Shown one piece after another: positions 1 to 63,287 of a DNA stretch of 63,287 nt. The DNA is from Lachnospiraceae bacterium. Lineage in GTDB: Bacteria > Bacillota > Clostridia > Lachnospirales > Lachnospiraceae. Position 1 is the stretch's first letter. Every line of letters begins with the position of its first letter. Below the pieces are notes generated by a model. It was not told the DNA's origin. It did no database searches and saw only the letters and a program-made list of their open reading frames with translations. The DNA is taken from positions 1 to 63,287 of the forward strand of contig JAGACK010000027.1 of the NCBI GenBank assembly GCA_017614155.1, in the 5' to 3' direction. Both the position numbers and the translations under genes were made by a program.

Positions 1-210
1 ATGCCGATGGAAGGCATGGCCATGGAAGAGATGCCGATGGAAGGCATGGCCATGGAAGAGATGCCGATGGAAGGCATGGCCATGGAAGAGATGCCGATGG
101 AAGGCATGGCCATGGAAGAAATGCCGATGGAAGGCATGGCCATGGAAGAAATGCCGATGGAAGGCATGGCCATGGAAGAAATGCCGATGGAAGGCATGGC
201 CATGGAAGAG
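1..210 (+). repeat. Seven tandem 30-bp coding repeats
   Basis: Seven consecutive 30-bp units, each encoding the decapeptide MPMEGMAMEE, differ from one another only in the last base (gag or gaa). A partial eighth unit follows. The array probably extends upstream of the window. Near-identity at the nucleotide level points to recent expansion by slippage or recombination, so copy number is likely to vary between strains and may be wrong in short-read assemblies. Confidence 0.95.
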
Positions 211-2298
211 ATGCCGATGGAAGAAATGCCCGTGGATGAGTATCCGTCCGCGATGGAGGCGCTTAACGATGTGCTTCAGGGCGATGCGGGGCAGGAGCCA
301 TTTTTTGAAGAGACAATTTCGGAAGAACCGTCCGTATTTGAAGAGGGTCCTGCCCGGATGGCGGAGCCCTCGGATGATCCGAACCATATGATGTCTCCGG
401 AGGAGATCGCTGCAATGATCGAATCCGCGGAAAACGCGGCGCAGGAGTCGATGCCCGAAGAACCGATGCCTGAGGAATCTGTTCCTGAAGAGTCGATGCC
501 CGAGGAACTGATGCCTGAGGAATCTGTTCCTGAAGAGTCGATGCCCGAAGAACCGGTGCCCGAGGAATCTGTTCCTGAAGAGGCAATGCCTGAGGAACTG
601 GTGCCGGAGGATCTGATCCTTGAAGAACCTGCGCTCGATGAGCAGGCTGATCCTCTTTCGGATATCACCGATGCGGTCAGCGATGAATCAGACGGTGAAG
701 AAGCCGTGCCCATAGATTTCGGCCTGGGGGAAACGGATCTTCTTCAAAACGATGAGGAACCTTCAACATCGGATATCCTGGGAGACCTCGGGCTGGCGGG
801 CGCGGAGTCTTCGGACCTTGATGTTACCGATATCATAAGCGACATGCCTCAGGATGATGAACTCAGTGAGATAAATGATCTTCTTATAAAGAATGATAAC
901 AGCGAGATGGTGGAGGATGATCTCCTTTCCATGCTTGATGGAAGCGCTGATGCGGAAGAAGGAAACGGTGATGGGGAAAATAAAGATCAGGCAGACGACG
1001 GTGGAGAAGAAGCTGCAGAGGATGATAAGGACTCAAAAAAGAAAAAGCGCAGAAGAAAAGAGAAGAAGAAGAAAGCTGATGAAGAGCCTGAACTCGATGC
1101 AGAAGGGAATCCGATCGAAAAGAAAGGCCTTATCGCGCGCATTGCAGAATTCCTCTTTGCCGGAGATGATGAAGATGATGAAGAAGCCGGGGCGTCTGTC
1201 AAAGCAATTGCACAGGACGGGACACTTGTTGCAAATCCCAGCGAACAGACTCTTGAAAATAATGAAGTAATAAGAGAAGTCGACAGCGAAGAGGACGAGG
1301 GCGGAAAAAACAAGAAGAAAAAGAAAGAAAAGAAGCCCAAAAAAGAAAAGAAACCCAAAAAGGAAAAAAAGCCCAAGAAGGAAAAGAAGCCTTCCGAACC
1401 CGAAGTGCCGGAAAAGAGGCTTCCGAGAAAGAAGGTCATAGCGGTAGCACTGTTCTTTACATCCTTCCTTGCGGCCATAACATTCTGTACCTTTGCTTTT
1501 GCAACACTTGGATATGAAAACGCGGCAAAGACAAATTATGAAAAGGGAGATTATGCCGGGGCCTATGACTCGCTGACAGGTCTTGATCATCTGTCTGAGG
1601 ACAGCAGGGATATATTCAACAAGTCCTTTGTGCTCATGAGGCTTCAGAGAAGGATAAATGCCTTTAATGACTGTGAGCAGAGGGAAGATGCTCTCGGCGC
1701 CATAGACTCGCTGATAGAGGGAGTCAGGACTCGCGACAGGCTCTCTGATTATGCGGAAAGCCTCGGGGTCGGAGCTGAGTTTGAGTCGATCTACGGACAG
1801 ATTCTGGGGTCGCTTTCAGATATCTTCGGGGTCGATGAAGAAAAGGCGAGAGAACTCTACGGAATGACGGATGATATTGAATATACCATGGCTCTGCTCG
1901 ACATAGTCGATCCTGAATGGAATGCGGATATAGTCCCGACTGTTGAACTGTCCGAGGGCGGACAGGGCATAGAGTTCGCAGATGACGGGCTTACCGTTGA
2001 CAATGCCTTCAGACGGCAGGATGAAGAGGCAGCTCCGCCCGAAGAAGAGATGCCGGAGGATACGGAATCGGATGACGAGGACGCTGAAGAAGATGATGGG
2101 AGTTTTGAGGAGCCGTCTTCCGAACCCAGCATCACCATAACACCCGACAATTCGACGGTGATCATTCCAGAAGGAACGCAGCTTCAGGTCACGCCGAAGG
2201 ATTCAAATGTCCCGGCACAGGGCAGCGAGCCGACCGGACAGCCTCTGTATCAGTTTAATGTCAGGCGTGATGCAAACGGCAATTATGTTCAGCAATGA
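1..2298 (+). CDS. Repeat-rich, acidic/lysine-rich single-pass membrane protein (5' truncated)
   Basis: The frame is open from the first base, so the true start lies upstream and at least 765 residues are present. The visible N-terminus is seven near-identical decapeptides rich in Met and Glu (residues 1-70). It is followed by acidic sequence with eleven PEE-type pentapeptides (about residues 151-205), a lysine-rich stretch with KKEKKP repeats (about 437-465) and one hydrophobic segment (about 477-501). The remaining 260 residues are helical, faintly TPR-like, with an acidic, Pro/Ser-rich tail. Positive charge before the hydrophobic segment suggests a cytoplasmic N-terminus and an outside C-terminus. 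I do not recognise the family. It ends 9 bases before hisH, so it may share that transcript, but nothing links it to histidine synthesis. Confidence 0.8.
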   Translation: MPMEGMAMEEMPMEGMAMEEMPMEGMAMEEMPMEGMAMEEMPMEGMAMEEMPMEGMAMEEMPMEGMAMEEMPMEEMPVDEYPSAMEALNDVLQGDAGQEPFFEETISEEPSVFEEGPARMAEPSDDPNHMMSPEEIAAMIESAENAAQESMPEEPMPEESVPEESMPEELMPEESVPEESMPEEPVPEESVPEEAMPEELVPEDLILEEPALDEQADPLSDITDAVSDESDGEEAVPIDFGLGETDLLQNDEEPSTSDILGDLGLAGAESSDLDVTDIISDMPQDDELSEINDLLIKNDNSEMVEDDLLSMLDGSADAEEGNGDGENKDQADDGGEEAAEDDKDSKKKKRRRKEKKKKADEEPELDAEGNPIEKKGLIARIAEFLFAGDDEDDEEAGASVKAIAQDGTLVANPSEQTLENNEVIREVDSEEDEGGKNKKKKKEKKPKKEKKPKKEKKPKKEKKPSEPEVPEKRLPRKKVIAVALFFTSFLAAITFCTFAFATLGYENAAKTNYEKGDYAGAYDSLTGLDHLSEDSRDIFNKSFVLMRLQRRINAFNDCEQREDALGAIDSLIEGVRTRDRLSDYAESLGVGAEFESIYGQILGSLSDIFGVDEEKARELYGMTDDIEYTMALLDIVDPEWNADIVPTVELSEGGQGIEFADDGLTVDNAFRRQDEEAAPPEEEMPEDTESDDEDAEEDDGSFEEPSSEPSITITPDNSTVIIPEGTQLQVTPKDSNVPAQGSEPTGQPLYQFNVRRDANGNYVQQ
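451..615 (+). repeat. Degenerate 15-bp tandem coding repeats (11 units)
   Basis: Eleven in-frame pentapeptide units of the form (M/V)PE(E/D)(P/S/L/A), with diverged third positions. This is an older and less uniform array than the 30-bp array at the start of the same gene. Confidence 0.85.
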
Positions 2299-2307
2299 GA
2301 TGAAAAA

Positions 2308-2916
2308 ATGATAGCGATAGTTGACTATGATGCGGGAAATATAAACAGCGTCGAAAAAGCTGTAAGACACCTGGGGTATGACTGCAGGACGACAAGGAAC
2401 AGGGATGAGATAATAAATGCTTCATCGCTCATCCTGCCGGGTGTCGGAGCTTTTGGCGATGCCATGGGAAGGCTTTCGGAATACGGTCTGGTTGATGTCA
2501 TAAAGGATCATATCTCGTCCGGGAAGCCTTTTTTGGGTATCTGCCTGGGACTGCAGCTGCTGTATGAAGAAAGCGAAGAAAATCCCGGCATCAGGGGCCT
2601 GGGCATTCTTCGCGGAACGATAAAAAAAATACCGAAGCAGGATGGGCTCAAGGTGCCGAACATAGGCTGGATTTCCCTTCAGTTTCCGAGAGAGGGAAAG
2701 CTTTTTTCGGGTATCGGGGAAGGCTCTTTCGTATATTTCGTTCATTCATATTATCTTTCAGCAAAAGACAGGGATACCGTTACCGCAACCATAGATTACG
2801 GTACCGGAATCGATGCTTCGGTTGAAAAAGACAATGTTTTTGCCTGTCAGTTTCACCCTGAAAAATCATCTTCTGTAGGATTGAAGATACTTCAGAATTT
2901 TTTGGAGATCGGATAG
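2308..2916 (+). CDS. hisH: Imidazole glycerol phosphate synthase, glutamine amidotransferase subunit HisH
   Basis: HisH hydrolyses glutamine and channels ammonia to HisF, which makes imidazole glycerol phosphate and AICAR in histidine synthesis. The 202-residue length is normal for the family. The class I amidotransferase triad is visible: nucleophile Cys79 in GICLGLQ, and His183 and Glu185 in QFHPEKS. The oxyanion-region motif PGVGAFG is near residue 45. HisF starts 2 bases after the stop, which fits an obligate heterodimer. No other his genes are in this window. AICAR, the by-product, is also the substrate of the formyltransferase encoded at 6358-7536. Confidence 0.97.
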
Positions 2917-2918
2917 AT

Positions 2919-3686
2919 ATGTTTACTAAAAGGATCATTCCCTGCCTGGATGTCGATAACGGAAGGGTCGTAAAGGGAGTAAATTTTGTAAATCTGATAG
3001 ATGCGGGAGATCCGGTTTCGGTAGCAAAGGCTTATGACAGCGAAGGAGCCGATGAACTGGTCTTTCTTGATATCACCGCATCTTCCGACAAAAGGAATAC
3101 TGTCGTTGACATGGTAGAAAAAGTTGCGGCGGAGGTTTTCATTCCGTTTACCGTCGGGGGAGGCATCAGGTCTGTTGATGATTTCAGACTGATTCTTCGC
3201 GCGGGCGCGGACAAGGTTGCTGTAAACAGCGCGGCGATAGATGATCCTTCGCTCATAGAAAGGGCGGCGGAAAGATTCGGCAGCCAGTGCGTAGTGCTTG
3301 CGATAGATGCAAAAAGGAAGCCTGACGGGAGCGGCTTTACCGTTTATAAACACGGCGGCAGGATAGACATGGGCCTTGATGCGGTCGAATGGGCAGTGGA
3401 AGGCGTGAAAAGAGGAGCGGGAGAGATACTGCTGACGAGCATGGACTGTGACGGTACAAAGGCCGGGTTTGACATTGAACTTACAAAAGCTGTTTCCGAA
3501 GCGGTTGAGGTCCCTGTTATAGCATCCGGGGGAGCCGGGACGCTCGGGCATTTTTATGAGGCGCTTACAGAGGCAAAAGCAGATGCGGCGCTTGCTGCGT
3601 CACTCTTTCATTTCAAAGAATTATCCATTTACGAAGTGAAGAAATACTTAAGTGACAGGGGGGTCGCCGTAAGATGTCAGGGCTGA
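2919..3686 (+). CDS. hisF: Imidazole glycerol phosphate synthase, cyclase subunit HisF
   Basis: HisF is the (beta/alpha)8 barrel that uses HisH-derived ammonia to convert PRFAR to imidazole glycerol phosphate plus AICAR. It has 255 residues, typical length. The two catalytic aspartates are in their canonical positions: Asp11 in the [14 protein letters not shown] opening and Asp130 in VLAIDAK. Phosphate-binding glycine loops are seen at FTVGGGIRS and IASGGAG. The 3' end overlaps ung by 13 bases, so the two genes are probably translationally coupled. Confidence 0.97.
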
Positions 3687-4348
3687 CGGGAGACTGGCTT
3701 GATTCACTGTCCGGGGAGTTTAAAAAACCATATTACAGGGAACTGTACGCATTCGTGAAACACGAGTATGATACACAGACCGTTTATCCTCCATCGGGAG
3801 ATATTTTCAACGCGCTTCATTATACCCCGCTGAAGAATGTAAAGGCAGTCATACTCGGGCAGGATCCATATCATGAACCCGGACAGGCGCACGGGCTGGC
3901 CTTTTCGGTAAAACCCGGCGTGGCCGTGCCGCCCTCGCTGAAGAATATCTATAAGGAACTGAATGCTGAGCTTGGCTGCAGGATTCCCAATAACGGGTAC
4001 CTGAAAAAATGGGCTGATGAAGGCGTGCTTCTGCTCAACAGCGTGCTCACGGTCAGAGAGGGGCAGGCTGCATCTCATCAGAAGAAAGGATGGGAGACCT
4101 TCACGGATGCGGTCATACGCGAAGTGAACAAAAAGGATCAGCCGGTGGTATTCATGCTGTGGGGAAGGTACGCAAAGGACAAGGCCGATTTTCTCGATAA
4201 TAAAAACCATCTGGTGCTGGCAGCGGCTCATCCGAGTCCCCTCTCGGCAAACAGCGGATTTTTCGGCTGCGGGCATTTTTGCGCCTGCAACAGATTCCTT
4301 GAAGAAAACGGTGAGAAGCCAATAGACTGGCAGATAGGAGATGTATGA
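3674..4348 (+). CDS. ung: Uracil-DNA glycosylase, family 1
   Basis: The enzyme removes uracil from DNA to start base-excision repair. It has 224 residues. The water-activating motif GQDPYH contains catalytic Asp64, and the C-terminal HPSPLSA loop supplies the catalytic His and minor-groove contact. The ATG used lies inside the end of hisF. The stop overlaps the next start as ATGA. Its place in a biosynthetic operon looks like convenience rather than pathway logic. Confidence 0.96.
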
Positions 4349-5619
4349 AAAAAATACCTTTTGTTGACAGACAGAAAGCTGAGGAGATAGCAGCCTCATT
4401 TCCCACACCTTATTATCTTTATGATGAGCGGGGGATCAGGGAAAACGCGAAAAGAGTGCGGGACGCCTTTTCATGGAATAAGGGCTTCAGGGAGTATTTT
4501 GCGGTCAAAGCCACTCCCAATCCTTTCATACTGAAGATATTCAGGGATTTCGGATTCGGCTGTGACTGTTCGTCCATGGCGGAACTGAAGCTGGCTCATG
4601 CTGCCGGTTTTTCCGGCGAGGAGATAATGTTCTCGTCAAACGAAACGCCTGCGTGTGAGTTCGAGTATGCGTCAAAGCTTGGCGGTATCATCAATTTTGA
4701 TGACATCACCCATATAGATTACTATGAGAAGAATGTCGGAAAGATCCCGGAGACCATAAGCTGCAGGTTCAATCCGGGCGGTTATTTTTCGATATCAAAT
4801 TCCATTATGGACAATCCCGGAGAATCAAAATACGGTATGACCAGAAAGCAGATGACGGAAGCATTCAGGATACTGAAGGGAAAAGGATGCAAAAACTTCG
4901 GGATCCATGCTTTTCTTGCAAGCAATACCGTGACAGAGGAGTATTATCCTGTGCTTGCCGGACAGCTGTTTGAGCTTGCCTCCGAACTGCAGAACGAGAC
5001 CGGAGTAAAGATAGCTTTCATAAACCTTTCGGGCGGGGTAGGCATTGATTATACTCCCGAGCAGAAAAAAAACGATATAGAAAAGATAGGGCTCGGAGTG
5101 AAGGAACAGTATGAAAAGGTTCTGGTACCGGCAGGACTTGGGGATGTGAAGATCTTTGCCGAGATGGGACGTTTCATGATGGGACCATATGGGGCGCTTA
5201 TCACAAGGGCTGTCCATGAAAAGCATATATACAGGGAGTACATCGGAGTGGATGCCTGCGCCGCAAACCTGATGCGTCCGGCCATGTACGGTTCCTATCA
5301 CCATATCACCGTTTTGGGGAAGGAGAATGATCCCTGCGACCACAAATATGATGTGGTAGGTTCCCTCTGCGAGAACAATGACAAGTTCGCGATAGAGAGG
5401 ATGCTTCCGAAGATAGATATCGGAGATCTTATTTATATTCATGATACCGGGGCGCACGGTCATGCCATGGGATATAACTACAACGGAAGGCTGAAGTCCT
5501 CGGAGATTCTGCTTAAAGAGGACGGGAGCTTCAGGCTCATCAGACGCGCGGAGAAGCTTTCTGATTATTTTGCTACTTTTGACTGCTTTGATGAATACAG
5601 GGAATTGTTAGAGGACTGA
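4345..5619 (+). CDS. lysA: Diaminopimelate decarboxylase-type PLP enzyme (LysA-like)
   Basis: This is a fold-III PLP decarboxylase of 424 residues with an N-terminal alanine-racemase-like barrel and a C-terminal beta domain. The PLP lysine is Lys55 in YFAVKATPN. The glycine-rich phosphate loop is in NLSGGVGIDY. The C-terminal HDTGAHGHAMGYNYNGR matches the DTGAY...YN motif of diaminopimelate decarboxylases. It would convert meso-diaminopimelate to lysine, which fits the meso-DAP-type MurE further along. Other members of the family decarboxylate ornithine, arginine or carboxynorspermidine, so the substrate is inferred from similarity to clostridial LysA proteins. It overlaps ung by 4 bases. Confidence 0.82.
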   Translation: MKKIPFVDRQKAEEIAASFPTPYYLYDERGIRENAKRVRDAFSWNKGFREYFAVKATPNPFILKIFRDFGFGCDCSSMAELKLAHAAGFSGEEIMFSSNETPACEFEYASKLGGIINFDDITHIDYYEKNVGKIPETISCRFNPGGYFSISNSIMDNPGESKYGMTRKQMTEAFRILKGKGCKNFGIHAFLASNTVTEEYYPVLAGQLFELASELQNETGVKIAFINLSGGVGIDYTPEQKKNDIEKIGLGVKEQYEKVLVPAGLGDVKIFAEMGRFMMGPYGALITRAVHEKHIYREYIGVDACAANLMRPAMYGSYHHITVLGKENDPCDHKYDVVGSLCENNDKFAIERMLPKIDIGDLIYIHDTGAHGHAMGYNYNGRLKSSEILLKEDGSFRLIRRAEKLSDYFATFDCFDEYRELLED

Positions 5620-5628
5620 GGAGGTTGT

Positions 5629-6342
5629 ATGGAATACACAGATCTTTTTAAAGAGATTTCATCCGTTTCCTACCCCGGAAGGGGCATAGTGATCGGACGG
5701 AGCGAAGACGGGAAGAATGCCGTGATCGCGTATTTTATCATGGGCAGATCCGGGAATTCACGGAACAGGATCTTTTTAGAGGATGATGAAGGGATCAGGA
5801 CAAAGGCCTTTGACGAGAGCAAGCTAACGGACCCGTCTCTTATTATCTATCATCCGGTCAGGGTTCTGGAGGGCTGTACCATAGTAACGAACGGAGACCA
5901 GACAGATACTGTTTTTGTCGGGATGAAGGAAGGAAAGACCTTTGAGGAGTCTTTAAGGGGCAGGGAGTTTGAACCGGACGGCCCGAATTTCACACCCAGG
6001 ATATCCGGCTGTGTTTGGACTGGAAGCAAAGGCTTTTCCTATTGTCTTTCGATATTAAAAAGCGATAACGGGGATGACAGCCAGTGCAACAGGTACACTT
6101 TTTCCTATGAGGGAAAATGTTTTGGAAAAGGACATTACATCCATACATATTTAGGAGACGGAGATCCTCTGCCGAGCTTTGAAGGGGAGCCGACACCGGT
6201 TATCATAAAGGGCGGCATTGAAGAGTTTACTGACGGCATATGGGAAGCGCTTGATGCCGATAACAAGGTGTCGCTGTTTACCAGGTTCATAAGTTTAGAA
6301 ACGGGCAGATATGAAAGCAGGATAATAAACAAACTGAAATGA
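5629..6342 (+). CDS. IMP cyclohydrolase, PurO-like stand-alone type
   Basis: This 237-residue protein carries the PGRGIVIGRS and MGRSGNSRNR motifs of the PurO-type IMP cyclohydrolase family, first known from archaea and unrelated to the N-terminal domain of bacterial PurH. It would close the ring of FAICAR to give IMP. A strong ribosome-binding site (GAGGAGGT) precedes the ATG. The AICAR transformylase follows after 15 bases, so the last two steps of purine synthesis are made by two separate adjacent proteins. The family assignment rests on motif recall, not a search. Confidence 0.82.
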   Translation: MEYTDLFKEISSVSYPGRGIVIGRSEDGKNAVIAYFIMGRSGNSRNRIFLEDDEGIRTKAFDESKLTDPSLIIYHPVRVLEGCTIVTNGDQTDTVFVGMKEGKTFEESLRGREFEPDGPNFTPRISGCVWTGSKGFSYCLSILKSDNGDDSQCNRYTFSYEGKCFGKGHYIHTYLGDGDPLPSFEGEPTPVIIKGGIEEFTDGIWEALDADNKVSLFTRFISLETGRYESRIINKLK

Positions 6343-6357
6343 TCGGGGGAAAGATCG

Positions 6358-7536
6358 ATGAAAGAACTCTCACTCAAATACGGATGCAATCCAAACCAGA
6401 AACCTTCAAGGGTATATATGGAAAACGGAAGGGAACTTCCCATAGAGGTAAAGAACGGGAGACCGGGATACATCAACCTGCTTGACGCATTAAACGGTTG
6501 GCAGCTTGTGAAGGAACTCAAAGAGGCGACCGGGCTTCCTGCAGCAGCATCCTTCAAGCATGTATCGCCTGCCGGCGCGGCTGTCGGTTTTCCGTTAAGC
6601 AGCGTGGAAAAAAAGATATACTGGGTTGAGCAGTATGGTGATCTGACTCCGCTTGCAACTGCCTATGCCAGAGCCAGAGGCGCTGACAGGATGTCGTCCT
6701 TCGGAGATTTCATAGCGCTTTCGGATGTGTGCGATGTTATGACAGCGCGCCTCATCAAGGGCGAGGTGTCCGACGGTATAGTTGCGCCGGGCTTTGAGGA
6801 TGAAGCTCTTGAGATACTTAAAGCCAAGAAGAAGGGCGCATATGCGGTGATAGAGATCGACGAAAGATACTGTCCTGAGCCGGTGGAGAAAAAGCAGGTC
6901 TTTGGCGTCACTTTTGAACAGGGCAGGAACGATTACAGGGTGACAAAGGATGTTCTGGAGAACATAGTGACTGAGAACAGGACGCTTCCGGAAAGCGCCC
7001 GGACCGACCTGATGATATCACTGATCACATTGAAGTATACGCAGTCAAATTCGGTATGTTTCTGCAAGGACGGCCAGGCGATCGGAGTCGGAGCCGGACA
7101 GCAGTCGAGGATACACTGCACCAGGCTTGCAGGAAGCAAGGCGGACAACTGGTTTCTGCGTCAGTCGCCGCAGGTTCTCGAGCTGCCCTTCAGAGATGAT
7201 ATCGGAAAACCCGACAGGGACAATGCGATAGATCTTTACATCGGCGAGGATTATATGGATGTGCTTGACGAAGGCAGATGGCAGCAGATATTTACCAAAA
7301 GGCCCGATGTATTCACATCTGAGGACAAGCGGGCATGGCTGAAAAAAAACACCGGAGTCGCTCTCGGCTCGGATGCGTTCTTCCCATTCGGTGACAATAT
7401 CGAAAGAGCGGCAAGGAGCGGGGTAAAATATGTTGCCGAACCCGGAGGCTCAGTCAGGGATGACAATGTGATAAAGGCCTGCAATGATCACGGGATGGTC
7501 ATGTGCTTTACGGGAATGAGACTGTTTCATCATTAG
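6358..7536 (+). CDS. AICAR formyltransferase (stand-alone PurH C-domain)
   Basis: The enzyme transfers a formyl group from 10-formyl-tetrahydrofolate to AICAR, giving FAICAR. The 392-residue protein has the transformylase Lys-His pair (Lys67-His68 in FKHVSPAG) and the TLKYTQSNSVCF and GAGQQSRIHCTRLA blocks of PurH. It lacks the roughly 200-residue IMP cyclohydrolase domain that normally precedes them. The missing activity is supplied by the PurO-like gene just upstream. A GGGGGAAAG Shine-Dalgarno sits before the ATG. HisF, five genes upstream, makes the same AICAR as a by-product. Confidence 0.93.
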   Translation: MKELSLKYGCNPNQKPSRVYMENGRELPIEVKNGRPGYINLLDALNGWQLVKELKEATGLPAAASFKHVSPAGAAVGFPLSSVEKKIYWVEQYGDLTPLATAYARARGADRMSSFGDFIALSDVCDVMTARLIKGEVSDGIVAPGFEDEALEILKAKKKGAYAVIEIDERYCPEPVEKKQVFGVTFEQGRNDYRVTKDVLENIVTENRTLPESARTDLMISLITLKYTQSNSVCFCKDGQAIGVGAGQQSRIHCTRLAGSKADNWFLRQSPQVLELPFRDDIGKPDRDNAIDLYIGEDYMDVLDEGRWQQIFTKRPDVFTSEDKRAWLKKNTGVALGSDAFFPFGDNIERAARSGVKYVAEPGGSVRDDNVIKACNDHGMVMCFTGMRLFHH

Positions 7537-7553
7537 AATTATTACTGAAATCG

Positions 7554-7562
7554 TGTTATAAT
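7554..7562 (+). promoter_or_regulatory. Extended -10 promoter for the sugar kinase gene
   Basis: TGTTATAAT is a TGn-extended consensus -10 located 35 bases before the kinase ATG. No good -35 hexamer is seen 17 bases upstream. It would start a fresh transcript for the kinase and ptsI after the purine genes. Confidence 0.5.
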
Positions 7563-7596
7563 AAAGACGGCAGGTTTTTTGAGTGAGGAGGTGCCT

Positions 7597-8529
7597 ATGA
7601 TATATACCGTGACATTCAATCCCGCACTTGATTACATCATCCATCCGGAGGAAGAGATGACCTTCGGCACGATAAACAGGAGCAATAAAGAGGAATTCTA
7701 TTACGGAGGGAAGGGCATAAATGTTTCGCTTGTGCTCAACAGCCTCGGCATTGATTCCATTGCGCTCGGGTTTGTTGCCGGGTTTACCGGATTTGCGATA
7801 GAACACGGTATCAGACGAAAAGGCATACAGACGGATTTCATCCACCTTGAGGGCGGCATATCCAGGATCAATGTAAAGATCAGGCAGGATGAAAAGGAGA
7901 CCTCATTTAATGCGGCAGGCCCGAGGCCCGGAAACGATGATGTCAAGGCGTTCATGAGAAAACTTGAGGTGCTCGAGGAGGGCGATTACATCGTTCTTGC
8001 CGGGAGCGTTCCCTCAAATATGCATGAGGACATATATGAGCGCATCATGCGGCGCATTGCGGATAAAAATGTCAATACCGTAGTTGATGCCGAAGGACAG
8101 CTTCTGCTGAAAACGCTTCCTTTAAAACCGTTCCTGGTCAAGCCGAACAAAGCGGAGCTTGGCAGGCTCTTTGATGTTCAGATAAAAAAAGAAGAAGACA
8201 TAGTCAAATATGGAAAAAAGCTTCAGCAGATGGGAGCAAAGAATGTTCTTGTCTCCAAAGGGGAGGACGGCGCTGTCCTGATCCCGGAAGAGGGAAAGAC
8301 AAAAAAGATCGGGGTTCCGGAAGGGCGTGTGATAAATACGACCGGCGCGGGCGACTCCATGGTTGCCGGGTTCCTTGCCGGATATCTCAAAAACGCGGAT
8401 TACGGAAAAGCGCTCAACCTGGCAACAGCTGCGGCCTCAGCCACAGCGATATCGGAAGGGCTCGGGGAAAAATCAACCATAATGATGCAGCTTGAAAAGA
8501 TAAACAACGGAATGATGTCAAAGAAGTGA
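7597..8529 (+). CDS. fruK: 1-phosphofructokinase family (PfkB) sugar kinase
   Basis: This PfkB-family kinase of 310 residues most resembles 1-phosphofructokinase/tagatose-6-phosphate kinase: it opens MIYTVTFNPALDY, has the GGKGINVS substrate loop, and ends with the NTTGAGDSMVAGFLAGYL signature containing the catalytic Asp. It would phosphorylate fructose 1-phosphate to the 1,6-bisphosphate in the cytoplasm. I chose the ATG at 7597 because a GAGGAGGT site lies 5 bases before it; an in-frame TTG at 7579 has no such site. PTS enzyme I follows after 12 bases, which suits use of a PTS-delivered sugar, but no sugar-specific PTS component is in view. Confidence 0.85.
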   Translation: MIYTVTFNPALDYIIHPEEEMTFGTINRSNKEEFYYGGKGINVSLVLNSLGIDSIALGFVAGFTGFAIEHGIRRKGIQTDFIHLEGGISRINVKIRQDEKETSFNAAGPRPGNDDVKAFMRKLEVLEEGDYIVLAGSVPSNMHEDIYERIMRRIADKNVNTVVDAEGQLLLKTLPLKPFLVKPNKAELGRLFDVQIKKEEDIVKYGKKLQQMGAKNVLVSKGEDGAVLIPEEGKTKKIGVPEGRVINTTGAGDSMVAGFLAGYLKNADYGKALNLATAAASATAISEGLGEKSTIMMQLEKINNGMMSKK

Positions 8530-8541
8530 TCGGATGGTCAT

Positions 8542-10278
8542 ATGAACAAAACCCGGAAAGAACTGAGCGGGATTGGAGTCTGTGACAGCATTGGCATGGG
8601 AAAGGCTGTTGTCATCAGGGATGAAAAGCCCGACTATGAAAAAAACAGCAGGTTAACCGCAGATGAGGAAAAGAAAAGATATTCCGCGGCAGAAAAGGGT
8701 TTTCAGGCACAGCTGGAAAAGATCATCGGTTATGCAAAAAAATATGTAGGAGATACAGAGGCAGATATCCTGGAGAGCCAGCTGATCCTCTCCAGGGATA
8801 CTTCTTTGAGAAAGCAGGCTGATGAGTACATGGAAGCAGGCCATACTGCTGAATATGCGCTCAACAGGGTCTGCATGAAATACATCTCGTCTTTTACCGA
8901 TTCGGGTGAACCTCTCCTTCGCGAAAAAGCTGCGGACATGCAGGATATCCTGAAGGGGATGATGGATATGATATCGGGCGGAGGAAATATCAGGCCGATC
9001 GATATACCCGACGGATCCGTCATAGTGGGGCAGGAACTGTCGCCCTCTCTTATCACGCTTTTATACAATAAAAAAATTCTCGGTGTTGTCACTGAAAGCG
9101 GCGGCTTGACGGGACATGCGGCGCTGGTCGCAAGGTCTCTCATGATTCCTGCCGTTTTTTCTGTGAAAGGAGTGACAAGGTTTGTCATAAGCGGCCAGGA
9201 TATCATCGTAAACGGAAGGGAAGGCAGAGTCTTCATCAACCCGACGGAGGAGGACAAAAGGATCAGCTCCGAGAAAAAGAAGAGTCTTGAGGACAAGCTG
9301 AAGGTCCTTCAAAAATACAAAGACCTGCCCACAAGGACAGCCGACGGGGTGTCGTGCAGGGTGATGTGCAATATCGGTTCGGTTGACGATTTCCGTAAAG
9401 CACAGACAAGCGGCGGCGAGGGCATCGGTCTTTTCAGGACGGAGTTTTTCTTTCAGAGTCATTTTACCGAGCCGACAGAAGAAGAGCAATTCGAGACCTA
9501 CAAAAGCGTGGTGCTTGGAATGAAGGAAAAGGAGGTTGTGATCAGGACGCTTGACCTTGGGGGTGACAAGATCATGCCCATCATGACCAGAGGGAGCAGA
9601 GGCAGGGTCATCCAGGAAAAGAACCCGTTCCTGGGACTACGGGGCATCAGGCTGAGCCTGGCCTACAGGGACCGTTTTGCGCAGCAGGTCAGGGCCGTCA
9701 TGCGGGCCGCGGTGTTTGGAAATGTATCCATGATGATACCTTTTGTTACAAATATTGAAGAACTGAGGGAAACCAGACGCATCATCAGTCAGTCTGCAAA
9801 GGAACTTTCAAAGGAAGGAAAGGAATTCAGGGAAGACATCCCGGTCGGGATCATGATCGAAACTCCGTCAGCGGTCCTCATCGCTCCGGATCTTGCGCGC
9901 GAGGCAGATTTCTTTTCCATCGGCAGCAACGATCTCATCCAGTATATGATGTGCGCCGAAAGGGACAATACAAACGTGGAATACCTGTCTTCGGTATTTG
10001 AGCCTGCCGTGCTTCGATGCATCTTTGAAGTGATAGGAGCCGCGCATGAGCAGGGCATCAGGGTTGCGATCTGCGGAGAAGCGGCACTTGAAAAGAAACT
10101 CATCCCTCTGCTCCTTGCCTGGGGGATCGATGATTTTTCCGTGATCCCCAACGGTGTCGTGAATGCCAGAAGTGAGATAGCGCGCTGGAAAAAAACCGAC
10201 ACGGAAAAGATTGCGTTTGAGGTTCTTTCCATGTCTTCGCGTCAGCAGATTGAAGAATATCTGAGAGCTTTGATCTGA
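8542..10278 (+). CDS. ptsI: Phosphoenolpyruvate-protein phosphotransferase (PTS enzyme I)
   Basis: Enzyme I takes phosphate from PEP and passes it to HPr, driving all PTS sugar uptake. The 578-residue length is standard. Domains in order: N-terminal HPr-binding/phosphohistidine domain with active His192 in GGLTGHAAL (usually TSHSA, so a modest variant), then the PEP-binding barrel with RTLDLGGDK, GIMIETPSA, the SIGSNDLIQY loop and the conserved Cys of ICGEAA near residue 514. No HPr gene is adjacent. The Shine-Dalgarno is weak and the gene is probably co-transcribed with the preceding sugar kinase. Confidence 0.95.
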   Translation: MNKTRKELSGIGVCDSIGMGKAVVIRDEKPDYEKNSRLTADEEKKRYSAAEKGFQAQLEKIIGYAKKYVGDTEADILESQLILSRDTSLRKQADEYMEAGHTAEYALNRVCMKYISSFTDSGEPLLREKAADMQDILKGMMDMISGGGNIRPIDIPDGSVIVGQELSPSLITLLYNKKILGVVTESGGLTGHAALVARSLMIPAVFSVKGVTRFVISGQDIIVNGREGRVFINPTEEDKRISSEKKKSLEDKLKVLQKYKDLPTRTADGVSCRVMCNIGSVDDFRKAQTSGGEGIGLFRTEFFFQSHFTEPTEEEQFETYKSVVLGMKEKEVVIRTLDLGGDKIMPIMTRGSRGRVIQEKNPFLGLRGIRLSLAYRDRFAQQVRAVMRAAVFGNVSMMIPFVTNIEELRETRRIISQSAKELSKEGKEFREDIPVGIMIETPSAVLIAPDLAREADFFSIGSNDLIQYMMCAERDNTNVEYLSSVFEPAVLRCIFEVIGAAHEQGIRVAICGEAALEKKLIPLLLAWGIDDFSVIPNGVVNARSEIARWKKTDTEKIAFEVLSMSSRQQIEEYLRALI

Positions 10279-10322
10279 AGACCGGACTGTTCGGTGAGAC
10301 GGCCTAAAACGGTTAAACTGCG

Positions 10323-10351
10323 TTGCATATTTTATCATATTATGCTATATT
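10323..10351 (+). promoter_or_regulatory. Sigma-A-type promoter of tRNA-Leu
   Basis: TTGCAT, a 17-base spacer, then TATATT with an upstream TG. The -10 ends 9 bases before the mature tRNA 5' end, so transcription starts almost at the tRNA. Confidence 0.75.
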
Positions 10352-10360
10352 TCCTTTATT

Positions 10361-10444
10361 GCCGGCATGTCGGAATTGGCAGACGAGACAGACTCAAAAT
10401 CTGTTATCCGCAAGGGTGTATGGGTTCAAGTCCCATTGCCGGCA
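10361..10444 (+). tRNA. tRNA-Leu (anticodon CAA)
   Basis: An 84-base class II tRNA with a 7-bp acceptor stem (GCCGGCA pairing with TGCCGGC), discriminator A at 10444, anticodon loop CTCAAAA giving anticodon CAA (reads UUG), a long variable arm and a T-arm containing GGTTCAAGTCC. The CCA end is not encoded. It stands alone between ptsI and an unrelated gene pair. Confidence 0.96.
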
Positions 10445-10465
10445 TTTTCTTTGATGAAGCTAAAA

Positions 10466-10506
10466 AAGTAAGCCGCCTTGACTTTGGTGAAGCAGACGGC
10501 TTACTT
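10466..10506 (+). terminator. 10-bp perfect inverted repeat after tRNA-Leu
   Basis: AAGTAAGCCG at 10466-10475 is matched exactly by CGGCTTACTT at 10497-10506 around a 21-base loop. On the plus strand no T-run follows. On the minus strand the stem runs into TTTTTT, so the element reads better as a terminator for leftward transcription. It may still help end or process the tRNA transcript. The rest of the gap to 10731 holds only a weak hairpin near 10530-10550 and the direct repeats listed separately. Confidence 0.4.
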
Positions 10507-10675
10507 ATCGTAACATCTATTTCGCCGGATCGGGGAGATAGCCCTCCCTTATCGGCTGTCTTGTTAAATCCATTATATTAGTTTTGAATTCTTAGTCAAG
10601 TTTTTATACAGAATGTAGTGTATTTTTGGGAAAGTTATGATATCATATATTTTGTATAGTTATGTATTCATAATT

Positions 10676-10717
10676 GCTGTTTTGTAGTTGTTTTGTAATA
10701 CTGTTGTTTTGTAATAC
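10676..10717 (+). promoter_or_regulatory. Direct repeats in the leader of the 10732 gene
   Basis: GTTGTTTTGTAATAC occurs exactly twice (10687-10701 and 10703-10717), 16 bp apart. A related GCTGTTTTGTAGT lies just upstream (10676-10688). The repeats end 2 bases before the GGGAGGT ribosome-binding site at 10719-10725. They could bind a regulator or be a slippage product; no function is known to me. Confidence 0.45.
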
Positions 10718-10731
10718 AGGGAGGTATTGAT

Positions 10732-11616
10732 ATGGCAGATATGGAGATAAAAGTTAACAGAAACCCGGTACAGATAAATGATATAAAGATCCCGGCACAG
10801 TCACAGGGCGTTGATAAGGCTGCCCCCAAAAAAACTGAGGAAGGATCAAAACCGGTTGAAAGAACAGAGGAGACTCTGGAAAATGTGGTTTCGGTATCAA
10901 AGGACGGAGATACGGTCCAGGTCACGGAAGAAAGCAATGAGAGGCTTGAAGAGGACGCTTTCGGAAAGATGGCTGTCAGAGGCGAAAACAGCAATGTCAG
11001 CAGGGATGATGAAAAGGAAGCAGATGCTGTCAAAAACGGACGGGATGAGATAAAGACTGAGGCTCAAAAAGCGGTCGAAGATAAAAAGGCTCAGGAAAAA
11101 CCGGCCGAAGAAAAGAAAGTATCCCCCACACGTGACAGGCTTGAAAAGGCGGCTGACAAAACAAAGCCCGATCCTGCAAAGGAAAGACTTCAGGCTCAGA
11201 AAGAGAGCGAAGAAAGACGCAAAGAGATAATAAAGAATATGATAAAGAGTGATGCCGCAAAAGACCGTACAGATGAACGTGTCGAGGAAAAGAAGGAGCA
11301 GCAGGAACTCCAGAACATCACTTCTTTCAAAGGCTATACAGATCAGCAGCTCCAGCAGATGGTCCGCAAGGGACAGATATCACAGAACGATTACAACAAG
11401 GAGATGGAGGCCAGGAGCGAGAGGACTGAGGCGGCCATCGACAACAGCAACAGATTCTCAAGACAGATGGCTGTCAATGCTGCTGAGGAGGAACTGACGA
11501 CAAGGCAGGGCCGGGAACTGGAAATGGTCTTTGATGAAGATTCGGCCGATGTTCCGGATGCCGCGACCAGAGCGGACATTCTTGATAAGTTACAGGATTT
11601 CAGCCTGAATAATTGA
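10732..11616 (+). CDS. Unrecognised charged, coiled-coil-like protein
   Basis: I do not recognise this family. The 294-residue protein is soluble, highly charged (Lys/Glu/Asp/Arg/Gln rich) and has no signal peptide or membrane segment. An N-terminal low-complexity part includes VSKDGDTVQVTEES. The middle (about 110-200) is Ala/Lys/Glu rich and likely helical or coiled-coil. The C-terminal half has a better-ordered look, ending DILDKLQDFSLNN. A strong GGGAGGT site precedes the ATG. The next gene starts 19 bases after the stop, so the two probably act together. A scaffolding or motility-linked role is possible only by position near a YvyF-like gene. Confidence 0.75.
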   Translation: MADMEIKVNRNPVQINDIKIPAQSQGVDKAAPKKTEEGSKPVERTEETLENVVSVSKDGDTVQVTEESNERLEEDAFGKMAVRGENSNVSRDDEKEADAVKNGRDEIKTEAQKAVEDKKAQEKPAEEKKVSPTRDRLEKAADKTKPDPAKERLQAQKESEERRKEIIKNMIKSDAAKDRTDERVEEKKEQQELQNITSFKGYTDQQLQQMVRKGQISQNDYNKEMEARSERTEAAIDNSNRFSRQMAVNAAEEELTTRQGRELEMVFDEDSADVPDAATRADILDKLQDFSLNN

Positions 11617-11635
11617 TGACGAGCGTTTTCAGAAC

Positions 11636-12838
11636 ATGAGTGATGTGTTTGGCGGGCTGCTGGATGCCATAGATGTGGATTTGCTTACCAGCGGCTACAG
11701 AAGAAAATATATCGGACAGCTTGAGGTATATAAAGAGTATTTTTCCAGGAGCATAGAACAGTACAAAAAAAGGCAGGAGCTTACCTTTATGGAAAAGATC
11801 TCGCCCGGCTCCAAAAAGGAAAGGGAGGATACCGACAAAAGGATACTTTCCCAGTTGGTGGACTATATAGATCTTCTTGCTGATATATATGAAAAGTGCA
11901 GTTATTTCCTTCCGGACGAGGAGGTCGCAAAAGGGATCAGGGATGAATATGATCTCCTGATGTCTCAGCTAAATGACATGAAGGGCAGCACAGACGACGA
12001 GGAGATGACGGGATGGCTGCTTGACGGCGAGGCTGCAAATCAGGATCTTTTGAAGAGATGCTTTGCTGCGGAAAGGTCTGTCATTGATTCGCTGACCAAC
12101 CTTCATCATTTCCTGGTGGGTATCAAAGCGCTGAAGGCAGATGAGTTTAAGGACTGGCAGAGGGCCAAGCTTATCCAGGACAGATGTGCAGAAAAGATAC
12201 TTGAACAGAAGTTTGAAGGTGTGGACTGTATTGACTGCCTGAACCGGGCGCTCAACAGTATAGGCGAGGATACCTGGCAAAAGATGGACAAGGTATCACA
12301 AAAGCTCATCGTGAGTGCAGAGATACTTCTTGAGAGGATCCCGGCAAATTCCGATTTTGATTATGCGGCAGTCTGCCTGACCGCAACGAAGGCTTTAGAG
12401 ATTGAGATGGGAAAGAGGTATTTTGTTGATTACATCAGATATTCCCATGATAACAATATCAGGAATCTCACCAGCGGCCTCATAAAAGACGGAGAGTGCA
12501 CCAGATCCGAGGCAGAATTTTCTTTCGAATTCCTTGAGGGCATAACGGGATATACGGTAGACTCCCAGGGGAATATGAAGGTGATCCCGAAATACAGCGG
12601 GGACAACATGGTCTTCCTTGATTATGCATACAAGAACCTGACGGATACTACATCAAAGCAGGACAGTGAAGAGATGGTCAGAAATCAGGTCTTTGCTGCC
12701 AGTGTCATAAAAAACAATTTCAGGGATGCTGCTGCGCTTGGAGGCAGGCTGTCATACAATGATGCAAGGGAATGCATGGATTACCTCATCGACGAGCAGA
12801 GAGCCTTCGGCATCATACTCGAACAGTTTAAAAAATAA
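11636..12838 (+). CDS. Unrecognised helical cytoplasmic protein
   Basis: This 400-residue protein has no membrane segment or signal peptide that I can see and is predicted mostly helical. It opens MSDVFGGLLDAIDVDLLTSGYRRK. A CIDCLNRAL segment holds two cysteines but no full metal site is apparent. No catalytic motif is recognised. It is the second gene of a pair with the charged protein upstream, and a strong terminator lies 69 bases downstream, so the pair forms a closed two-gene unit. Confidence 0.8.
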   Translation: MSDVFGGLLDAIDVDLLTSGYRRKYIGQLEVYKEYFSRSIEQYKKRQELTFMEKISPGSKKEREDTDKRILSQLVDYIDLLADIYEKCSYFLPDEEVAKGIRDEYDLLMSQLNDMKGSTDDEEMTGWLLDGEAANQDLLKRCFAAERSVIDSLTNLHHFLVGIKALKADEFKDWQRAKLIQDRCAEKILEQKFEGVDCIDCLNRALNSIGEDTWQKMDKVSQKLIVSAEILLERIPANSDFDYAAVCLTATKALEIEMGKRYFVDYIRYSHDNNIRNLTSGLIKDGECTRSEAEFSFEFLEGITGYTVDSQGNMKVIPKYSGDNMVFLDYAYKNLTDTTSKQDSEEMVRNQVFAASVIKNNFRDAAALGGRLSYNDARECMDYLIDEQRAFGIILEQFKK

Positions 12839-12845
12839 CAGCAGC

Positions 12846-12886
12846 GGAGACAGGGGGGAGACAGGGGGACGGTCCTTCTGTCTCCC
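12846..12886. repeat. GGGGGACGGTCC-type intergenic palindromic repeat
   Basis: GAGACAGGGGG occurs twice in tandem, then GGGAGACAG (12856-12864) pairs perfectly with CTGTCTCCC (12878-12886) around a loop containing GGGGACGGTCC. A related core, GGGGGACGGTTC, recurs near 50461-50473. Such elements are commonly scattered between genes in clostridial chromosomes. Confidence 0.6.
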
Positions 12887-12906
12887 TGGTTCAGAAAATA
12901 AAAAAT

Positions 12907-12937
12907 GGGACAGAGCGATTCCTCTGTCCCGTGTTTT
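12907..12937. terminator. Bidirectional intrinsic terminator
   Basis: A perfect 9-bp stem, GGGACAGAG/CTCTGTCCC, with a 6-base loop is followed by GTGTTTTTT on the plus strand and by an A/T-rich run on the minus strand. It separates two converging transcripts: the 10732-12838 pair and the minus-strand YvyF-like gene. Confidence 0.85.
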
Positions 12938-12949
12938 TTCTGGTAGTTT

Positions 12950-13354
12950 TTACTTCAGGAAACGCATTTTGTTTCCGTCGACCTGCTTTTTGGATTCCGG
13001 CTTGGGAGTCTCGGGCTTTGCGATGGAATCTCCAAGTCCCTTTGCCACATTGCTCTTGCATTTTTCGCAGAAACGCCCTGAAAGGATCTTTGCGCCGCAT
13101 CCCTCACAGGTCAGATCCGATCCTTCAAGAGATCCGAATACCAGTCGTTCTTCCCTGAGCCACTGTCTGATCTGCCCTACTTCTATTTCACAGGCCTCTG
13201 CAACAGCAGCGACGCTGCAGTTGGGATTGCTCCTGATAAATTCTTTTGCCTTTGCGAAGTCCTCCTCGAGTGCCTGCTTGCACTGTGGACAGATGTGCTG
13301 TCCGCTGATATAGTTGTAGATCCTGCCGCATTTTCTGCAGTTTTCAACATTCAT
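12950..13354 (-). CDS. YvyF-like flagellar-operon protein (double zinc ribbon)
   Basis: This 134-residue protein matches the YvyF/TIGR03826 type: an N-terminal CxxC...CPQC zinc knuckle (about residues 6-26), a central helix-turn-helix-like segment (about 45-70) and a second CEGC...CEKC pair (about 82-98), ending in a basic tail. In Bacillus the homologue sits in the flgM-flgK region. Its presence implies a flagellated cell, although no other flagellar gene is in view. It is transcribed away from the small membrane protein gene from an overlapping divergent promoter, with GGAGG 11 bases before the ATG. Confidence 0.75.
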   Translation of the reverse strand: MNVENCRKCGRIYNYISGQHICPQCKQALEEDFAKAKEFIRSNPNCSVAAVAEACEIEVGQIRQWLREERLVFGSLEGSDLTCEGCGAKILSGRFCEKCKSNVAKGLGDSIAKPETPKPESKKQVDGNKMRFLK

Positions 13355-13377
13355 ATCTTTAACTACCTCCTTAACAC

Positions 13378-13406
13378 TTGGATTTCCCTTTAAGCCTTAA
13401 TATGAT
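13378..13406 (+). promoter_or_regulatory. Promoter of the 13463 gene
   Basis: TTGGAT, 17-base spacer, TATGAT. The -10 lies inside the palindrome TATGATATCATA (13401-13412), which also contains the -10 of the divergent promoter. Confidence 0.65.
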
Positions 13407-13430
13407 ATCATACAATAGGTTTCGGGTCAA
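13402..13430 (-). promoter_or_regulatory. Divergent promoter of the YvyF-like gene
   Basis: On the minus strand TTGACC (13430-13425), a 17-base spacer and TATCAT (13407-13402). Its -10 overlaps the plus-strand -10 by five base pairs, so both promoters cannot be occupied at once. It looks sigma-A-like and not like the sigma-D flagellar consensus. Confidence 0.6.
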
Positions 13431-13462
13431 AGAATTAATGTTAAAAAATATGGAGGGGATCT

Positions 13463-13831
13463 ATGGAAAAAAGGATACGAAGCTACCTGAAATATCTTGA
13501 AGGGATCAGACTGTCGGAACTGTCAGAAGAAGAGCTGAATATCCTCAGGGGAGAAATTCTGACCCAGATCTCTTTCTTTTCTCATGAGCGGCTCATCCAT
13601 CTGCTAGTGACACTGTTCTTTGCTCTTTTTACCGTCATATCAATGGCAGCCTTTGTCATTACTTCATATTTGGCGCTCGGAGTGCTCTCGCTTCTGTTTT
13701 TGGTGCTTCTCATCCCTTATGTCAGGCATTATTATATCCTTGAAAACAGCGTACAGAAAATGTATGCCTTTTACGATTCGATTGCCCTTGAGGCGTCAGC
13801 AGGCAGTGAAAGGGTGATATTCAGAGCCTGA
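13463..13831 (+). CDS. Small two-TM membrane protein, unknown function
   Basis: The 122-residue protein starts with a charged helical segment (about 1-45), has two adjoining hydrophobic helices (about 47-90) ending in YVRHYY, and closes with a short helical tail. Both termini are likely cytoplasmic. A GGAGGGG site precedes the ATG. I do not recognise the family. It has its own consensus promoter and shares an intergenic region with the YvyF-like gene, so expression of the two may be mutually exclusive. Confidence 0.75.
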   Translation: MEKRIRSYLKYLEGIRLSELSEEELNILRGEILTQISFFSHERLIHLLVTLFFALFTVISMAAFVITSYLALGVLSLLFLVLLIPYVRHYYILENSVQKMYAFYDSIALEASAGSERVIFRA

Positions 13832-13864
13832 GGCTGCTGTCTTTCCTGACTTTTTCCGTCATCA

Positions 13865-13893
13865 TTGACATTGGCGGTGCATTGACATATACT
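13865..13893 (+). promoter_or_regulatory. Consensus promoter of nrdDG
   Basis: TTGACA, 17-base spacer, TATACT. The predicted start site is about 13900, giving a roughly 120-base leader before nrdD. A second TTGACA overlaps the spacer at 13882-13887. Confidence 0.78.
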
Positions 13894-13900
13894 GTTAAGG

Positions 13901-13937
13901 CACAAGATGTTGTGGTTAGGGTTACATAAAACCACAA
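13901..13937 (+). promoter_or_regulatory. Candidate NrdR-type operator region of nrdDG
   Basis: Directly at the predicted start site is the palindrome CACAAGATGTTGTG (13901-13914). Overlapping it is an inverted repeat TTGTGGTT/AACCACAA (13910-13917 and 13930-13937). NrdR, the ATP/dATP-sensing repressor of ribonucleotide reductase genes, binds paired palindromic 16-mers, so its control here is plausible. The match to the consensus is loose and a hairpin-based leader control cannot be excluded. Confidence 0.4.
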
Positions 13938-14022
13938 ATAATGCCAAAACAATACAGACAGCCGGTGCAGTCCTTGAGCAAAGAAAAGGACAATCGATCG
14001 GCTTTTATTATGGGAGGAAAAG

Positions 14023-16194
14023 ATGGAGAGCACAGCGCAGACTGACTATTCCGAAAAGTACAGACCGGCAAAGGATGTGAGGGTGATCAAAAAAGACGGG
14101 ACCCTCGAGAAATTCAATATCCAGAAGGTTCTTGATGCGGTCGCAAAGAGCGCATATCGTGCATTGACACAGTTTTCCGAGGAGGAAAAGGTCTTTATCT
14201 GTGAAAAGGTGATCAAAAAGATAGACGATGACGGACAGGACAGGATCCCCATAGCCCTGATGCACAATATAGTTGAGAGCGTGCTTGAGGAGGTAAAGCC
14301 CATTGTCGCAAAAAGCTACAGGGATTACCGGAACTACAAGCAGGATTTTGTCAGGATGATGGACGAGGTTTACAGACGCAGCCAGTCCATAATGTATGTC
14401 GGTGACAAGGAGAATTCAAACACCGATTCTGCTCTTGTTTCCACCAAGAGATCCCTTATTTTCAACCAGTTCAACAAAGAATTATACCAGAAGTTCTTTA
14501 TGACCACGGAGGAGCTCCAGGCATGCCGTGACGGTTATATCTATATACATGACATGTCAGCGAGAAGGGATACCATGAACTGCTGCCTCTTCGATGTGGA
14601 GCATGTTCTCAGGGGCGGCTTTGAGATGGGCAACATCTGGTACAATGAGCCCAAGACCCTTGATGTGGCCTTTGATGTCATCGGAGACATAGTTCTTTCT
14701 GCGGCGAGCCAGCAATATGGCGGGTTTACTGTTCCGTCTGTGGAACTGATCCTCGAGCCTTATGCGGAAAAATCCTATGAAAAGTACAGAAAGAAATATA
14801 TCGATCTTGGCATAGATGAAAAGAAGGCCGAGGAGGTTGCGCTCGACGATGTCAAACGCGATTTCGAGCAGGGCTTCCAGGGATGGGAATACAAATTCAA
14901 TACGGTTGCATCAAGCCGCGGGGATTACCCGTTCATCACGGTGACGGCAGGAACAGGGACGGGGAGATTCGCAAAAATGGCAACCATAACCCTTCTAAAT
15001 GTGAGAAAAGGCGGAGAGGGAAAGAAGGAATGCAAAAAGCCTGTGCTCTTCCCGAAGATCGTTTTCCTGTATGATGAAAATCTCCATGGTCCGGGAAAAG
15101 AACTTGAGGATGTATTTGAGGCGGGCGTTGAATGCTCGGCAAAGACCATGTACCCCGACTGGCTTTCGCTTACCGGCGAAGGCTACATTGCCAGCATGTA
15201 CAAGAAATACGGAAAGATAATTTCTCCCATGGGCTGCAGGGCCTTCCTTTCGCCATGGTATGAAAGAGGAGGCATGCATCCGGCAGATGATGATGATGAG
15301 CCTGTCTTTGTCGGAAGGTTCAATATAGGAGCCGTATCCCTTCACCTTCCCATGATTCTTGCAAAAGCAAGGCAGGAGAGCAGGGATTTCTATGAAGTCC
15401 TTGATTATTACCTGAATCTGATCAGACAGCTTCACATCAGGACTTATGCATACCTCGGCGAGATGAGGGCGTCAACCAATCCTCTGGCATACTGCGAGGG
15501 AGGCTTCTATGGCGGACATCTGGATATACATGATAAGATCAAGCCTCTGCTGAAGGCGGCCACGGCATCCTTTGGAATAACGGCCTTAAACGAGCTGCAG
15601 CAGCTCTACAACGGAAAGTCGATAGCTGAAGACGGCCAGTTCGCGCTTGATGTCCTCGAGTATATTAATAAAAAGATAAATGAGTTCAAGGAAGAGGACG
15701 GAAACCTCTATGCGATCTACGGGACTCCGGCAGAGAACCTCTGCGGACTCCAGGTAAAGCAGTTCCGCAGGAAATACGGTATAGTGGAGAATGTCTCCGA
15801 CAGGGAGTATGTCTCAAATTCCTTCCACTGCCATGTTTCCGAGGATATGACGCCGATCGAGAAACAGGACAGTGAGTACAGATTCTGGGAACTGTCAAAC
15901 GGCGGAAAGATCCAGTATGTGAGATATCCGGTTGATTACAATGTGGGAGCCGTCAGGACGCTGGTGCGCCGCGCGATGGAGATGGGGCTCTATGAGGGAA
16001 TCAACCTTTCCCTGGCCTACTGCGATGACTGCGGGCATCAGGAGCTTTCCATGGATGTGTGCCCTGTGTGCGGATCAAAGAACCTGACCAAGATAGACCG
16101 GATGAACGGTTATCTGTCATATTCGAGAGTTCACGGAGATACCAGGCTCAATGATGCAAAGATGGCAGAGATCAAAGAAAGGGTGAGCATGTGA
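14023..16194 (+). CDS. nrdD: Anaerobic (class III) ribonucleoside triphosphate reductase
   Basis: NrdD reduces ribonucleoside triphosphates to deoxy forms under strict anoxia using a glycyl radical. The 723 residues comprise an N-terminal ATP-cone allosteric domain (about 18-110), the ten-stranded barrel, and a C-terminal zinc site (Cys667, Cys670, Cys680, Cys683). The radical glycine is Gly696 in RMNGYLS. The activase gene nrdG overlaps the stop by 4 bases (GTGA). A GGGAGG site precedes the ATG. It implies a cell that makes DNA precursors without oxygen. Confidence 0.96.
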   Translation: MESTAQTDYSEKYRPAKDVRVIKKDGTLEKFNIQKVLDAVAKSAYRALTQFSEEEKVFICEKVIKKIDDDGQDRIPIALMHNIVESVLEEVKPIVAKSYRDYRNYKQDFVRMMDEVYRRSQSIMYVGDKENSNTDSALVSTKRSLIFNQFNKELYQKFFMTTEELQACRDGYIYIHDMSARRDTMNCCLFDVEHVLRGGFEMGNIWYNEPKTLDVAFDVIGDIVLSAASQQYGGFTVPSVELILEPYAEKSYEKYRKKYIDLGIDEKKAEEVALDDVKRDFEQGFQGWEYKFNTVASSRGDYPFITVTAGTGTGRFAKMATITLLNVRKGGEGKKECKKPVLFPKIVFLYDENLHGPGKELEDVFEAGVECSAKTMYPDWLSLTGEGYIASMYKKYGKIISPMGCRAFLSPWYERGGMHPADDDDEPVFVGRFNIGAVSLHLPMILAKARQESRDFYEVLDYYLNLIRQLHIRTYAYLGEMRASTNPLAYCEGGFYGGHLDIHDKIKPLLKAATASFGITALNELQQLYNGKSIAEDGQFALDVLEYINKKINEFKEEDGNLYAIYGTPAENLCGLQVKQFRRKYGIVENVSDREYVSNSFHCHVSEDMTPIEKQDSEYRFWELSNGGKIQYVRYPVDYNVGAVRTLVRRAMEMGLYEGINLSLAYCDDCGHQELSMDVCPVCGSKNLTKIDRMNGYLSYSRVHGDTRLNDAKMAEIKERVSM

Positions 16195-16688
16195 GATACC
16201 ATAATATCACCCATGACGACATGAAAAACGGAGACGGGCTGAGAGTGGTGCTCTGGGTTGCGGGATGCTCGCACAACTGCAAAGGCTGCCAGAACCCGGT
16301 CACATGGGATCCCAACGGGGGACTTCCTTTTGATGAAGATGCGAAAAATGAGATCTTCGACCAGCTTTCAAAGGATTACATCTCAGGGATCACCTTTTCG
16401 GGAGGCGATCCTCTCCATGTCATGAACATACAGGGAGTCAGGGAGCTTGCCGCGCAGATAAAAGAAGAATACCCGTTAAAGACCATATGGGTCTACACCG
16501 GAGAACTCTGGGAAAACATAAAGTCAGATCCGCTGATACAGTACACGGATGTCCTGGTCGACGGACCGTATATGCAGGAACTAGGCGATAATACTCTGCG
16601 GTGGAAGGGAAGCAAAAACCAGAGAGTGATAGATGTACAGGAGAGTTTAAAGAGCGGTGAAGTAGTGCTTCATTGTCCGGAGTACTGA
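16191..16688 (+). CDS. nrdG: Anaerobic ribonucleotide reductase activating protein (radical SAM)
   Basis: NrdG uses S-adenosylmethionine and a 4Fe-4S cluster to install the glycyl radical on NrdD. The 165-residue protein has the radical SAM triad Cys26, Cys30 and Cys33 in CSHNCKGC and the GGDP SAM-contact motif in FSGGDPL. The start is a GTG inside the nrdD stop (GTGA). The minus-strand 6S RNA gene converges on its 3' end just 3 bases beyond the stop. Confidence 0.96.
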   Translation: MRYHNITHDDMKNGDGLRVVLWVAGCSHNCKGCQNPVTWDPNGGLPFDEDAKNEIFDQLSKDYISGITFSGGDPLHVMNIQGVRELAAQIKEEYPLKTIWVYTGELWENIKSDPLIQYTDVLVDGPYMQELGDNTLRWKGSKNQRVIDVQESLKSGEVVLHCPEY

Positions 16689-16691
16689 CAA

Positions 16692-16901
16692 GCAAAAACC
16701 CAAGTCGGCCGGTCTCCCGTCAGTTGACTCCTAGCAATGCTAGGTGGGTTGCCACCGTCCTGCTTTCTGCCTTCCACTCTCGCTTTCGCGTCCGGGCAAG
16801 CCCGGATGGAGGCCTGGCATATACAGGAAGCGAAGTTAAGCGTCCCATTTAAAGTATCTGTAGGTTCAAATAAAACGGGAGGTATCGAACCACTCAGGCT
16901 T
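16692..16901 (-). ncRNA. ssrS: 6S RNA
   Basis: Read leftward, this roughly 210-base RNA folds like a 6S RNA. The ends close by CCUGAGU with ACUUGGG and CUCCCGU with ACGGGAG. There is an internal bulge with UUUGAACCUACAG, a small perfect hairpin (CCUAGC/GCUAGG) on the opposite strand, and a GC-rich apical stem. It ends in GGGUUUUUG. It has its own consensus promoter. 6S RNA mimics an open promoter and traps sigma-A RNA polymerase as nutrients fall. Apparent reading frames across it on both strands are not genes. The identity rests on structure and recalled clostridial sequence; exact ends are approximate. Confidence 0.8.
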
Positions 16902-16907
16902 TCTTTG

Positions 16908-16936
16908 ATTATACGGGAAATAATAATTCTTTTCAA
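16908..16936 (-). promoter_or_regulatory. Consensus promoter of 6S RNA
   Basis: On the minus strand TTGAAA (16936-16931), 17-base spacer, TATAAT (16913-16908), ending 6 to 8 bases before the predicted RNA start. Confidence 0.8.
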
Positions 16937-17024
16937 GACGCAGGGATTGTGATAGAATGATTATCTGTGTAAAAATGCATGTTTATTTTTTCATGCCCTT
17001 TACTATGATTACAGGAGGAAAAAA

Positions 17025-17171
17025 ATGAAGCACATCAAGACTCTGAACACAAGGGATTACAGGAAAAGCACAAAGACAGGCGGCTGCGGCGAATGCCAGA
17101 CATCATGCCAGTCAGCATGCAAGACATCCTGCACGGTAGGAAACCAGTCCTGCGAGAACAAAAACAGATAA
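17025..17171 (+). CDS. scfA: SCIFF peptide precursor (six cysteines in forty-five residues)
   Basis: A 48-residue peptide opening MKHIKTLNTRDYRK, with six cysteines at 21, 24, 28, 32, 36 and 43. This is the signature of the SCIFF ribosomal peptide found across Clostridia. The maturase next door forms thioether links from the cysteines to neighbouring residues. The N-terminal half acts as leader. AGGAGG lies 6 bases before the ATG. The biological role of mature SCIFF remains unknown, but the pair is almost universal in the class, so it supports the taxonomic call. Confidence 0.95.
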   Translation: MKHIKTLNTRDYRKSTKTGGCGECQTSCQSACKTSCTVGNQSCENKNR

Positions 17172-17178
17172 ATGACTC

Positions 17179-18561
17179 ATGGTCCACAGATACAAAAATA
17201 ACGGCTACAATATCGTACTTGATGTAAATTCGGGAGCCGTGCATGTGGTGGATGATGTTGTTTATGACCTGATCCCGCTCATGGAAAACGATCCCGGGAT
17301 ATCTGATGATGAGCTGGTGAGGCAGATCGGATCCGGGTATGACGGCAGCGATGTAAAGGAAGCGGCCGGTGAGGTCAGGAAACTATACGAGGACGGTACC
17401 CTTTTTTCCGCGGATGTTTTCGAACCCTATATAGAAAGGTTTACGGAGGAAAAAAGCAGGGCCCCGATCATCAAGGCCATGTGTCTTCATATTGCCCATG
17501 ACTGCAACTTAAGGTGCGCCTACTGTTTTGCCGGTGACGGCGAATATCATGGCAGGAAGGCGCTCATGAGCTATGAAGTCGGGAAAAAGGCGCTTGATCT
17601 TCTGATCGCATCTTCAGGCAGCAGGGTCAACCTTGAAGTCGATTTTTTCGGCGGCGAGCCCACACTGAATTTTGATGTTGTAAAGAAACTTGTCGAATAT
17701 GGACGGAGCCGCGAAAAGGAATGCAACAAAAAATTCCGTTTCACCCTGACCACGAACGGTCTGCTTTTGGATGATGAGGTCCTTGACTTCGCAAACAAAG
17801 AGATGGGGAATCTGGTCCTGTCCATCGACGGACGCAGGGAAGTGAACGACCGGATGCGCCCGACAGCAGGCGGGAAGGGATCATATGATGTGATACTTCC
17901 GAAATTCAGGAAGGCTGCCGCGTCAAGAGATCAGACAAACTACTATGTCAGAGGCACCTATACCCACTTCAATACTGATTTTGCCAAGGATGTGCTGCAT
18001 CTTCATGATGAAGGCTTTGAGCAGATATCTGTGGAGCCCGTGGTCAGCGATCCGAAGGAAGAGTATGCGATACGGGAAGAGGATATACCGGTACTTCTCG
18101 AACAGTACGATGTCCTTGCCCGTGAGATCATAAAGAGAAGGAAAGAAGGAAGGTTCATCAATTTCTTTCATTTCATGATAGATCTTGAAGGCGGACCGTG
18201 TGTTGCGAAAAGACTGTCGGGATGCGGGGCAGGAACGGAGTATCTTGCCGTGACGCCCTGGGGTGATCTTTATCCCTGCCATCAGTTTGTAGGGAAGGAA
18301 GAATTCCTTTTGGGGAATGTTGATGACGGCATAATAAATACGAAGCTGTCATCAAAGTTTGCATCCTGCAATGTGTATACGAAAAAGGAATGCAGGGACT
18401 GCTTTGCGAAGTTTTACTGCTCCGGCGGATGCATGGCAAATTCCTATAATGCGACAGGCGATATAAACGGAAACTACGAGACAGGCTGCATATTGCAGCG
18501 AAAAAGGATCGAATGCGCGATAATGATCAAAGCGGCGCTGAGCGGCGAGGCTGCAGATTGA
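17179..18561 (+). CDS. scfB: SCIFF peptide thioether maturase (radical SAM/SPASM)
   Basis: This 460-residue enzyme starts 7 bases after scfA. An N-terminal peptide-binding domain (about 1-90) precedes the radical SAM core with Cys109, Cys113 and Cys116 in CNLRCAYC, and FFGGEP as the glycine motif. The C-terminal SPASM domain binds further clusters, with Cys residues in GCGAGTEYLAV, LYPCHQ, CRDCFAKFYCSGGC and the final GCI. It cross-links cysteines of ScfA to neighbouring side chains. Confidence 0.95.
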   Translation: MVHRYKNNGYNIVLDVNSGAVHVVDDVVYDLIPLMENDPGISDDELVRQIGSGYDGSDVKEAAGEVRKLYEDGTLFSADVFEPYIERFTEEKSRAPIIKAMCLHIAHDCNLRCAYCFAGDGEYHGRKALMSYEVGKKALDLLIASSGSRVNLEVDFFGGEPTLNFDVVKKLVEYGRSREKECNKKFRFTLTTNGLLLDDEVLDFANKEMGNLVLSIDGRREVNDRMRPTAGGKGSYDVILPKFRKAAASRDQTNYYVRGTYTHFNTDFAKDVLHLHDEGFEQISVEPVVSDPKEEYAIREEDIPVLLEQYDVLAREIIKRRKEGRFINFFHFMIDLEGGPCVAKRLSGCGAGTEYLAVTPWGDLYPCHQFVGKEEFLLGNVDDGIINTKLSSKFASCNVYTKKECRDCFAKFYCSGGCMANSYNATGDINGNYETGCILQRKRIECAIMIKAALSGEAAD

Positions 18562-18612
18562 GAAAAAAATAGTAATATTTTTTATAAGAAAAGAAACAGG
18601 AGAGTACTTATT

Positions 18613-20913
18613 ATGAAAAAATCGACATCGGTTATTTTGTTGGTGATCTTGCTTGCATTGATAGGAGGACTGGCCTACCCGTCATACCTCATCGTTCGGG
18701 ATACGGTCAATACTCCCGGACAGGGCAATTCGATAAAGCTCGGACTTGACCTTGCCGGAGGCGTCAGCATCAAGTATCAGGCTACCGGAGAAAAGACTCC
18801 TTCATCTGAAGATATGGCGGACACCATATACAAGCTTCAGCAGAGGGTTGACGGTTATTCCACCGAAGCGCTGGTATATCAGGAAGGAAGCGACCGTATC
18901 AATATCGAGATCCCGGGCGTGAGTGATGCGAACGAGATTCTTGAAGAACTCGGAAAGCCCGGTTCACTGTACTTCATCTCACAGACAGACAGTGAAGGGA
19001 ACGAAAACTATGAATTCAGCGGAATGGGCTATGAGCTGACAAAGAGCATCAGCGAGCTGGAAGCGGACGGCTCCATTGTCTGCAGCGGAACCGATGTCAT
19101 CTCTTCCGAAGCAGGCTCTATAAACAAGAACGGACAGAGGGAATATGTAGTCAACCTCACCTTCAATGAAGCCGGAACAAAGTCGTTTGCCGATGCAACT
19201 ACGAAGGCTTTCTCAAAAGGCGAGACGATAGGTATTTATTATGATGATGCGTTCGTATCAGTCCCGGTCGTAAATGAGCCCATCACCGGCGGACAGTGCC
19301 AGATCTCGGGACAGGATGACTACGAGGAAGCAAAGAGACTGGCTTCTACCATCAGGATTGGTGGTCTGAAGGTCGAGCTTGAGGAACTCTCATCATCGGT
19401 CGTCGGTGCGCAGCTTGGCTCAAAAGCGATCCAGACATCATTTGTTGCGGCAGGCATCGGAATAGTAGTCATCGTCCTGTTCATGATCCTTATCTACTGG
19501 ATGGCCGGCGTTTCCGCATCGCTTGCGCTTATAGCATATACGGAGATAGTCGTCTGTCTCCTCGGAGCATTTTCGATAACACTTACCCTTCCGGGTATTG
19601 CCGGTATTATCCTTTCAATCGGTATGGCGGTTGATGCGAATGTTATCATCTTTGCCCGTATCAGGGAGGAGATAGCTGAGGAAAAGGAAGTCGGCGCTTC
19701 CATCAAACAGGGCTACAGCAAGGCGTTGTCAGCCATCATAGACGGAAATGTGACGACCCTCATCGCGGCAGCCATCCTCGGGATCAGGGGAACAGGTACG
19801 GTCAAGGGCTTTGCAGTCACGCTGGCGCTTGGTATTGTGATCTCGCTTTTCACGGCTCTTGTTGTTACCAGGCTTTTCATGAACTCCTTCTATGGACTCG
19901 GCGTAAAGAACGAGAAATTCTACGGAAAGGCAAAGACAAGTAAGCCTATCAATATAACCGGCAAGAAGTTTGTATACTTTGCGATCTCTATCATACTTGT
20001 TGTATCGGGCCCTGTCTTCATGGCAAGGAACGCTTCATCGATCGGACATATCCTGAACTTCTCACAGGAATTCCTGGGAGGTACTTCCTCAACCGTCGAC
20101 CTCGGCAAGGATTATACAGTAGAGGAGCTTGAAAGCGGAGTCGGAGCTGCCGTTGCAAAGGTAAACGACGGAAATGCTCCTTTGATATCAAAGGTTGCAG
20201 GAACCACACAGGTCGTTATCAAGACAAAGACCCTTAGCCTCTCAGAGAGAGAGCAGTTCAACGAGATACTTGAAAAGGATTACAATGTTTCAGAAGACGA
20301 TATCCAGATGGAGACAATCTCATCAACCATCAGCGGCGAGATGCAGCGAGATGCAGTCCTTGCCAGCGTGATCGCCCTGCTGTGCATGCTGGTATATATC
20401 TGGTTCAGGTTCAAGGATGTGCGTTTCGGCGCCGCATCTGTCATCGCGCTTTTGCATGACGCCCTTGTGGTTGTTGCATGCTATGCGATAACACAGATAT
20501 CAGTCGGAGGAACCTTCATAGCCTGTGTGCTTACGATCATCGGTTACTCGATCAATGCGACCATAGTCATCTTTGACCGTATCAGAGAGAATCTGAAGCT
20601 CATGAGCAAGAGCAGCCTTGACGAGATAGTGAACACTTCCATCACCCAGACGCTTTCCAGATCCGTGTTCACCTCACTGACAACCTTCATCACGGTATTC
20701 GTTCTCTATCTGCTCGGTGTTTCGTCGATAAAGGATTTTGCTCTTCCTTTGATGGTAGGTGTTATCTGCGGTACTTATTCATCTGTATTCCTCGCAGGCA
20801 GCATCTGGTTCGTGCTCAGGTCAAAGGTTGGATCAAAGGCTTTGGCGGCTGAGGCTGCAAAGTCATCAAACGAGTCAAATAAGGCTCAGAACAAAAAGGG
20901 AAAGAAAAAATAA
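18613..20913 (+). CDS. secDF: Fused protein translocase subunit SecDF
   Basis: SecD and SecF are membrane proteins that pull secreted proteins through SecYEG using the proton gradient. Here both are one 766-residue polypeptide. The SecD half (about 1-440) has a first membrane helix, a large external domain opening IKLGLDLAGGVSIKY, and helices with the GMAVDANVIIFARIREE motif. The SecF half (about 450-740) has a shorter external domain opening NFSQEFLGGTSS and the IGYSINATIVIFDRIREN motif. The tail is lysine-rich. Fusion is common in Firmicutes. A terminator follows 17 bases after the stop. Confidence 0.95.
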   Translation: MKKSTSVILLVILLALIGGLAYPSYLIVRDTVNTPGQGNSIKLGLDLAGGVSIKYQATGEKTPSSEDMADTIYKLQQRVDGYSTEALVYQEGSDRINIEIPGVSDANEILEELGKPGSLYFISQTDSEGNENYEFSGMGYELTKSISELEADGSIVCSGTDVISSEAGSINKNGQREYVVNLTFNEAGTKSFADATTKAFSKGETIGIYYDDAFVSVPVVNEPITGGQCQISGQDDYEEAKRLASTIRIGGLKVELEELSSSVVGAQLGSKAIQTSFVAAGIGIVVIVLFMILIYWMAGVSASLALIAYTEIVVCLLGAFSITLTLPGIAGIILSIGMAVDANVIIFARIREEIAEEKEVGASIKQGYSKALSAIIDGNVTTLIAAAILGIRGTGTVKGFAVTLALGIVISLFTALVVTRLFMNSFYGLGVKNEKFYGKAKTSKPINITGKKFVYFAISIILVVSGPVFMARNASSIGHILNFSQEFLGGTSSTVDLGKDYTVEELESGVGAAVAKVNDGNAPLISKVAGTTQVVIKTKTLSLSEREQFNEILEKDYNVSEDDIQMETISSTISGEMQRDAVLASVIALLCMLVYIWFRFKDVRFGAASVIALLHDALVVVACYAITQISVGGTFIACVLTIIGYSINATIVIFDRIRENLKLMSKSSLDEIVNTSITQTLSRSVFTSLTTFITVFVLYLLGVSSIKDFALPLMVGVICGTYSSVFLAGSIWFVLRSKVGSKALAAEAAKSSNESNKAQNKKGKKK

Positions 20914-20930
20914 TAAGAACGACTTTTAAG

Positions 20931-20960
20931 GGAGCCGGCTGTATTGGCCGGCTTCTTTTT
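20931..20960 (+). terminator. Intrinsic terminator after secDF
   Basis: A 9-bp stem (GGAGCCGGC/GCCGGCTTC, one G-U pair) with a 7-base loop is followed directly by TTTTT. Confidence 0.88.
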
Positions 20961-20968
20961 AATCAGAT

Positions 20969-22690
20969 ATGGCAGTAAGAGAACAATGGTATGAAAAAAG
21001 AATAAGCGGAGACTACAGGACTCTCGCAGAGGAATACTCATTAAGCCCGGTGACAGCAAGGCTTCTTGCAAACAGGGGGATACGGGGCATAGATGCCGTG
21101 CGGGATTTTCTGGATGAAAGCCATGATGCGGCAGATGAATATGCCGATCTGCCCGATATAGAAAAAGCTGTATCCATACTTGAAGGAAAGATATCAGGGC
21201 AAAAGAAGATACGGGTCATCGGAGATTATGATATAGACGGAGTATGCGCTTCGTTCATATTATCATCCGGCATCAGAAAGGCAGGAGGGATCGTGGATGT
21301 GAGGATCCCGCACAGGGTGAATGACGGCTACGGGATAAATGACAGGCTGGTCCTGGAGGCAAAGGATGACGGCATAGATACGATCATTACCTGCGACAAC
21401 GGCATAGCTGCTGCAGACCAGGTCGATCTGGCGCACAGATCCGGGATGGTGATGATCATAACGGATCATCACGAGATACCCTTTCACATGGATGGTAATA
21501 AAGTCGTATATGACATCCCGGACGCCGATGCGGTGGTCGATATCAAATTGCCGGACAGCAGGTACGGATACAGGGACATATGCGGCGCGGTCGTGGCATA
21601 CAAGCTCGTACTGGCGCTTTTTGACAGGATGAAGGTGGACAGGGCTGAAGCTGCGGAATATATCGAGGAAGCGGCTTTTGCGACCGTGGGTGATGTGATG
21701 CCTCTGACAGGCGAAAACAGGAAGCTTGTCAGGGCAGGACTTAAAAAGATGTCCTGTACGAAAAATCCCGGTCTGAAGGCGCTGATAAGGGAACAGTCTC
21801 TTGAGGGAAAAGATATATCGGTCTATCATGTGGGTTTCGTCCTCGGACCCTGCATAAACGCCACAGGCAGGCTTGGCAGCGCGGAAAATGCCCTTCGCCT
21901 TTTTGAGGAAAAGGATGAAAAAAAAGCCGCGGAATATGCCCACACGCTTTCGGTCATGAATATGGAAAGAAAGGATATGACCGAAAAAGCCGTGAAGACG
22001 GCACTGGAAATGGCGGCGCTTCCTGATTATGAAAATGACAGAGTGCTCGTGCTCTTTCTTCCCGATGTGCATGAAAGTGTTGCCGGGATAGTGGCGGGAA
22101 AGGTAAGGGAGCAGACCGGAAAGCCTTCGTTTGTCCTGACAAGAAGCGGTGAGCTGATCAAAGGCTCCGGCAGGTCCATCGATGAATATGATATGTATGC
22201 CGGGATGAACGCTGTCAGCCATCTGTTCGTGAAATTCGGCGGACACAGGATGGCAGGAGGTCTTTCGCTTGAGGAAGACAAGGTCGGCAGCTTCAGAAAA
22301 GAGATAAACAGCATCTGCACCCTGACGGACGAGGATATTGTAAAAAAGATCAGATTTGACATGGTACTTCCTTTTGCTTATGCGGATACAGATCTGTGCC
22401 GCCAGATCGAAAGCCTCGGTCCGTTCGGAACAGGAAATCCGACGCCCCTTTTTGCGGCGGCAAAGGTTTCTGTATCGGACATGAAGATCATGGGAAAGAA
22501 TAAAAACTGTCTGAAAGCAAAGATAACGGATGCCGAGGGGACAAAAAAAGAAGCGGTTTTTCTGGGAGAAGCAAAGGAGTTTCAGGACTATTGCAGGGCA
22601 CACGAAAAGATTGATATCCTTTTCGGGCTTCAGATCAACACATACAGGGACAAGGAAAAGGTCGAGATAAAGATATCACATTACAGATAG
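20969..22690 (+). CDS. recJ: Single-stranded-DNA exonuclease RecJ
   Basis: RecJ degrades single-stranded DNA 5' to 3' in recombination and repair. The 573 residues carry the DHH metal motifs (GDYDIDG near residue 79, CDNGIAA, ITDHHEI) and the DHHA1 motif GGHRMAGGLS. The N-terminus aligns with the usual RecJ opening (SPVTARLLANRGI), so the ATG is right even though no Shine-Dalgarno is visible and the secDF terminator ends only 8 bases before it. Expression may depend on read-through or an unseen promoter. murE starts 42 bases after the stop. Confidence 0.93.
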   Translation: MAVREQWYEKRISGDYRTLAEEYSLSPVTARLLANRGIRGIDAVRDFLDESHDAADEYADLPDIEKAVSILEGKISGQKKIRVIGDYDIDGVCASFILSSGIRKAGGIVDVRIPHRVNDGYGINDRLVLEAKDDGIDTIITCDNGIAAADQVDLAHRSGMVMIITDHHEIPFHMDGNKVVYDIPDADAVVDIKLPDSRYGYRDICGAVVAYKLVLALFDRMKVDRAEAAEYIEEAAFATVGDVMPLTGENRKLVRAGLKKMSCTKNPGLKALIREQSLEGKDISVYHVGFVLGPCINATGRLGSAENALRLFEEKDEKKAAEYAHTLSVMNMERKDMTEKAVKTALEMAALPDYENDRVLVLFLPDVHESVAGIVAGKVREQTGKPSFVLTRSGELIKGSGRSIDEYDMYAGMNAVSHLFVKFGGHRMAGGLSLEEDKVGSFRKEINSICTLTDEDIVKKIRFDMVLPFAYADTDLCRQIESLGPFGTGNPTPLFAAAKVSVSDMKIMGKNKNCLKAKITDAEGTKKEAVFLGEAKEFQDYCRAHEKIDILFGLQINTYRDKEKVEIKISHYR

Positions 22691-22732
22691 GCAGGGCGCT
22701 AAAGCGCCTCACAAATGATACGGGGGTATCAG

Positions 22733-24196
22733 ATGAGAGAATTAACAAAACTTCTTGAAGGCCTTGAATATGAGATCAGCGGGAGAAAAGCACAGGGCAT
22801 AGAGATAGGAGAGCTTGTCTTTGATTCAAGAAAGCTTTCGCAGAACTGTCTTTTTGTTTGCATAACAGGGGCAAATTTTGACGGACACGACTTTGCGAGT
22901 GAAGCAGCAAGGTCAAAAGCCGCGGCGATAGTCATAGAAAAGGATGTGATCCTTCCCAAAGACAATGACCTCTGCATCATAAAGGTTCCGGATACCAGGC
23001 GCGCTCTGGCAGTCCTGTCATCGGCTTATTTTGATCATCCGTCAGACAGGATGAAGACGATAGGAGTGACCGGTACCAAGGGAAAGACGACCACTACATA
23101 TCTCATAAAACATATGCTCGAGAATGCCGGCCACAGGGTGGGACTTGTAGGCACCATAGAGACGATCATCGGCAGCGAGCATATCCCTTCAAAGAATACT
23201 ACCCCCGAATCCTATACTCTTCAGAAATATTTCAGGGAAATGGCAGATTTAGGACTGGATACTGTCGTGATGGAAGTAAGCTCCCAGGCGCTCATGATGC
23301 ACAGGACGGACGGCTTTGTCTTTGATATAGGCGTGTTTACAAATCTTTCTCCGGATCACATAGGACCGAACGAACACAGGGACTTTGAAGATTATCAAAG
23401 ATGCAAGGGCCTGCTTTTCAGACAGTGCAGGGCCGGCATCATAAACGGAGATGATGAGCATGCCGGGGCGGTGCTTGAAGGACACACCTGCTTAGTCGAG
23501 ACCTTCGGGCTTTCAAAGGAAAATGATATCAGGGCAGAGAATGTTGAACTTGTAAATAACGGGGACTCTCTGGGCGTCAGCTTTGATGTGAAGGGACTCA
23601 TCGAGTTCCGGGCTGTATCCGCCTTCCCCGGAAGGTTCTCCGTATATAATGCCTTGGCAGCGATTGCTGTCTGCAGGCATTTCGATACGGGCATCGAAGA
23701 CATGAAAAAAGCTTTGCAGAGCGCAAAAGTAAAGGGCAGGATAGAGATGATACCAATGCCCGGAAAGTTCATACTCATGATTGATTATGCCCATAATGCA
23801 ATGGCTCTTGAAAGCCTGCTTTCAACACTGAGGGAATATAATCCGAAAAGACTTGTCTGCGTATTCGGATGCGGGGGCAACAGGTCAAAGCTGCGCAGGT
23901 TCGAGATGGGTGAAGTCAGCGGAAAGCTTTCGGACCTGACGATCATAACATCGGACAATCCGCGCTTTGAGGAGCCTCAGGCGATAATGGAAGACATAGA
24001 GACAGGGATCAAAAAAACAGATGGAAAATATATCATGATCATCGACAGGAAAGAGGCCATAGCCTATGCCATTAACCATGCGCAGGACGGAGATGTGATC
24101 GTGCTTGCCGGAAAGGGGCACGAGGACTATCAGGAGATACGGGGCAATAAATACCCGATGGATGAAAGAGAACTGATCAGGGAAATACTGGCGTGA
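22733..24196 (+). CDS. murE: UDP-MurNAc-tripeptide synthetase (MurE, meso-DAP type)
   Basis: MurE adds the third amino acid to UDP-MurNAc-dipeptide in peptidoglycan synthesis. The 487-residue protein has the ATP loop TGTKGKTTTT (residues 113-122), TTPES for UMAG binding, and DNPR at 408-411, the motif that selects meso-diaminopimelate over lysine. I chose the ATG at 22733 since GGGGGT lies 6 bases upstream; an in-frame ATG at 22715 lacks a site. It overlaps priA by 4 bases. Confidence 0.95.
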   Translation: MRELTKLLEGLEYEISGRKAQGIEIGELVFDSRKLSQNCLFVCITGANFDGHDFASEAARSKAAAIVIEKDVILPKDNDLCIIKVPDTRRALAVLSSAYFDHPSDRMKTIGVTGTKGKTTTTYLIKHMLENAGHRVGLVGTIETIIGSEHIPSKNTTPESYTLQKYFREMADLGLDTVVMEVSSQALMMHRTDGFVFDIGVFTNLSPDHIGPNEHRDFEDYQRCKGLLFRQCRAGIINGDDEHAGAVLEGHTCLVETFGLSKENDIRAENVELVNNGDSLGVSFDVKGLIEFRAVSAFPGRFSVYNALAAIAVCRHFDTGIEDMKKALQSAKVKGRIEMIPMPGKFILMIDYAHNAMALESLLSTLREYNPKRLVCVFGCGGNRSKLRRFEMGEVSGKLSDLTIITSDNPRFEEPQAIMEDIETGIKKTDGKYIMIIDRKEAIAYAINHAQDGDVIVLAGKGHEDYQEIRGNKYPMDERELIREILA

Positions 24197-26184
24197 GCAG
24201 ATACGCGGATGTGATAGTTGAAATTTCACATGAAAAGCTGGACCGGACTTTTCAGTACAGGATTCCCGAAGAACTTGATGCTGAGGTGAAGCTCGGCAGC
24301 AGGGTCCAGATCCCCTTTGGAAAAGGTGACAGGAAGATAGCCGGATATGTTGTAGGCATTCAGGATCAGTCCGTGATCGAAGAGAACAGGATAAAGGATA
24401 TCATAAAGGTCCTTTATTCCGAAGGTTCAGACAGGTCCACCTACATCCTTCTTCAGCTTGCGGCATGGATGAAGGAAAGATACGGCGGGACCATGATCAA
24501 CGCATTGAGGTGCGTGCTGCCCATCAAGGCTTCTGTCAGAAAAAAAGCAGCAAAAGAGGATATAGTACTTGAAAGAACCGGCGCTGACGGTTTCGAGCTG
24601 TCTGTGCAGCAAAAGGAGATAATAAACGCGTTCAGGTCATCCTATGAAAGCGGTGACAGGACGCCGATGCTGATCTTCGGAGTCACAGGCTCCGGAAAGA
24701 CCCAGGTATATATCGACATCATTGATGAAGTTGTAAAAAGCGGTAAACAGGCCATAATGCTCATACCGGAGATAGCGCTTACCTATCAGACGGCAAAGAG
24801 GTTTTATGACCGCTTCGGTGACAGGGTATCGTATCTTCACTCCAGGCTTTCGAAAGGGGAAAGATATGACAGGTTCATGAAGGCAAAAAACGGTGAGATA
24901 GATGTGATGATCGGTCCGAGATCGGCTCTTTTCACACCGTTTCCGGATACGGGCATAGTAGTCATGGATGAAGAACATGATACGAGCTATCGTTCCGAAT
25001 CCATGCCAAAGTATAATACAAGAGAAGTGGCCGAACAGCTTTGCAGGCTTTGCGGGGCAGCTTTTGTCATGGGCTCTGCCACGCCTTCGGTCGATGCGTT
25101 CATGATGGCGCAGTCCGGGAAATACAAGCTGATGAGACTGCCTGAAAGGGTCTCGGGACGGCTCCCTGAGGTCAGGATAGTTGATATGAGGCAGGAGCTT
25201 GCATCCGGCAACCGCTCCATGTTCTCGGAAGAACTGAAATCCCTTATCGACGACAGGCTCCAAAAAAAAGAGCAGATAATGCTCTTTCTGAACAGGAGAG
25301 GTTATGCGGGCTTTGTAAACTGCAGAAAATGCGGCTTCGTATATAAATGTCCTCACTGCGATGTGTCACTGATCCACCACAGGAACGGGAGGCTGGTCTG
25401 TCATTATTGCGGATATTCGATAGAGATGAAAAAGACATGTCCGTCCTGCGCCTCCAAATATATAGGCGGGATGAAAGCGGGAACCGAGCAGGTGGAAAGC
25501 AGGCTTTCAGAGATGTTCCCGCGGGTCAGGACTCTTCGCATGGATATGGATACCACGCGGAAAAAAGGCGATTACGAAAGGATCCTGAAAGCCTTTTCAC
25601 AGAAAAAAGCGGATATACTCATCGGGACCCAGATGATAGTCAAGGGACATGATTTTGAAGGCGTCACCCTGGTGGGGATCCTGGCAGCGGACCTGTCATT
25701 GTATTCGGCTGATTTCAGGGCGGGAGAAAGGACCTTTGAGCTGCTGACACAGGCGGCGGGAAGGGCCGGAAGAGCAAAAGACACGGGCGTTGTGGTAATA
25801 CAGACCTATGATCCGGAAAATCCGGCCGTGAGACTGGCAGCGACGCAGGATTACGAAGGGTTTTACGGCGAGGAGGCATCCTACAGGGAACTTTGCGGCT
25901 ACCCGCCTTTCATGCATATGATGACGGTTACTGTGCTTGATGAAGACAGGGATGCAGCGGCAGAATTTATTGAAAAAGCCGCCGGCGCGGCAAAGATGGA
26001 CGGGACCTTTACGGTCGGTCCTTCAGATGCCGCTATATCAAAGATAAAGGATGTCTACAGGAAATGCTTTTTTGTGAAAAGTCCTGATTATGATAAACTG
26101 ATAATCATAAAAGACAGGCTTGAAAAGATGAGGGAAGAAGATAAGGCCTTCAAAGGGCGAATGGAGTTTGATTTTGATCACTGA
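24193..26184 (+). CDS. priA: Primosomal protein N' (PriA helicase)
   Basis: PriA restarts stalled replication forks by binding fork DNA and loading the replicative helicase. At 663 residues it is somewhat shorter than many homologues, mostly in the N-terminal half. Visible parts: N-terminal DNA-binding domain (about 1-105), Walker A GVTGSGKT (163-170), DEEH box, then a zinc module with four CxxC pairs in the order CRKC, CPHC, CHYC and CPSC. Motifs V-VI are in GTQMIVKGHDF and TQAAGRAGRA. It starts at a GTG inside the murE stop. def follows after 15 bases. Confidence 0.95.
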   Translation: MSRYADVIVEISHEKLDRTFQYRIPEELDAEVKLGSRVQIPFGKGDRKIAGYVVGIQDQSVIEENRIKDIIKVLYSEGSDRSTYILLQLAAWMKERYGGTMINALRCVLPIKASVRKKAAKEDIVLERTGADGFELSVQQKEIINAFRSSYESGDRTPMLIFGVTGSGKTQVYIDIIDEVVKSGKQAIMLIPEIALTYQTAKRFYDRFGDRVSYLHSRLSKGERYDRFMKAKNGEIDVMIGPRSALFTPFPDTGIVVMDEEHDTSYRSESMPKYNTREVAEQLCRLCGAAFVMGSATPSVDAFMMAQSGKYKLMRLPERVSGRLPEVRIVDMRQELASGNRSMFSEELKSLIDDRLQKKEQIMLFLNRRGYAGFVNCRKCGFVYKCPHCDVSLIHHRNGRLVCHYCGYSIEMKKTCPSCASKYIGGMKAGTEQVESRLSEMFPRVRTLRMDMDTTRKKGDYERILKAFSQKKADILIGTQMIVKGHDFEGVTLVGILAADLSLYSADFRAGERTFELLTQAAGRAGRAKDTGVVVIQTYDPENPAVRLAATQDYEGFYGEEASYRELCGYPPFMHMMTVTVLDEDRDAAAEFIEKAAGAAKMDGTFTVGPSDAAISKIKDVYRKCFFVKSPDYDKLIIIKDRLEKMREEDKAFKGRMEFDFDH

Positions 26185-26199
26185 AAGGAGAGTGGGGAA

Positions 26200-26709
26200 G
26201 TGGCAGTCAGAAATATCAGAGAGATCGGTGATGAGATACTGAACAAAAGATCAAAGGAAGTAACAAAGATAAATGATCGCACGAATGAACTGATCGATGA
26301 CATGATCGAGACCATGTACGAGGCAAACGGAGTCGGTCTGGCAGCTCCTCAGGTAGGCGTCCTGAAACGGATAGTTGTTATCGATACCTCAACAGATGAG
26401 GAAGAGGACGGACTCATAGTCCTCATAAACCCTCAGATCACGGAGACCGAGGGCGAGCAGACAGGAAGCGAGGGATGCCTTTCGGTACCGGGAAAGACAG
26501 GCATGGTGACCAGGCCCGAAAAGGTCAGGGCAACATATCTTGACAGGGACATGAAAGAGCAGACTCTCGAAGCGGAGGGCCTCCTTGCCCGGGCAGTCTG
26601 CCACGAATGCGACCACCTCGAAGGAAAGCTCTATGTAGACCTGGTGGAAGGCGAGCTGATGGATGTCCCAAACCCCCACCAGGAAGAAGAGACCGGAGAT
26701 GAAATATGA
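26200..26709 (+). CDS. def: Peptide deformylase
   Basis: The enzyme removes the N-terminal formyl group from nascent proteins. Its 169 residues show all three deformylase motifs: GVGLAAPQVG, EGCLSVP (metal-binding Cys) and HECDHLEG (metal-binding His pair and catalytic Glu). The start is GTG with AAAGGAGAG upstream. It overlaps fmt, the enzyme that adds the same formyl group to initiator tRNA, a common pairing. Confidence 0.96.
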   Translation: MAVRNIREIGDEILNKRSKEVTKINDRTNELIDDMIETMYEANGVGLAAPQVGVLKRIVVIDTSTDEEEDGLIVLINPQITETEGEQTGSEGCLSVPGKTGMVTRPEKVRATYLDRDMKEQTLEAEGLLARAVCHECDHLEGKLYVDLVEGELMDVPNPHQEEETGDEI

Positions 26710-27641
26710 TGAAAATAGTATTCATGGGAACCCCGGATTTTTCCGTCGGCATAATAAAAGCCCTCAATGAATCAGAGCACGAAGTCGTCCTCGCCGTCAC
26801 ACAGCCTGACAGGCCGAAAGGACGCAGCGGGAAACTGGTACAGAGCCCCGTCAAGGAATATGCCCTGAAAGAAGGGATAGAGGTCTTTCAGTGTGAAAAG
26901 ATAAGAGAACATGCAGCCGTCGAAAAGCTGCAGCAGACCGGAGCTGATCTCTTTGTCGTGGCAGCCTTCGGACAGATCCTGTCAAAGGAGATCCTTGATA
27001 TGCCCCGGTACGGATGCATCAATGTGCATGCATCCCTGCTCCCGAAATACCGGGGAGCCTCTCCGATCCAGCAGGCCATACTTGACGGAGAAAAAAAGAC
27101 CGGGGTCACGATAATGCAGATGAACGAGGGCCTGGATACGGGGGATATCCTGACCTTCAGGGAAGTTGCGATAGATGAAAAAGAAACCGGAGGAAGCCTT
27201 TTTGACAAGCTTTCCAAAGCCGGAAGCGCCCTTATCACCGAGGCAGTTAAAGATCTGGAAGCAGGGAGACTGACGCCCGTAAAACAGGATGATGACAAAG
27301 CCTCCTATGCAGGCATGATAAAAAAAGAAAGAGGAAGGATCGACTTTAACGAAAGCGCATCACGGATCGAAAGGCAGATCAGGGCGTTTGATCCATGGCC
27401 GGGTTCAGGCACGGTCTTTTGCGGCAGGGGCTTAAAGATCTGGAGGGCGGAAGCCGTAGAAAACCATGAGGCTGAAAAGCCCGGTACTGTTACAGAAGTA
27501 ACAAAGGACACATTTACCGTGGCCTGCAAAGAGGGCTCTCTTGTGATAAAAGAACTTCAGCTTGAAGGGAAGAAAAGGATGGGCACGAGGGATTTCCTTT
27601 TGGGAAATGACCTGAAAAAAGGAGACAGTCTGGGATTATGA
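26706..27641 (+). CDS. fmt: Methionyl-tRNA formyltransferase
   Basis: Fmt formylates initiator Met-tRNA using 10-formyl-tetrahydrofolate. The 311 residues include the N-terminal Rossmann-like domain opening MKIVFMGTPDFS, the folate/catalytic motif around HASLLPKYRGASP and a C-terminal tRNA-binding domain. Two in-frame ATG codons lie at 26706 and 26709; either may serve, both overlapping the def stop. The 3' end overlaps rsmB by 4 bases. Confidence 0.96.
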   Translation: MMKIVFMGTPDFSVGIIKALNESEHEVVLAVTQPDRPKGRSGKLVQSPVKEYALKEGIEVFQCEKIREHAAVEKLQQTGADLFVVAAFGQILSKEILDMPRYGCINVHASLLPKYRGASPIQQAILDGEKKTGVTIMQMNEGLDTGDILTFREVAIDEKETGGSLFDKLSKAGSALITEAVKDLEAGRLTPVKQDDDKASYAGMIKKERGRIDFNESASRIERQIRAFDPWPGSGTVFCGRGLKIWRAEAVENHEAEKPGTVTEVTKDTFTVACKEGSLVIKELQLEGKKRMGTRDFLLGNDLKKGDSLGL

Positions 27642-28903
27642 CTGATGTGAGAATGGTGGCGCTTGACATCCTGCTTGAATACAGCGGATCGAAAGCGTTT
27701 CTTTCTGATCTGACAGGGTCAGCCCTGGAAAAATACGGCTATCTTGAGGAACGCGACAGAGCGTTCATAAAGAAGACCGTCACAGGATGCGTGGAAAAGC
27801 AGATCGCGCTGGATCATGTGATCAACAGCGTATCGAGCGTAAAGACCGGAAAGATGAAAAGGATCATCAGGTGCATTGTAAGGATGGCCGCCTTTGAGAT
27901 CATCTACATGGATCATGTTCCGCCGAGAGCATCGGTAAACGAAGCGGTAAGGCTTACAAAAAAGAAGCACATCCCTCAGCTTTCGGGGTTTGTAAATGCT
28001 GTCACCAGAAAGATTGCCGGGCTCTTTGAAGACGGAGAGGTCAGCTTTCCGGATGACAGGGTCAGGTATTCGTGTCCGGAGATGATCTACAGGCTCCTGA
28101 CAGATGCCTTCGGACCGGAAAAGACACTTAGTATAATAAAAGCATCCGATGAAGTCAGCCCCCAGTATATCAGGGTAAATAACTCAAAAACCGATGCGGC
28201 GGCCCTGATGGGGATACTGAAGGCAGAAGGCGTTGAAGTATTTGAAACACCTCTTTCAAAAAATGCGCTCAGGGTCAGCGGCCTGAATCCGTCAGAGAGC
28301 CCTGCCTTCAGGGACGGCCTGTTTTCCATGCAGGATGCATCCGGGATTGCGGCCATGGACGCGGCAGGGATCCGCGAAAACATGACTGTAGTGGATCTGT
28401 GTGCATCCCCGGGAGGAAAGGCGTGCTTTGCGGCAGAGAATATGCGCAGTACCGGAAAGGTCATTGCCTTTGATATCAGCGAAGAAAAGAAAAACAGGAT
28501 AGATGAAAACACGGCCCGTCTCAGGCTTTCAAATATCGAGAGCAGGACGGGAGATGCGACCATCTTCAACAGTTCCCTTGAAGGCCTGGCAGATCTTGTC
28601 ATAGCCGATCTGCCCTGCTCGGGACTTGGGGTAATGGGACGCAAAGTTGACATAAAATACAGAATACAGGAAGAAGACATAGCTCAGCTTCAGGAACTTC
28701 AAAGAAAGATACTGGACAATGCTGTGCGTTATGTAAACAAAAACGGCAGACTGATCTTTTCAACCTGTACAGTCACCCCGCAGGAGACCACCCACCAAAG
28801 AGACTACATCAAAAGCATATCCGGATTAAAGCTTCTGTCCGAAAGACAGTTCCTCCAGGGCATCGATGGCTGCGACGGCTTCTATTACGCAGTATTCGGG
28901 TGA
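27638..28903 (+). CDS. rsmB: 16S rRNA (cytosine-967-C5) methyltransferase
   Basis: RsmB methylates C967 of 16S rRNA. The 421-residue protein has an N-terminal NusB-like RNA-binding domain (about 1-130) and a Rossmann methyltransferase domain with SAM loop DLCASPGGK, the PC motif ADLPCSGLG and the second catalytic cysteine in FSTCTVTPQE. It starts inside the fmt stop. Its own stop codon lies in a GGTGAGACATGA sequence that is repeated 24 bases downstream at the edge of a structured intergenic element. Confidence 0.94.
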   Translation: MTDVRMVALDILLEYSGSKAFLSDLTGSALEKYGYLEERDRAFIKKTVTGCVEKQIALDHVINSVSSVKTGKMKRIIRCIVRMAAFEIIYMDHVPPRASVNEAVRLTKKKHIPQLSGFVNAVTRKIAGLFEDGEVSFPDDRVRYSCPEMIYRLLTDAFGPEKTLSIIKASDEVSPQYIRVNNSKTDAAALMGILKAEGVEVFETPLSKNALRVSGLNPSESPAFRDGLFSMQDASGIAAMDAAGIRENMTVVDLCASPGGKACFAAENMRSTGKVIAFDISEEKKNRIDENTARLRLSNIESRTGDATIFNSSLEGLADLVIADLPCSGLGVMGRKVDIKYRIQEEDIAQLQELQRKILDNAVRYVNKNGRLIFSTCTVTPQETTHQRDYIKSISGLKLLSERQFLQGIDGCDGFYYAVFG

Positions 28904-28922
28904 GACATGATTGAAAGCCCGA

Positions 28923-29047
28923 GGTGAGACATGAGATTTCTGAGCGGCGTTCGGAAAACGCCGGTGCTCCCGAGTGTTTTTTGCGAGGGTAGCACCGCTG
29001 CGTTTGGAGCGAGTGAAAACGTCCGCGAAGAAACTCATGTACTCACC
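28923..29047. repeat. Structured intergenic element with imperfect terminal inverted repeats
   Basis: The ends, GGTGAGACATGAGATTTC (28923-28940) and GAAACTCATGTACTCACC (29030-29047), are near-perfect inverted repeats. Inside are two nested hairpins: GGCGTT/AACGCC (about 28945-28962) and GGTGCT/AGCACC (28963-28968 and 28990-28995). The whole 125-bp unit folds into a branched structure and resembles a small non-autonomous (MITE- or REP-like) repeat. It fills the gap between rsmB and rlmN. No coding sequence is present. Confidence 0.6.
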
Positions 29048-29065
29048 GAGGAAGATGATTAAAAT

Positions 29066-30088
29066 ATGAGCGACATCAGATCATATACAATTGAAGAACT
29101 GAAGACCATCCTCGAAGCCTACGGCGAAAAACCGTACAGAGCTGCGCAGATCTTTTCCTGGCTGCACGAAAAAAAAGCCGCCTCCTTCGACGAGATGAGC
29201 GATATCTCAAAGCAGCTCCGCAAAAGACTCGGGAACGACTATGAGATCCGCCGCTGCGGCATAGCCCGGGTCCAGAGTTCAAAGAAGGACGGCACAAAGA
29301 AATATCTGTACGAGCTTCATGACGGGAATCTGATCGAAAGCGTTTTCATGAAATACCGTGAATGGAACAGCGCCTGCATATCATCCCAGGCAGGCTGTGA
29401 CATGGGCTGCAGATTCTGTGCTTCCGGCATAGACGGCTGCGCAAGATCCCTTGAGCCGTCCGAGATGCTTGATGAGATATATGCCATGGAAGAGGATACG
29501 AAGGAGACGATAAACAGCGTGGTGGTCATGGGCAGCGGAGAGCCCCTTCTTCTGGTCGATGAGCTGCTGAAGTTTATTGAGATACTGACCTGCAAAGGCG
29601 GAAAGAACTTAAGCCAGAGGAGCATTACGGTCTCGACCTGCGGGATAGTCCCAAAGATCAGGTATCTTGCAGACAGGAGGCTGCAGATCAATCTGGCAGT
29701 GTCCCTGCATGCGGCGACCGATGAGAAAAGACGGGAGATAATGCCCATCGCAAAGAGATATTCAATAGCAGAGCTTATGGATGCCTGTTCTTATTATTTT
29801 GAAAAGACCGGCCGCAGGATTACCTTTGAATACGCGCTTATGGACGGGTTCAATGATACGGACGAGGATGCCCGGGCGCTTGCCTTAATACTTGGAGGAA
29901 AGAACTGCCATGTGAACCTCATACCCGTAAACCCGGTAAAAGAGCGGGATTTCATACGCCCGGACGGCGAAAAAGCACGCCGTTTCAAGGTTAGACTTGA
30001 AAACTTTGGAATAAATGTTACTATTAGAAGGGAATTGGGCTCTGATATAGACGGAGCCTGCGGTCAGCTTAGAAGGAAGTATCGATGA
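29066..30088 (+). CDS. rlmN: Dual-specificity rRNA/tRNA adenine-C2 methyltransferase RlmN
   Basis: RlmN methylates C2 of A2503 in 23S rRNA and of A37 in some tRNAs. The 340 residues contain the radical SAM triad Cys111, Cys115 and Cys118, the GSGEPL SAM-contact motif, and the mechanistic cysteine near the C-terminus in DGACGQL. The opening helical accessory domain (about 1-85) is normal. The stop overlaps prpC by 4 bases. Confidence 0.95.
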   Translation: MSDIRSYTIEELKTILEAYGEKPYRAAQIFSWLHEKKAASFDEMSDISKQLRKRLGNDYEIRRCGIARVQSSKKDGTKKYLYELHDGNLIESVFMKYREWNSACISSQAGCDMGCRFCASGIDGCARSLEPSEMLDEIYAMEEDTKETINSVVVMGSGEPLLLVDELLKFIEILTCKGGKNLSQRSITVSTCGIVPKIRYLADRRLQINLAVSLHAATDEKRREIMPIAKRYSIAELMDACSYYFEKTGRRITFEYALMDGFNDTDEDARALALILGGKNCHVNLIPVNPVKERDFIRPDGEKARRFKVRLENFGINVTIRRELGSDIDGACGQLRRKYR

Positions 30089-30816
30089 TCAAAACATTTT
30101 CCCTGACTGACGTGGGAATGAAGAGAAAAATCAATCAGGATTATGTTTTTACCTCAGAAGAGGCAGTGGGAAACCTGCCTAATCTTTTTGTGGTTGCAGA
30201 CGGCATGGGCGGTCACAATGCAGGAGACTTTGCATCGAGGTTTGCGACCGATACGGTGGTAAACGAGATCTCAGCCTCGATGGAGAAGAATCCGATCAAG
30301 CTCATCAGGCATGCTTATGAAGCTGCAAACGAGGGGATCATCGAAGAGGCAAAAAAGAGAAGCGACAGAGTAGGCATGGGAACCACGCTCGTGGTGGCCT
30401 CGGTCATTGATGATTATCTTTATGTGGCAAATGTCGGTGACAGCAGACTCTATGTCATCGATGAAGACATATGCCAGATCACGAGGGATCATTCCCTTGT
30501 AGAAGAGATGGTCAGAGCAGGCGAGATAGACAGGAACGAGGCAAGGGTACATCCGCTCAAGAACAAGATAACGAGGGCAGTCGGCGGAGCGACGGAGGTA
30601 AAGGTTGACTTCTTTGACATGAAGCTCAAAGAGGGAGATATCATCCTGATGTGTACCGACGGCCTGACAAATATGGTGGAGGACGAGGAGATAAAGATGG
30701 TGGTCAAAAGCTCAGGCGACGTGGCTTCCATCGCGGAGAACCTCATAGCAAAGGCAAACAAAAACGGCGGGATCGACAACATAGGAGTGGTTGTCATCGA
30801 GCCTTTTTCAAAGTAA
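30085..30816 (+). CDS. prpC: PP2C-type serine/threonine phosphatase (PrpC/Stp)
   Basis: This 243-residue metal-dependent phosphatase has the PP2C motifs: NQDYVF, VADGMGGHNAGD, ANVGDSRLYV, CTDGLTNMV and GGIDNIGVVVI, with the metal-binding aspartates in place. It reverses phosphorylation by the partner kinase PrkC, whose gene starts 38 bases later. The pair links growth and cell-wall status to protein phosphorylation in Firmicutes. Confidence 0.95.
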   Translation: MIKTFSLTDVGMKRKINQDYVFTSEEAVGNLPNLFVVADGMGGHNAGDFASRFATDTVVNEISASMEKNPIKLIRHAYEAANEGIIEEAKKRSDRVGMGTTLVVASVIDDYLYVANVGDSRLYVIDEDICQITRDHSLVEEMVRAGEIDRNEARVHPLKNKITRAVGGATEVKVDFFDMKLKEGDIILMCTDGLTNMVEDEEIKMVVKSSGDVASIAENLIAKANKNGGIDNIGVVVIEPFSK

Positions 30817-30854
30817 AGACAAAGGCGCAGGCCGCCTTAAAAATGGTGTGATAT

Positions 30855-33317
30855 ATGGCAGTCAGAGAAGGCATGATGCTCTCAGGGCGTTATGAGATCT
30901 TAAGCAAAATAGGAACCGGTGGTATGTCCGATGTTTACAAGGCTATCGACCATACCCTGAACAGGTTTGTGGCACTGAAGGTGCTGAAGAATGAGTTCGC
31001 CGAAAACAGTGCTTTTGTGACCAAGTTCAGGGCCGAAGCCCAGGCAGCCGCCGGCCTGATACATCCGAATATTGTCAATGTATATGATGTCGGAAATGAG
31101 GAAGGGCTCTATTTTATAGTGATGGAGCTTGTTGAAGGCATCACATTGAAGCATTATATCGAAAAGAAGCTCCGTCTTTCCGTGAAGGAATCCATCAGCA
31201 TAGCCATACAGGTTTCGATGGGTCTTGAGTGCGCCCACAGGGCAAACATCATACACAGGGATGTGAAGCCCCAGAATATCATGATATCCAAGGAAGGCAA
31301 GGTAAAGGTGACCGACTTCGGCATAGCCAGGGCGGCCACAAGCGACACCATTACCTCAAATGTCATGGGTTCGGTGCATTATACATCTCCCGAGCAGGCA
31401 AGAGGCGGATATTCCGATGAAAAGAGCGATATCTATTCCCTGGGCGTGGTCCTGTTTGAGATGCTGACCGGCCGTGTCCCGTTTGACGGGGATACCACGG
31501 TTTCCATAGCCATCCAGCATATCCAGGATACCGTTCCGAGTCCCAGGAATTTTGTAAATGACATTCCCAAGAGCGTCGAGCAGATAATCTTCAAATGCTG
31601 CGAGAAGAGCCCGGACAGGAGATATATGTCCATGACGGAGCTCATCGCGGATCTGAAGCAGTCGCTTCTTACCCCTGATGATGATTTTGTAAAGCTCATC
31701 CCCTCGGGCGGTTTTGCCGGAGGAGCCACCCAGGTGGTGACAGAGGATGACATGAAGACCATCAAGAGCAGGACGGGCAATATAGACATAGATGAATCCC
31801 TGCTTTCGGTATACAACAGGAACAGAGGAAGAGACCAGGAAGAAGCGCAGTACAATAATAACGGCGGTTACGGCAGCTATAACGGCGGTTATGATAATAG
31901 CTATGATAACGGCTATGACGGCGGTTATGACAACAGTTACGGCAATGGATACGATAACGGTTACGGCGCTCACTCCTATCGTGATGATGAGATGGAACTT
32001 GAAAACATCATAGACAGCTCCAGATCATACCGCGATATGGAAAAGAGAAGACAGAGATCTGACGGAAATGCTCCCGACAGGAGCAGGAGGGGCAGGGAGA
32101 TTACTGACAGCGGCAGGTCTTCGCGTGATGATCACCGCCGGCAGTCTTCGCAGAAGAGAAACGATGATCTGAAAAAAGCCAGGGAGCTTGATGCCAAAAG
32201 AAGAAGGCTTCAGGAGGAGGAAGAGGATGATGACATGGATCCCATGATGCAGAAGATCATGAGGATCATGGCCGTTGTCATCGGAGTAGTACTTCTGATA
32301 GTTGTCATAGTCATAGTCAGAAAAGTCACGGGATCCATGTCATCGGATTCCGAATCGGATAATACGGCCCTCGAGGATACGGTCATCACGGTGGAGGATG
32401 TTACCGGCCAGACCTTTGAGGCGGCAAGGACAAGGCTTACAGGTCTGGGCTTCAAGGTTGAGTCGCAGAATCTGAGCTCCGATACGGTACCCAGCGGCAG
32501 CGTCATTTCGCAGACACCGGTCGCAGGCACTCAGGCACAGGCGGGCTCTACCATAACACTTGTTGTCAGCTCGGGAAGCGGAAGCATAACGGTTCCCGAT
32601 GTTATGGGCCTGACGCTCGGGGAAGCCAAGGTAAAGATAGAGAGCATGGGCCTGACTTTCAACAACCAGAGCGGAATAACGGATGGAGTTGTGACATCCC
32701 AGGAGCCGGCAGGAAATACCTTTGCTGAGCCCGGAAGCATAGTAAATGTTGTTATCTCGAATGGACAGGAAGAGAAGCCTGCGGAAGAACAACAGCCTGA
32801 GGCAGGCACGCAGGAAAAAGTCGAAGTACCCAACCTGGTCGGACTTGCGCAAAAAGCTGCGGACACTGCTATCACGGCAAAGAACTTAAGGACCGGAGCG
32901 GTAAATGACGCAAATTCGGATACTGTTCCTCTCGGAACCATCATATCGCAGGATCCCGCGCCGGGCACCATGGTCGATCCGCAGACTGCGATATCCTATG
33001 TGGTATCACTTGGTCCTTCCGCACAGGATGTGGTTCCTGCGCCTGTTTCAAATACATATAAATGCAATCTTTCAGTGACAGCTCCGACAGACTATACCGG
33101 CGGACGCGCAGTCGTGATACTCAAAGGAGATACATCAGGCACGGAATACTTCAAACAGACCGTGGAGAGCTTCCCGGTTTCGATCAAGCTTTCAGGGCTG
33201 CTGGATGCTTCAGGAAAGGTTGTGGTCACTCATGAAAAGACCGAGACCTTAGAAGACGGGACCACGGTAACAACAGAAAAGACACAGGAGGCTGCCGTGT
33301 CTTTCGAGGCTGAATGA
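30855..33317 (+). CDS. prkC: PASTA-domain Ser/Thr protein kinase
   Basis: This 820-residue membrane kinase senses muropeptides or lipid II through external PASTA domains. The kinase domain (about 10-275) has the GTGGMSDVYK loop, Lys42, HRD with Asp136 and DFG at 154-156. A disordered linker with a Gly/Asn/Tyr-rich tract (about 333-375) and a charged stretch precedes one membrane helix (about 470-493). Three PASTA repeats follow (about 515-720), then a C-terminal beta-like domain (about 735-820). rsgA overlaps the stop by 4 bases. Confidence 0.95.
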   Translation: MAVREGMMLSGRYEILSKIGTGGMSDVYKAIDHTLNRFVALKVLKNEFAENSAFVTKFRAEAQAAAGLIHPNIVNVYDVGNEEGLYFIVMELVEGITLKHYIEKKLRLSVKESISIAIQVSMGLECAHRANIIHRDVKPQNIMISKEGKVKVTDFGIARAATSDTITSNVMGSVHYTSPEQARGGYSDEKSDIYSLGVVLFEMLTGRVPFDGDTTVSIAIQHIQDTVPSPRNFVNDIPKSVEQIIFKCCEKSPDRRYMSMTELIADLKQSLLTPDDDFVKLIPSGGFAGGATQVVTEDDMKTIKSRTGNIDIDESLLSVYNRNRGRDQEEAQYNNNGGYGSYNGGYDNSYDNGYDGGYDNSYGNGYDNGYGAHSYRDDEMELENIIDSSRSYRDMEKRRQRSDGNAPDRSRRGREITDSGRSSRDDHRRQSSQKRNDDLKKARELDAKRRRLQEEEEDDDMDPMMQKIMRIMAVVIGVVLLIVVIVIVRKVTGSMSSDSESDNTALEDTVITVEDVTGQTFEAARTRLTGLGFKVESQNLSSDTVPSGSVISQTPVAGTQAQAGSTITLVVSSGSGSITVPDVMGLTLGEAKVKIESMGLTFNNQSGITDGVVTSQEPAGNTFAEPGSIVNVVISNGQEEKPAEEQQPEAGTQEKVEVPNLVGLAQKAADTAITAKNLRTGAVNDANSDTVPLGTIISQDPAPGTMVDPQTAISYVVSLGPSAQDVVPAPVSNTYKCNLSVTAPTDYTGGRAVVILKGDTSGTEYFKQTVESFPVSIKLSGLLDASGKVVVTHEKTETLEDGTTVTTEKTQEAAVSFEAE

Positions 33318-34201
33318 AGGAATACGACGGCAAGATAATAAAAGGCATAGCAGGGTTTTATTATGTGGATACGCCGGCCGGTGTTTTCCAGTGCAGGGCA
33401 AGAGGCCTTTTCAGGAACAAAGATCTGAAGCCTCTGGCAGGTGACAATGTAAGGATAAGCCTTACGGGAAATGAGGATGTCGAGGGCAATGTGATAGTCA
33501 TCCATGAAAGAAAGAACAGCCTGATCCGTCCGCCTGTCGCAAATATTGACCAGGCGCTCATCCTGTTTGCCATGCACAGTCCCGAGCCTGTATGGGGTCT
33601 TTTGGACAGATTTCTCGTCAATATGGCCTATCATGATATTCCATGTATCATCTGCATCAATAAAGACGATCTGAAAAAGGGAGATGAGGCAGACGGAATC
33701 GAAAAGATCTACCGCGCTTCCGGATGCTCACTTGTATTTACAAGCGCTCTCAAAAACTACGGAACGGAAGAACTGAAAGAAAAGCTCATCGGAAAGACTA
33801 CGACTGTTGCAGGTCCTTCGGGAGCGGGAAAGTCATCCATAATAAACGCCCTCCTCGGAAAAGATCATATGGAGACCGGAGTACTCAGCGCCAGGGTCGA
33901 ACGCGGAAAGCAGACCACGAGGCATACCGAGCTTATCCCGATAGACAGGGATACCTACATATTCGATTCACCGGGGTTTTCAAGCCTTGATCTTCCGGAT
34001 ATAAAGGAGGATGACCTGAGGGACTTTTTCCCGGAATTCAGGGAGTATAATACCGGCTGCAGATATAATATGTGCTCTCATACTCATGAGCCCGGCTGCC
34101 TGGTCAAACAGGCTGTTGAGGACGGCCTGATAGATGATCACAGATATTCTTCATACTTGTCGATATACAATCAGTTAAAGGAGTTAAAAAGGCACACATG
34201 A
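33314..34201 (+). CDS. rsgA: Ribosome small-subunit-dependent GTPase A
   Basis: RsgA checks late maturation of the 30S subunit. The 295-residue protein shows the circularly permuted GTPase order: OB domain (about 1-70), G4 NKDD at 116-119, then G1 GPSGAGKS at 167-174, then the DSPG motif. A zinc knuckle lies near the C-terminus (Cys in CRYNMCSHTHEPGC). The prkC-rsgA-rpe order is common in Firmicutes. Both ends overlap neighbours by 4 bases. Confidence 0.96.
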   Translation: MKEYDGKIIKGIAGFYYVDTPAGVFQCRARGLFRNKDLKPLAGDNVRISLTGNEDVEGNVIVIHERKNSLIRPPVANIDQALILFAMHSPEPVWGLLDRFLVNMAYHDIPCIICINKDDLKKGDEADGIEKIYRASGCSLVFTSALKNYGTEELKEKLIGKTTTVAGPSGAGKSSIINALLGKDHMETGVLSARVERGKQTTRHTELIPIDRDTYIFDSPGFSSLDLPDIKEDDLRDFFPEFREYNTGCRYNMCSHTHEPGCLVKQAVEDGLIDDHRYSSYLSIYNQLKELKRHT

Positions 34202-34866
34202 AATATGTTCTCGCTCCGTCGATACTTGCGGCGGATTTCAAGAATCTGGGAAGTGATATTGAAAAGGTCGATCATGCGGGGGCCGATGCGATCCACATAG
34301 ATGTGATGGACGGAAATTTTGTGCCGAGCATCTCGTTCGGAATGCCATTGATAAAGTCCATCAGATCGGCGACCGACAGGTTCTTTGATGTACATCTGAT
34401 GGTAACGGATCCCGAGCGCTATATCAGTGATTTTGTAGACTGCGGCGCGGACGGGATCACCATACATGCAGAGGCCTGCAGGGATGTGGAAAATGCGGTG
34501 AAGACCATCAGAAAGGCCGGCGTGAAGGTCGGCATAGCGCTGAATCCCGGGACCTCGCTTTCCTGTCTTGATTATCTCCTCGATGAGGTCGACATGGTGC
34601 TTTTGATGACGGTGAACCCCGGTTTCGGAGGTCAGAAATATATCGAAAGCTCAACGAGAAAGATCAGGGCTTTGAGGGACAAATTCATCGCCGAGGGCAG
34701 AGAGCTTGACATCGAGGTGGACGGCGGCGTGACAAAGGAGACGATCGAAAAGGTGCTGGATGCCGGAGCGAATGTCATCGTCATGGGCTCTGCGGTATTT
34801 AACGGAAATCCGGTAAAGAATACCGAGTATTTCAAGGAGATCCTCAGGCAGAGGAGCGAGGCATAA
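34198..34866 (+). CDS. rpe: Ribulose-phosphate 3-epimerase
   Basis: Rpe interconverts ribulose 5-phosphate and xylulose 5-phosphate in the pentose phosphate pathway. The 222-residue barrel has the conserved opening LAPSILAADF, the metal/catalytic motif IHIDVMDGNFVP, and VNPGFGGQKY and EVDGGVTKET near the C-terminus. It begins inside the rsgA stop and closes this operon. Confidence 0.96.
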   Translation: MKYVLAPSILAADFKNLGSDIEKVDHAGADAIHIDVMDGNFVPSISFGMPLIKSIRSATDRFFDVHLMVTDPERYISDFVDCGADGITIHAEACRDVENAVKTIRKAGVKVGIALNPGTSLSCLDYLLDEVDMVLLMTVNPGFGGQKYIESSTRKIRALRDKFIAEGRELDIEVDGGVTKETIEKVLDAGANVIVMGSAVFNGNPVKNTEYFKEILRQRSEA

Positions 34867-34872
34867 AAAAGG

Positions 34873-34901
34873 TTGAAAAGGTATGAAACCTGTGGTATCA
34901 T
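34873..34901 (+). promoter_or_regulatory. Promoter of secG-rnr
   Basis: TTGAAA, 17-base spacer, TATCAT in the 83-base gap after rpe. The predicted start is about 34908, giving a leader of about 40 bases. Confidence 0.72.
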
Positions 34902-34949
34902 ACTGAAGTTGTGTAAGGCATCATAAGTTTTTATTATGGAGAGAAGAAA

Positions 34950-35189
34950 ATGTCAGGATTAAGAGTAGTATTGACGATATTGTTCATGGTAGTATGTGTT
35001 GCGCTGACAGCGGTTGTGCTCATGCAGGAGGGAAAATCCCAGGGTCTTGGAGCCATAGCGGGAGCGGCAGACACATATTGGGGAAAGAATAAAGGACGTT
35101 CGCTTGAAGGAAAGCTGGTACTGGGAACGAGAGTGCTGTGTGCGGCATTCATTATACTGGCGATTCTTCTGAACCTTAGCAGGATATGA
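34950..35189 (+). CDS. secG: Preprotein translocase subunit SecG
   Basis: A 79-residue protein with two membrane helices (about 4-25 and 58-76) joined by the glycine-rich loop MQEGKSQGLGAIAG typical of SecG. It joins SecYE to aid protein export. GGAGAGAAG precedes the ATG. rnr overlaps the stop by 4 bases, a standard clostridial order. Confidence 0.93.
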   Translation: MSGLRVVLTILFMVVCVALTAVVLMQEGKSQGLGAIAGAADTYWGKNKGRSLEGKLVLGTRVLCAAFIILAILLNLSRI

Positions 35190-37168
35190 GAAAAAAACAT
35201 TCGGGCGCTTCCTTGAAAGAGGAAGCGCTTTTTGGTATCTATGAATCATCTTCGGGCGGTTTTGGCTTTGTGAAGATCGAGGGTTATGATGATGAAGTAT
35301 ATATCCCAAAGTCAAAAAAAGCCGATGCCATGCATGGTGACGCCGTAAGAGTCAGGATCTCAAAAAGAGCCATGGCTGACAGAAAGGCGGAAGGCGAAGT
35401 CGTTTCCATAGTTGAAAGGAATACATCTGTCGTGGTCGGCACATTCTGCCTTGCAAAGAAAACAGGCAGAAAAGCGCAGGAAGCGTATGGCTATGTCAGA
35501 CCGGACAACCCGCATGTCATGCAGAAGTTCATGGTCTCAAAGGAGAGAAGCAAGGGCGCAAAGGACGGTCAGAAGGTTGTACTTCGGATCACCGACTACG
35601 GAGACAGGAAAAATCACAGGAAGAGCGAGGGCATAATAAGCGAGATCCTGGGATATGCATCGGACCCCGGTGTTGATGTAAGGGTGATCGCAAGGGCCTA
35701 CGGGCTTTCTGATGTTTTTCCGGCCGAGGTCAGAAGAGAGGCAAAAAGATCTGCTGTGCCCGTTTCGGATGAGATGACAAAGGCGCGCCTGGACCTTCGG
35801 GACAGGATTATCTTTACGATAGACGGTGATGACTCCAAAGATTTTGACGACGCGGTAAGCCTTGAGAAAAAGGACGGCCGGTTTCTGCTGGGAGTTCATA
35901 TAGCTGATGTCACGGCCTATGTGAAGGAAAAATCATTTACGGACATAGAGGCGCTTTGCAGGGGAACTTCGGTATATCTGCCCGGACTTGTTGTGCCGAT
36001 GCTCCCGGAGAGCCTGTCAAACGGCATCTGTTCACTGAACCCGGATGAAGACAGGCTTACCTTAAGCTGTTTCATGACCATAGATGACAAAGGAAAGATC
36101 ACGGATTCGGTGATCGCCGAAAGCGTTATCCATTCCACATACAGACTGACATATTCAAAGGTCAATGCGATCATAGAGGACAGGGACAAATCCCTTTGCG
36201 ACGAATATGCGGATATAGCCGGCATACTGCTGGATATGCACCATCTTTCGGAAATACTGAAAAAGAAAAGGCACAGGAGGGGATCGATAGATTTTGATCT
36301 GCCCGAGACAAAGGTTCTGCTTGATGAAAACGGCAGGACGATTGGGATAGAGCCTTACGACAGGAATGCAGCGACCTCTCTGATCGAGGAGTTCATGATA
36401 GCCGCAAACGAAACCGTAGCCGAGACCTTCTGCGCGGAACAGATCCCGTTCATCTACAGGAGTCATGAAGATCCGGATCCCGAAAAGATAGAAAAGCTGA
36501 ACTCCTTTGTAAACGGTTTCGGATATCATCTGAAACTTCCCGGAGGAAAGATTCATCCAAAGGAAATACAGAAACTCCTTGAGAAGATCGGGGACAGTCC
36601 GGAGGAAACCCTGATAGAAAGACTGACGCTCAGGTCGCTTCAGCAGGCGCGATATACAGTTGAACCCCTGGGGCATTTCGGCCTGGCCAGTACTTATTAC
36701 TGCCATTTTACTTCGCCCATCAGGCGGTATCCCGACCTGCAGATCCACAGGATAATAAAGGATCATCTGCACGGCAAGCTCAATGCCCGGCGACTGGCTC
36801 ATTACAGGAAAATCCTGGACAGTGTCGCTTCAGAATCAAACAGGCTTGAAAGAAGAGCAGAGGAGACTGAACGGGAATGCGTGAAACTCAAAAAAACGGA
36901 GTACATGCAGCAGTTTATCGGACAGAGGTTTAAGGGTATCATTTCCTCGGTAACTGACTGGGGCATATATGTGGAACTTGACAATACCGTTGAAGGCATG
37001 ATACCGCTCCGTGATCTGACGGATGATTATTATATCTTTGATGAAGATGAATATCTGGTATACGGAAGGCTTGGCGGCAGGGTATTCCGCCTGGGGCAGA
37101 GTATTGACATTACAGTCGAAAGAGCCGATATACAATCCAGGGAGATAGATTTTCTCCCTGCAGATTAA
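35186..37168 (+). CDS. rnr: Ribonuclease R
   Basis: RNase R is a 3'-5' exonuclease that digests structured RNA and takes part in tmRNA-mediated decay. The 660-residue protein has cold-shock/OB domains (about 15-165), the RNB catalytic domain with DGDDSKDFDDAV (metal-binding aspartates) and TSPIRRYPDL, and a C-terminal S1 domain (about 575-655). It lacks the extended N-terminal helix-turn-helix of the E. coli enzyme, as usual in Firmicutes. tmRNA follows directly; smpB, often between them, is absent. Confidence 0.95.
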   Translation: MRKKHSGASLKEEALFGIYESSSGGFGFVKIEGYDDEVYIPKSKKADAMHGDAVRVRISKRAMADRKAEGEVVSIVERNTSVVVGTFCLAKKTGRKAQEAYGYVRPDNPHVMQKFMVSKERSKGAKDGQKVVLRITDYGDRKNHRKSEGIISEILGYASDPGVDVRVIARAYGLSDVFPAEVRREAKRSAVPVSDEMTKARLDLRDRIIFTIDGDDSKDFDDAVSLEKKDGRFLLGVHIADVTAYVKEKSFTDIEALCRGTSVYLPGLVVPMLPESLSNGICSLNPDEDRLTLSCFMTIDDKGKITDSVIAESVIHSTYRLTYSKVNAIIEDRDKSLCDEYADIAGILLDMHHLSEILKKKRHRRGSIDFDLPETKVLLDENGRTIGIEPYDRNAATSLIEEFMIAANETVAETFCAEQIPFIYRSHEDPDPEKIEKLNSFVNGFGYHLKLPGGKIHPKEIQKLLEKIGDSPEETLIERLTLRSLQQARYTVEPLGHFGLASTYYCHFTSPIRRYPDLQIHRIIKDHLHGKLNARRLAHYRKILDSVASESNRLERRAEETERECVKLKKTEYMQQFIGQRFKGIISSVTDWGIYVELDNTVEGMIPLRDLTDDYYIFDEDEYLVYGRLGGRVFRLGQSIDITVERADIQSREIDFLPAD

Positions 37169-37180
37169 ACCGGCAGTTTA

Positions 37181-37209
37181 TTGCTTTTAACATACCGCAA
37201 GTATATACT
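37181..37209 (+). promoter_or_regulatory. Promoter of ssrA
   Basis: TTGCTT, 17-base spacer, TATACT, with a predicted start about 37216. The 48-base leader contains a hairpin CAAAGCG/CGCTTTG (37232-37249) that would be removed when RNase P makes the mature 5' end. Confidence 0.72.
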
Positions 37210-37263
37210 GATAATAACAGCGTTGCCATCGCAAAGCGAAAACGCTTTGTGGGTTCCGCTTAA

Positions 37264-37605
37264 GGGGTAGTAATGGTTTCGACAGGGACCATGAAGCCGG
37301 AGAAGCTATCCGAACGGGATCGCGTTAAATCCCAAAAGACAAAATAAACGCAGACGATAATTACGCGTTAGCAGCTGCCTAAGCGGCTGCCGTCGGCCCG
37401 GATGTACCTGTCCGACCGGATACCGGCGTCAAACAGACAGGAAACGACATATGCAAAGCTTTGAGTATATGGGCGTAATATGAAGCTACCGAAACCGTAA
37501 GGGCGTGCGCCTCCGTACGGTGGAGGGAATTCCAATCGGCGTACTATGATAGTAGAAGGACGGTGGATCGGTTTTTGGACGCGGGTTCGACTCCCGCCTA
37601 CTCCA
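37264..37605 (+). ncRNA. ssrA: Transfer-messenger RNA (tmRNA)
   Basis: The 342-base RNA has the tRNA-like ends GGGGTAG and CTACTCC, GGTTTCGACAGGG near the 5' end, and a T-arm with GGTTCGACTCC at the 3' end. The discriminator is A and CCA is not encoded. The resume codon is GCA at 37350, and the internal frame to TAA at 37382 encodes ADDNYALAAA, so the tag is (A)ADDNYALAAA. It rescues stalled ribosomes and marks the products for proteolysis. An integrase remnant abuts the 3' end. Confidence 0.97.
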
Positions 37606-37613
37606 CTCGAAAA

Positions 37614-37640
37614 GGCTCGTATTTTACGGGCTTTTTTCTT
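37614..37640 (+). terminator. Intrinsic terminator of ssrA
   Basis: Stem GGCTCGT/ACGGGCT (37614-37620 and 37626-37632) with a 5-base loop, followed by TTTTTTCTTTTTT. Confidence 0.88.
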
Positions 37641-37644
37641 TTTT

Positions 37645-37682
37645 GTGTTGCATTTCGTGTTGCATTTTCGGTCATGTTGCAT
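37645..37682. repeat. Three TGTTGCAT repeats beside the integrase remnant
   Basis: TGTTGCAT occurs at 37646, 37658 and 37675; the first two are part of an 11-base repeat GTGTTGCATTT spaced 12 bp apart. They lie between the ssrA terminator and the integrase stop. They could be arm-type integrase sites, or the remains of a longer reading-frame end for the integrase. Confidence 0.4.
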
Positions 37683-38283
37683 GCCTCTCAATGTTTTTAA
37701 GATGGTTCTCCATCTTGTTGGCATAGTAATCCGACATGCTTGTGATATTGTTCTGGTAAACAGATTTCATGATCGGAGCGTTACCTGCACGGGACCAGCC
37801 GCCCATGTCTGCGAGATAAGTGTCCGGAATTTGAAGGACGGCAGCGGTACTTGCGAAATAGTGACGGAGATCGTGGAAACGGACACCTTTCTGCTTAGCA
37901 GGTAATGTTACCTTGAATGTCAGATCCGGTTGAAAATAGTTTATTGCCGATATTAAAAGACCGTAAGCATTGCGAACCGTTTTAGGTGACAGGCCGGAGC
38001 GAGACAATTCGGAGATAAACTTCTGAATGTCGGATGTTGTCAAAGCATTTACCCTCTTTCTGCCTATTGTCTGGTAATACTTTTTCATTTTGACATATCC
38101 ATTGATAGTGGACGGAGAGAGCACGGCCGTCTTGTCGTTTATGTATTCATTTACATCTATGTAGTAAACGATAATCTTAGAAGCCATCTTATAGAATACG
38201 GGAACCGGTAAAGTGCAGCTGTCTATATAGAGCGCAGACGGACAGTACAGGGCACAAATCACAATAGCCGTAAAATGAGTCAC
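37672..38283 (-). pseudogene. Tyrosine recombinase/integrase remnant with internal deletion
   Basis: The frame joins an integrase SAM-like core-binding domain (SPSTINGYVKMKKYY ... LSPKTVRNAYGLL ... VTLP) directly to the last part of a catalytic domain with HDLRHYFAS (His-x-x-Arg), GGWS, and a C-terminal Tyr in SVYQNN. Roughly 130 residues that should carry the first catalytic Arg and the Lys are missing, and the N-terminal arm-binding domain is not intact. A real start may be the ATG of MASKIIVYY (about 38187). It lies tail-first against ssrA, as active integrases do when an element inserts at the tmRNA 3' end. It is almost certainly inactive. Confidence 0.8.
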
Positions 38284-38308
38284 AGGACAGGTAATTGATA
38301 AAGGGATA

Positions 38309-38440
38309 ATGATAAAACTTACAGATTACGGAAAGATTGATCATTTACTTGACCAAATCAAAATAGAAAAAGTTTACCCGTTAAAATATTTGGAACGCAT
38401 CCGTGGTATACATGTGAGAAGTAGGGTTACACCCATCTGA
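38309..38440 (+). pseudogene. 43-codon fragment, possibly the start of an acetyltransferase-like gene
   Basis: ATG to TGA encodes 43 residues opening MIKLTDYGKIDHLLDQIKIEK. It reads like the first part of a longer protein, perhaps GNAT-like, cut short by deletion. No clear ribosome-binding site is seen. The surrounding 38284-38593 is otherwise non-coding and holds the large palindrome at 38510-38568. The family guess is weak. Confidence 0.25.
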
Positions 38441-38509
38441 CATAATCAAGGTAAATGTAATCGGAAGTTACTCACAGATGCAATATAGGTCCGGATATAA
38501 AGAATCTGG

Positions 38510-38568
38510 ATATCACGCCTATTCCCCAAAATCTACATTCAATTGATTTTGGGGAATAGGCGTGATAT
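38510..38568. repeat. Perfect 24-bp inverted repeat upstream of the AAA ATPase gene
   Basis: The arms 38510-38533 and 38545-38568 are exact reverse complements around an 11-base loop. Each arm contains CCTATTCCCCAAAATC or its complement. The element ends 25 bases before the ATPase ATG, just ahead of its GGAGGAG site. No T-run follows, so it is not a standard terminator. It could be an operator, an RNA hairpin controlling translation or a recognition site for the ATPase protein. Confidence 0.9.
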
Positions 38569-38593
38569 TATGTTTCTGGAGGAGTTGTAAGTC

Positions 38594-39802
38594 ATGAAGC
38601 TCATTTTACGAAAAAAATATCTGGAGGAGTTGTCGGGATTAGTAAATATCCCTGATATCAAGATAATAACCGGCATCAGAAGATCCGGCAAATCAAAGCT
38701 GATGGATGCATTGGTGCAGGTTATAAAGCAAACTGATCCGACCGGAAATGTCATCCATATCAATTATAACCTGACTGAATTTGAAAATCTTCTTGAGTAC
38801 CATTCCCTGGAGAGCTATGTCGAAGCTAAATATACTAAAGAAGTGAACAATTATGTCATGATTGATGAGGTTCAGATGTGTGATCACTTCGAGAAAGCAA
38901 TTAACAGCCTCCATGCCAAAGAAAAATATGATATCTATGTTACCGGTTCAAATGCATTTTTACAAAGCAGTGATCTTGCAACACTGTTTGTAGGAAGAAC
39001 ATATGAGATTCATATTCTTCCTTTTTCGTTTAAGGAATACTTATCATACTTCCCGTCACAGAATATAAATGAAAGTCTGACTAAGTATATTACAGAAGGT
39101 GGAATGGCTGGATCATACCCATACAAAGACATTATTCAAAAGTACAGATATATTAATACCGAAGTGTTAAATGCCTTAGTAGTGAGAGACATTATCGAAA
39201 AGTATAAGATCCGTAATGAACCATTACTTCATATTCTCATCGATTTTCTTATGGATAATATTGGCAATGAAGTATCTGTTCGCTCCATTACGGAATCACT
39301 TTCCGGTAATAAAACAGGAGCGGATCATAAGACCATAGGCAGATACATCGAATATCTTTGCAAGGCATTCGCATTCTATCGGGTCAGAAGATATGATATA
39401 AAGGGCAAGAAATATTTAAGGTCAACTGATAAATACTATTTATCTGATCACAGTTTTAAGTATGCAAGACTTGGTACCAAGAACATGGATTATGGCCATA
39501 TTCTTGAAAATATAGTTGCGATTGAATTAATAAGACGGGGTTATGAAATCTATGTTGGCATCGCCGGTGGTCAGGAGATTGATTTTGTTGCGATGAAGCA
39601 GGGCAACAGAATTTATATCCAGGTTTCTTATGACATAACGGAACAAAAGACATTTGACAGAGAAGTGGGACCTTTACTCAAGATAAGCGATGCTTATCCT
39701 AAAATGATAATCGCCAGAACATATCAGCCCGAGTATCAGCATGAGGGTGTTAGGATCATCGATGCTGCTGAGTGGTTATTGGGAGAAGAAACAATCGTAT
39801 AA
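38594..39802 (+). CDS. AAA-family ATPase with DUF4143 C-terminal domain
   Basis: The 402-residue protein has an AAA_14 ATPase domain with Walker A GIRRSGKS (27-34) and Walker B VMIDEVQM (about 92-99). The C-terminal DUF4143 domain includes GQEIDFVAMKQGNRIYIQVSY, a PD-(D/E)XK-like core. The biochemical role of this widespread family is not established; members are often linked to mobile DNA. GGAGGAG lies before the ATG. Codon use and composition look more A/T-rich than the core genes, consistent with transfer. A hairpin follows the stop. Confidence 0.9.
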   Translation: MKLILRKKYLEELSGLVNIPDIKIITGIRRSGKSKLMDALVQVIKQTDPTGNVIHINYNLTEFENLLEYHSLESYVEAKYTKEVNNYVMIDEVQMCDHFEKAINSLHAKEKYDIYVTGSNAFLQSSDLATLFVGRTYEIHILPFSFKEYLSYFPSQNINESLTKYITEGGMAGSYPYKDIIQKYRYINTEVLNALVVRDIIEKYKIRNEPLLHILIDFLMDNIGNEVSVRSITESLSGNKTGADHKTIGRYIEYLCKAFAFYRVRRYDIKGKKYLRSTDKYYLSDHSFKYARLGTKNMDYGHILENIVAIELIRRGYEIYVGIAGGQEIDFVAMKQGNRIYIQVSYDITEQKTFDREVGPLLKISDAYPKMIIARTYQPEYQHEGVRIIDAAEWLLGEETIV

Positions 39803-39843
39803 AGGTAGGATTATTTCGATAAGTAAGAGACGGTTTTATCTAA

Positions 39844-39901
39844 GGGTTCGTCCGCTTCGCGCTCCTCTCCACTTTCAGCGCGAACGGTCAAATCCCTTTT
39901 T
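39844..39901 (+). terminator. Hairpin after the AAA ATPase gene
   Basis: A perfect 8-bp stem TTCGCGCT/AGCGCGAA (39856-39863 and 39877-39884) is nested within AAGGG...CCCTT and followed by TTTTT. It may end ATPase transcription. The remaining sequence to 40027 has no gene beyond a possible 9-codon reading frame at 39995-40024. Confidence 0.4.
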
Positions 39902-40027
39902 AAACGCAAGAATAGGGGTAAAACATATAAATGCGATAGATTTGTTTACGGGTAAAGAAAAGATTTAATGGCAATATAAAAGAAGAAGGACTTTATGGCG
40001 GAAATATCCTTATGGAGAAGATGAAAT

Positions 40028-40825
40028 ATGGATAAGTACATTGAAGGAAATAAAGCTGCATGGGAAGAGGCTTTTGATAATCGCGATGCTTCCTGGGGAG
40101 CGGATATAACAGAACGCATTAAGAATGAAGATTATCCGTTTTTTTATGAAGAGACAAAAGAGATACTCAAAGAGATTAATACCGAAGGTGCTGTGATCGG
40201 TCAGTTTTGCTGTAATAACGGGCGTGAACTGCTTTCCCTGGTGAAGTCTGGAAGGGCAAAGAAGGGAATTGGCTTCGACATTGCCGAGAATCAGGTTGCA
40301 TTCGCAAATGATAAGGCAAAAGAACTGAACCTGCCCTGCGATTTTGTGGCTGTGAATATCTACGATATAGATGACAGTTATAGAAATCAATTCGATGTTG
40401 TGATCATTACAATAGGTGCGCTCTGTTGGTTTGAAGATTTGGACCGCTTTTTCGCAATAATAGCTAAGTGCATGAAGCAGGGAGGCGTCATAGTGATCAA
40501 TGAGCAGCATCCTTGTACTAATATGCTTGCAACTGAGGGCGAGAATCTTTATGATCCTGAGCACAGGCTGGAGTGTCATTACTCATACTTCGAGCATGAA
40601 TGGACAGGAAATGAGGGGATGTACTATATCACGAAAAAAAACTATCATTCGAAGACTTTTACGGATTATACACATCCGATGTCTGAGATCATATCCGGGT
40701 TGTGTGGAAATGGAATAGTTGTCACTGGATTGAGAGAGTTTGATTACGATATCAGCGGTGGATTTGATTCAGTTGACCATAGCGGATATCCGCTGTCTAT
40801 GATCATATGTGGGACAAAGATATAA
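40028..40825 (+). CDS. Class I SAM-dependent methyltransferase
   Basis: The 265-residue protein has a Rossmann methyltransferase core: motif I at VIGQFCCNNGRELLSL (about 56-71), an acidic motif II in GIGFDIAENQ, and motif IV around FDVVIITIGALCWFEDL. The substrate cannot be read from the sequence; small-molecule methyltransferases look alike here. GGAGAAG precedes the ATG. It lies in the accessory region between the AAA ATPase and a flavoprotein, with no clear operon partner. Confidence 0.85.
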   Translation: MDKYIEGNKAAWEEAFDNRDASWGADITERIKNEDYPFFYEETKEILKEINTEGAVIGQFCCNNGRELLSLVKSGRAKKGIGFDIAENQVAFANDKAKELNLPCDFVAVNIYDIDDSYRNQFDVVIITIGALCWFEDLDRFFAIIAKCMKQGGVIVINEQHPCTNMLATEGENLYDPEHRLECHYSYFEHEWTGNEGMYYITKKNYHSKTFTDYTHPMSEIISGLCGNGIVVTGLREFDYDISGGFDSVDHSGYPLSMIICGTKI

Positions 40826-40874
40826 AGCAGTATAGTTTTTTCTTTTTAAGTATCGTGTCGGGGGGATCGAGAAC

Positions 40875-41444
40875 ATGATAGCATTGATTATTAACTGTAG
40901 CCCTGTTCGTACAGGAGCAACAGCTGAAATAGTAAAAACTGTCGCAGGACAATTATCTGCCAGATATGAAGTCAGGAGTATATGCATAGATGATTATTCA
41001 TTTGGTTTCTGCAGAGGATGCCGTACATGCCACAATACGGCTCAATGTGTCATGAACGACGCAGCAGTCATTCAGAAAATTATGGATGAATACGATAATG
41101 CAGACATCGTGGTATCAGTTTCTCCTTCGTATTGGGCAGACATACCCGGGCAGTTCAAAGCGTTTATTGATCGATGCACTCCATGGTGTAATACTCATGA
41201 ACCGCATGCAACTATCAAGCCGGGCAAGAAGGGATATGCCATAGCTCTTCGAACCGGTCCGAACATGCCGGAATGCGAAAGAATCATCAGTAGCATAGAA
41301 CACTTCTATGGACATCTTGAAATAGAGTGTATGGGACACCTGGGATTGACATCTGTCGAATATAAGGCGGATGTTGAGCCGAGAAAGAATGAAATCATTG
41401 AATTCTGTTCCAACATTTCTATGACGATGAACTTGGAAGGATAA
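40875..41444 (+). CDS. Flavodoxin-like NAD(P)H-dependent FMN oxidoreductase
   Basis: The 189-residue protein opens IALIINCSPVRTGATAEIV, the FMN phosphate-binding loop of the flavodoxin_2/FMN-reductase family. A cysteine-rich segment CRGCRTCHNTAQC (about 46-58) resembles iron-sulfur flavoproteins or a redox-active cysteine set. SPSYWADIPGQFKAFIDR is the usual second flavin loop. Substrate unknown. It stands 49 bases after the methyltransferase gene with a GGGGGGAT site, and a strong terminator follows. Confidence 0.85.
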   Translation: MIALIINCSPVRTGATAEIVKTVAGQLSARYEVRSICIDDYSFGFCRGCRTCHNTAQCVMNDAAVIQKIMDEYDNADIVVSVSPSYWADIPGQFKAFIDRCTPWCNTHEPHATIKPGKKGYAIALRTGPNMPECERIISSIEHFYGHLEIECMGHLGLTSVEYKADVEPRKNEIIEFCSNISMTMNLEG

Positions 41445-41504
41445 TACAGGACTCGGAATTGCTTAATAAAAGAAAATGATCAATTCATTTGAAGTTCATG
41501 CCGG

Positions 41505-41533
41505 ACGGCGGGTCATAATGACCTGCCGTTTTT
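41505..41533 (+). terminator. Intrinsic terminator after the flavoprotein gene
   Basis: An 11-bp stem ACGGCGGGTCA/TGACCTGCCGT (one G-U pair) with loop TAA is followed by a run of T. Confidence 0.85.
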
Positions 41534-41543
41534 GATTAACAAA

Positions 41544-41562
41544 AACCGACCAAAAGTCGAAA
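41544..41562 (+). promoter_or_regulatory. Upstream operator O1 (half-conserved)
   Basis: AACCGAC, five bases, GTCGAAA. The left arm is identical to that of O2 at 41601; the right arm is degenerate. It sits just upstream of the -35 of the tetR promoter. Confidence 0.6.
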
Positions 41563-41568
41563 AAGTTG

Positions 41569-41597
41569 TTGACATGAGACAGAACATGCTGTATCAT
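41569..41597 (+). promoter_or_regulatory. Promoter of the tetR-CPBP-MFS operon
   Basis: TTGACA, 17-base spacer, TATCAT, bracketed by operators O1 and O2. Confidence 0.8.
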
Positions 41598-41600
41598 AAA

Positions 41601-41619
41601 AACCGACCGATAGTCGGTT
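41601..41619 (+). promoter_or_regulatory. Operator O2 of the tetR operon
   Basis: A perfect palindrome AACCGAC-CGATA-GTCGGTT lies from just after the -10 to just before the ribosome-binding site. It is a typical TetR-family site and suggests autorepression. Confidence 0.75.
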
Positions 41620-41633
41620 GTGGAGGGATGAAG

Positions 41634-42248
41634 ATGCGAAAAGGAGAAAAACGGAAGCAGGAACTCTTGAAGATCGCCTATGATATGTTCCTTTCACGCG
41701 GATATGAGAATACGAGCGTGGATGAGATCATAGAGACTGCACAGATCGCCAAGGGCACATACTATTATTATTTTTCCAGCAAGGAGCAGATGCTCGAAGA
41801 AGTCATAGAGATGATGATAGAAAGCGAGACGGAAACGGCAAGGCAGATCCTGAAATCTGATATCCCGGTGCCCCGGAAGATAGTAGGGATAATAACTTCG
41901 ATCAAACCGGCCGAGACCGAGCAGCCTATCAGCGAGGCGCTTATGAGACCGGAGAATGTGCTGATGCATGACAAGGTCAGGAAGAAGCTGATCGAAGTTA
42001 TCGTGCCTCTGTTATCAGAGGCAGTGGAAGAGGGCATAAATGAGGGAATCTTTGCATGCGACAACATACCGGAGCGTGTGAGAATGCTCATGGTCATCAG
42101 CAATGATACTTTTAACGACAGAGTATTTAATGAGCGGGATATAGCTGTATTCATCGATATGACAGAAAAACTCCTTGGCGCAGAAAAAGGAACAATGAGC
42201 TTTATAGATTATTTGATAGACAAAAGCAGAATGGAGGGTAAGAAATGA
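41634..42248 (+). CDS. TetR-family transcriptional repressor
   Basis: The 204-residue regulator has an N-terminal helix-turn-helix (about residues 25-58) with TSVDEIIETAQIAKGTYYYYF and a helical ligand-binding domain. I place the start at 41634 because GGAGGG lies about 7 bases upstream; the ATG at 41628 is too close to that site, and earlier in-frame codons would extend through the operator. It probably represses its own operon by binding O1/O2 and responds to a toxic ligand exported by the MFS pump. It overlaps the next gene by 4 bases. Confidence 0.93.
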   Translation: MRKGEKRKQELLKIAYDMFLSRGYENTSVDEIIETAQIAKGTYYYYFSSKEQMLEEVIEMMIESETETARQILKSDIPVPRKIVGIITSIKPAETEQPISEALMRPENVLMHDKVRKKLIEVIVPLLSEAVEEGINEGIFACDNIPERVRMLMVISNDTFNDRVFNERDIAVFIDMTEKLLGAEKGTMSFIDYLIDKSRMEGKK

Positions 42249-43084
42249 GAGAGAAGACTGAGAATCAATACAGATACAGGCCAATCCTGTTTTTTGTACT
42301 GACGTACATATTTACATGGATATTCTGGATACCTGCCATTTATCTGCCGGAGACGATAAGCCCGGCGCTGATGCTGATCGGACTTCTCGCGCCTGCTGCC
42401 GTGTCCACGGTTTTTGTTATGGTGTCGGGATCGGATGCCCTGAAGCAGGACCTGAAGAACAAGCTTGTCGGATTCTATAAGGTTAAGTGGCTGAATGTAC
42501 TTTGGGCTGTTATAGTATTCGCAATTGTGATAGTCTGCTCGATATTGCTGTCATTGCTCTTCGGACAGTCGATCGACCAGTTTTCATTTACTGAGGATTT
42601 TTCCTTTACCGGCGTCGGCGTTGCGAGCGCATTTTTAACCATAGCCATCGCCTCGATCATCGAGGAGGTCGGCTGGAAAGGATATTGCGAGGATTCGATC
42701 GGAAACTATATGAACTGGTTCTGGGAATCGGTGATCTTCGGTGTGCTCTGGTCTTTCTGGCATTTCCCGCTGATCTTTATTCAGGGGACATATCAGGCAG
42801 GCCTGATGGTCAACCCGCTTTATGTGGTTAACTTCTTTGTGAGCGGGATCCCGATGGGATTTGTCATCACATGGGTGTACCTGGCCAGCGACAGATCTAT
42901 ACTGGCCTGCATGATATTCCATCTGTTCGTCAACTTTATGCAGGAAAAGATCGCGATGACACAGGAGACCAAGATCGTCGAGACGGTAGTCATCACGATT
43001 GTCACAGTGATCATCGTTGTGGTAAAAAAGGAAATGTTCTTTGAAACGCGCCATGTCGGAAGGCTGCTTGAATACAATGAATAA
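42245..43084 (+). CDS. CPBP-family intramembrane metalloprotease
   Basis: The 279-residue membrane protein has about eight hydrophobic helices. It shows the CPBP (Abi/CAAX-type) motifs: the glutamate pair Glu140-Glu141 in IIEEVGWKGY, FGVLWSFWHFP with the first metal His, and a later His in CMIFHLFVNF. In bacteria these proteases are often bacteriocin-immunity or envelope-stress proteins. Being between a TetR repressor and an MFS pump suggests a self-protection or drug-response cassette. The 3' end overlaps the MFS gene by 8 bases. Confidence 0.92.
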   Translation: MREKTENQYRYRPILFFVLTYIFTWIFWIPAIYLPETISPALMLIGLLAPAAVSTVFVMVSGSDALKQDLKNKLVGFYKVKWLNVLWAVIVFAIVIVCSILLSLLFGQSIDQFSFTEDFSFTGVGVASAFLTIAIASIIEEVGWKGYCEDSIGNYMNWFWESVIFGVLWSFWHFPLIFIQGTYQAGLMVNPLYVVNFFVSGIPMGFVITWVYLASDRSILACMIFHLFVNFMQEKIAMTQETKIVETVVITIVTVIIVVVKKEMFFETRHVGRLLEYNE

Positions 43085-44303
43085 TAATACGAACTTTGCA
43101 AAATTCATCCTTCTGTGGACAGGCGAACTGATATCGTCAATCGGGGGCGGGCTTACAAGTTTCGGCCTTGGCGTGTATATATTCAGGACAACCGGCAGCG
43201 CAGCAGGCATGGCTATGGTGACGCTGTTTGGATTCCTTCCGACCCTGCTTTTTTCGGTGCCGGCCGGCGTTCTTGCCGACCGGTATGACAGGCGGCTTCT
43301 CATGATGATCGGCGACGGCTTTTCCGCGCTGGGAATCATATTTATCTTTCTGTGCATGATAACGGGAGAAGCATCGCTCTGGCAGATATGCCTCGGCGTA
43401 TTTGTCAGCGCTTCATTTTCTGCACTGCTTGAACCGGCTTTTCGGGCAACCATCACGGATCTTCTGACGAAGGAGGAATACTCCAAGGCCAGCGGCCTGG
43501 TTTCTCTTGCGGGAAGCGCAAGATATCTGTTCTCGCCCATTATTGCAGGATTCCTGCTTGGGGTGAGCGATGTGAAGCTGCTTCTGATCATTGATATATG
43601 TACTTTTTTCCTGACGGTGATCAGCGCTGCGGTTGTAAGAAAGGGCATCACTGTCAGGTCAGAGAGCGCGCGGGAACCGTTTTTTGCAAGCATGAAAGGG
43701 GGGTGGAATGCGGTACGGGGTAATAAGGGAGTGCTTACGCTGGTCATGATCTCTTCTGCGATAACCCTTTTCATGGGAATGCTTCAGATACTTGCAGAGC
43801 CTCTGATACTGGCATTCAGGGATGCGAAGACTCTGGGGATTGCAGAGACTGTCTGTGCATGCGGAATGTTGGTGTCCGGATTGATGCTGGGGTTTCACGG
43901 TATTAAGGGAAGATATGTCAGAGTGCTCAGGATATCGCTCGTATCGGCAGGAATATGCATGACGGGATTTGGGATCATTGAGAACATGATCGTGATATGC
44001 ATATTCGGGTTCGGCTTCTTTGCAGCCCTTCCGTTTGCCAATAACTGTCTTGATTATCTGGTCAGGACCAATATTGCCGATGAGGTGCAGGGAAGAGCAT
44101 GGGGGATGATCGGATTCCTGTCACAGATCGGATATGTTGTCGCATACGCCGTTTCCGGTATCGCAGCGGATACGCTGGGAAACCTTGCGCATGCCGGCGT
44201 AGGAAGAGGCTCCGCCATGGTTGTCATGGCCGCGGGAATATGTATGGCGATGGCCGCAGTAATCTGTTTATCATCTGCATCGATCAGAAGCCTTGAAATG
44301 TAA
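43077..44303 (+). CDS. MFS efflux transporter
   Basis: A 408-residue protein with 12 predicted membrane helices and the MFS motif A variant GVLADRYDRR between helices 2 and 3. It resembles the MFS_3/macrolide-efflux type. I take the ATG at 43077 (MNNNTNFAKF), where the conserved part starts; an upstream in-frame ATG at 43041 would add 12 non-hydrophobic residues and a deeper overlap. Substrate unknown. It is the last gene of the TetR-controlled operon; no clear terminator follows. Confidence 0.92.
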   Translation: MNNNTNFAKFILLWTGELISSIGGGLTSFGLGVYIFRTTGSAAGMAMVTLFGFLPTLLFSVPAGVLADRYDRRLLMMIGDGFSALGIIFIFLCMITGEASLWQICLGVFVSASFSALLEPAFRATITDLLTKEEYSKASGLVSLAGSARYLFSPIIAGFLLGVSDVKLLLIIDICTFFLTVISAAVVRKGITVRSESAREPFFASMKGGWNAVRGNKGVLTLVMISSAITLFMGMLQILAEPLILAFRDAKTLGIAETVCACGMLVSGLMLGFHGIKGRYVRVLRISLVSAGICMTGFGIIENMIVICIFGFGFFAALPFANNCLDYLVRTNIADEVQGRAWGMIGFLSQIGYVVAYAVSGIAADTLGNLAHAGVGRGSAMVVMAAGICMAMAAVICLSSASIRSLEM

Positions 44304-44340
44304 CGAAAAATCCCTTGACAGTTTTTTTCTGCAAACAAAC

Positions 44341-44369
44341 TTGTGAAAACAGAAGCACCCTCCTATAAT
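44341..44369 (+). promoter_or_regulatory. Promoter of the nuclease-helicase gene
   Basis: TTGTGA, 17-base spacer, consensus TATAAT. The predicted start, about 44376, leaves a leader of only about 17 bases. Confidence 0.8.
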
Positions 44370-44384
44370 TTGATCATAGGAGGG
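44358..44384 (+). promoter_or_regulatory. Palindrome spanning -10 and ribosome-binding site
   Basis: CCCTCCTAT (44358-44366) is exactly matched by ATAGGAGGG (44376-44384) around a 9-base centre. The left arm overlaps the -10 and the right arm is the Shine-Dalgarno. It may be the operator of a repressor. Confidence 0.6.
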
Positions 44385-44392
44385 CATTTAAT

Positions 44393-47300
44393 ATGGCTGA
44401 AAAAAACACAGACAAATTGAAACTGAGGCTTTCCGCTTCCCGGGTAGGAGGTCATTTTGAGCATGGATGTCAGCGTTTTACCGCATATTCTGTTTTGATG
44501 AATCCGGAAAAGGCAGGGTGGAGCGAACGGACTTATTCGCACAATTCCAGTCAGGATGCAGGACATATCTGGGAGTGGGATGCGCTGTGCCTTCTGGAGG
44601 ACAGAGGATTTCCCTGTTATGCTGAAAGGTGCAGACGGGATGACTCAAAGAATACAGAGCGTGTAACAGACTTTCGGCAGATGAGGAAGCTGTGTAATGT
44701 GTATGAAGAAAAGGCAGAGTACAGGTACACGGATCTGTCGCCTGAGCGCACTATAGAGATATTGAAGGATCCGGGGGCATATTTGCCGGAATATGAAAAT
44801 GAAGGCGGATATATATATCAGACAACACTGTTAAATCAGGATACTTTCACGGAAAGCGTTCTCCTGTCGGGGAGCAGATATCGTGAGCTCCTGAAGCAGG
44901 TTTATTCCGGCGGGCACCCGCTGCTTTCTGCCGAATGGTCATTTTGCAAGCCGGATCTGATCTATGTTACGAAGGATAAAGACGGGGAAAATGTGTTTTC
45001 CATCGTTGATATGAAACATGCAGGACACGCAAGGATGTCCCATAAAGTCCAGGTCGCCATCTATGCAGTCATGCTCAGCACTCTTCTTGAACAGGAAAAG
45101 ATACCCGGAAGAGTTGATATGGAAACCGGATATCTGTGGAATTTTAAAAGAGAAGCCCCGCTTCCCTTTGATATGAGTGTTGTTATTCCTTTTGTTAATA
45201 AGTACTTCAGTGAAGATATGCCTGCGGCGATAGCCGGGCTTGTACAGTGCAGGGAGGATGAAAAGAATGAAGCGGATGTATACAACCGTGCTTTTAAAGC
45301 GCTTCCGACGGTTCAGTGCGAATGGTGCGAGAATTACAAAAGCTGCATGAAATACCAGCAGGAGCATGAGCCGGTGACATTAATTCCCTACCTTTCATAT
45401 TACGCGCAGGTTTATGCGAAGAAAAATGCAATTCCGCTGGACATAGACGGCTTCGAAAAATACATTTCCGATGATGAAAACCTTACATCACTGAAGGAAG
45501 GCTGCCTTGGCTGGAAACGGGTGCTTTCCAGCGGGGCTCAGAATATTCAGGCTCTGCGGGAAATGAAGGAAAAGATGGAGAAACTCTTAAGCGGAGGCGG
45601 GGATAGGGAGATTTTTGCAGCTCCTGTCAGCAAAAATGTTTCTTCTCTTATCATGCCGGCAGGTGAGAAGCTCAGAATTATCCTGACAGCGCAGAGAGAT
45701 GAGGCTACAGACCGGGTGTATGCACTGGGTATCAGCGCCGGTACTAAAATCGAGGAAATCCTGCCTGAAAACAACGGAGATAATAACGGATCCGGGGATA
45801 AAGAAAAGAGTGGGGAGACTGAAAACTCCTCAGGTTATCATCGGTTCACCGGGATTTTTATAGCTGAGAAACCGGAAAAGCTTGATGAGAATATCCGTGA
45901 ATTTATGGAGTGTCTTTATGGGATACTTCAAAGGTGTGATGAATATAATCAGGGAAGCGATCTGGATTTTAATGATAAACTGACTGTTCAGGCATATGTG
46001 ATGGACAATTATGAGCAGATCAATCTTACAGACACTATAATGGATGAACTGTTAAACGGCGATGGTGTCAGGGATGCAGACTATCGTGAAAAGCTGCTCG
46101 CGATATTATTCTGGCTGATGGGGGAGCGTATGGTCACTGATGTCGAAGAGCAGGCAGACAGTCTGAAGGGAGATTTCCCACTTGTTGTGATAAGCAGTGT
46201 GGTCAGGTCGCTGTTCTGCATTCCTGCTTATATCTCATATGATCTGGAAACCGTATGTGACGCGATGCTGGGAAACGAAACGGAGCGAAAGGAGTTTTCC
46301 AAAGGCGTTAAATATGACCGTATCCTTTCAAATACGATGAAGAGTGATGCGATCAACCTTATATGGGCCAATAAGGCAAAAGATGAAGAGAAAGAGCTTC
46401 GTTCCTTGCGAGGGTATCTGAGCATCCGTCTGAATCGTGAATTCAGGCTTGTCAGCGCCATCCGGAAAAAATCCGATGGTTCGTTGAAACGGTGGCCCGA
46501 GGCTTTTGCATTTTCGGGGATGAATGAAAGCCTCAGTATCCGGGCTGCAAAGCTCATAACACAGATGCAGTACGAAGAGATCCTGCAGTATCATGACATA
46601 CGGCAGATTCGTATGAACGATCCCGATGAAATGGCGGGAGAGGGCCGGATCATGAAGGCGAGGCTTATTTCCCAGAGTCAGATAAATAAGAAGACATATA
46701 ATAAATACCCCGCGCCCAGGGAGCTGCCGGGCTTTATCTGTAAATGCGAAATACTGAATAAGGATGAGTATTTTCAAAGGGACTTCTTCCGTGGGATTCT
46801 CCTGAAAGCCGGCGATAACACGGCATGGGAAGAGTTAAGCGCTCTAAATCAGTTCCGGGAGAAGAATAATATAATACCGAATGTGACCATGGACAAAGAG
46901 TACAATCCTGTCCGAAATCTGTATGTTGTTGATTCCATAAAAACGGAAACAGACAGCAGTACGGGGTCGCGTACGGTCAGCTTCGAAAGATTTAAGGGCT
47001 TTGAAGAAGTTGAGAAGGGTATAACAGCCGATGCTCTGAATGGAACGGAGTTCTATCTGGTTAACAGCTACAAGGATCTGAACACTGAAAAAGTCAATAC
47101 TGCCCTCTGTAATGAAGGCAGGCATTATGATGATACGGATCCGGGGGATAAACACAGCCTTTTATATCCTGAAACCATATACCGTAAAGAAGCGATTAAT
47201 TCTCCAAATAACGGGGAAGAAGTACCGGAAAGGAAACTAAGTGAGGAAGATCTTAAGGAGTGCCTTTCATTTAAGCCCGAGGACAGAGGAAGGGATTTTA

Positions 47301-48865
47301 CTGATTCGCAGAGTAAGGCTTTTTCACAGATGTTTTTCAAGAATATCACGCTTCTGCTTGGCCCTCCGGGAACGGGAAAGACTGATTTTGTGGCAAGAGC
47401 AGTGATAACGCTGTGCAGATATTATTTTTCGAAGGGGGTTATTATCTCAGTTCTGCTCTCTGCGAATTCACATTCGGCTATCAATAATATCCTTTCCGCC
47501 CTGGTACAGAAAGAAGAAGGGAAAGAAGGAGAGCCTGTTATCTGTAAGCTTGAAAGCTGGGGCGATGATGGGGCAGATCCGGTTAATGGAGTGAGACTTG
47601 TCAAAGATTACCCGCCGGATGATGAGATGTATGTCGGAAATCTCTACAGGTATGAAGAAGGCCGGCCCTTCGTTCTCGGGGCGACCTGTTGGAAGATCGG
47701 GAACTCGGTAAAAAGGTTTAATGATTCCAATAGCAATATGTTCGAGGGATTTGACCTGGTAGTTATAGATGAGGCCTCCCAGATGCGCTCAATGGATGCG
47801 CTGATCGTCCTTCAGCAGGCTATCGCAGCCCCGATGGAGCGTTTCCTGATCGTAGGCGACGAGGATCAGCTCTCGCCGGTGCTTCATGGAAAATATGATG
47901 CATCAGCCCAGGAGGTGGATTTCTACGGTTCGGTATTCCGCCTGTATTATGATACGGCAAAGAAATACAGCCTTGATTATCTGGTTCCGCTGGAAGAGCA
48001 GTTCAGGATGAATGAGATTCTGTCAAGGTATCCTGCACAGGCGATCTATGACAGGGATATCCGTGAGGGTGACGGCAGAAAGGGCTATCATGCCTTTGAC
48101 TTTGACAAAGGAGGAAGACTGGGTATAGCTGCACAGCAGCTGACTTTAAAGGATTTTGCATTTCCCGGGTTCTCGGGGGATGCCGCAGATGAAGAGCAGC
48201 TTATGGGACTGCTTGCCGATCCGGAATATCCTCTGATCGTGTGCCGTATCCATGATGGAGATGCAAAAGAAAAACGTGATGAGGAGATAAGGCTTGTTAC
48301 TTTATTGATCGGATTTTTAAGAGAACATATGTGTGTGCCGGGGACAGAAGAACTATACGGATCGGATGAAGAGTTCTGGGGCAGCAGCAACGGTGAAGGA
48401 GGAGTGGGCATTATATCACCGCACCATGAGCAGATAAACCGCTTAAAGGATGCTCTTGCATCTGAGAACGGCATGGATCGTGACAGGATATTCATAGGAA
48501 CGGTGGACACGCTGCAGGGACGGCAGCGGGAGGCCGTGATAGTAAGCTACGGTATGACCGATCCGGAAAAAGCGGAGCTTGAGATGGAATTTATATACAG
48601 CCGTAACCGTCTGAATGTTGCCATGACCAGAGGAAAGAAAAAAACGATATGCTTTCTTTCGGACACGCTTCTTGACCGCAACGCGGAGACACTGAGTGTG
48701 GATGATGATATCATTCTGAAGGGTATAGATTACATGACGGGTCTGCTGGATTTCATGAATGCAGAGGAAGAGGATACCCGGACGGACAACCGGTTGGATC
48801 TTATGACAGGAAAGGTCAGGATCGATGTATTCAGGAAACGTATGAAAACTGATACAATCAGATGA
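44393..48865 (+). CDS. Dna2-like fusion: Fe-S PD-(D/E)XK nuclease plus SF1B helicase
   Basis: This 1490-residue protein joins two enzymes. The N-terminal nuclease (about 1-330) has Asp188, Asp206-x-Lys208 (VDMKHA) and QVAIY (220-224), the RecB/Cas4 core. It also has a likely 4Fe-4S set: Cys26 plus Cys309-x2-Cys312-x5-Cys318, the spacing found in eukaryotic Dna2. A long middle part (about 330-960) contains a Gly/Asn/Ser linker near 461-482. The C-terminal helicase (about 960-1470) has Walker A GPPGTGKT (about 990), VVIDEAS, GDEDQLSP, VDTLQGRQREAV and LNVAMTRGKK, as in UPF1/Dna2 helicases. It should unwind and cut DNA. Size, context and regulated promoter suggest defence against foreign DNA, an inference. 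Confidence 0.88.
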   Translation: MAEKNTDKLKLRLSASRVGGHFEHGCQRFTAYSVLMNPEKAGWSERTYSHNSSQDAGHIWEWDALCLLEDRGFPCYAERCRRDDSKNTERVTDFRQMRKLCNVYEEKAEYRYTDLSPERTIEILKDPGAYLPEYENEGGYIYQTTLLNQDTFTESVLLSGSRYRELLKQVYSGGHPLLSAEWSFCKPDLIYVTKDKDGENVFSIVDMKHAGHARMSHKVQVAIYAVMLSTLLEQEKIPGRVDMETGYLWNFKREAPLPFDMSVVIPFVNKYFSEDMPAAIAGLVQCREDEKNEADVYNRAFKALPTVQCEWCENYKSCMKYQQEHEPVTLIPYLSYYAQVYAKKNAIPLDIDGFEKYISDDENLTSLKEGCLGWKRVLSSGAQNIQALREMKEKMEKLLSGGGDREIFAAPVSKNVSSLIMPAGEKLRIILTAQRDEATDRVYALGISAGTKIEEILPENNGDNNGSGDKEKSGETENSSGYHRFTGIFIAEKPEKLDENIREFMECLYGILQRCDEYNQGSDLDFNDKLTVQAYVMDNYEQINLTDTIMDELLNGDGVRDADYREKLLAILFWLMGERMVTDVEEQADSLKGDFPLVVISSVVRSLFCIPAYISYDLETVCDAMLGNETERKEFSKGVKYDRILSNTMKSDAINLIWANKAKDEEKELRSLRGYLSIRLNREFRLVSAIRKKSDGSLKRWPEAFAFSGMNESLSIRAAKLITQMQYEEILQYHDIRQIRMNDPDEMAGEGRIMKARLISQSQINKKTYNKYPAPRELPGFICKCEILNKDEYFQRDFFRGILLKAGDNTAWEELSALNQFREKNNIIPNVTMDKEYNPVRNLYVVDSIKTETDSSTGSRTVSFERFKGFEEVEKGITADALNGTEFYLVNSYKDLNTEKVNTALCNEGRHYDDTDPGDKHSLLYPETIYRKEAINSPNNGEEVPERKLSEEDLKECLSFKPEDRGRDFTDSQSKAFSQMFFKNITLLLGPPGTGKTDFVARAVITLCRYYFSKGVIISVLLSANSHSAINNILSALVQKEEGKEGEPVICKLESWGDDGADPVNGVRLVKDYPPDDEMYVGNLYRYEEGRPFVLGATCWKIGNSVKRFNDSNSNMFEGFDLVVIDEASQMRSMDALIVLQQAIAAPMERFLIVGDEDQLSPVLHGKYDASAQEVDFYGSVFRLYYDTAKKYSLDYLVPLEEQFRMNEILSRYPAQAIYDRDIREGDGRKGYHAFDFDKGGRLGIAAQQLTLKDFAFPGFSGDAADEEQLMGLLADPEYPLIVCRIHDGDAKEKRDEEIRLVTLLIGFLREHMCVPGTEELYGSDEEFWGSSNGEGGVGIISPHHEQINRLKDALASENGMDRDRIFIGTVDTLQGRQREAVIVSYGMTDPEKAELEMEFIYSRNRLNVAMTRGKKKTICFLSDTLLDRNAETLSVDDDIILKGIDYMTGLLDFMNAEEEDTRTDNRLDLMTGKVRIDVFRKRMKTDTIR

Positions 48866-48892
48866 CAGATTATTGACTCGGGAGGAAAACGG

Positions 48893-49492
48893 ATGAATTA
48901 CCTTAAACGAATGAGTATGCTTTACCGGTCTGTTTCGGAGAAATATAAGAACGGTTCTCTCGGCGAGAAGGAGAGAGACGAAAAGTTCGATGAGATAAAG
49001 GGTCTGCTGGACACGGTTTTGGGCATACGTTCAGATATCATAGAAGATAGTATTGATAATCTGCTTAAAGGGGAGAACACTCAAAAGAAGCCCGAAGACC
49101 GTCAGAACAAAATTCGTGAAAGCATTGTCAGACTTAATGAGATATGTGTTGATAACAAAGTTGATCCGGTCTTTCCTGAAGTAGGATCCGATACCGGACC
49201 TCGTGAGACTGCTGAAGCGATTGAGAGATATTTAAAGCAGCTTCACAAAAGCGACCGGCTGTTGCGTGATGCCCTGGATGAGTTCCTGAAGACAGGTGAT
49301 TATGACAAGTATACAATTATATCTGATTACATCAACGATCATATCGACCAGATGATTGACAGCAAAGAAGAGCGCCAAAGCCCGGATAAAGAAGGGCGTT
49401 ATGAAGATGAAGCAGACTCCGGGGTCAGGTCCGTAAACCGGATCATCCAGAAGTATATTGATGAAATGATACTGGAGAATATGCATAACTGA
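48893..49492 (+). CDS. Small helical protein, putative partner of the nuclease-helicase
   Basis: I do not recognise this 199-residue protein. It is acidic, mostly helical and soluble, with no catalytic motif. The N-terminus (MNYLKRMSMLYRSVSEKYKN) and C-terminus (VNRIIQKYIDEMILENMHN) look like amphipathic helices suited to contacts with another protein. GGGAGG lies 7 bases before the ATG. It starts 27 bases after the nuclease-helicase stop with no terminator between, so the two are probably co-expressed. It could be an adaptor, a sensor or an inhibitor. Confidence 0.75.
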   Translation: MNYLKRMSMLYRSVSEKYKNGSLGEKERDEKFDEIKGLLDTVLGIRSDIIEDSIDNLLKGENTQKKPEDRQNKIRESIVRLNEICVDNKVDPVFPEVGSDTGPRETAEAIERYLKQLHKSDRLLRDALDEFLKTGDYDKYTIISDYINDHIDQMIDSKEERQSPDKEGRYEDEADSGVRSVNRIIQKYIDEMILENMHN

Positions 49493-49591
49493 AAATAATG
49501 TGCTGCCCGAAAGATGCATAGTAATAAGGGAGTTCAGGGGACTGCTGCAGGACGAAAGACAGTAATGCGCCCGGAGGATACGGAAAGGATC

Positions 49592-50455
49592 ATGAAAGAA
49601 AAGAAGAGCAGGAGGATAGACGGCGCCAGAGCGTTCTGGCTGTACACCTTCGTCAAAAAATACACTCATCTTATCATTGAAAAGAATCTCGCATCCTTTG
49701 CAGCGAGTGCGACTTTTTTTATTATACTGTCACTGATCCCGATGTTTATCCTGGTGGCTTCGATCATACCCTTCACTGCAATTACCGAGGCGGATCTCAT
49801 CCTTTTCTTCACTCAGATGTCTCCGGATTTTGCGGATGCTGTCATCACGGTTCTGATCGAACAGGCCTTTGAGCAGCCACAGGGGTTGACTGTCGTTTCA
49901 GCGGCAGTTGCGCTGTGGATGGGAAGCCTGGCCATGCTCTCCCTGATCAGGGGACTGAATTTTATGGATGATTCGGTAGATCACCGGAATTATTTCCTGC
50001 TGCGGGGTCTTGCCTGCTTTTACACCGTGATCCTGCTGGCGGTCTTTCTGCTTCTCTTTGTCCTCATCGTCATGGGGCGTACCATTGCCATGAAGCTTAT
50101 CGCTGCCATGCCTGAGATCGATTATTTTGTTCACCCTCTGATATGGGTGCGATATCCTTTGACTGTCCTGATCGGCATCTTTGCCGTGCAGGCTATGTAT
50201 ACCTTCATACCGAGCACAAAAAGAAAATTTCGAAAGCAGCTTCCGGGGGCGGTTTTCACTTCGGTGGTCTGGGCAGCTTTTTCGCTGCTTTTTTCCGTAT
50301 ATGTGAACCATTTCAATGATTACAGCTTCTATGGAGGGCTTGCAGCGCCGGTGATAGCCATGTTCTGGCTGTACGGATGCTTTAACATTTTCTTTGTGGG
50401 GGCGTTCATCAACAGGTTCCTGCAGCCTGCGATCGGAGAACTGAAACAGGGATAG
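49592..50455 (+). CDS. YihY/BrkB-family membrane protein
   Basis: The protein has six hydrophobic helices and the conserved N-terminal block NLASFAASATFFIILSLIPM, with a final GGLAAPVIAMFWLYGCFNIFFVG as in the YihY family (once misnamed RNase BN). Function is not established; envelope or transport roles have been proposed. The start is uncertain: in-frame ATG codons at 49514, 49565 and 49592 all lack an ideal site. I chose 49592 (MKEKKSRR) because conserved sequence begins there. Confidence 0.88.
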   Translation: MKEKKSRRIDGARAFWLYTFVKKYTHLIIEKNLASFAASATFFIILSLIPMFILVASIIPFTAITEADLILFFTQMSPDFADAVITVLIEQAFEQPQGLTVVSAAVALWMGSLAMLSLIRGLNFMDDSVDHRNYFLLRGLACFYTVILLAVFLLLFVLIVMGRTIAMKLIAAMPEIDYFVHPLIWVRYPLTVLIGIFAVQAMYTFIPSTKRKFRKQLPGAVFTSVVWAAFSLLFSVYVNHFNDYSFYGGLAAPVIAMFWLYGCFNIFFVGAFINRFLQPAIGELKQG

Positions 50456-50526
50456 GAACCGGGGGGACGGTTCTATTGGCACATTATTAGAGCGCGGGAA
50501 ACGGTTCTGTCGGCCCTTATTAGACA
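50456..50526. repeat. Tandem degenerate GGGGACGGTTCT intergenic repeats
   Basis: Two related units of about 30-35 bases follow one another, each with ACGGTTCT, GGC and TTATTAGA. The first begins GGGGGGACGGTTCTATTGGC. The core is shared with the palindromic repeat at 12846-12886, so this is a dispersed family. No promoter or gene is evident in the gap. Confidence 0.55.
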
Positions 50527-50547
50527 GAGAGCGGCATCAGGCATATA

Positions 50548-52701
50548 ATGAACAGTATGATCATGAAAAGAACATTTTGGGATCGGTTCCGAAAAAAACA
50601 GAATATAGCGGCCCTGTGCGTCTGTATCCTGGGCGTGGGACTGAATCTTTTATTAGGTCAGATCGTAGCAGCTCTCGGACTGCCATTGTATCTGGACACC
50701 GTGGGCACTGTGCTGGCAGCGGTTTTGGGAGGGTATCTTCCCGGCGTTTTGGTTGGATTTGCCACGAATATCTTAAAAAGCATTTCGGATCCCTCGTCGC
50801 TCTATTATGTTTCACTCAATGTACTGATAGCTTTTTTTGCGACATTTCTTTACAGACACGGATGGCTGAAAAAAGTATACGGGATAATAGGAACAACCAT
50901 AGTGTTTGTATTGACAGGCGGTGGACTCGGCGCGCTTATCCCGTGGTTTATGGAGCAGCTCAGCTTTGACAGCGAATCCTTGAGCGGGATCATATATGGG
51001 ACAGGATATTTTGGTGAGTTTTCGTCACATCTTCTGTCGAGCATCATCATGGATATCCCGGATAAAGCTGTAACTGTACTGCTTGTACTTGCCATCCTGC
51101 ATTTTATCCCTGAAAAGATGAAGCAGCATCTGGGATTTGTTTTATGGGCGCAGGAACCGCTTTCCGATCAGGATATTGATGAGACTAACAGATCAAAAAC
51201 CCGAACAGCTTCACTTAAGGGGAAAGTAATCCTGGTACAGGCTGTTTCTCTTGTTATCATTTCAGTGGTCGGGACCGTTTTAAGCGTCAGGCTGTATCGT
51301 GAGACTGTCATCGACGAACACTCCCGCATAGCTATGGGGACTGCCAAAACTGCCGCTGCGCTCATTGACGGCGACAGGGTTGATGATTTCCTTGAAAATT
51401 CTTTTGCTGCTGAAGGATATGTTGAAACTTTTGAGGCGTTGGATCGTATCCTGCACAACTCAACTGATATTGAGTATTTATATGTTTACAGGATCCTTGA
51501 AGACGGATGTCATGTTGTTTACGATATCGAAACAGACGATACACAGGCAGAGGGAACGGGAACGGTCATAGAATTTGATGAAGGTTTCAGTGATTATATT
51601 CCCGACCTCTTAGCCGGCAAAGAGATCGACCCGATCATTACGGATGATAAGTGGGGCTATCTGCTTACTGCGTATAGTCCTGTTTATGATTCGGCGGGCA
51701 GGTGTGTCTGCTATGTCGGGGTAGATGTGGACCTGGAGCTGCTCAACAGAAAGATATACAGCTATCTGACTGAGATGATCTCGGTTTATCTGGGATTTGT
51801 CATAGTGCTTAGCATACTGGTGGACTGGCTGGCTGAGTATCTGATGAAGCTGCCCTTAAAAACCATCACAAAAAGAGTTTATGGTTTCGTCAGTTCTGAA
51901 AATACTCAGCAGGAACTCGATGAAAATGTCAGGAGTTTCAGAAAGATAGATATCCGGACAGGAGATGAGGTCGAGCTGCTGTACAATGCAATCTGCAGTA
52001 TGTCTTCCAATCAGTCTGAGCATATACGGAGTATCCGGAGGCTGTCTGATTCCACCGCAAAGATGCAGGACGGACTGATAATTACCATGGCGGACATGGT
52101 GGAAAACCGTGATTCGGATACCGGCGCACATGTTCAAAAGACTTCAGCATATGTAAAGATCATAGTGGAAGGCCTGAAGAAAAAAGGTTATTATGCAGAA
52201 AAACTCACGCCCCAGTTTATGTCTGATGTCGTAAGGTCAGCGCCTCTTCATGATGTGGGCAAGATCAATATCCCGGATAATGTTCTCAACAAACCCGGAA
52301 AACTGACGGATGAAGAATATGAGATCATGAAAACGCATACGACTGCAGGCAAGCGTATCATGGAGCATGCCATCAGTTCGGTGGAAGGTGACAATTATCT
52401 GAAAGAAGCCAGAAATATGGCGGCATACCATCATGAGAGATGGGACGGAAAAGGCTATCCCGAGGGACTTCATGGAGAGATGATACCGCTCTCGGCCCGT
52501 ATCATGGCTGTAGCTGATGTTTTTGATGCGCTTTCCTCACCGCGTGTATATAAGCCGGCTTTCCCGCTTGAAAAGGCATTGTCGATCATGGAAGAGGGAA
52601 AAGGCACTCAGTTTGATCCGAAATGTATCGAAGTTTTTTTTGATTCCCTTGATGAAGTAAAAACCATCCTGGGACAATACAACGGTAAAGGAAATGTTTG
52701 A
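50548..52701 (+). CDS. Membrane sensor cyclic-di-GMP phosphodiesterase (HD-GYP)
   Basis: The 717-residue protein has an N-terminal membrane domain of about six helices (about 20-190) that resembles an ECF-transporter S-component (LGLPLYLDTVGTVLAAVLGGYLPGV). A second membrane pair (about 227-248 and 405-425) flanks an external Cache-like domain. A C-terminal HD-GYP domain has His568-Asp569 in LHDVGKI and GYP at 636-638 in HHERWDGKGYPEG. It should hydrolyse cyclic di-GMP. The start is not fixed: ATG codons at 50548, 50557 and 50563 all lack a clear site. It overlaps the next gene by 8 bases. Confidence 0.9.
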   Translation: MNSMIMKRTFWDRFRKKQNIAALCVCILGVGLNLLLGQIVAALGLPLYLDTVGTVLAAVLGGYLPGVLVGFATNILKSISDPSSLYYVSLNVLIAFFATFLYRHGWLKKVYGIIGTTIVFVLTGGGLGALIPWFMEQLSFDSESLSGIIYGTGYFGEFSSHLLSSIIMDIPDKAVTVLLVLAILHFIPEKMKQHLGFVLWAQEPLSDQDIDETNRSKTRTASLKGKVILVQAVSLVIISVVGTVLSVRLYRETVIDEHSRIAMGTAKTAAALIDGDRVDDFLENSFAAEGYVETFEALDRILHNSTDIEYLYVYRILEDGCHVVYDIETDDTQAEGTGTVIEFDEGFSDYIPDLLAGKEIDPIITDDKWGYLLTAYSPVYDSAGRCVCYVGVDVDLELLNRKIYSYLTEMISVYLGFVIVLSILVDWLAEYLMKLPLKTITKRVYGFVSSENTQQELDENVRSFRKIDIRTGDEVELLYNAICSMSSNQSEHIRSIRRLSDSTAKMQDGLIITMADMVENRDSDTGAHVQKTSAYVKIIVEGLKKKGYYAEKLTPQFMSDVVRSAPLHDVGKINIPDNVLNKPGKLTDEEYEIMKTHTTAGKRIMEHAISSVEGDNYLKEARNMAAYHHERWDGKGYPEGLHGEMIPLSARIMAVADVFDALSSPRVYKPAFPLEKALSIMEEGKGTQFDPKCIEVFFDSLDEVKTILGQYNGKGNV

Positions 52702-55063
52702 TCTTATCAGGGCCTATCAACTGGATATAATGCTGTTCTTATGCGGGACCTGCGGAATAATGTCCCTTCTTCTTGTTCTGACCAGATTTCTCCCCTCCGG
52801 CAGAAAAAAGATAATGATCCAGGTTGAAGTGGTGGCTTTTTTTCTGCTCTTTTTTGACCGTATCGCATATATGCATGATGCAGATCCGAGCCGGGCAGGA
52901 TTTTTCCTGGTCAGAGTCAGCAATCTCTGTGTGTTCTTTCTCACGCCATATGTTGTTCTTGGTTTTGATATATTCCTGATGGACTGGCTGTTAAATGAAG
53001 GCAGGATGAAAACTGTTCCGAAGCGTTTGAGGGCAGTGGCCATCATGGCTGTATGCGGCATGATAATGGCTGTTATATCAGGCTTTACCGGTCTGTATTA
53101 CTATTTTGATGAGACCAACAGGTATCACAGAGGGCAGCTCTTTCTGGTTTCTTATATCATCCCGGTGCTCTGTCCGCTGATCGTGGCTTCGGTAGTGATA
53201 CAGTACAGAAAGATATTCAGCAGGCGAATATATGCAGCGCTGCTTGTGTATATCTTTCTGCCGCTGGCAGGCGGGATCATTCAGTTGTTTGTATATGGCA
53301 TTCCGATCGTAAATATGTCGATCGTTATTGTGTCTGTGCTGGTCTATATCCTTGTTTATCTGGATATAAACGACAGGGTTGTCCATGCGTATGAGATCGA
53401 GATAAGGAATATGCAGGGAGAACATGATAAGTTGCAGCGTGTATTCGATCAGACTGCCACAGCATTTGTTTCAGCGGTGGAAAAAAAGGATGAGCATGTC
53501 AGAGGCTGTTCTGCCAGGGTGGCCGAATATGCTGAAAAGATAGCCGGATCAAGCGGTATGGATGAACAGGAATGCAGACAGGTGTATTATGCTGCGCTGC
53601 TTCACAATGTCGGACTTATCGGCGTTCCGGAGAGTCTGGTAACAGGAGATAAGGATCCGGCTGAACAGGAAAAAGAGGTTATCAGGATGATGCCCGAGAT
53701 CGGAAGCGAGATCCTGTCAAGCATTCAGGAGATGCCATATCTCGAAACGGGTGCGCGTTACTGTCATGAAAATTATAACGGAACGGGGGGGCCCGAAGGG
53801 CTCAAAGGCGGGGAGATACCTGAAATAGCCAGGATCATATCCGTAGCCGATGCATATGTGTATATGACAACCGATACAAGATTCCATGAAGCCGTACCGG
53901 ATTTTATCGCAAGAGAGGCTCTGGTAAAAGGCAGCGGCGAACAATTTGATCCCAGATTTGCCGATCTGATGATAAAGATCATTGACGGGGAAAATCAAAA
54001 GAGCGGCGGACAGAAAACTTTGGAGATCGAGACCGGATTTTCGTGCAATGACTACAGGGAACATATCTCACGGGGGATTCCCGTTGACGGCATCGTGACA
54101 AAAGTATCTTTTGATTGTGCTCCTTTCAACGCAGGCCCGTCTGATTTTTCGGACCCGGCATTGATACTCTTTGATTCCTATGACGGGAGAGTCCATGAAA
54201 ATGAAAAGTCGATAGAAAACTACGGCTATCTGGAGTATGGAGAGATATGGTTCAACGAACATGATGTAAATACTTCAGCCAGAAAGATCCAAAATTCGAT
54301 AAAGGTTAAGGATGCGGATCCTTCTGATGATAACCGTCCGAAAAAGTATGAGATGACCATGGGTAGGTTTGAGGATCATATAAAGCTGAAGATGGTATCG
54401 CCAGGCTTTGAAAAGGAAGTGATAATCGCTCTTCCGGACAGAAGCAGGGCCAGCTATATCGCTCTGACGGGAGAGCATTGCCGGATCACGGAAATAACCG
54501 TGGAAAAAACAAAAAAAGAGGTCTCACAGAATGATATCCAAAGGATAGCTGCAGGGACAAGCTATATTGAACGGATGGAATCCGACCTGAAGAATGTCCA
54601 GATCGACAGATCCAGATCCGTCTCAACGACAGGGGTCAGGATCAAAAACAGACTGAAGATCATATTTCATGCGATGAGTCTGCCCAGTGCAAATCTTGTG
54701 TGGCACTGTCCCTTTGTCATTCTGTTTTCTTCGGATGATGGATGTGTGAACGGGAGCGGTTACAAAGAATATGCCTGCATCAAGCTTTGTGGTGAAAATG
54801 ATGGAGATACTGAATTTGCCACAAACAGTATTTCCGTGAAAAAGACCGATGAGTTTTCGGGATGGGACAGATGGAAGGAAATGAATAAAAAAGGCCTGGA
54901 ATGTGAAGTCAGCCTGCGCAGGAAGGATGACCGGATCATTCTGAAAACGAAAAATCTTGGGATTGAAATAGAAAGCATCACTGCCATCAGGGATGTTAGA
55001 GGAGATGTATATGCAGCCCTCAGCGGTGATCAGGTGGCGCTGACCGATATCAGGGTCATATGA
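52694..55063 (+). CDS. Seven-TM protein with degenerate HD-GYP domain and C-terminal beta domain
   Basis: The 789 residues comprise about seven membrane helices (about 8-235), a HD-GYP-like domain (about 250-430) and an unrecognised C-terminal region (about 440-789) that looks beta-rich, perhaps two similar sandwich domains. The HD-GYP motifs are broken: LLHNVGLIGVP has His304-Asn305 in place of His-Asp, and the GYP loop reads Gly365-Gly366-Pro367. Metal binding and phosphodiesterase activity are therefore unlikely. It may bind cyclic di-GMP or modulate the flanking enzymes. It overlaps both neighbours. Confidence 0.88.
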   Translation: MFDLIRAYQLDIMLFLCGTCGIMSLLLVLTRFLPSGRKKIMIQVEVVAFFLLFFDRIAYMHDADPSRAGFFLVRVSNLCVFFLTPYVVLGFDIFLMDWLLNEGRMKTVPKRLRAVAIMAVCGMIMAVISGFTGLYYYFDETNRYHRGQLFLVSYIIPVLCPLIVASVVIQYRKIFSRRIYAALLVYIFLPLAGGIIQLFVYGIPIVNMSIVIVSVLVYILVYLDINDRVVHAYEIEIRNMQGEHDKLQRVFDQTATAFVSAVEKKDEHVRGCSARVAEYAEKIAGSSGMDEQECRQVYYAALLHNVGLIGVPESLVTGDKDPAEQEKEVIRMMPEIGSEILSSIQEMPYLETGARYCHENYNGTGGPEGLKGGEIPEIARIISVADAYVYMTTDTRFHEAVPDFIAREALVKGSGEQFDPRFADLMIKIIDGENQKSGGQKTLEIETGFSCNDYREHISRGIPVDGIVTKVSFDCAPFNAGPSDFSDPALILFDSYDGRVHENEKSIENYGYLEYGEIWFNEHDVNTSARKIQNSIKVKDADPSDDNRPKKYEMTMGRFEDHIKLKMVSPGFEKEVIIALPDRSRASYIALTGEHCRITEITVEKTKKEVSQNDIQRIAAGTSYIERMESDLKNVQIDRSRSVSTTGVRIKNRLKIIFHAMSLPSANLVWHCPFVILFSSDDGCVNGSGYKEYACIKLCGENDGDTEFATNSISVKKTDEFSGWDRWKEMNKKGLECEVSLRRKDDRIILKTKNLGIEIESITAIRDVRGDVYAALSGDQVALTDIRVI

Positions 55064-56496
55064 ACTTAAAAAAGGGGGAAACATTTTTGCAGGAAGAAAA
55101 GAAATATCACTCCATCTCCAGAAGAATGCCGATCATGATCTCTGTGGGTTTTCTGATAATGCTTGCTATCGTAGTCACGGTCACTTTTTTTCGTATTGAA
55201 AAGCGCATGATAAACGAGTACCGCAGGATGGCTGACGGCGTGACCAATCTGATGATCGAGGCGCTGGATCCGGAAAAAATGGATTATTATATCGAGGAAA
55301 ACTACAGTTCCCCGGAATATATGTCCATCATGAAGTATTTCTATCAGCTCAAGGATAATTATCCGGATGTCTACTACATGTATGTGTACCGTTTTTATAA
55401 AGACGGCGATGTTCCGTACGGAACGATCATCATCGATCTAGAGGATGAATATACCGATACGCCGAATCAGGTCAGTATTGAATGGGTCGGGGGAACCTAT
55501 GATGTTCTGGAACCCTTTGCCTCCCGGATAGATGAAATGCTTGGCAGCCGGGAACCTGTTTATGATACTGCATATTCGAAAGAAGACGGATATCTGCTTT
55601 CTTTTGCCAAGCCGATCTATGACAGCAAGGGCAATTATGTGGCAAGTGCCTGTGTGGATTTTTCCATGGCGGAGCTGCACGGTCAGAACATCCGGTTTAT
55701 CATCATACTGTGCTTTATCCTTATACTGGCAACGGGCGTGATGCTGTTCCTTGCATTCTATATACTGAAAACAAGAGTGACAAAGCCGCTTCTGTTGATC
55801 GCAAATACCGTCTCGGGATTTAAATATGATTCCGAGGAGGATTGCAGCAGCAACCTGCAGCAGCTTGAGGATCTTGATATACGCTCCAATAATGAGATCG
55901 GTGTTTTGTATGAAGCGCTGCTGACCGCCGAAAAGGAAAGTGTTTTTTATATGGGCAGTTATATGAGGGCAGAGGACACGATCCAGATCAAGGACGAGAG
56001 AATCAGCAAACTCGGCGATCTGGCATTGCGTGATTCCATGACTCATGTAGGGAACAAGACAGCGTTTACGATGCAAATCTCCGAGCTTCATGATGATGAT
56101 GTATACGGCATCGTACTCATGGATGCCAATAATCTCAAGATGATAAACGATACCTATGGTCATGAAGCAGGTGATGAATACATCAAGGGCTGTTGCGAAC
56201 TGCTGTGCAGGATCTATGCTCATTCCCCTGTTTTCAGGATCGGCGGAGACGAATTCGCAGTCATACTCAAAGGCAGGGATTATGAAGACCGTGACCGGCT
56301 TCAGAAGGAGATCAGGGCGGAATTTGCTGCGATCTGGGACGACAGGAAGGATGACCCCATCCACAGGTATTCAGGCTCCGTCGGAATGGCGGACTCGACA
56401 ACCTGTATGACCGCAAGGGAAACGATAAAGACCGCGGATGACAATATGTACGAAGACAAAAAAGCGTTCAAGGAGAAGAACGGAAGCTACAGGTGA
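55060..56496 (+). CDS. Membrane-bound diguanylate cyclase (GGDEF)
   Basis: The 478-residue protein has a first membrane helix (about 25-45), an external Cache-like domain (about 46-205), a second helix (about 210-235), a HAMP-like/coiled segment and a GGDEF domain. GGDEF is intact at 395-399 in FRIGGDEFAVI, and DANNLKMINDTYGHEAGDEY carries the metal/nucleotide residues. It should make cyclic di-GMP. No RxxD inhibitory site is seen just before GGDEF. The external domain shares a MYVYRF-type segment with the LYVYRI of the phosphodiesterase two genes upstream. It begins in the preceding stop (ATGA). Confidence 0.93.
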   Translation: MNLKKGETFLQEEKKYHSISRRMPIMISVGFLIMLAIVVTVTFFRIEKRMINEYRRMADGVTNLMIEALDPEKMDYYIEENYSSPEYMSIMKYFYQLKDNYPDVYYMYVYRFYKDGDVPYGTIIIDLEDEYTDTPNQVSIEWVGGTYDVLEPFASRIDEMLGSREPVYDTAYSKEDGYLLSFAKPIYDSKGNYVASACVDFSMAELHGQNIRFIIILCFILILATGVMLFLAFYILKTRVTKPLLLIANTVSGFKYDSEEDCSSNLQQLEDLDIRSNNEIGVLYEALLTAEKESVFYMGSYMRAEDTIQIKDERISKLGDLALRDSMTHVGNKTAFTMQISELHDDDVYGIVLMDANNLKMINDTYGHEAGDEYIKGCCELLCRIYAHSPVFRIGGDEFAVILKGRDYEDRDRLQKEIRAEFAAIWDDRKDDPIHRYSGSVGMADSTTCMTARETIKTADDNMYEDKKAFKEKNGSYR

Positions 56497-56541
56497 TCGA
56501 TACCCGAAGAACACTATTTGAACACTAATTCGAAAAATCTG

Positions 56542-56570
56542 TGGAAATGTCACGGGATTTGTAATATAAT
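56542..56570 (+). promoter_or_regulatory. Promoter of the symporter gene, with overlapping palindrome
   Basis: TGGAAA, 17-base spacer, TATAAT. A perfect inverted repeat ATTTGTA/TACAAAT (56557-56563 and 56570-56576) is centred on the -10 and could be an operator. Confidence 0.6.
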
Positions 56571-56588
56571 ACAAATGTTTTGAAACAA

Positions 56589-56626
56589 AGGCGTTTCGGC
56601 TTGATACCGGAACGCTTGATTTTTTT
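56589..56626 (+). terminator. Intrinsic terminator in the leader of the symporter gene
   Basis: An 11-bp stem (56589-56599 with 56607-56617, two G-U pairs) and 7-base loop are followed by seven T (56620-56626), running straight into GGAGAGGAG, the ribosome-binding site. It would end the cyclic-di-GMP operon, but it also lies downstream of the symporter promoter and so may act as an attenuator. Confidence 0.7.
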
Positions 56627-56644
56627 GGAGAGGAGACAGTTATT

Positions 56645-58132
56645 GTGAACGGATTTTTGAGTCTGATTGAAAATGTTAACGGAAAAGTAAACGGTTTTGT
56701 CTGGGGCCTGCCCATGCTGATCCTGCTTGTCGGGACCGGTATATTGATGACGGTCCTGACGAAATGCTTTCAGATATCGCATTTCAGGCATTGGATAAAA
56801 AACACCATCGGGGGGATTTTCAAAGATTCGAATATCACTTCCCATACGGCAAAGGAGGATACCCAGATATCCCAGTTCCAGAGCCTGTGCACGGCCCTGG
56901 CTGCGACTATCGGAACAGGAAATATAGCAGGGGTTGCTGCCGCGATAGTTTCCGGAGGTCCGGGAGCCATATTCTGGATGTGGGTAGTGGCTTTCTTCGG
57001 CATGATGACCAATTTCTCCGAGAATGTCCTGGGTATTTATTACCGCAGGAGAAATGAGAAGGATGAGTGGTGCGGCGGTGCCATGTATTATCTGAAGGAC
57101 GGGCTGGGCTCGAAGAAGGGCTGCAAACAGATAGGAGCCGTGCTGGCAGTTCTGTTCAGCATATTCTGTGTGATGGCTTCTTTCGGGATAGGCAATATGA
57201 GCCAGATAAACTCTATCGCGATAAACATGAACACGGCATTTCATATCCCTGCGATAGGGACCGGCATAGTGCTGATGATAATTGCGGGCCTGGTCATTGT
57301 GGGAGGGCTCAAGAGAATCGCATCCGTGACCGAGAAGCTGGTTCCTTTTATGGCTGTGATTTATCTGATAGGAGCGATAGCTGTCCTGGTGGTCAACGGT
57401 GATCAGCTGGGTGCTGTATTTTCATCGATCATCAAAGGCGCTTTCGGAATGAAGGCTGTAGGCGGCGGGATCGTAGGAAGCGGTGTGGCCTATGCTGTTC
57501 AGTGGGGAATGAAGAGAGGAGTTTTCTCAAATGAAGCCGGACTGGGTTCCTCAGTCATGGTCCATTCAAGCTCAAATGTCAGGGAACCTGTCATTCAGGG
57601 TATGTGGGGCATATTTGAAGTTTTTGCCGATACGATCATAGTCTGCTCGCTTACCGCATTTGCTGTCTTATCAAGCGGACTGGTCGATCTGAATACCGGA
57701 GAGGTCCTGTCTGAAAATGTTTCAACCGCGCTGGTTGCCGAAGCCTTCTCAACTGTATTCGGCAGATTCGGTGCTGCTTTCATAGCCATAGCCATCCTGT
57801 TCTTTGCTTTTTCTACAGTACTTGGCTGGAGTCAGTATGGTGGAAAAGGATTTGAGTATCTGTTCGGGACCAAAGCGGTAAAGTATTACAGGGTCCTGTT
57901 TGTTGTGTTCATTCTTGTAGGGGCGACAATGGACCTTTCTCTGGCGTGGGATCTTTCTGACACTTTCAACGGGATGATGGCCATCCCCAACCTTATAGGT
58001 GTTCTGGCCTTAAGCGGAACTGTGGTAAAGATAACAGGAAACTATGTGGACAGAAAGCTTAAAGGCAAAGACATAAAGCCCATGCTGTCTGCCATAGACA
58101 GTATCCAGGAGATACATGAAAACGAAATATGA
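56645..58132 (+). CDS. Alanine/glycine:cation symporter (AGCS family)
   Basis: This 495-residue membrane protein with about 10-11 helices carries the AGCS signature: TIGTGNIAGVAAAIVSGGPGA and WMWVVAFFGMMTNFSENVLG, plus FSNEAGLGSSVMVHSSS. It takes up alanine or glycine (D or L) with sodium or protons. The start is GTG at 56645 with GGAGAGGAG upstream. The substrate preference within the family cannot be fixed by eye. Confidence 0.94.
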   Translation: MNGFLSLIENVNGKVNGFVWGLPMLILLVGTGILMTVLTKCFQISHFRHWIKNTIGGIFKDSNITSHTAKEDTQISQFQSLCTALAATIGTGNIAGVAAAIVSGGPGAIFWMWVVAFFGMMTNFSENVLGIYYRRRNEKDEWCGGAMYYLKDGLGSKKGCKQIGAVLAVLFSIFCVMASFGIGNMSQINSIAINMNTAFHIPAIGTGIVLMIIAGLVIVGGLKRIASVTEKLVPFMAVIYLIGAIAVLVVNGDQLGAVFSSIIKGAFGMKAVGGGIVGSGVAYAVQWGMKRGVFSNEAGLGSSVMVHSSSNVREPVIQGMWGIFEVFADTIIVCSLTAFAVLSSGLVDLNTGEVLSENVSTALVAEAFSTVFGRFGAAFIAIAILFFAFSTVLGWSQYGGKGFEYLFGTKAVKYYRVLFVVFILVGATMDLSLAWDLSDTFNGMMAIPNLIGVLALSGTVVKITGNYVDRKLKGKDIKPMLSAIDSIQEIHENEI

Positions 58133-58180
58133 TCTGCGTGCTCTTTTGAAAAACGGATCGTATATATTCATTGACACATA

Positions 58181-59170
58181 ATGAAGAAAAAGGGTTTTAT
58201 CATATCGGCGCTTGCGGCAGGGGGAGTTTTTATCTCGTTTGGATATCCGTTCTTCAGGCTGCTGGTCGACGGAAAAAAAGGAAACGGCAGCGGCAGCAGC
58301 AGATGGAAGAGACTTGAACATCCGAGGAAGAATCACCCGCGCAACGGCTATGAAAATAAATACGAGGAAGGCAGGGCATGGTGTATGGCACAGGCCATGG
58401 AAGACCGCTTCCTGACAAGCCGTGACGGGATACGGCTTCATGCTTTATGGCTTCGTGCAGAAGAACCTGAACGCATAGTGCTTCTAAGCCACGGATACAG
58501 AGGAAGCAGCTTTGGCGATTTTGCAAACATGGCAAAGTTCCTGCATGAGAACGGGTGTGATCTCCTGTTCGTGGATCAGAGGTGCTGCGGAGAGAGCGGG
58601 GGCAGGTATATAACATTCGGCGCGAAGGAACAGTGGGATATCCTCGACTGGACATATATGCTTGCATCAGAAAACGATGCGGACCTTCCGATCTACCTTT
58701 ACGGAGAATCTATGGGGGCAGCCGCGGTACTGATGGCAGCAGGACATGATCTTCCGGCCCGGGTCAGGGGGCTTATCTGCGACTGCGGTTTTTCTTCGAT
58801 GAAGCAGCAGCTTCGGGATATCGCAGCAGAATGGTTTCATCTGGATCATATCGGGCTTCTGCTTTTGCGTGTCGATCTTTTCTGCAGGATCCTTGCGGAT
58901 TTTCGGATGTCGGACTCGGATACCGCTAAAGCGCTTTCAGTGAACCGGGTTCCCGTGCTTTTCTTTCACGGAAAAGAAGATACATTTGTCAGTGTTAAAA
59001 ACTCCGTGAGAAATCATGAAGCGTGCGCTGCTCCAAATGAGCTGGTCATTATCGACAAGGCCAGGCATCTTTGCAGCGCATACGCTGATGAAGGATTATA
59101 TCGCAAAAAGGTTCTTGAATTCTTTTCTGATTCCATTTTATCAAACACTTTATTTCCAGATGTCCGATAA
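58181..59170 (+). CDS. Membrane-anchored alpha/beta hydrolase
   Basis: The 329-residue protein begins with one hydrophobic helix (about 6-26) and a basic linker. The alpha/beta-hydrolase fold has the oxyanion motif SHGYRGS, nucleophile elbow GESMG with Ser177, acid in HGKEDTFV and His in KARHLCSAY. It looks like the serine aminopeptidase/BEM46-like esterase group. The active domain orientation is unclear, since a single N-terminal helix could be a signal anchor. It may be a thioesterase or esterase serving the assembly-line genes 107 bases downstream, but a hairpin lies between. Confidence 0.88.
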   Translation: MKKKGFIISALAAGGVFISFGYPFFRLLVDGKKGNGSGSSRWKRLEHPRKNHPRNGYENKYEEGRAWCMAQAMEDRFLTSRDGIRLHALWLRAEEPERIVLLSHGYRGSSFGDFANMAKFLHENGCDLLFVDQRCCGESGGRYITFGAKEQWDILDWTYMLASENDADLPIYLYGESMGAAAVLMAAGHDLPARVRGLICDCGFSSMKQQLRDIAAEWFHLDHIGLLLLRVDLFCRILADFRMSDSDTAKALSVNRVPVLFFHGKEDTFVSVKNSVRNHEACAAPNELVIIDKARHLCSAYADEGLYRKKVLEFFSDSILSNTLFPDVR

Positions 59171-59210
59171 GTTTCGGTCAGTTTTTACAGGTGTGTCCAT
59201 TAAGTCGAAA

Positions 59211-59233
59211 AGGGGGTAGCAATACCCTCTTTA
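59211..59233 (+). terminator. Probable terminator after the hydrolase gene
   Basis: Stem AGGGGGTA/TACCCTCT (one G-U pair) with loop GCAA, followed by TTATT. The T-run is short, so termination may be partial. Confidence 0.5.
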
Positions 59234-59276
59234 TTGTGTTACCGTGCTTTCTGTTCAAACCGGATGGAGGTACGAA

Positions 59277-60662
59277 ATGAAAAAAACATTCCCGCTCGTG
59301 GCAGCACAGAACATGCATTATGAATGGATTAGACAGTATGGCACACAGCAGGTCTCAGGAGTGAGTGTAGTTGCTTCTCTTCAGGCGCCGCTCGACTTCG
59401 GACTGCTGAAAAAATGCATCCAGCTCGAGATAAAGAGGTATGGGTGCCTGCGGCTTCGTTTCACGGCACCCGACAGTGACGGAAAAATAATGCAGTACAT
59501 CGTGCCGGATGACAGCCGCGATATACCGCTTAAGGATATGACGGATATGACGATGGAGCAGGCTGACAGGATCATGCAGCAGAAAGCTTATGAAACATTT
59601 GACGGCAATGACATCCCGATGTTCGAATTTCTGATGGTAAAGCTCCCTGAGGGATATAACGGTTTCTTCCTTCATATGGATCACCGTCTGATCGACAGCT
59701 GCGGTATCGTTGTCATGATAAACGATATCATGTCGCTGTATACGCATTACAGGTTCGGATCGGAGTATCCTGCAGATCTGGCCGATTTTGAGAGTGTTCT
59801 TGAATCCGACATAGCAAAGGCTGCCAATGAGAAGAGATTTCAAAAAGATAAAAAATTCTGGGACGACCAGCTTGATGCTCTTGGGGAGCCCCTGTATTCG
59901 GATATAGAGGGACCGTCAGTGCTTGAAGCATCCAGAAAGAAGCACAGGAAAAAAACGCTCAGGTCAGCTGATTTTGAAAAAAAAGAACTCATGGTGGCGG
60001 TAAAGGATTATGTCCTGGAGCCGCAGGCTGCGAAGGGCCTCATGGATTTCTGCATGAACCATCAGCTGTCGATGACAAACCTGCTGCTTCTTGGGATGAG
60101 GACCTATCTGTCAAAGGTCAATGACGGCCAGGAAGATATCACGATAGAGAACTTCATATCGAGAAGATCCACACATGACGAATGGACCTCTGGCGGCAGC
60201 AGGACGATCATGTTCCCGTGCAGGACGGTCATATCTGCTGACACGGAGTTTCTTTCGGCAGCATATGAGATACAGAACATGCAGAACAGGATATACATGC
60301 ACAGCAATTACGATCCGGCCCTCATTCGAAAAGAGATGAAAAAGAGGTATGGCACGCCTGACGGGACCAGATATGTCAGCTGTTATCTCACATACCAGCC
60401 TATGCCGGTCAGGATGGAAAATCCGTTCCTGAAGGACATCAGGCAGCACTCAAAGTGGTTTGCAAACGGGGCGGCCACAAAAAAGATGTATCTGACGGTA
60501 TCGCATACGGAAGACGGAGGGATGAACTTCTCTTACCATTATCAGGTGGCGAGCCTTTCGGAAAAGGATATGGAACTGCTCTATTATTACATGATGAGGA
60601 TACTCTTTATGGGAATATCCGAACCGGAGAAGACTGTCGGTCAGATCATGAAAGAAGCATAG
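59277..60662 (+). CDS. Stand-alone NRPS-type condensation-domain protein
   Basis: The 461-residue protein is a lone condensation-type acyltransferase. The catalytic motif reads MDHRLIDSCG, with His136 and Asp140 kept and the first His of HHxxxDG replaced by Asp. Other condensation blocks such as NFISRRSTHDEW and VSHTEDGGMNFSYHY are seen. It should transfer an acyl group from the adjacent carrier protein to an amine or alcohol. I place the start at 59277 because GGAGG lies 7 bases upstream. The carrier gene follows after 31 bases. The product is unknown. Confidence 0.85.
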   Translation: MKKTFPLVAAQNMHYEWIRQYGTQQVSGVSVVASLQAPLDFGLLKKCIQLEIKRYGCLRLRFTAPDSDGKIMQYIVPDDSRDIPLKDMTDMTMEQADRIMQQKAYETFDGNDIPMFEFLMVKLPEGYNGFFLHMDHRLIDSCGIVVMINDIMSLYTHYRFGSEYPADLADFESVLESDIAKAANEKRFQKDKKFWDDQLDALGEPLYSDIEGPSVLEASRKKHRKKTLRSADFEKKELMVAVKDYVLEPQAAKGLMDFCMNHQLSMTNLLLLGMRTYLSKVNDGQEDITIENFISRRSTHDEWTSGGSRTIMFPCRTVISADTEFLSAAYEIQNMQNRIYMHSNYDPALIRKEMKKRYGTPDGTRYVSCYLTYQPMPVRMENPFLKDIRQHSKWFANGAATKKMYLTVSHTEDGGMNFSYHYQVASLSEKDMELLYYYMMRILFMGISEPEKTVGQIMKEA

Positions 60663-60693
60663 AAAAAGGTCAAACAAAAAGGAGGATAGGATT

Positions 60694-60930
60694 ATGAACA
60701 GGGAAGAGGAGTTTAAAAAAATAGTTGCACAGTACTGCAAGGTGAGTCCGGAGGATATGACAGGTGAGATGAAGTTCAGGGAGGACCTGGGATTCTCATC
60801 GCTCGACTTCATGTCATTTCTGGGAGAGATTGAGGATACATTTGATGTCGAACTTGAGGAAGAAAGCGTCCTGAAGATCTTTACCGTAGGCGAAGCACTT
60901 GAACTTCTCAATGGAATGGAGGCAGCCTGA
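60694..60930 (+). CDS. Acyl/peptidyl carrier protein
   Basis: A 78-residue acidic four-helix carrier. The phosphopantetheine attachment loop is EDLGFSSLDFM with Ser36, a GFSSL variant of the common GxDSL. AAAGGAGGA precedes the ATG. It lies between a condensation enzyme and an AMP ligase, so it would hold the activated acyl group for transfer. Overall it looks closer to stand-alone Dlt/assembly-line carriers than to the fatty-acid synthase ACP. Confidence 0.92.
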   Translation: MNREEEFKKIVAQYCKVSPEDMTGEMKFREDLGFSSLDFMSFLGEIEDTFDVELEEESVLKIFTVGEALELLNGMEAA

Positions 60931-60931
60931 T

Positions 60932-62458
60932 ATGAATAATATAAGGACACTGTGGGAACACTGCAGAAATGATTTCAAAGGCCTTGCAGCTGTACGATGG
61001 CTTGAAAAGAAGGATGTGAAGGAGATCAGCTACACCGGACTTGATGAGGCTGTGACTGCGGTCAGAAAGGGGCTGGCTGAAGCCGGCTTATCGGGAAAGC
61101 ACATCGCACTCATCGGAACTAGCTCCGTTTTCTGGATCGAAAGCTATCTTGCGATTACAACGGGTGATAATGTCGCGGTTCCGCTCGATGCGAATCTTCC
61201 GGCGGAGGATCTTGTCGATCTGCTGAACCGTTCCGACTCGGAAGCGCTTTTCCTGAGTCCGAAGCTGAAAGCTCTTACAGAAACCGTGAAGGCCGAATGC
61301 CCGAAGATAAAGAATATATGGTTCCTGTCCGAAGAAGATGATCAGCCATGTCTTACTCAGCTGAGGGCATCAGGAGAAGGAGTGGATGATGTTGAAGGAA
61401 ACGGCGAAGACGAACTTGCCACGATCATCTTCACATCGGGAACAACCGGAAAGAGCAAGGGAGTCATGCTGACCCAGAACAATCTCGCATCCAATGTTGC
61501 ATCGGTTCAGTACATTGTCGAGCCCGGATGCGTGCTGATGAGCGTGCTTCCGATACATCACGCATTCTGTTTATGTATGGACTGGCTGAAGGGATTTTCA
61601 CTCGGAGCGGTCATATGCATCAATGATTCATTCCTCCACATGGTCAGGAACATGAGTATATTCAAACCTGAGGTCATGCTGATGGTACCGCTCATGATAG
61701 AGTCGATCTACAAAAGACTGGCAACAGCCGATCCGTCAGTGCCGGCACAGGTGCTTGCTCAGAATGTATTCGGCGGCAACCTTCGCATCATATTCACGGG
61801 AGGGGCGCATCTTGATCCTTTCTACATCGGGAAGTTCAGGGAATACGGCGTGGATGTGCTGGAGGGGTATGGCATGAGCGAGTGTTCTCCGGTCATAACA
61901 TCAAACACTCCGGATGATCATAAGGACGGCTCCATAGGAAAGCCGCTTCCCAATGTCGAGATCAGGTTTGAGAATGATGAGATACTTGTCCGCGGCAGCA
62001 GCGTGATGAAGGGTTACTACATGATGCCGGAGGAGACAGCAAAGACGCTTGAGGACGGATGGCTGCATACCGGTGACAAGGGTTATATCGATGAGGATGG
62101 ATTTCTGTTCATAAACGGGCGTGTAAAAAATCTGATAATACTGTCAAACGGGGAGAATATCTCGCCTGAGGAAATAGAGAACAAGATCTCTTTGTCACCG
62201 CTTGTTGCTGAAGTCATAGTGACCGGTGAGGATAACGGCCTTACCGCAAGGATTTATCCCGAAAAGGAACTGGCCGAGGCCAGGGGCATGGATGCAGCTG
62301 AAATCCGATCATCGATCCAGAGCTTTATCGATGAGTACAATGTCAGCCAGCCTACATACAGGCGCATCACTGCATTGGTGGTAAGGGACAATCCGTTCAT
62401 CAGAAACGCGACATCAAAGATAATCAGGGCAAAGGCCCTCGAAGATATCCCTGCCTGA
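60932..62458 (+). CDS. AMP-dependent acyl ligase (ANL superfamily)
   Basis: The 508-residue adenylating enzyme has P-loop IIFTSGTTGKSKG, PIHHAF at motif A4, YGMSE at A5, LHTGDKGYIDEDGFLFINGR at A7-A8 and the C-terminal catalytic Lys in RNATSKIIRAK. The HHAF motif is more like acyl-CoA/acyl-ACP ligases than amino-acid adenylation domains, so a carboxylic or fatty acid is the likely substrate, loaded on the adjacent carrier. I use the ATG at 60932, 1 base after the carrier stop, with GGAGG inside the carrier gene. It converges on the TetR gene with only 6 bases between stops. Confidence 0.92.
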   Translation: MNNIRTLWEHCRNDFKGLAAVRWLEKKDVKEISYTGLDEAVTAVRKGLAEAGLSGKHIALIGTSSVFWIESYLAITTGDNVAVPLDANLPAEDLVDLLNRSDSEALFLSPKLKALTETVKAECPKIKNIWFLSEEDDQPCLTQLRASGEGVDDVEGNGEDELATIIFTSGTTGKSKGVMLTQNNLASNVASVQYIVEPGCVLMSVLPIHHAFCLCMDWLKGFSLGAVICINDSFLHMVRNMSIFKPEVMLMVPLMIESIYKRLATADPSVPAQVLAQNVFGGNLRIIFTGGAHLDPFYIGKFREYGVDVLEGYGMSECSPVITSNTPDDHKDGSIGKPLPNVEIRFENDEILVRGSSVMKGYYMMPEETAKTLEDGWLHTGDKGYIDEDGFLFINGRVKNLIILSNGENISPEEIENKISLSPLVAEVIVTGEDNGLTARIYPEKELAEARGMDAAEIRSSIQSFIDEYNVSQPTYRRITALVVRDNPFIRNATSKIIRAKALEDIPA

Positions 62459-62464
62459 AAAAGG

Positions 62465-63034
62465 TTACAGAAAGGGGAGAAAACCGGCCAGAAATACCCG
62501 TGTCAGAACCTCAGAGATCTTTTCTGCAGGTTCCGAAAAACCATCGGATATCCATTTGTGAAGGATGCCGATTGTGGTTCCGATCATGCCGGCGATCAGA
62601 TATGAGGCGTTTCCGTCAGGATTTTCCCGGCCGCCTGAAGCGGAGGTGAGATTTTTTACATAATCATGAAACATCATTATGGCCTTTTCAAAGAAGGCGT
62701 CTCCGCGCGGGCTTTTTAAGAGGTTTACTACAAACGGGTTCTTCCGTGTATAGTTGCAGATCGCCAGGAAATAGGAATTGCACATCGATCTGTCATCCTT
62801 CGGATGAAAGCTTTCCATCATACTGAATATGTCCCGTATAGTTCTGTCCTCGGCTGCTTCCACAAGGGCCGGGACATTTTCATAATGGTTATAGAATGTG
62901 CTTCGCACGACGCCGGCCTTCTTGGAAATATCGGCAACGGTTATCTTATCAAATTCTTTTTCTTTCAGCAGGGCAAAAAAAGCGTCAAAGATTGCATCTT
63001 CCGCAGTGCTGTAGCGCTCGTCTGATTCATTCAT
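62465..63034 (-). CDS. TetR-family transcriptional regulator
   Basis: The 189-residue protein has an N-terminal helix-turn-helix (about 27-55) with ITVADISKKAGVVRSTFYNHY and a helical C-terminal ligand domain with a hydrophobic final helix. It faces the acyl-ligase gene tail to tail. Its start has no visible ribosome-binding site and an A/T-rich GATAATGATAATAT lies just upstream, so a short-leader or leaderless message is possible. It may control the assembly-line genes or the gene beyond the right edge. Confidence 0.9.
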   Translation of the reverse strand: MNESDERYSTAEDAIFDAFFALLKEKEFDKITVADISKKAGVVRSTFYNHYENVPALVEAAEDRTIRDIFSMMESFHPKDDRSMCNSYFLAICNYTRKNPFVVNLLKSPRGDAFFEKAIMMFHDYVKNLTSASGGRENPDGNASYLIAGMIGTTIGILHKWISDGFSEPAEKISEVLTRVFLAGFLPFL

Positions 63035-63287
63035 GGCTAAATATTATCATTATCCCGCATGAAGCCGCAACCCCTGATCCGGCACCGACAGCGGTCCGAT
63101 ACAGATGCATTAATTTGTATTTGTGTTTGGAAGGTATATACATTAAAATGATGTCGGGGTCAAAACCCTCGACTGAATTATAAACTTGTACATTGAAAAT
63201 TTATACAAACCGCTTTTTAAGTGTTGATTTGCGGATATGACAGCCTGCCGGCATATTATGACAGGGTATTCCCTACTCTTTATCCTA
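63035..63287. other. Non-coding right edge
   Basis: No convincing gene is seen. It holds a small hairpin GGGT/ACCC near 63164-63173 and A/T-rich sequence with TTGTA...TACAA (about 63186-63208) that could belong to the promoter of a gene beyond the window. Confidence 0.4.

Follow-up and report, generated by a model that had tools for sequence, protein, structure and literature searches.

The closest described kind of enzyme to the one analyzed here is the bacterial DNA2-like (Bad) kind. The Bad protein, from Geobacillus stearothermophilus, is described as a monomer of 1245 aa for which four cluster cysteines are predicted; mutation of D150 and of K815 served to kill its nuclease and its ATPase, respectively (PMC7430649). 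The same study describes a 5′-3′ motor with endonuclease activity and a preference for 5′ overhangs; according to its authors, no physiological role is known for Bad, and its central domain resembles nothing recognizable beyond uncharacterized Bad proteins (PMC7430649). A type III methylase lies beside Bad in Geobacilli, and the authors proposed a new restriction enzyme (PMC7430649). A second group of relevance is that of the dpd clusters, one of which is reported to restrict unmodified plasmid DNA and whose nuclease DpdK belongs to the phospholipase-D family (PMC5567051).

The window analyzed here is a stretch of 63,287 nucleotides that forms one whole contig of a 2.64-Mb Lachnospiraceae genome in 59 contigs (below, G and L followed by a number denote genomes and compared loci). 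Lachnospiraceae are a bacterial family common in animal guts. A preliminary description, made from the sequence alone, had proposed a candidate defense module in this window, composed of a Dna2-like nuclease-helicase and a small helical partner. Our analysis bears out the enzyme and leaves its defense role plausible, but lends no support to a module with the small partner. The best reading of the long gene, judging from its sequence, is a stand-alone enzyme of the Bad kind, which is rarely seen and little understood.

Architecture of the helicase-nuclease

Both genes are open where the preliminary description had placed them (Table 1), and we found no sign of a broken gene, with no stop and no motif residue lost in the long protein. 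In the latter, a single chain is predicted to hold a RecB/Cas4-type nuclease with four cysteines, followed by a central domain and a helicase of the UPF1/DNA2 type. The protein is 33% identical to each of three full-length relatives, with nuclease and helicase motifs kept in the alignment. The nuclease residues proposed earlier (Asp188, Asp206-x-Lys208 and four cysteines) are confirmed by this alignment, since C26, D188, D206-x-K208, Q220, V221, Y224, C309, C312 and C318 are invariant in the four full-length family members; of the proposed QVAIY motif, Q220, V221 and Y224 hold, whereas A and I vary. The cysteine set, D-x-K and Walker A were present in all six proteins checked. Profile matches to the nuclease were weak: Pfam PDDEXK_1 (PD-(D/E)XK) fell below its cut-off (E = 0.0061; residues 187-318) and a Cas4 match reached 0.0074 (library search with PADLOC, Pfam and NCBIfam), while residues 1-330 aligned with the TM0106 nuclease (hhalign probability 70.9; E = 3.7e-5). 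The UPF1/Dna2-type SF1B helicase was recovered by Pfam AAA_11, AAA_12, AAA_19 and AAA_30, all above cut-off, with AAA_11 and AAA_12 falling in the last third of the protein; its best PDB sequence matches were SEN1, DNA2 and NAM7 (NAM7/UPF1).

Table 1. Coordinates of the features of the locus in the window.
Feature	Position	Strand	Basis
Promoter-like site TTGTGA-17-TATAAT	44341..44369	+	10 of 12 positions match
Bad-like helicase-nuclease, 1490 aa	44393..48865	+	Open frame, domain matches, conserved motifs
Fe-S RecB/Cas4-type nuclease, residues 1-330	44393..45382	+	Conserved residues; weak PDDEXK_1; hhalign to TM0106 nuclease
Nuclease residues C26, D188, D206, K208, Q220, Y224, C309, C312, C318	44393..45382	+	
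Central domain, about residues 325-690	45365..46462	+	Common to unnamed protein before DpdJ (hhalign)
UPF1/DNA2-type SF1B helicase, residues 967-1430	47291..48682	+	Pfam, PDB sequence matches; aligns with DpdJ first part
199-aa gene	48893..49492	+	Probably co-transcribed with long gene

The preliminary description had named Mokosh and Nhi as comparators and missed Bad, the closest described kind (PMC7430649). The window protein resembles Bad as described there in its N-terminal RecB-family nuclease with four cluster cysteines and in its C-terminal SF1B (DNA2/UPF1-type) helicase; going by the published description, a central domain that is possibly homologous lies between the two in each. It differs from Bad in its greater length (1490 versus 1245 aa), and no type III methylase was present in the flanking stretches read, unlike in Geobacilli. 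The relative at L102 comes close to Bad in length (1274 aa); its D-x-K aspartate is D150 and its Walker A lysine is K819, against D150 and K815 of Bad, a close agreement by published residue numbers. The L102 nuclease matches Cas4 (E = 5.1e-7). Eukaryotic DNA2 shares the order of nuclease then SF1B helicase and a PDB sequence match in the helicase, but lacks the central domain according to the Bad authors (PMC7430649). The C-x2-C-x5-C spacing, earlier presented as that of eukaryotic Dna2, is not special to it because five TM0106 and four Dpd-linked proteins carry the same spacing. Mokosh (MkoA, MkoC) also has a UPF1-type helicase, but its profile matches cover the helicase part only. PADLOC, Pfam and NCBIfam gave no named system with these two genes, the long protein yielding helicase and weak nuclease matches. 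For PLuB, our literature search returned no paper combining all its terms.

Links to dpd clusters and TM0106 proteins

A tblastn search of plasmids with L102 matched two neighboring genes in Azospirillum, Caulobacter, Methylobacterium and Skermanella. At all four loci, an unnamed protein of 762-774 aa directly precedes a protein of about 2100 aa that is DpdJ or DpdJ-like: it is DpdJ in Caulobacter and Methylobacterium (both scanned; E = 0), aligns with the family helicase in Skermanella and, in Azospirillum, is a long open frame matched by tblastn in a record without gene table. Annotated dpdA, dpdB and 7-deazaguanine genes lie nearby in three of the four records. The unnamed protein is rare (4 of 72,556 plasmid records at E ≤ 1e-5) and each of its four copies carries C-x2-C-x5-C and D-x-K. 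Residues 187-677 of the window protein matched the Methylobacterium copy (21.5%; E = 9e-17 in a six-sequence database). The central domains alone, without the nuclease, also matched between the family and the Dpd-linked proteins (hhalign probability 97.5; E = 8.4e-12; 293 columns), against a best E of 0.12 for 60 column-shuffled control alignments. Judged by these alignments, the nuclease and central domain are the same module as the unnamed protein before DpdJ. Of the middle region of about 600 residues that had been called unassignable, residues 325-690 or so are now tied to the Dpd-linked protein, so that the assignment is partial.

PADLOC names neither of the two copies of the unnamed protein that were scanned. 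No DpdK was shown among 10 of the 14 genes of the Caulobacter dpd cluster that were scanned, the other four being annotated as queC, a QueD-like enzyme, queE and a second DpdB. With no DpdK shown among those 10 genes, the unnamed protein becomes a candidate for the nuclease in this dpd variant. The window protein resembles the pair found in dpd clusters in that its nuclease and central domain match the unnamed protein and its helicase matches the first part of DpdJ. It differs in that nuclease, central domain and helicase are fused in one chain, and in that no dpdA, dpdB or dpdC was found in its flanks (Pfam; ten proteins; 36-52.7 kb). In addition, the window protein matches only positions 47-460 of the 2112 in the DpdJ profile, and DpdJ runs about 1600 residues further. 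We found no mention of a link between the Bad-type module and DpdJ in a literature search covering subscription journals thinly and including the accessible parts of PMC12458937, PMC11888242 and PMC12839542.

In proteins of the TM0106 family (TIGR03491), a nuclease with four cysteines, a middle region and an SF1 helicase also follow one another in this order, but a search of the window protein up to E = 1 gave no match to TIGR03491. L102 reached 47.4 bits (cut-off 97.45), and Dpd-linked proteins matched below the cut-off (E = 8e-10 and 7e-8), over a stretch that runs from the cysteine cluster on into the region behind it. The direct profile comparison of the family middle with the TM0106 middle was not significant (E = 0.38 and 0.71). 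Aligned with the corresponding part of five TM0106 proteins, the Dpd-linked central part scored 33.0 (probability 27; E = 6.7e-4); the highest score among 60 column-shuffled controls was 20.8 (E = 0.05), and the reversed control scored 16.1. A link of the central domain to TM0106 through the Dpd-linked protein is only suggestive. The middle of TM0106 is an RNase H-like domain; we suggest that the central domain may be an RNase H-like fold whose acidic residues were lost. The helicases form separate groups in a tree of 18 domains: the five TM0106 and three DpdJ rows are each one fully supported group, eight family rows group at 79/92 support (80% of bootstrap trees), and L111 and L112 are long and unplaced. 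TM0106-family loci on alphaproteobacterial plasmids (L081-L083, L109 and L110) lie near methylase, restriction or Abi-type genes and follow a WYL-domain regulator in four cases out of five.

Distribution and genomic context

Among 48 genomes of the genus, the window's included, six matched the nuclease-and-middle alignment of the family at E ≤ 0.001, five of them strongly (G000, G007, G012, G015 and G027) and G042 weakly (7.9e-4). Matches were found in 2 of 397 genomes of the family sample (E ≤ 1e-20), in one of the 392 of the order sample, which is the window genome itself, and in 6 of 398 of the phylum sample (E ≤ 1e-15); the last six comprise two along the profile (the window's own and G906), one contig-end fragment (G981) and three helicase only. 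A pattern scan of genome contigs gave 27 matches, six of which are relatives, all from Lachnospiraceae and four from rumen, reticulum or cecum samples. The occurrence of the family is patchy, and the gene is not at a fixed core locus in nearly all relatives, with five of 48 genus genomes carrying it and neighbors that differ. We also considered a phage or viral origin and rejected it: no relative was found in three scans of viral contigs, and the one match in the phage collection covers the helicase only. A fused relative of 1326 aa lies on a Chloroflexota plasmid (L112 3649-7629), followed by an unnamed 255-aa gene; its cysteine set is at 249, D-x-K at 152 and Walker K at 892.

The comparison of neighbors covered ten family loci (the window, L021, L022, L023, L024, L028/L029, L031, L033, L034 and L102); L103, a fragment of 4.4 kb, and L112, on a plasmid, were set aside. 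Neighbors flagged as defense or toxin-antitoxin genes were present at five of the ten, a raw count over unevenly scanned neighbors. L028 has Vsr, an NgoFVII-type restriction enzyme, a C5 methylase and a GajB-like helicase; L031 has PDC-M26A twice and PDC-M26B; L102 has ZacC, SIR2-like and HSDR_N; L024 has DarT with a NADAR antitoxin and HEPN; and L021 has a HEC-07-like gene (E = 2e-15). An AAA protein of L022 matches PDC-M37B and other AAA defense proteins in its AAA part only, and no defense neighbor appeared in what was read of L023 and L034 (reading and clustering). Azaca was rejected for L102: its ZacC-like gene is a strong match (E = 5e-192), but no ZacA or ZacB occurred among the seven L102 proteins scanned.

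Genes similar to ClpP and VirD4 were present at four of the ten loci (L021, L022, L024 and L033), and a ClpB/FtsH-like AAA gene also at four (L022, L028/L029, L031 and L033). None of the three was found in the stretch of the window compared; the window genome carries this VirD4-like subfamily twice, both times on contigs other than the window and once in a stretch that also contains a ClpB/FtsH-like gene. The link to VirD4-like genes is loose because members of the subfamily were also present in genomes lacking the helicase-nuclease (e.g., G003, G010, G014, G024, G029 and G041). Counted by clusters, 9 of 14 copies of the soluble VirD4-like ATPase are paired with a ClpP-like protease, often with small helical proteins (L021, L022, L024, L033, L075, L077, L078, L079 and L044), and our literature search found nothing relevant on ClpP with VirD4 in anti-phage defense. 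Related proteins of 1037 and 1230 aa stand beside ClpP and VirD4-like genes (L022 6120-9233 and L079 12562-16254); neither has an NCBIfam match, and the L022 protein, whose GGADFDSDS resembles by eye the metal-binding loop of two-barrel RNA polymerases, also has no Pfam or PADLOC match.

The integrase scar at ssrA that had been reported for the window is present: a tmRNA gene lies at 37264-37606, and its 3′ end adjoins an antisense 203-aa integrase-like remnant (37672-38283) with PF02899 above cut-off and PF13495 and PF14659 just below theirs (N-terminal domain matches). No known defense or modification gene was found by Pfam among ten proteins of the flanks (36-52.7 kb). A row of phosphatase, kinase, GTPase and epimerase genes was read by eye at 30085-37606, about 10-14 kb upstream of the helicase-nuclease, and the same row directly adjoins the helicase-nuclease of G012 (L023 8491-17790; also by eye); the two genomes possibly share an insertion region near ssrA. 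Downstream, three mutually similar genes follow a YihY-like gene in a row (50548-56496), and the foremost of them contains an HD domain of the HD-GYP type. The YihY-like gene of G007 stands beside an enolase-like end on a 4-kb contig (by eye), and the helicase-nuclease of that genome is on another contig; no enolase is present in the window, and the gene order in the two fits insertion or rearrangement without proving either.

A strong promoter of its own had been claimed for the gene pair. The site itself was seen (Table 1), but alone it is weak evidence because shuffled sequences average 9.3 promoter-like sites where the scanned region has 13. A 12-base inverted repeat (44358-44384; 92% complementary; 3 bases between arms) spans the -10 hexamer and the ribosome-site-like stretch of the helicase-nuclease gene. 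It possibly serves as an operator, or folds in read-through transcripts into a hairpin that masks the ribosome site; four other loci (L022, L028, L031 and L033) were checked and showed no such repeat ahead of the gene.

Possible roles of the enzyme

The explanation that we favor, and hold to be fairly probable, is that a stand-alone enzyme of the Bad kind acts as a restriction-like effector against invading DNA. We prefer it because of the dpd link and the defense-flagged neighbors of relatives (5 of 10 loci); conserved motifs, patchy occurrence and the proximity of Bad to a methylase also count for it. Against it stand the absence of defense or modification genes among the ten flanking proteins of the window (Pfam) and from what was read of L023 and L034, as well as the non-significant direct link between the central domain and TM0106. 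Most likely, the enzyme would load onto invading DNA wherever it offers a free 5′ end or a single-stranded flap, as in the intermediates through which phages and plasmids enter, replicate or are transferred. It would unwind this DNA and cut the single strand as unwinding proceeds; by analogy with Bad, loading would take place at 5′ overhangs, and the motor would track single strands in the 5′-3′ direction, with cutting. Free 5′ ends, as present on DNA that is being replicated or transferred, might suffice to tell foreign from own DNA, with no mark needed, and the central domain may sense DNA or regulate the nuclease. A defense role of this sort is plausible.

Several other explanations were weighed against the restriction-like effector. 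The DNA2-like architecture, the best PDB matches and the location of some family loci among ordinary chromosomal genes would suit an accessory of DNA repair or replication, processing flaps or ends as eukaryotic DNA2 does and taking no part in defense; this appears unlikely in view of its absence from 43 of 48 genus genomes at strong E-values, the flagged neighbors at half of the loci and a module common to dpd clusters. Less likely still is that the enzyme is one subunit of a larger system scattered over the genome, with a soluble VirD4-like DNA pump, ClpP and a ClpB/FtsH-like AAA protein. The recurrence of these genes at family loci (four of ten for ClpP with VirD4-like, four of ten for ClpB/FtsH-like) and the VirD4-like genes elsewhere in the window genome, one near a ClpB/FtsH-like gene, speak for such a system, but the window stretch compared has none of them, the VirD4-like subfamily also occurs where the helicase-nuclease does not, and two family loci are cut by contig ends.

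The module of two genes, in which the 199-aa protein would be a regulator or inhibitor, is very improbable. The two genes are on the same strand, separated by 27 bases with a ribosome-site-like GGGAGG (by eye), and the terminator scan lists no site in this gap, as had been claimed; they are probably co-transcribed and may be expressed together in this genome. However, a search of 60 other genomes, including four with the long gene, gave no match to the 199-aa protein, its best E by tblastn in 18 related loci is 0.73, and PADLOC, Pfam and NCBIfam gave nothing convincing for it. Moreover, the closest homologue of the long protein (G007; 78% identity over residues 653-1486; contig starting inside the gene) is directly followed by a different gene, which encodes a coiled-coil protein of 671 aa. 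The lack of relatives in 60 genomes and the different follower in G007 indicate that the pair is not a conserved module and that the small gene is not conserved beside the long one.

A bolder proposal, which taken as a whole we regard as rather doubtful, would make the Bad-type nuclease and central domain a portable restriction effector. It would be the missing nuclease of a dpd cluster lacking DpdK, working on DpdJ with an added DNA2-type motor, and in Lachnospiraceae it would have been fused to the motor. Several genomes would add the VirD4-like pump, ClpP and the ClpB/FtsH-like protein, making up an undescribed defense that destroys DNA and protein, and the central domain would be a DNA sensor built on an RNase H-like fold, as in TM0106, that has become inactive.

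What is new here is that the Bad-type nuclease and central domain also occur separately, as an unnamed protein directly before DpdJ. The relatives of the window enzyme include what is apparently an unnamed cutting subunit of a known DNA-marking defense system (dpd). This module ties enzymes of the Bad kind to a restriction system, and their role becomes testable.
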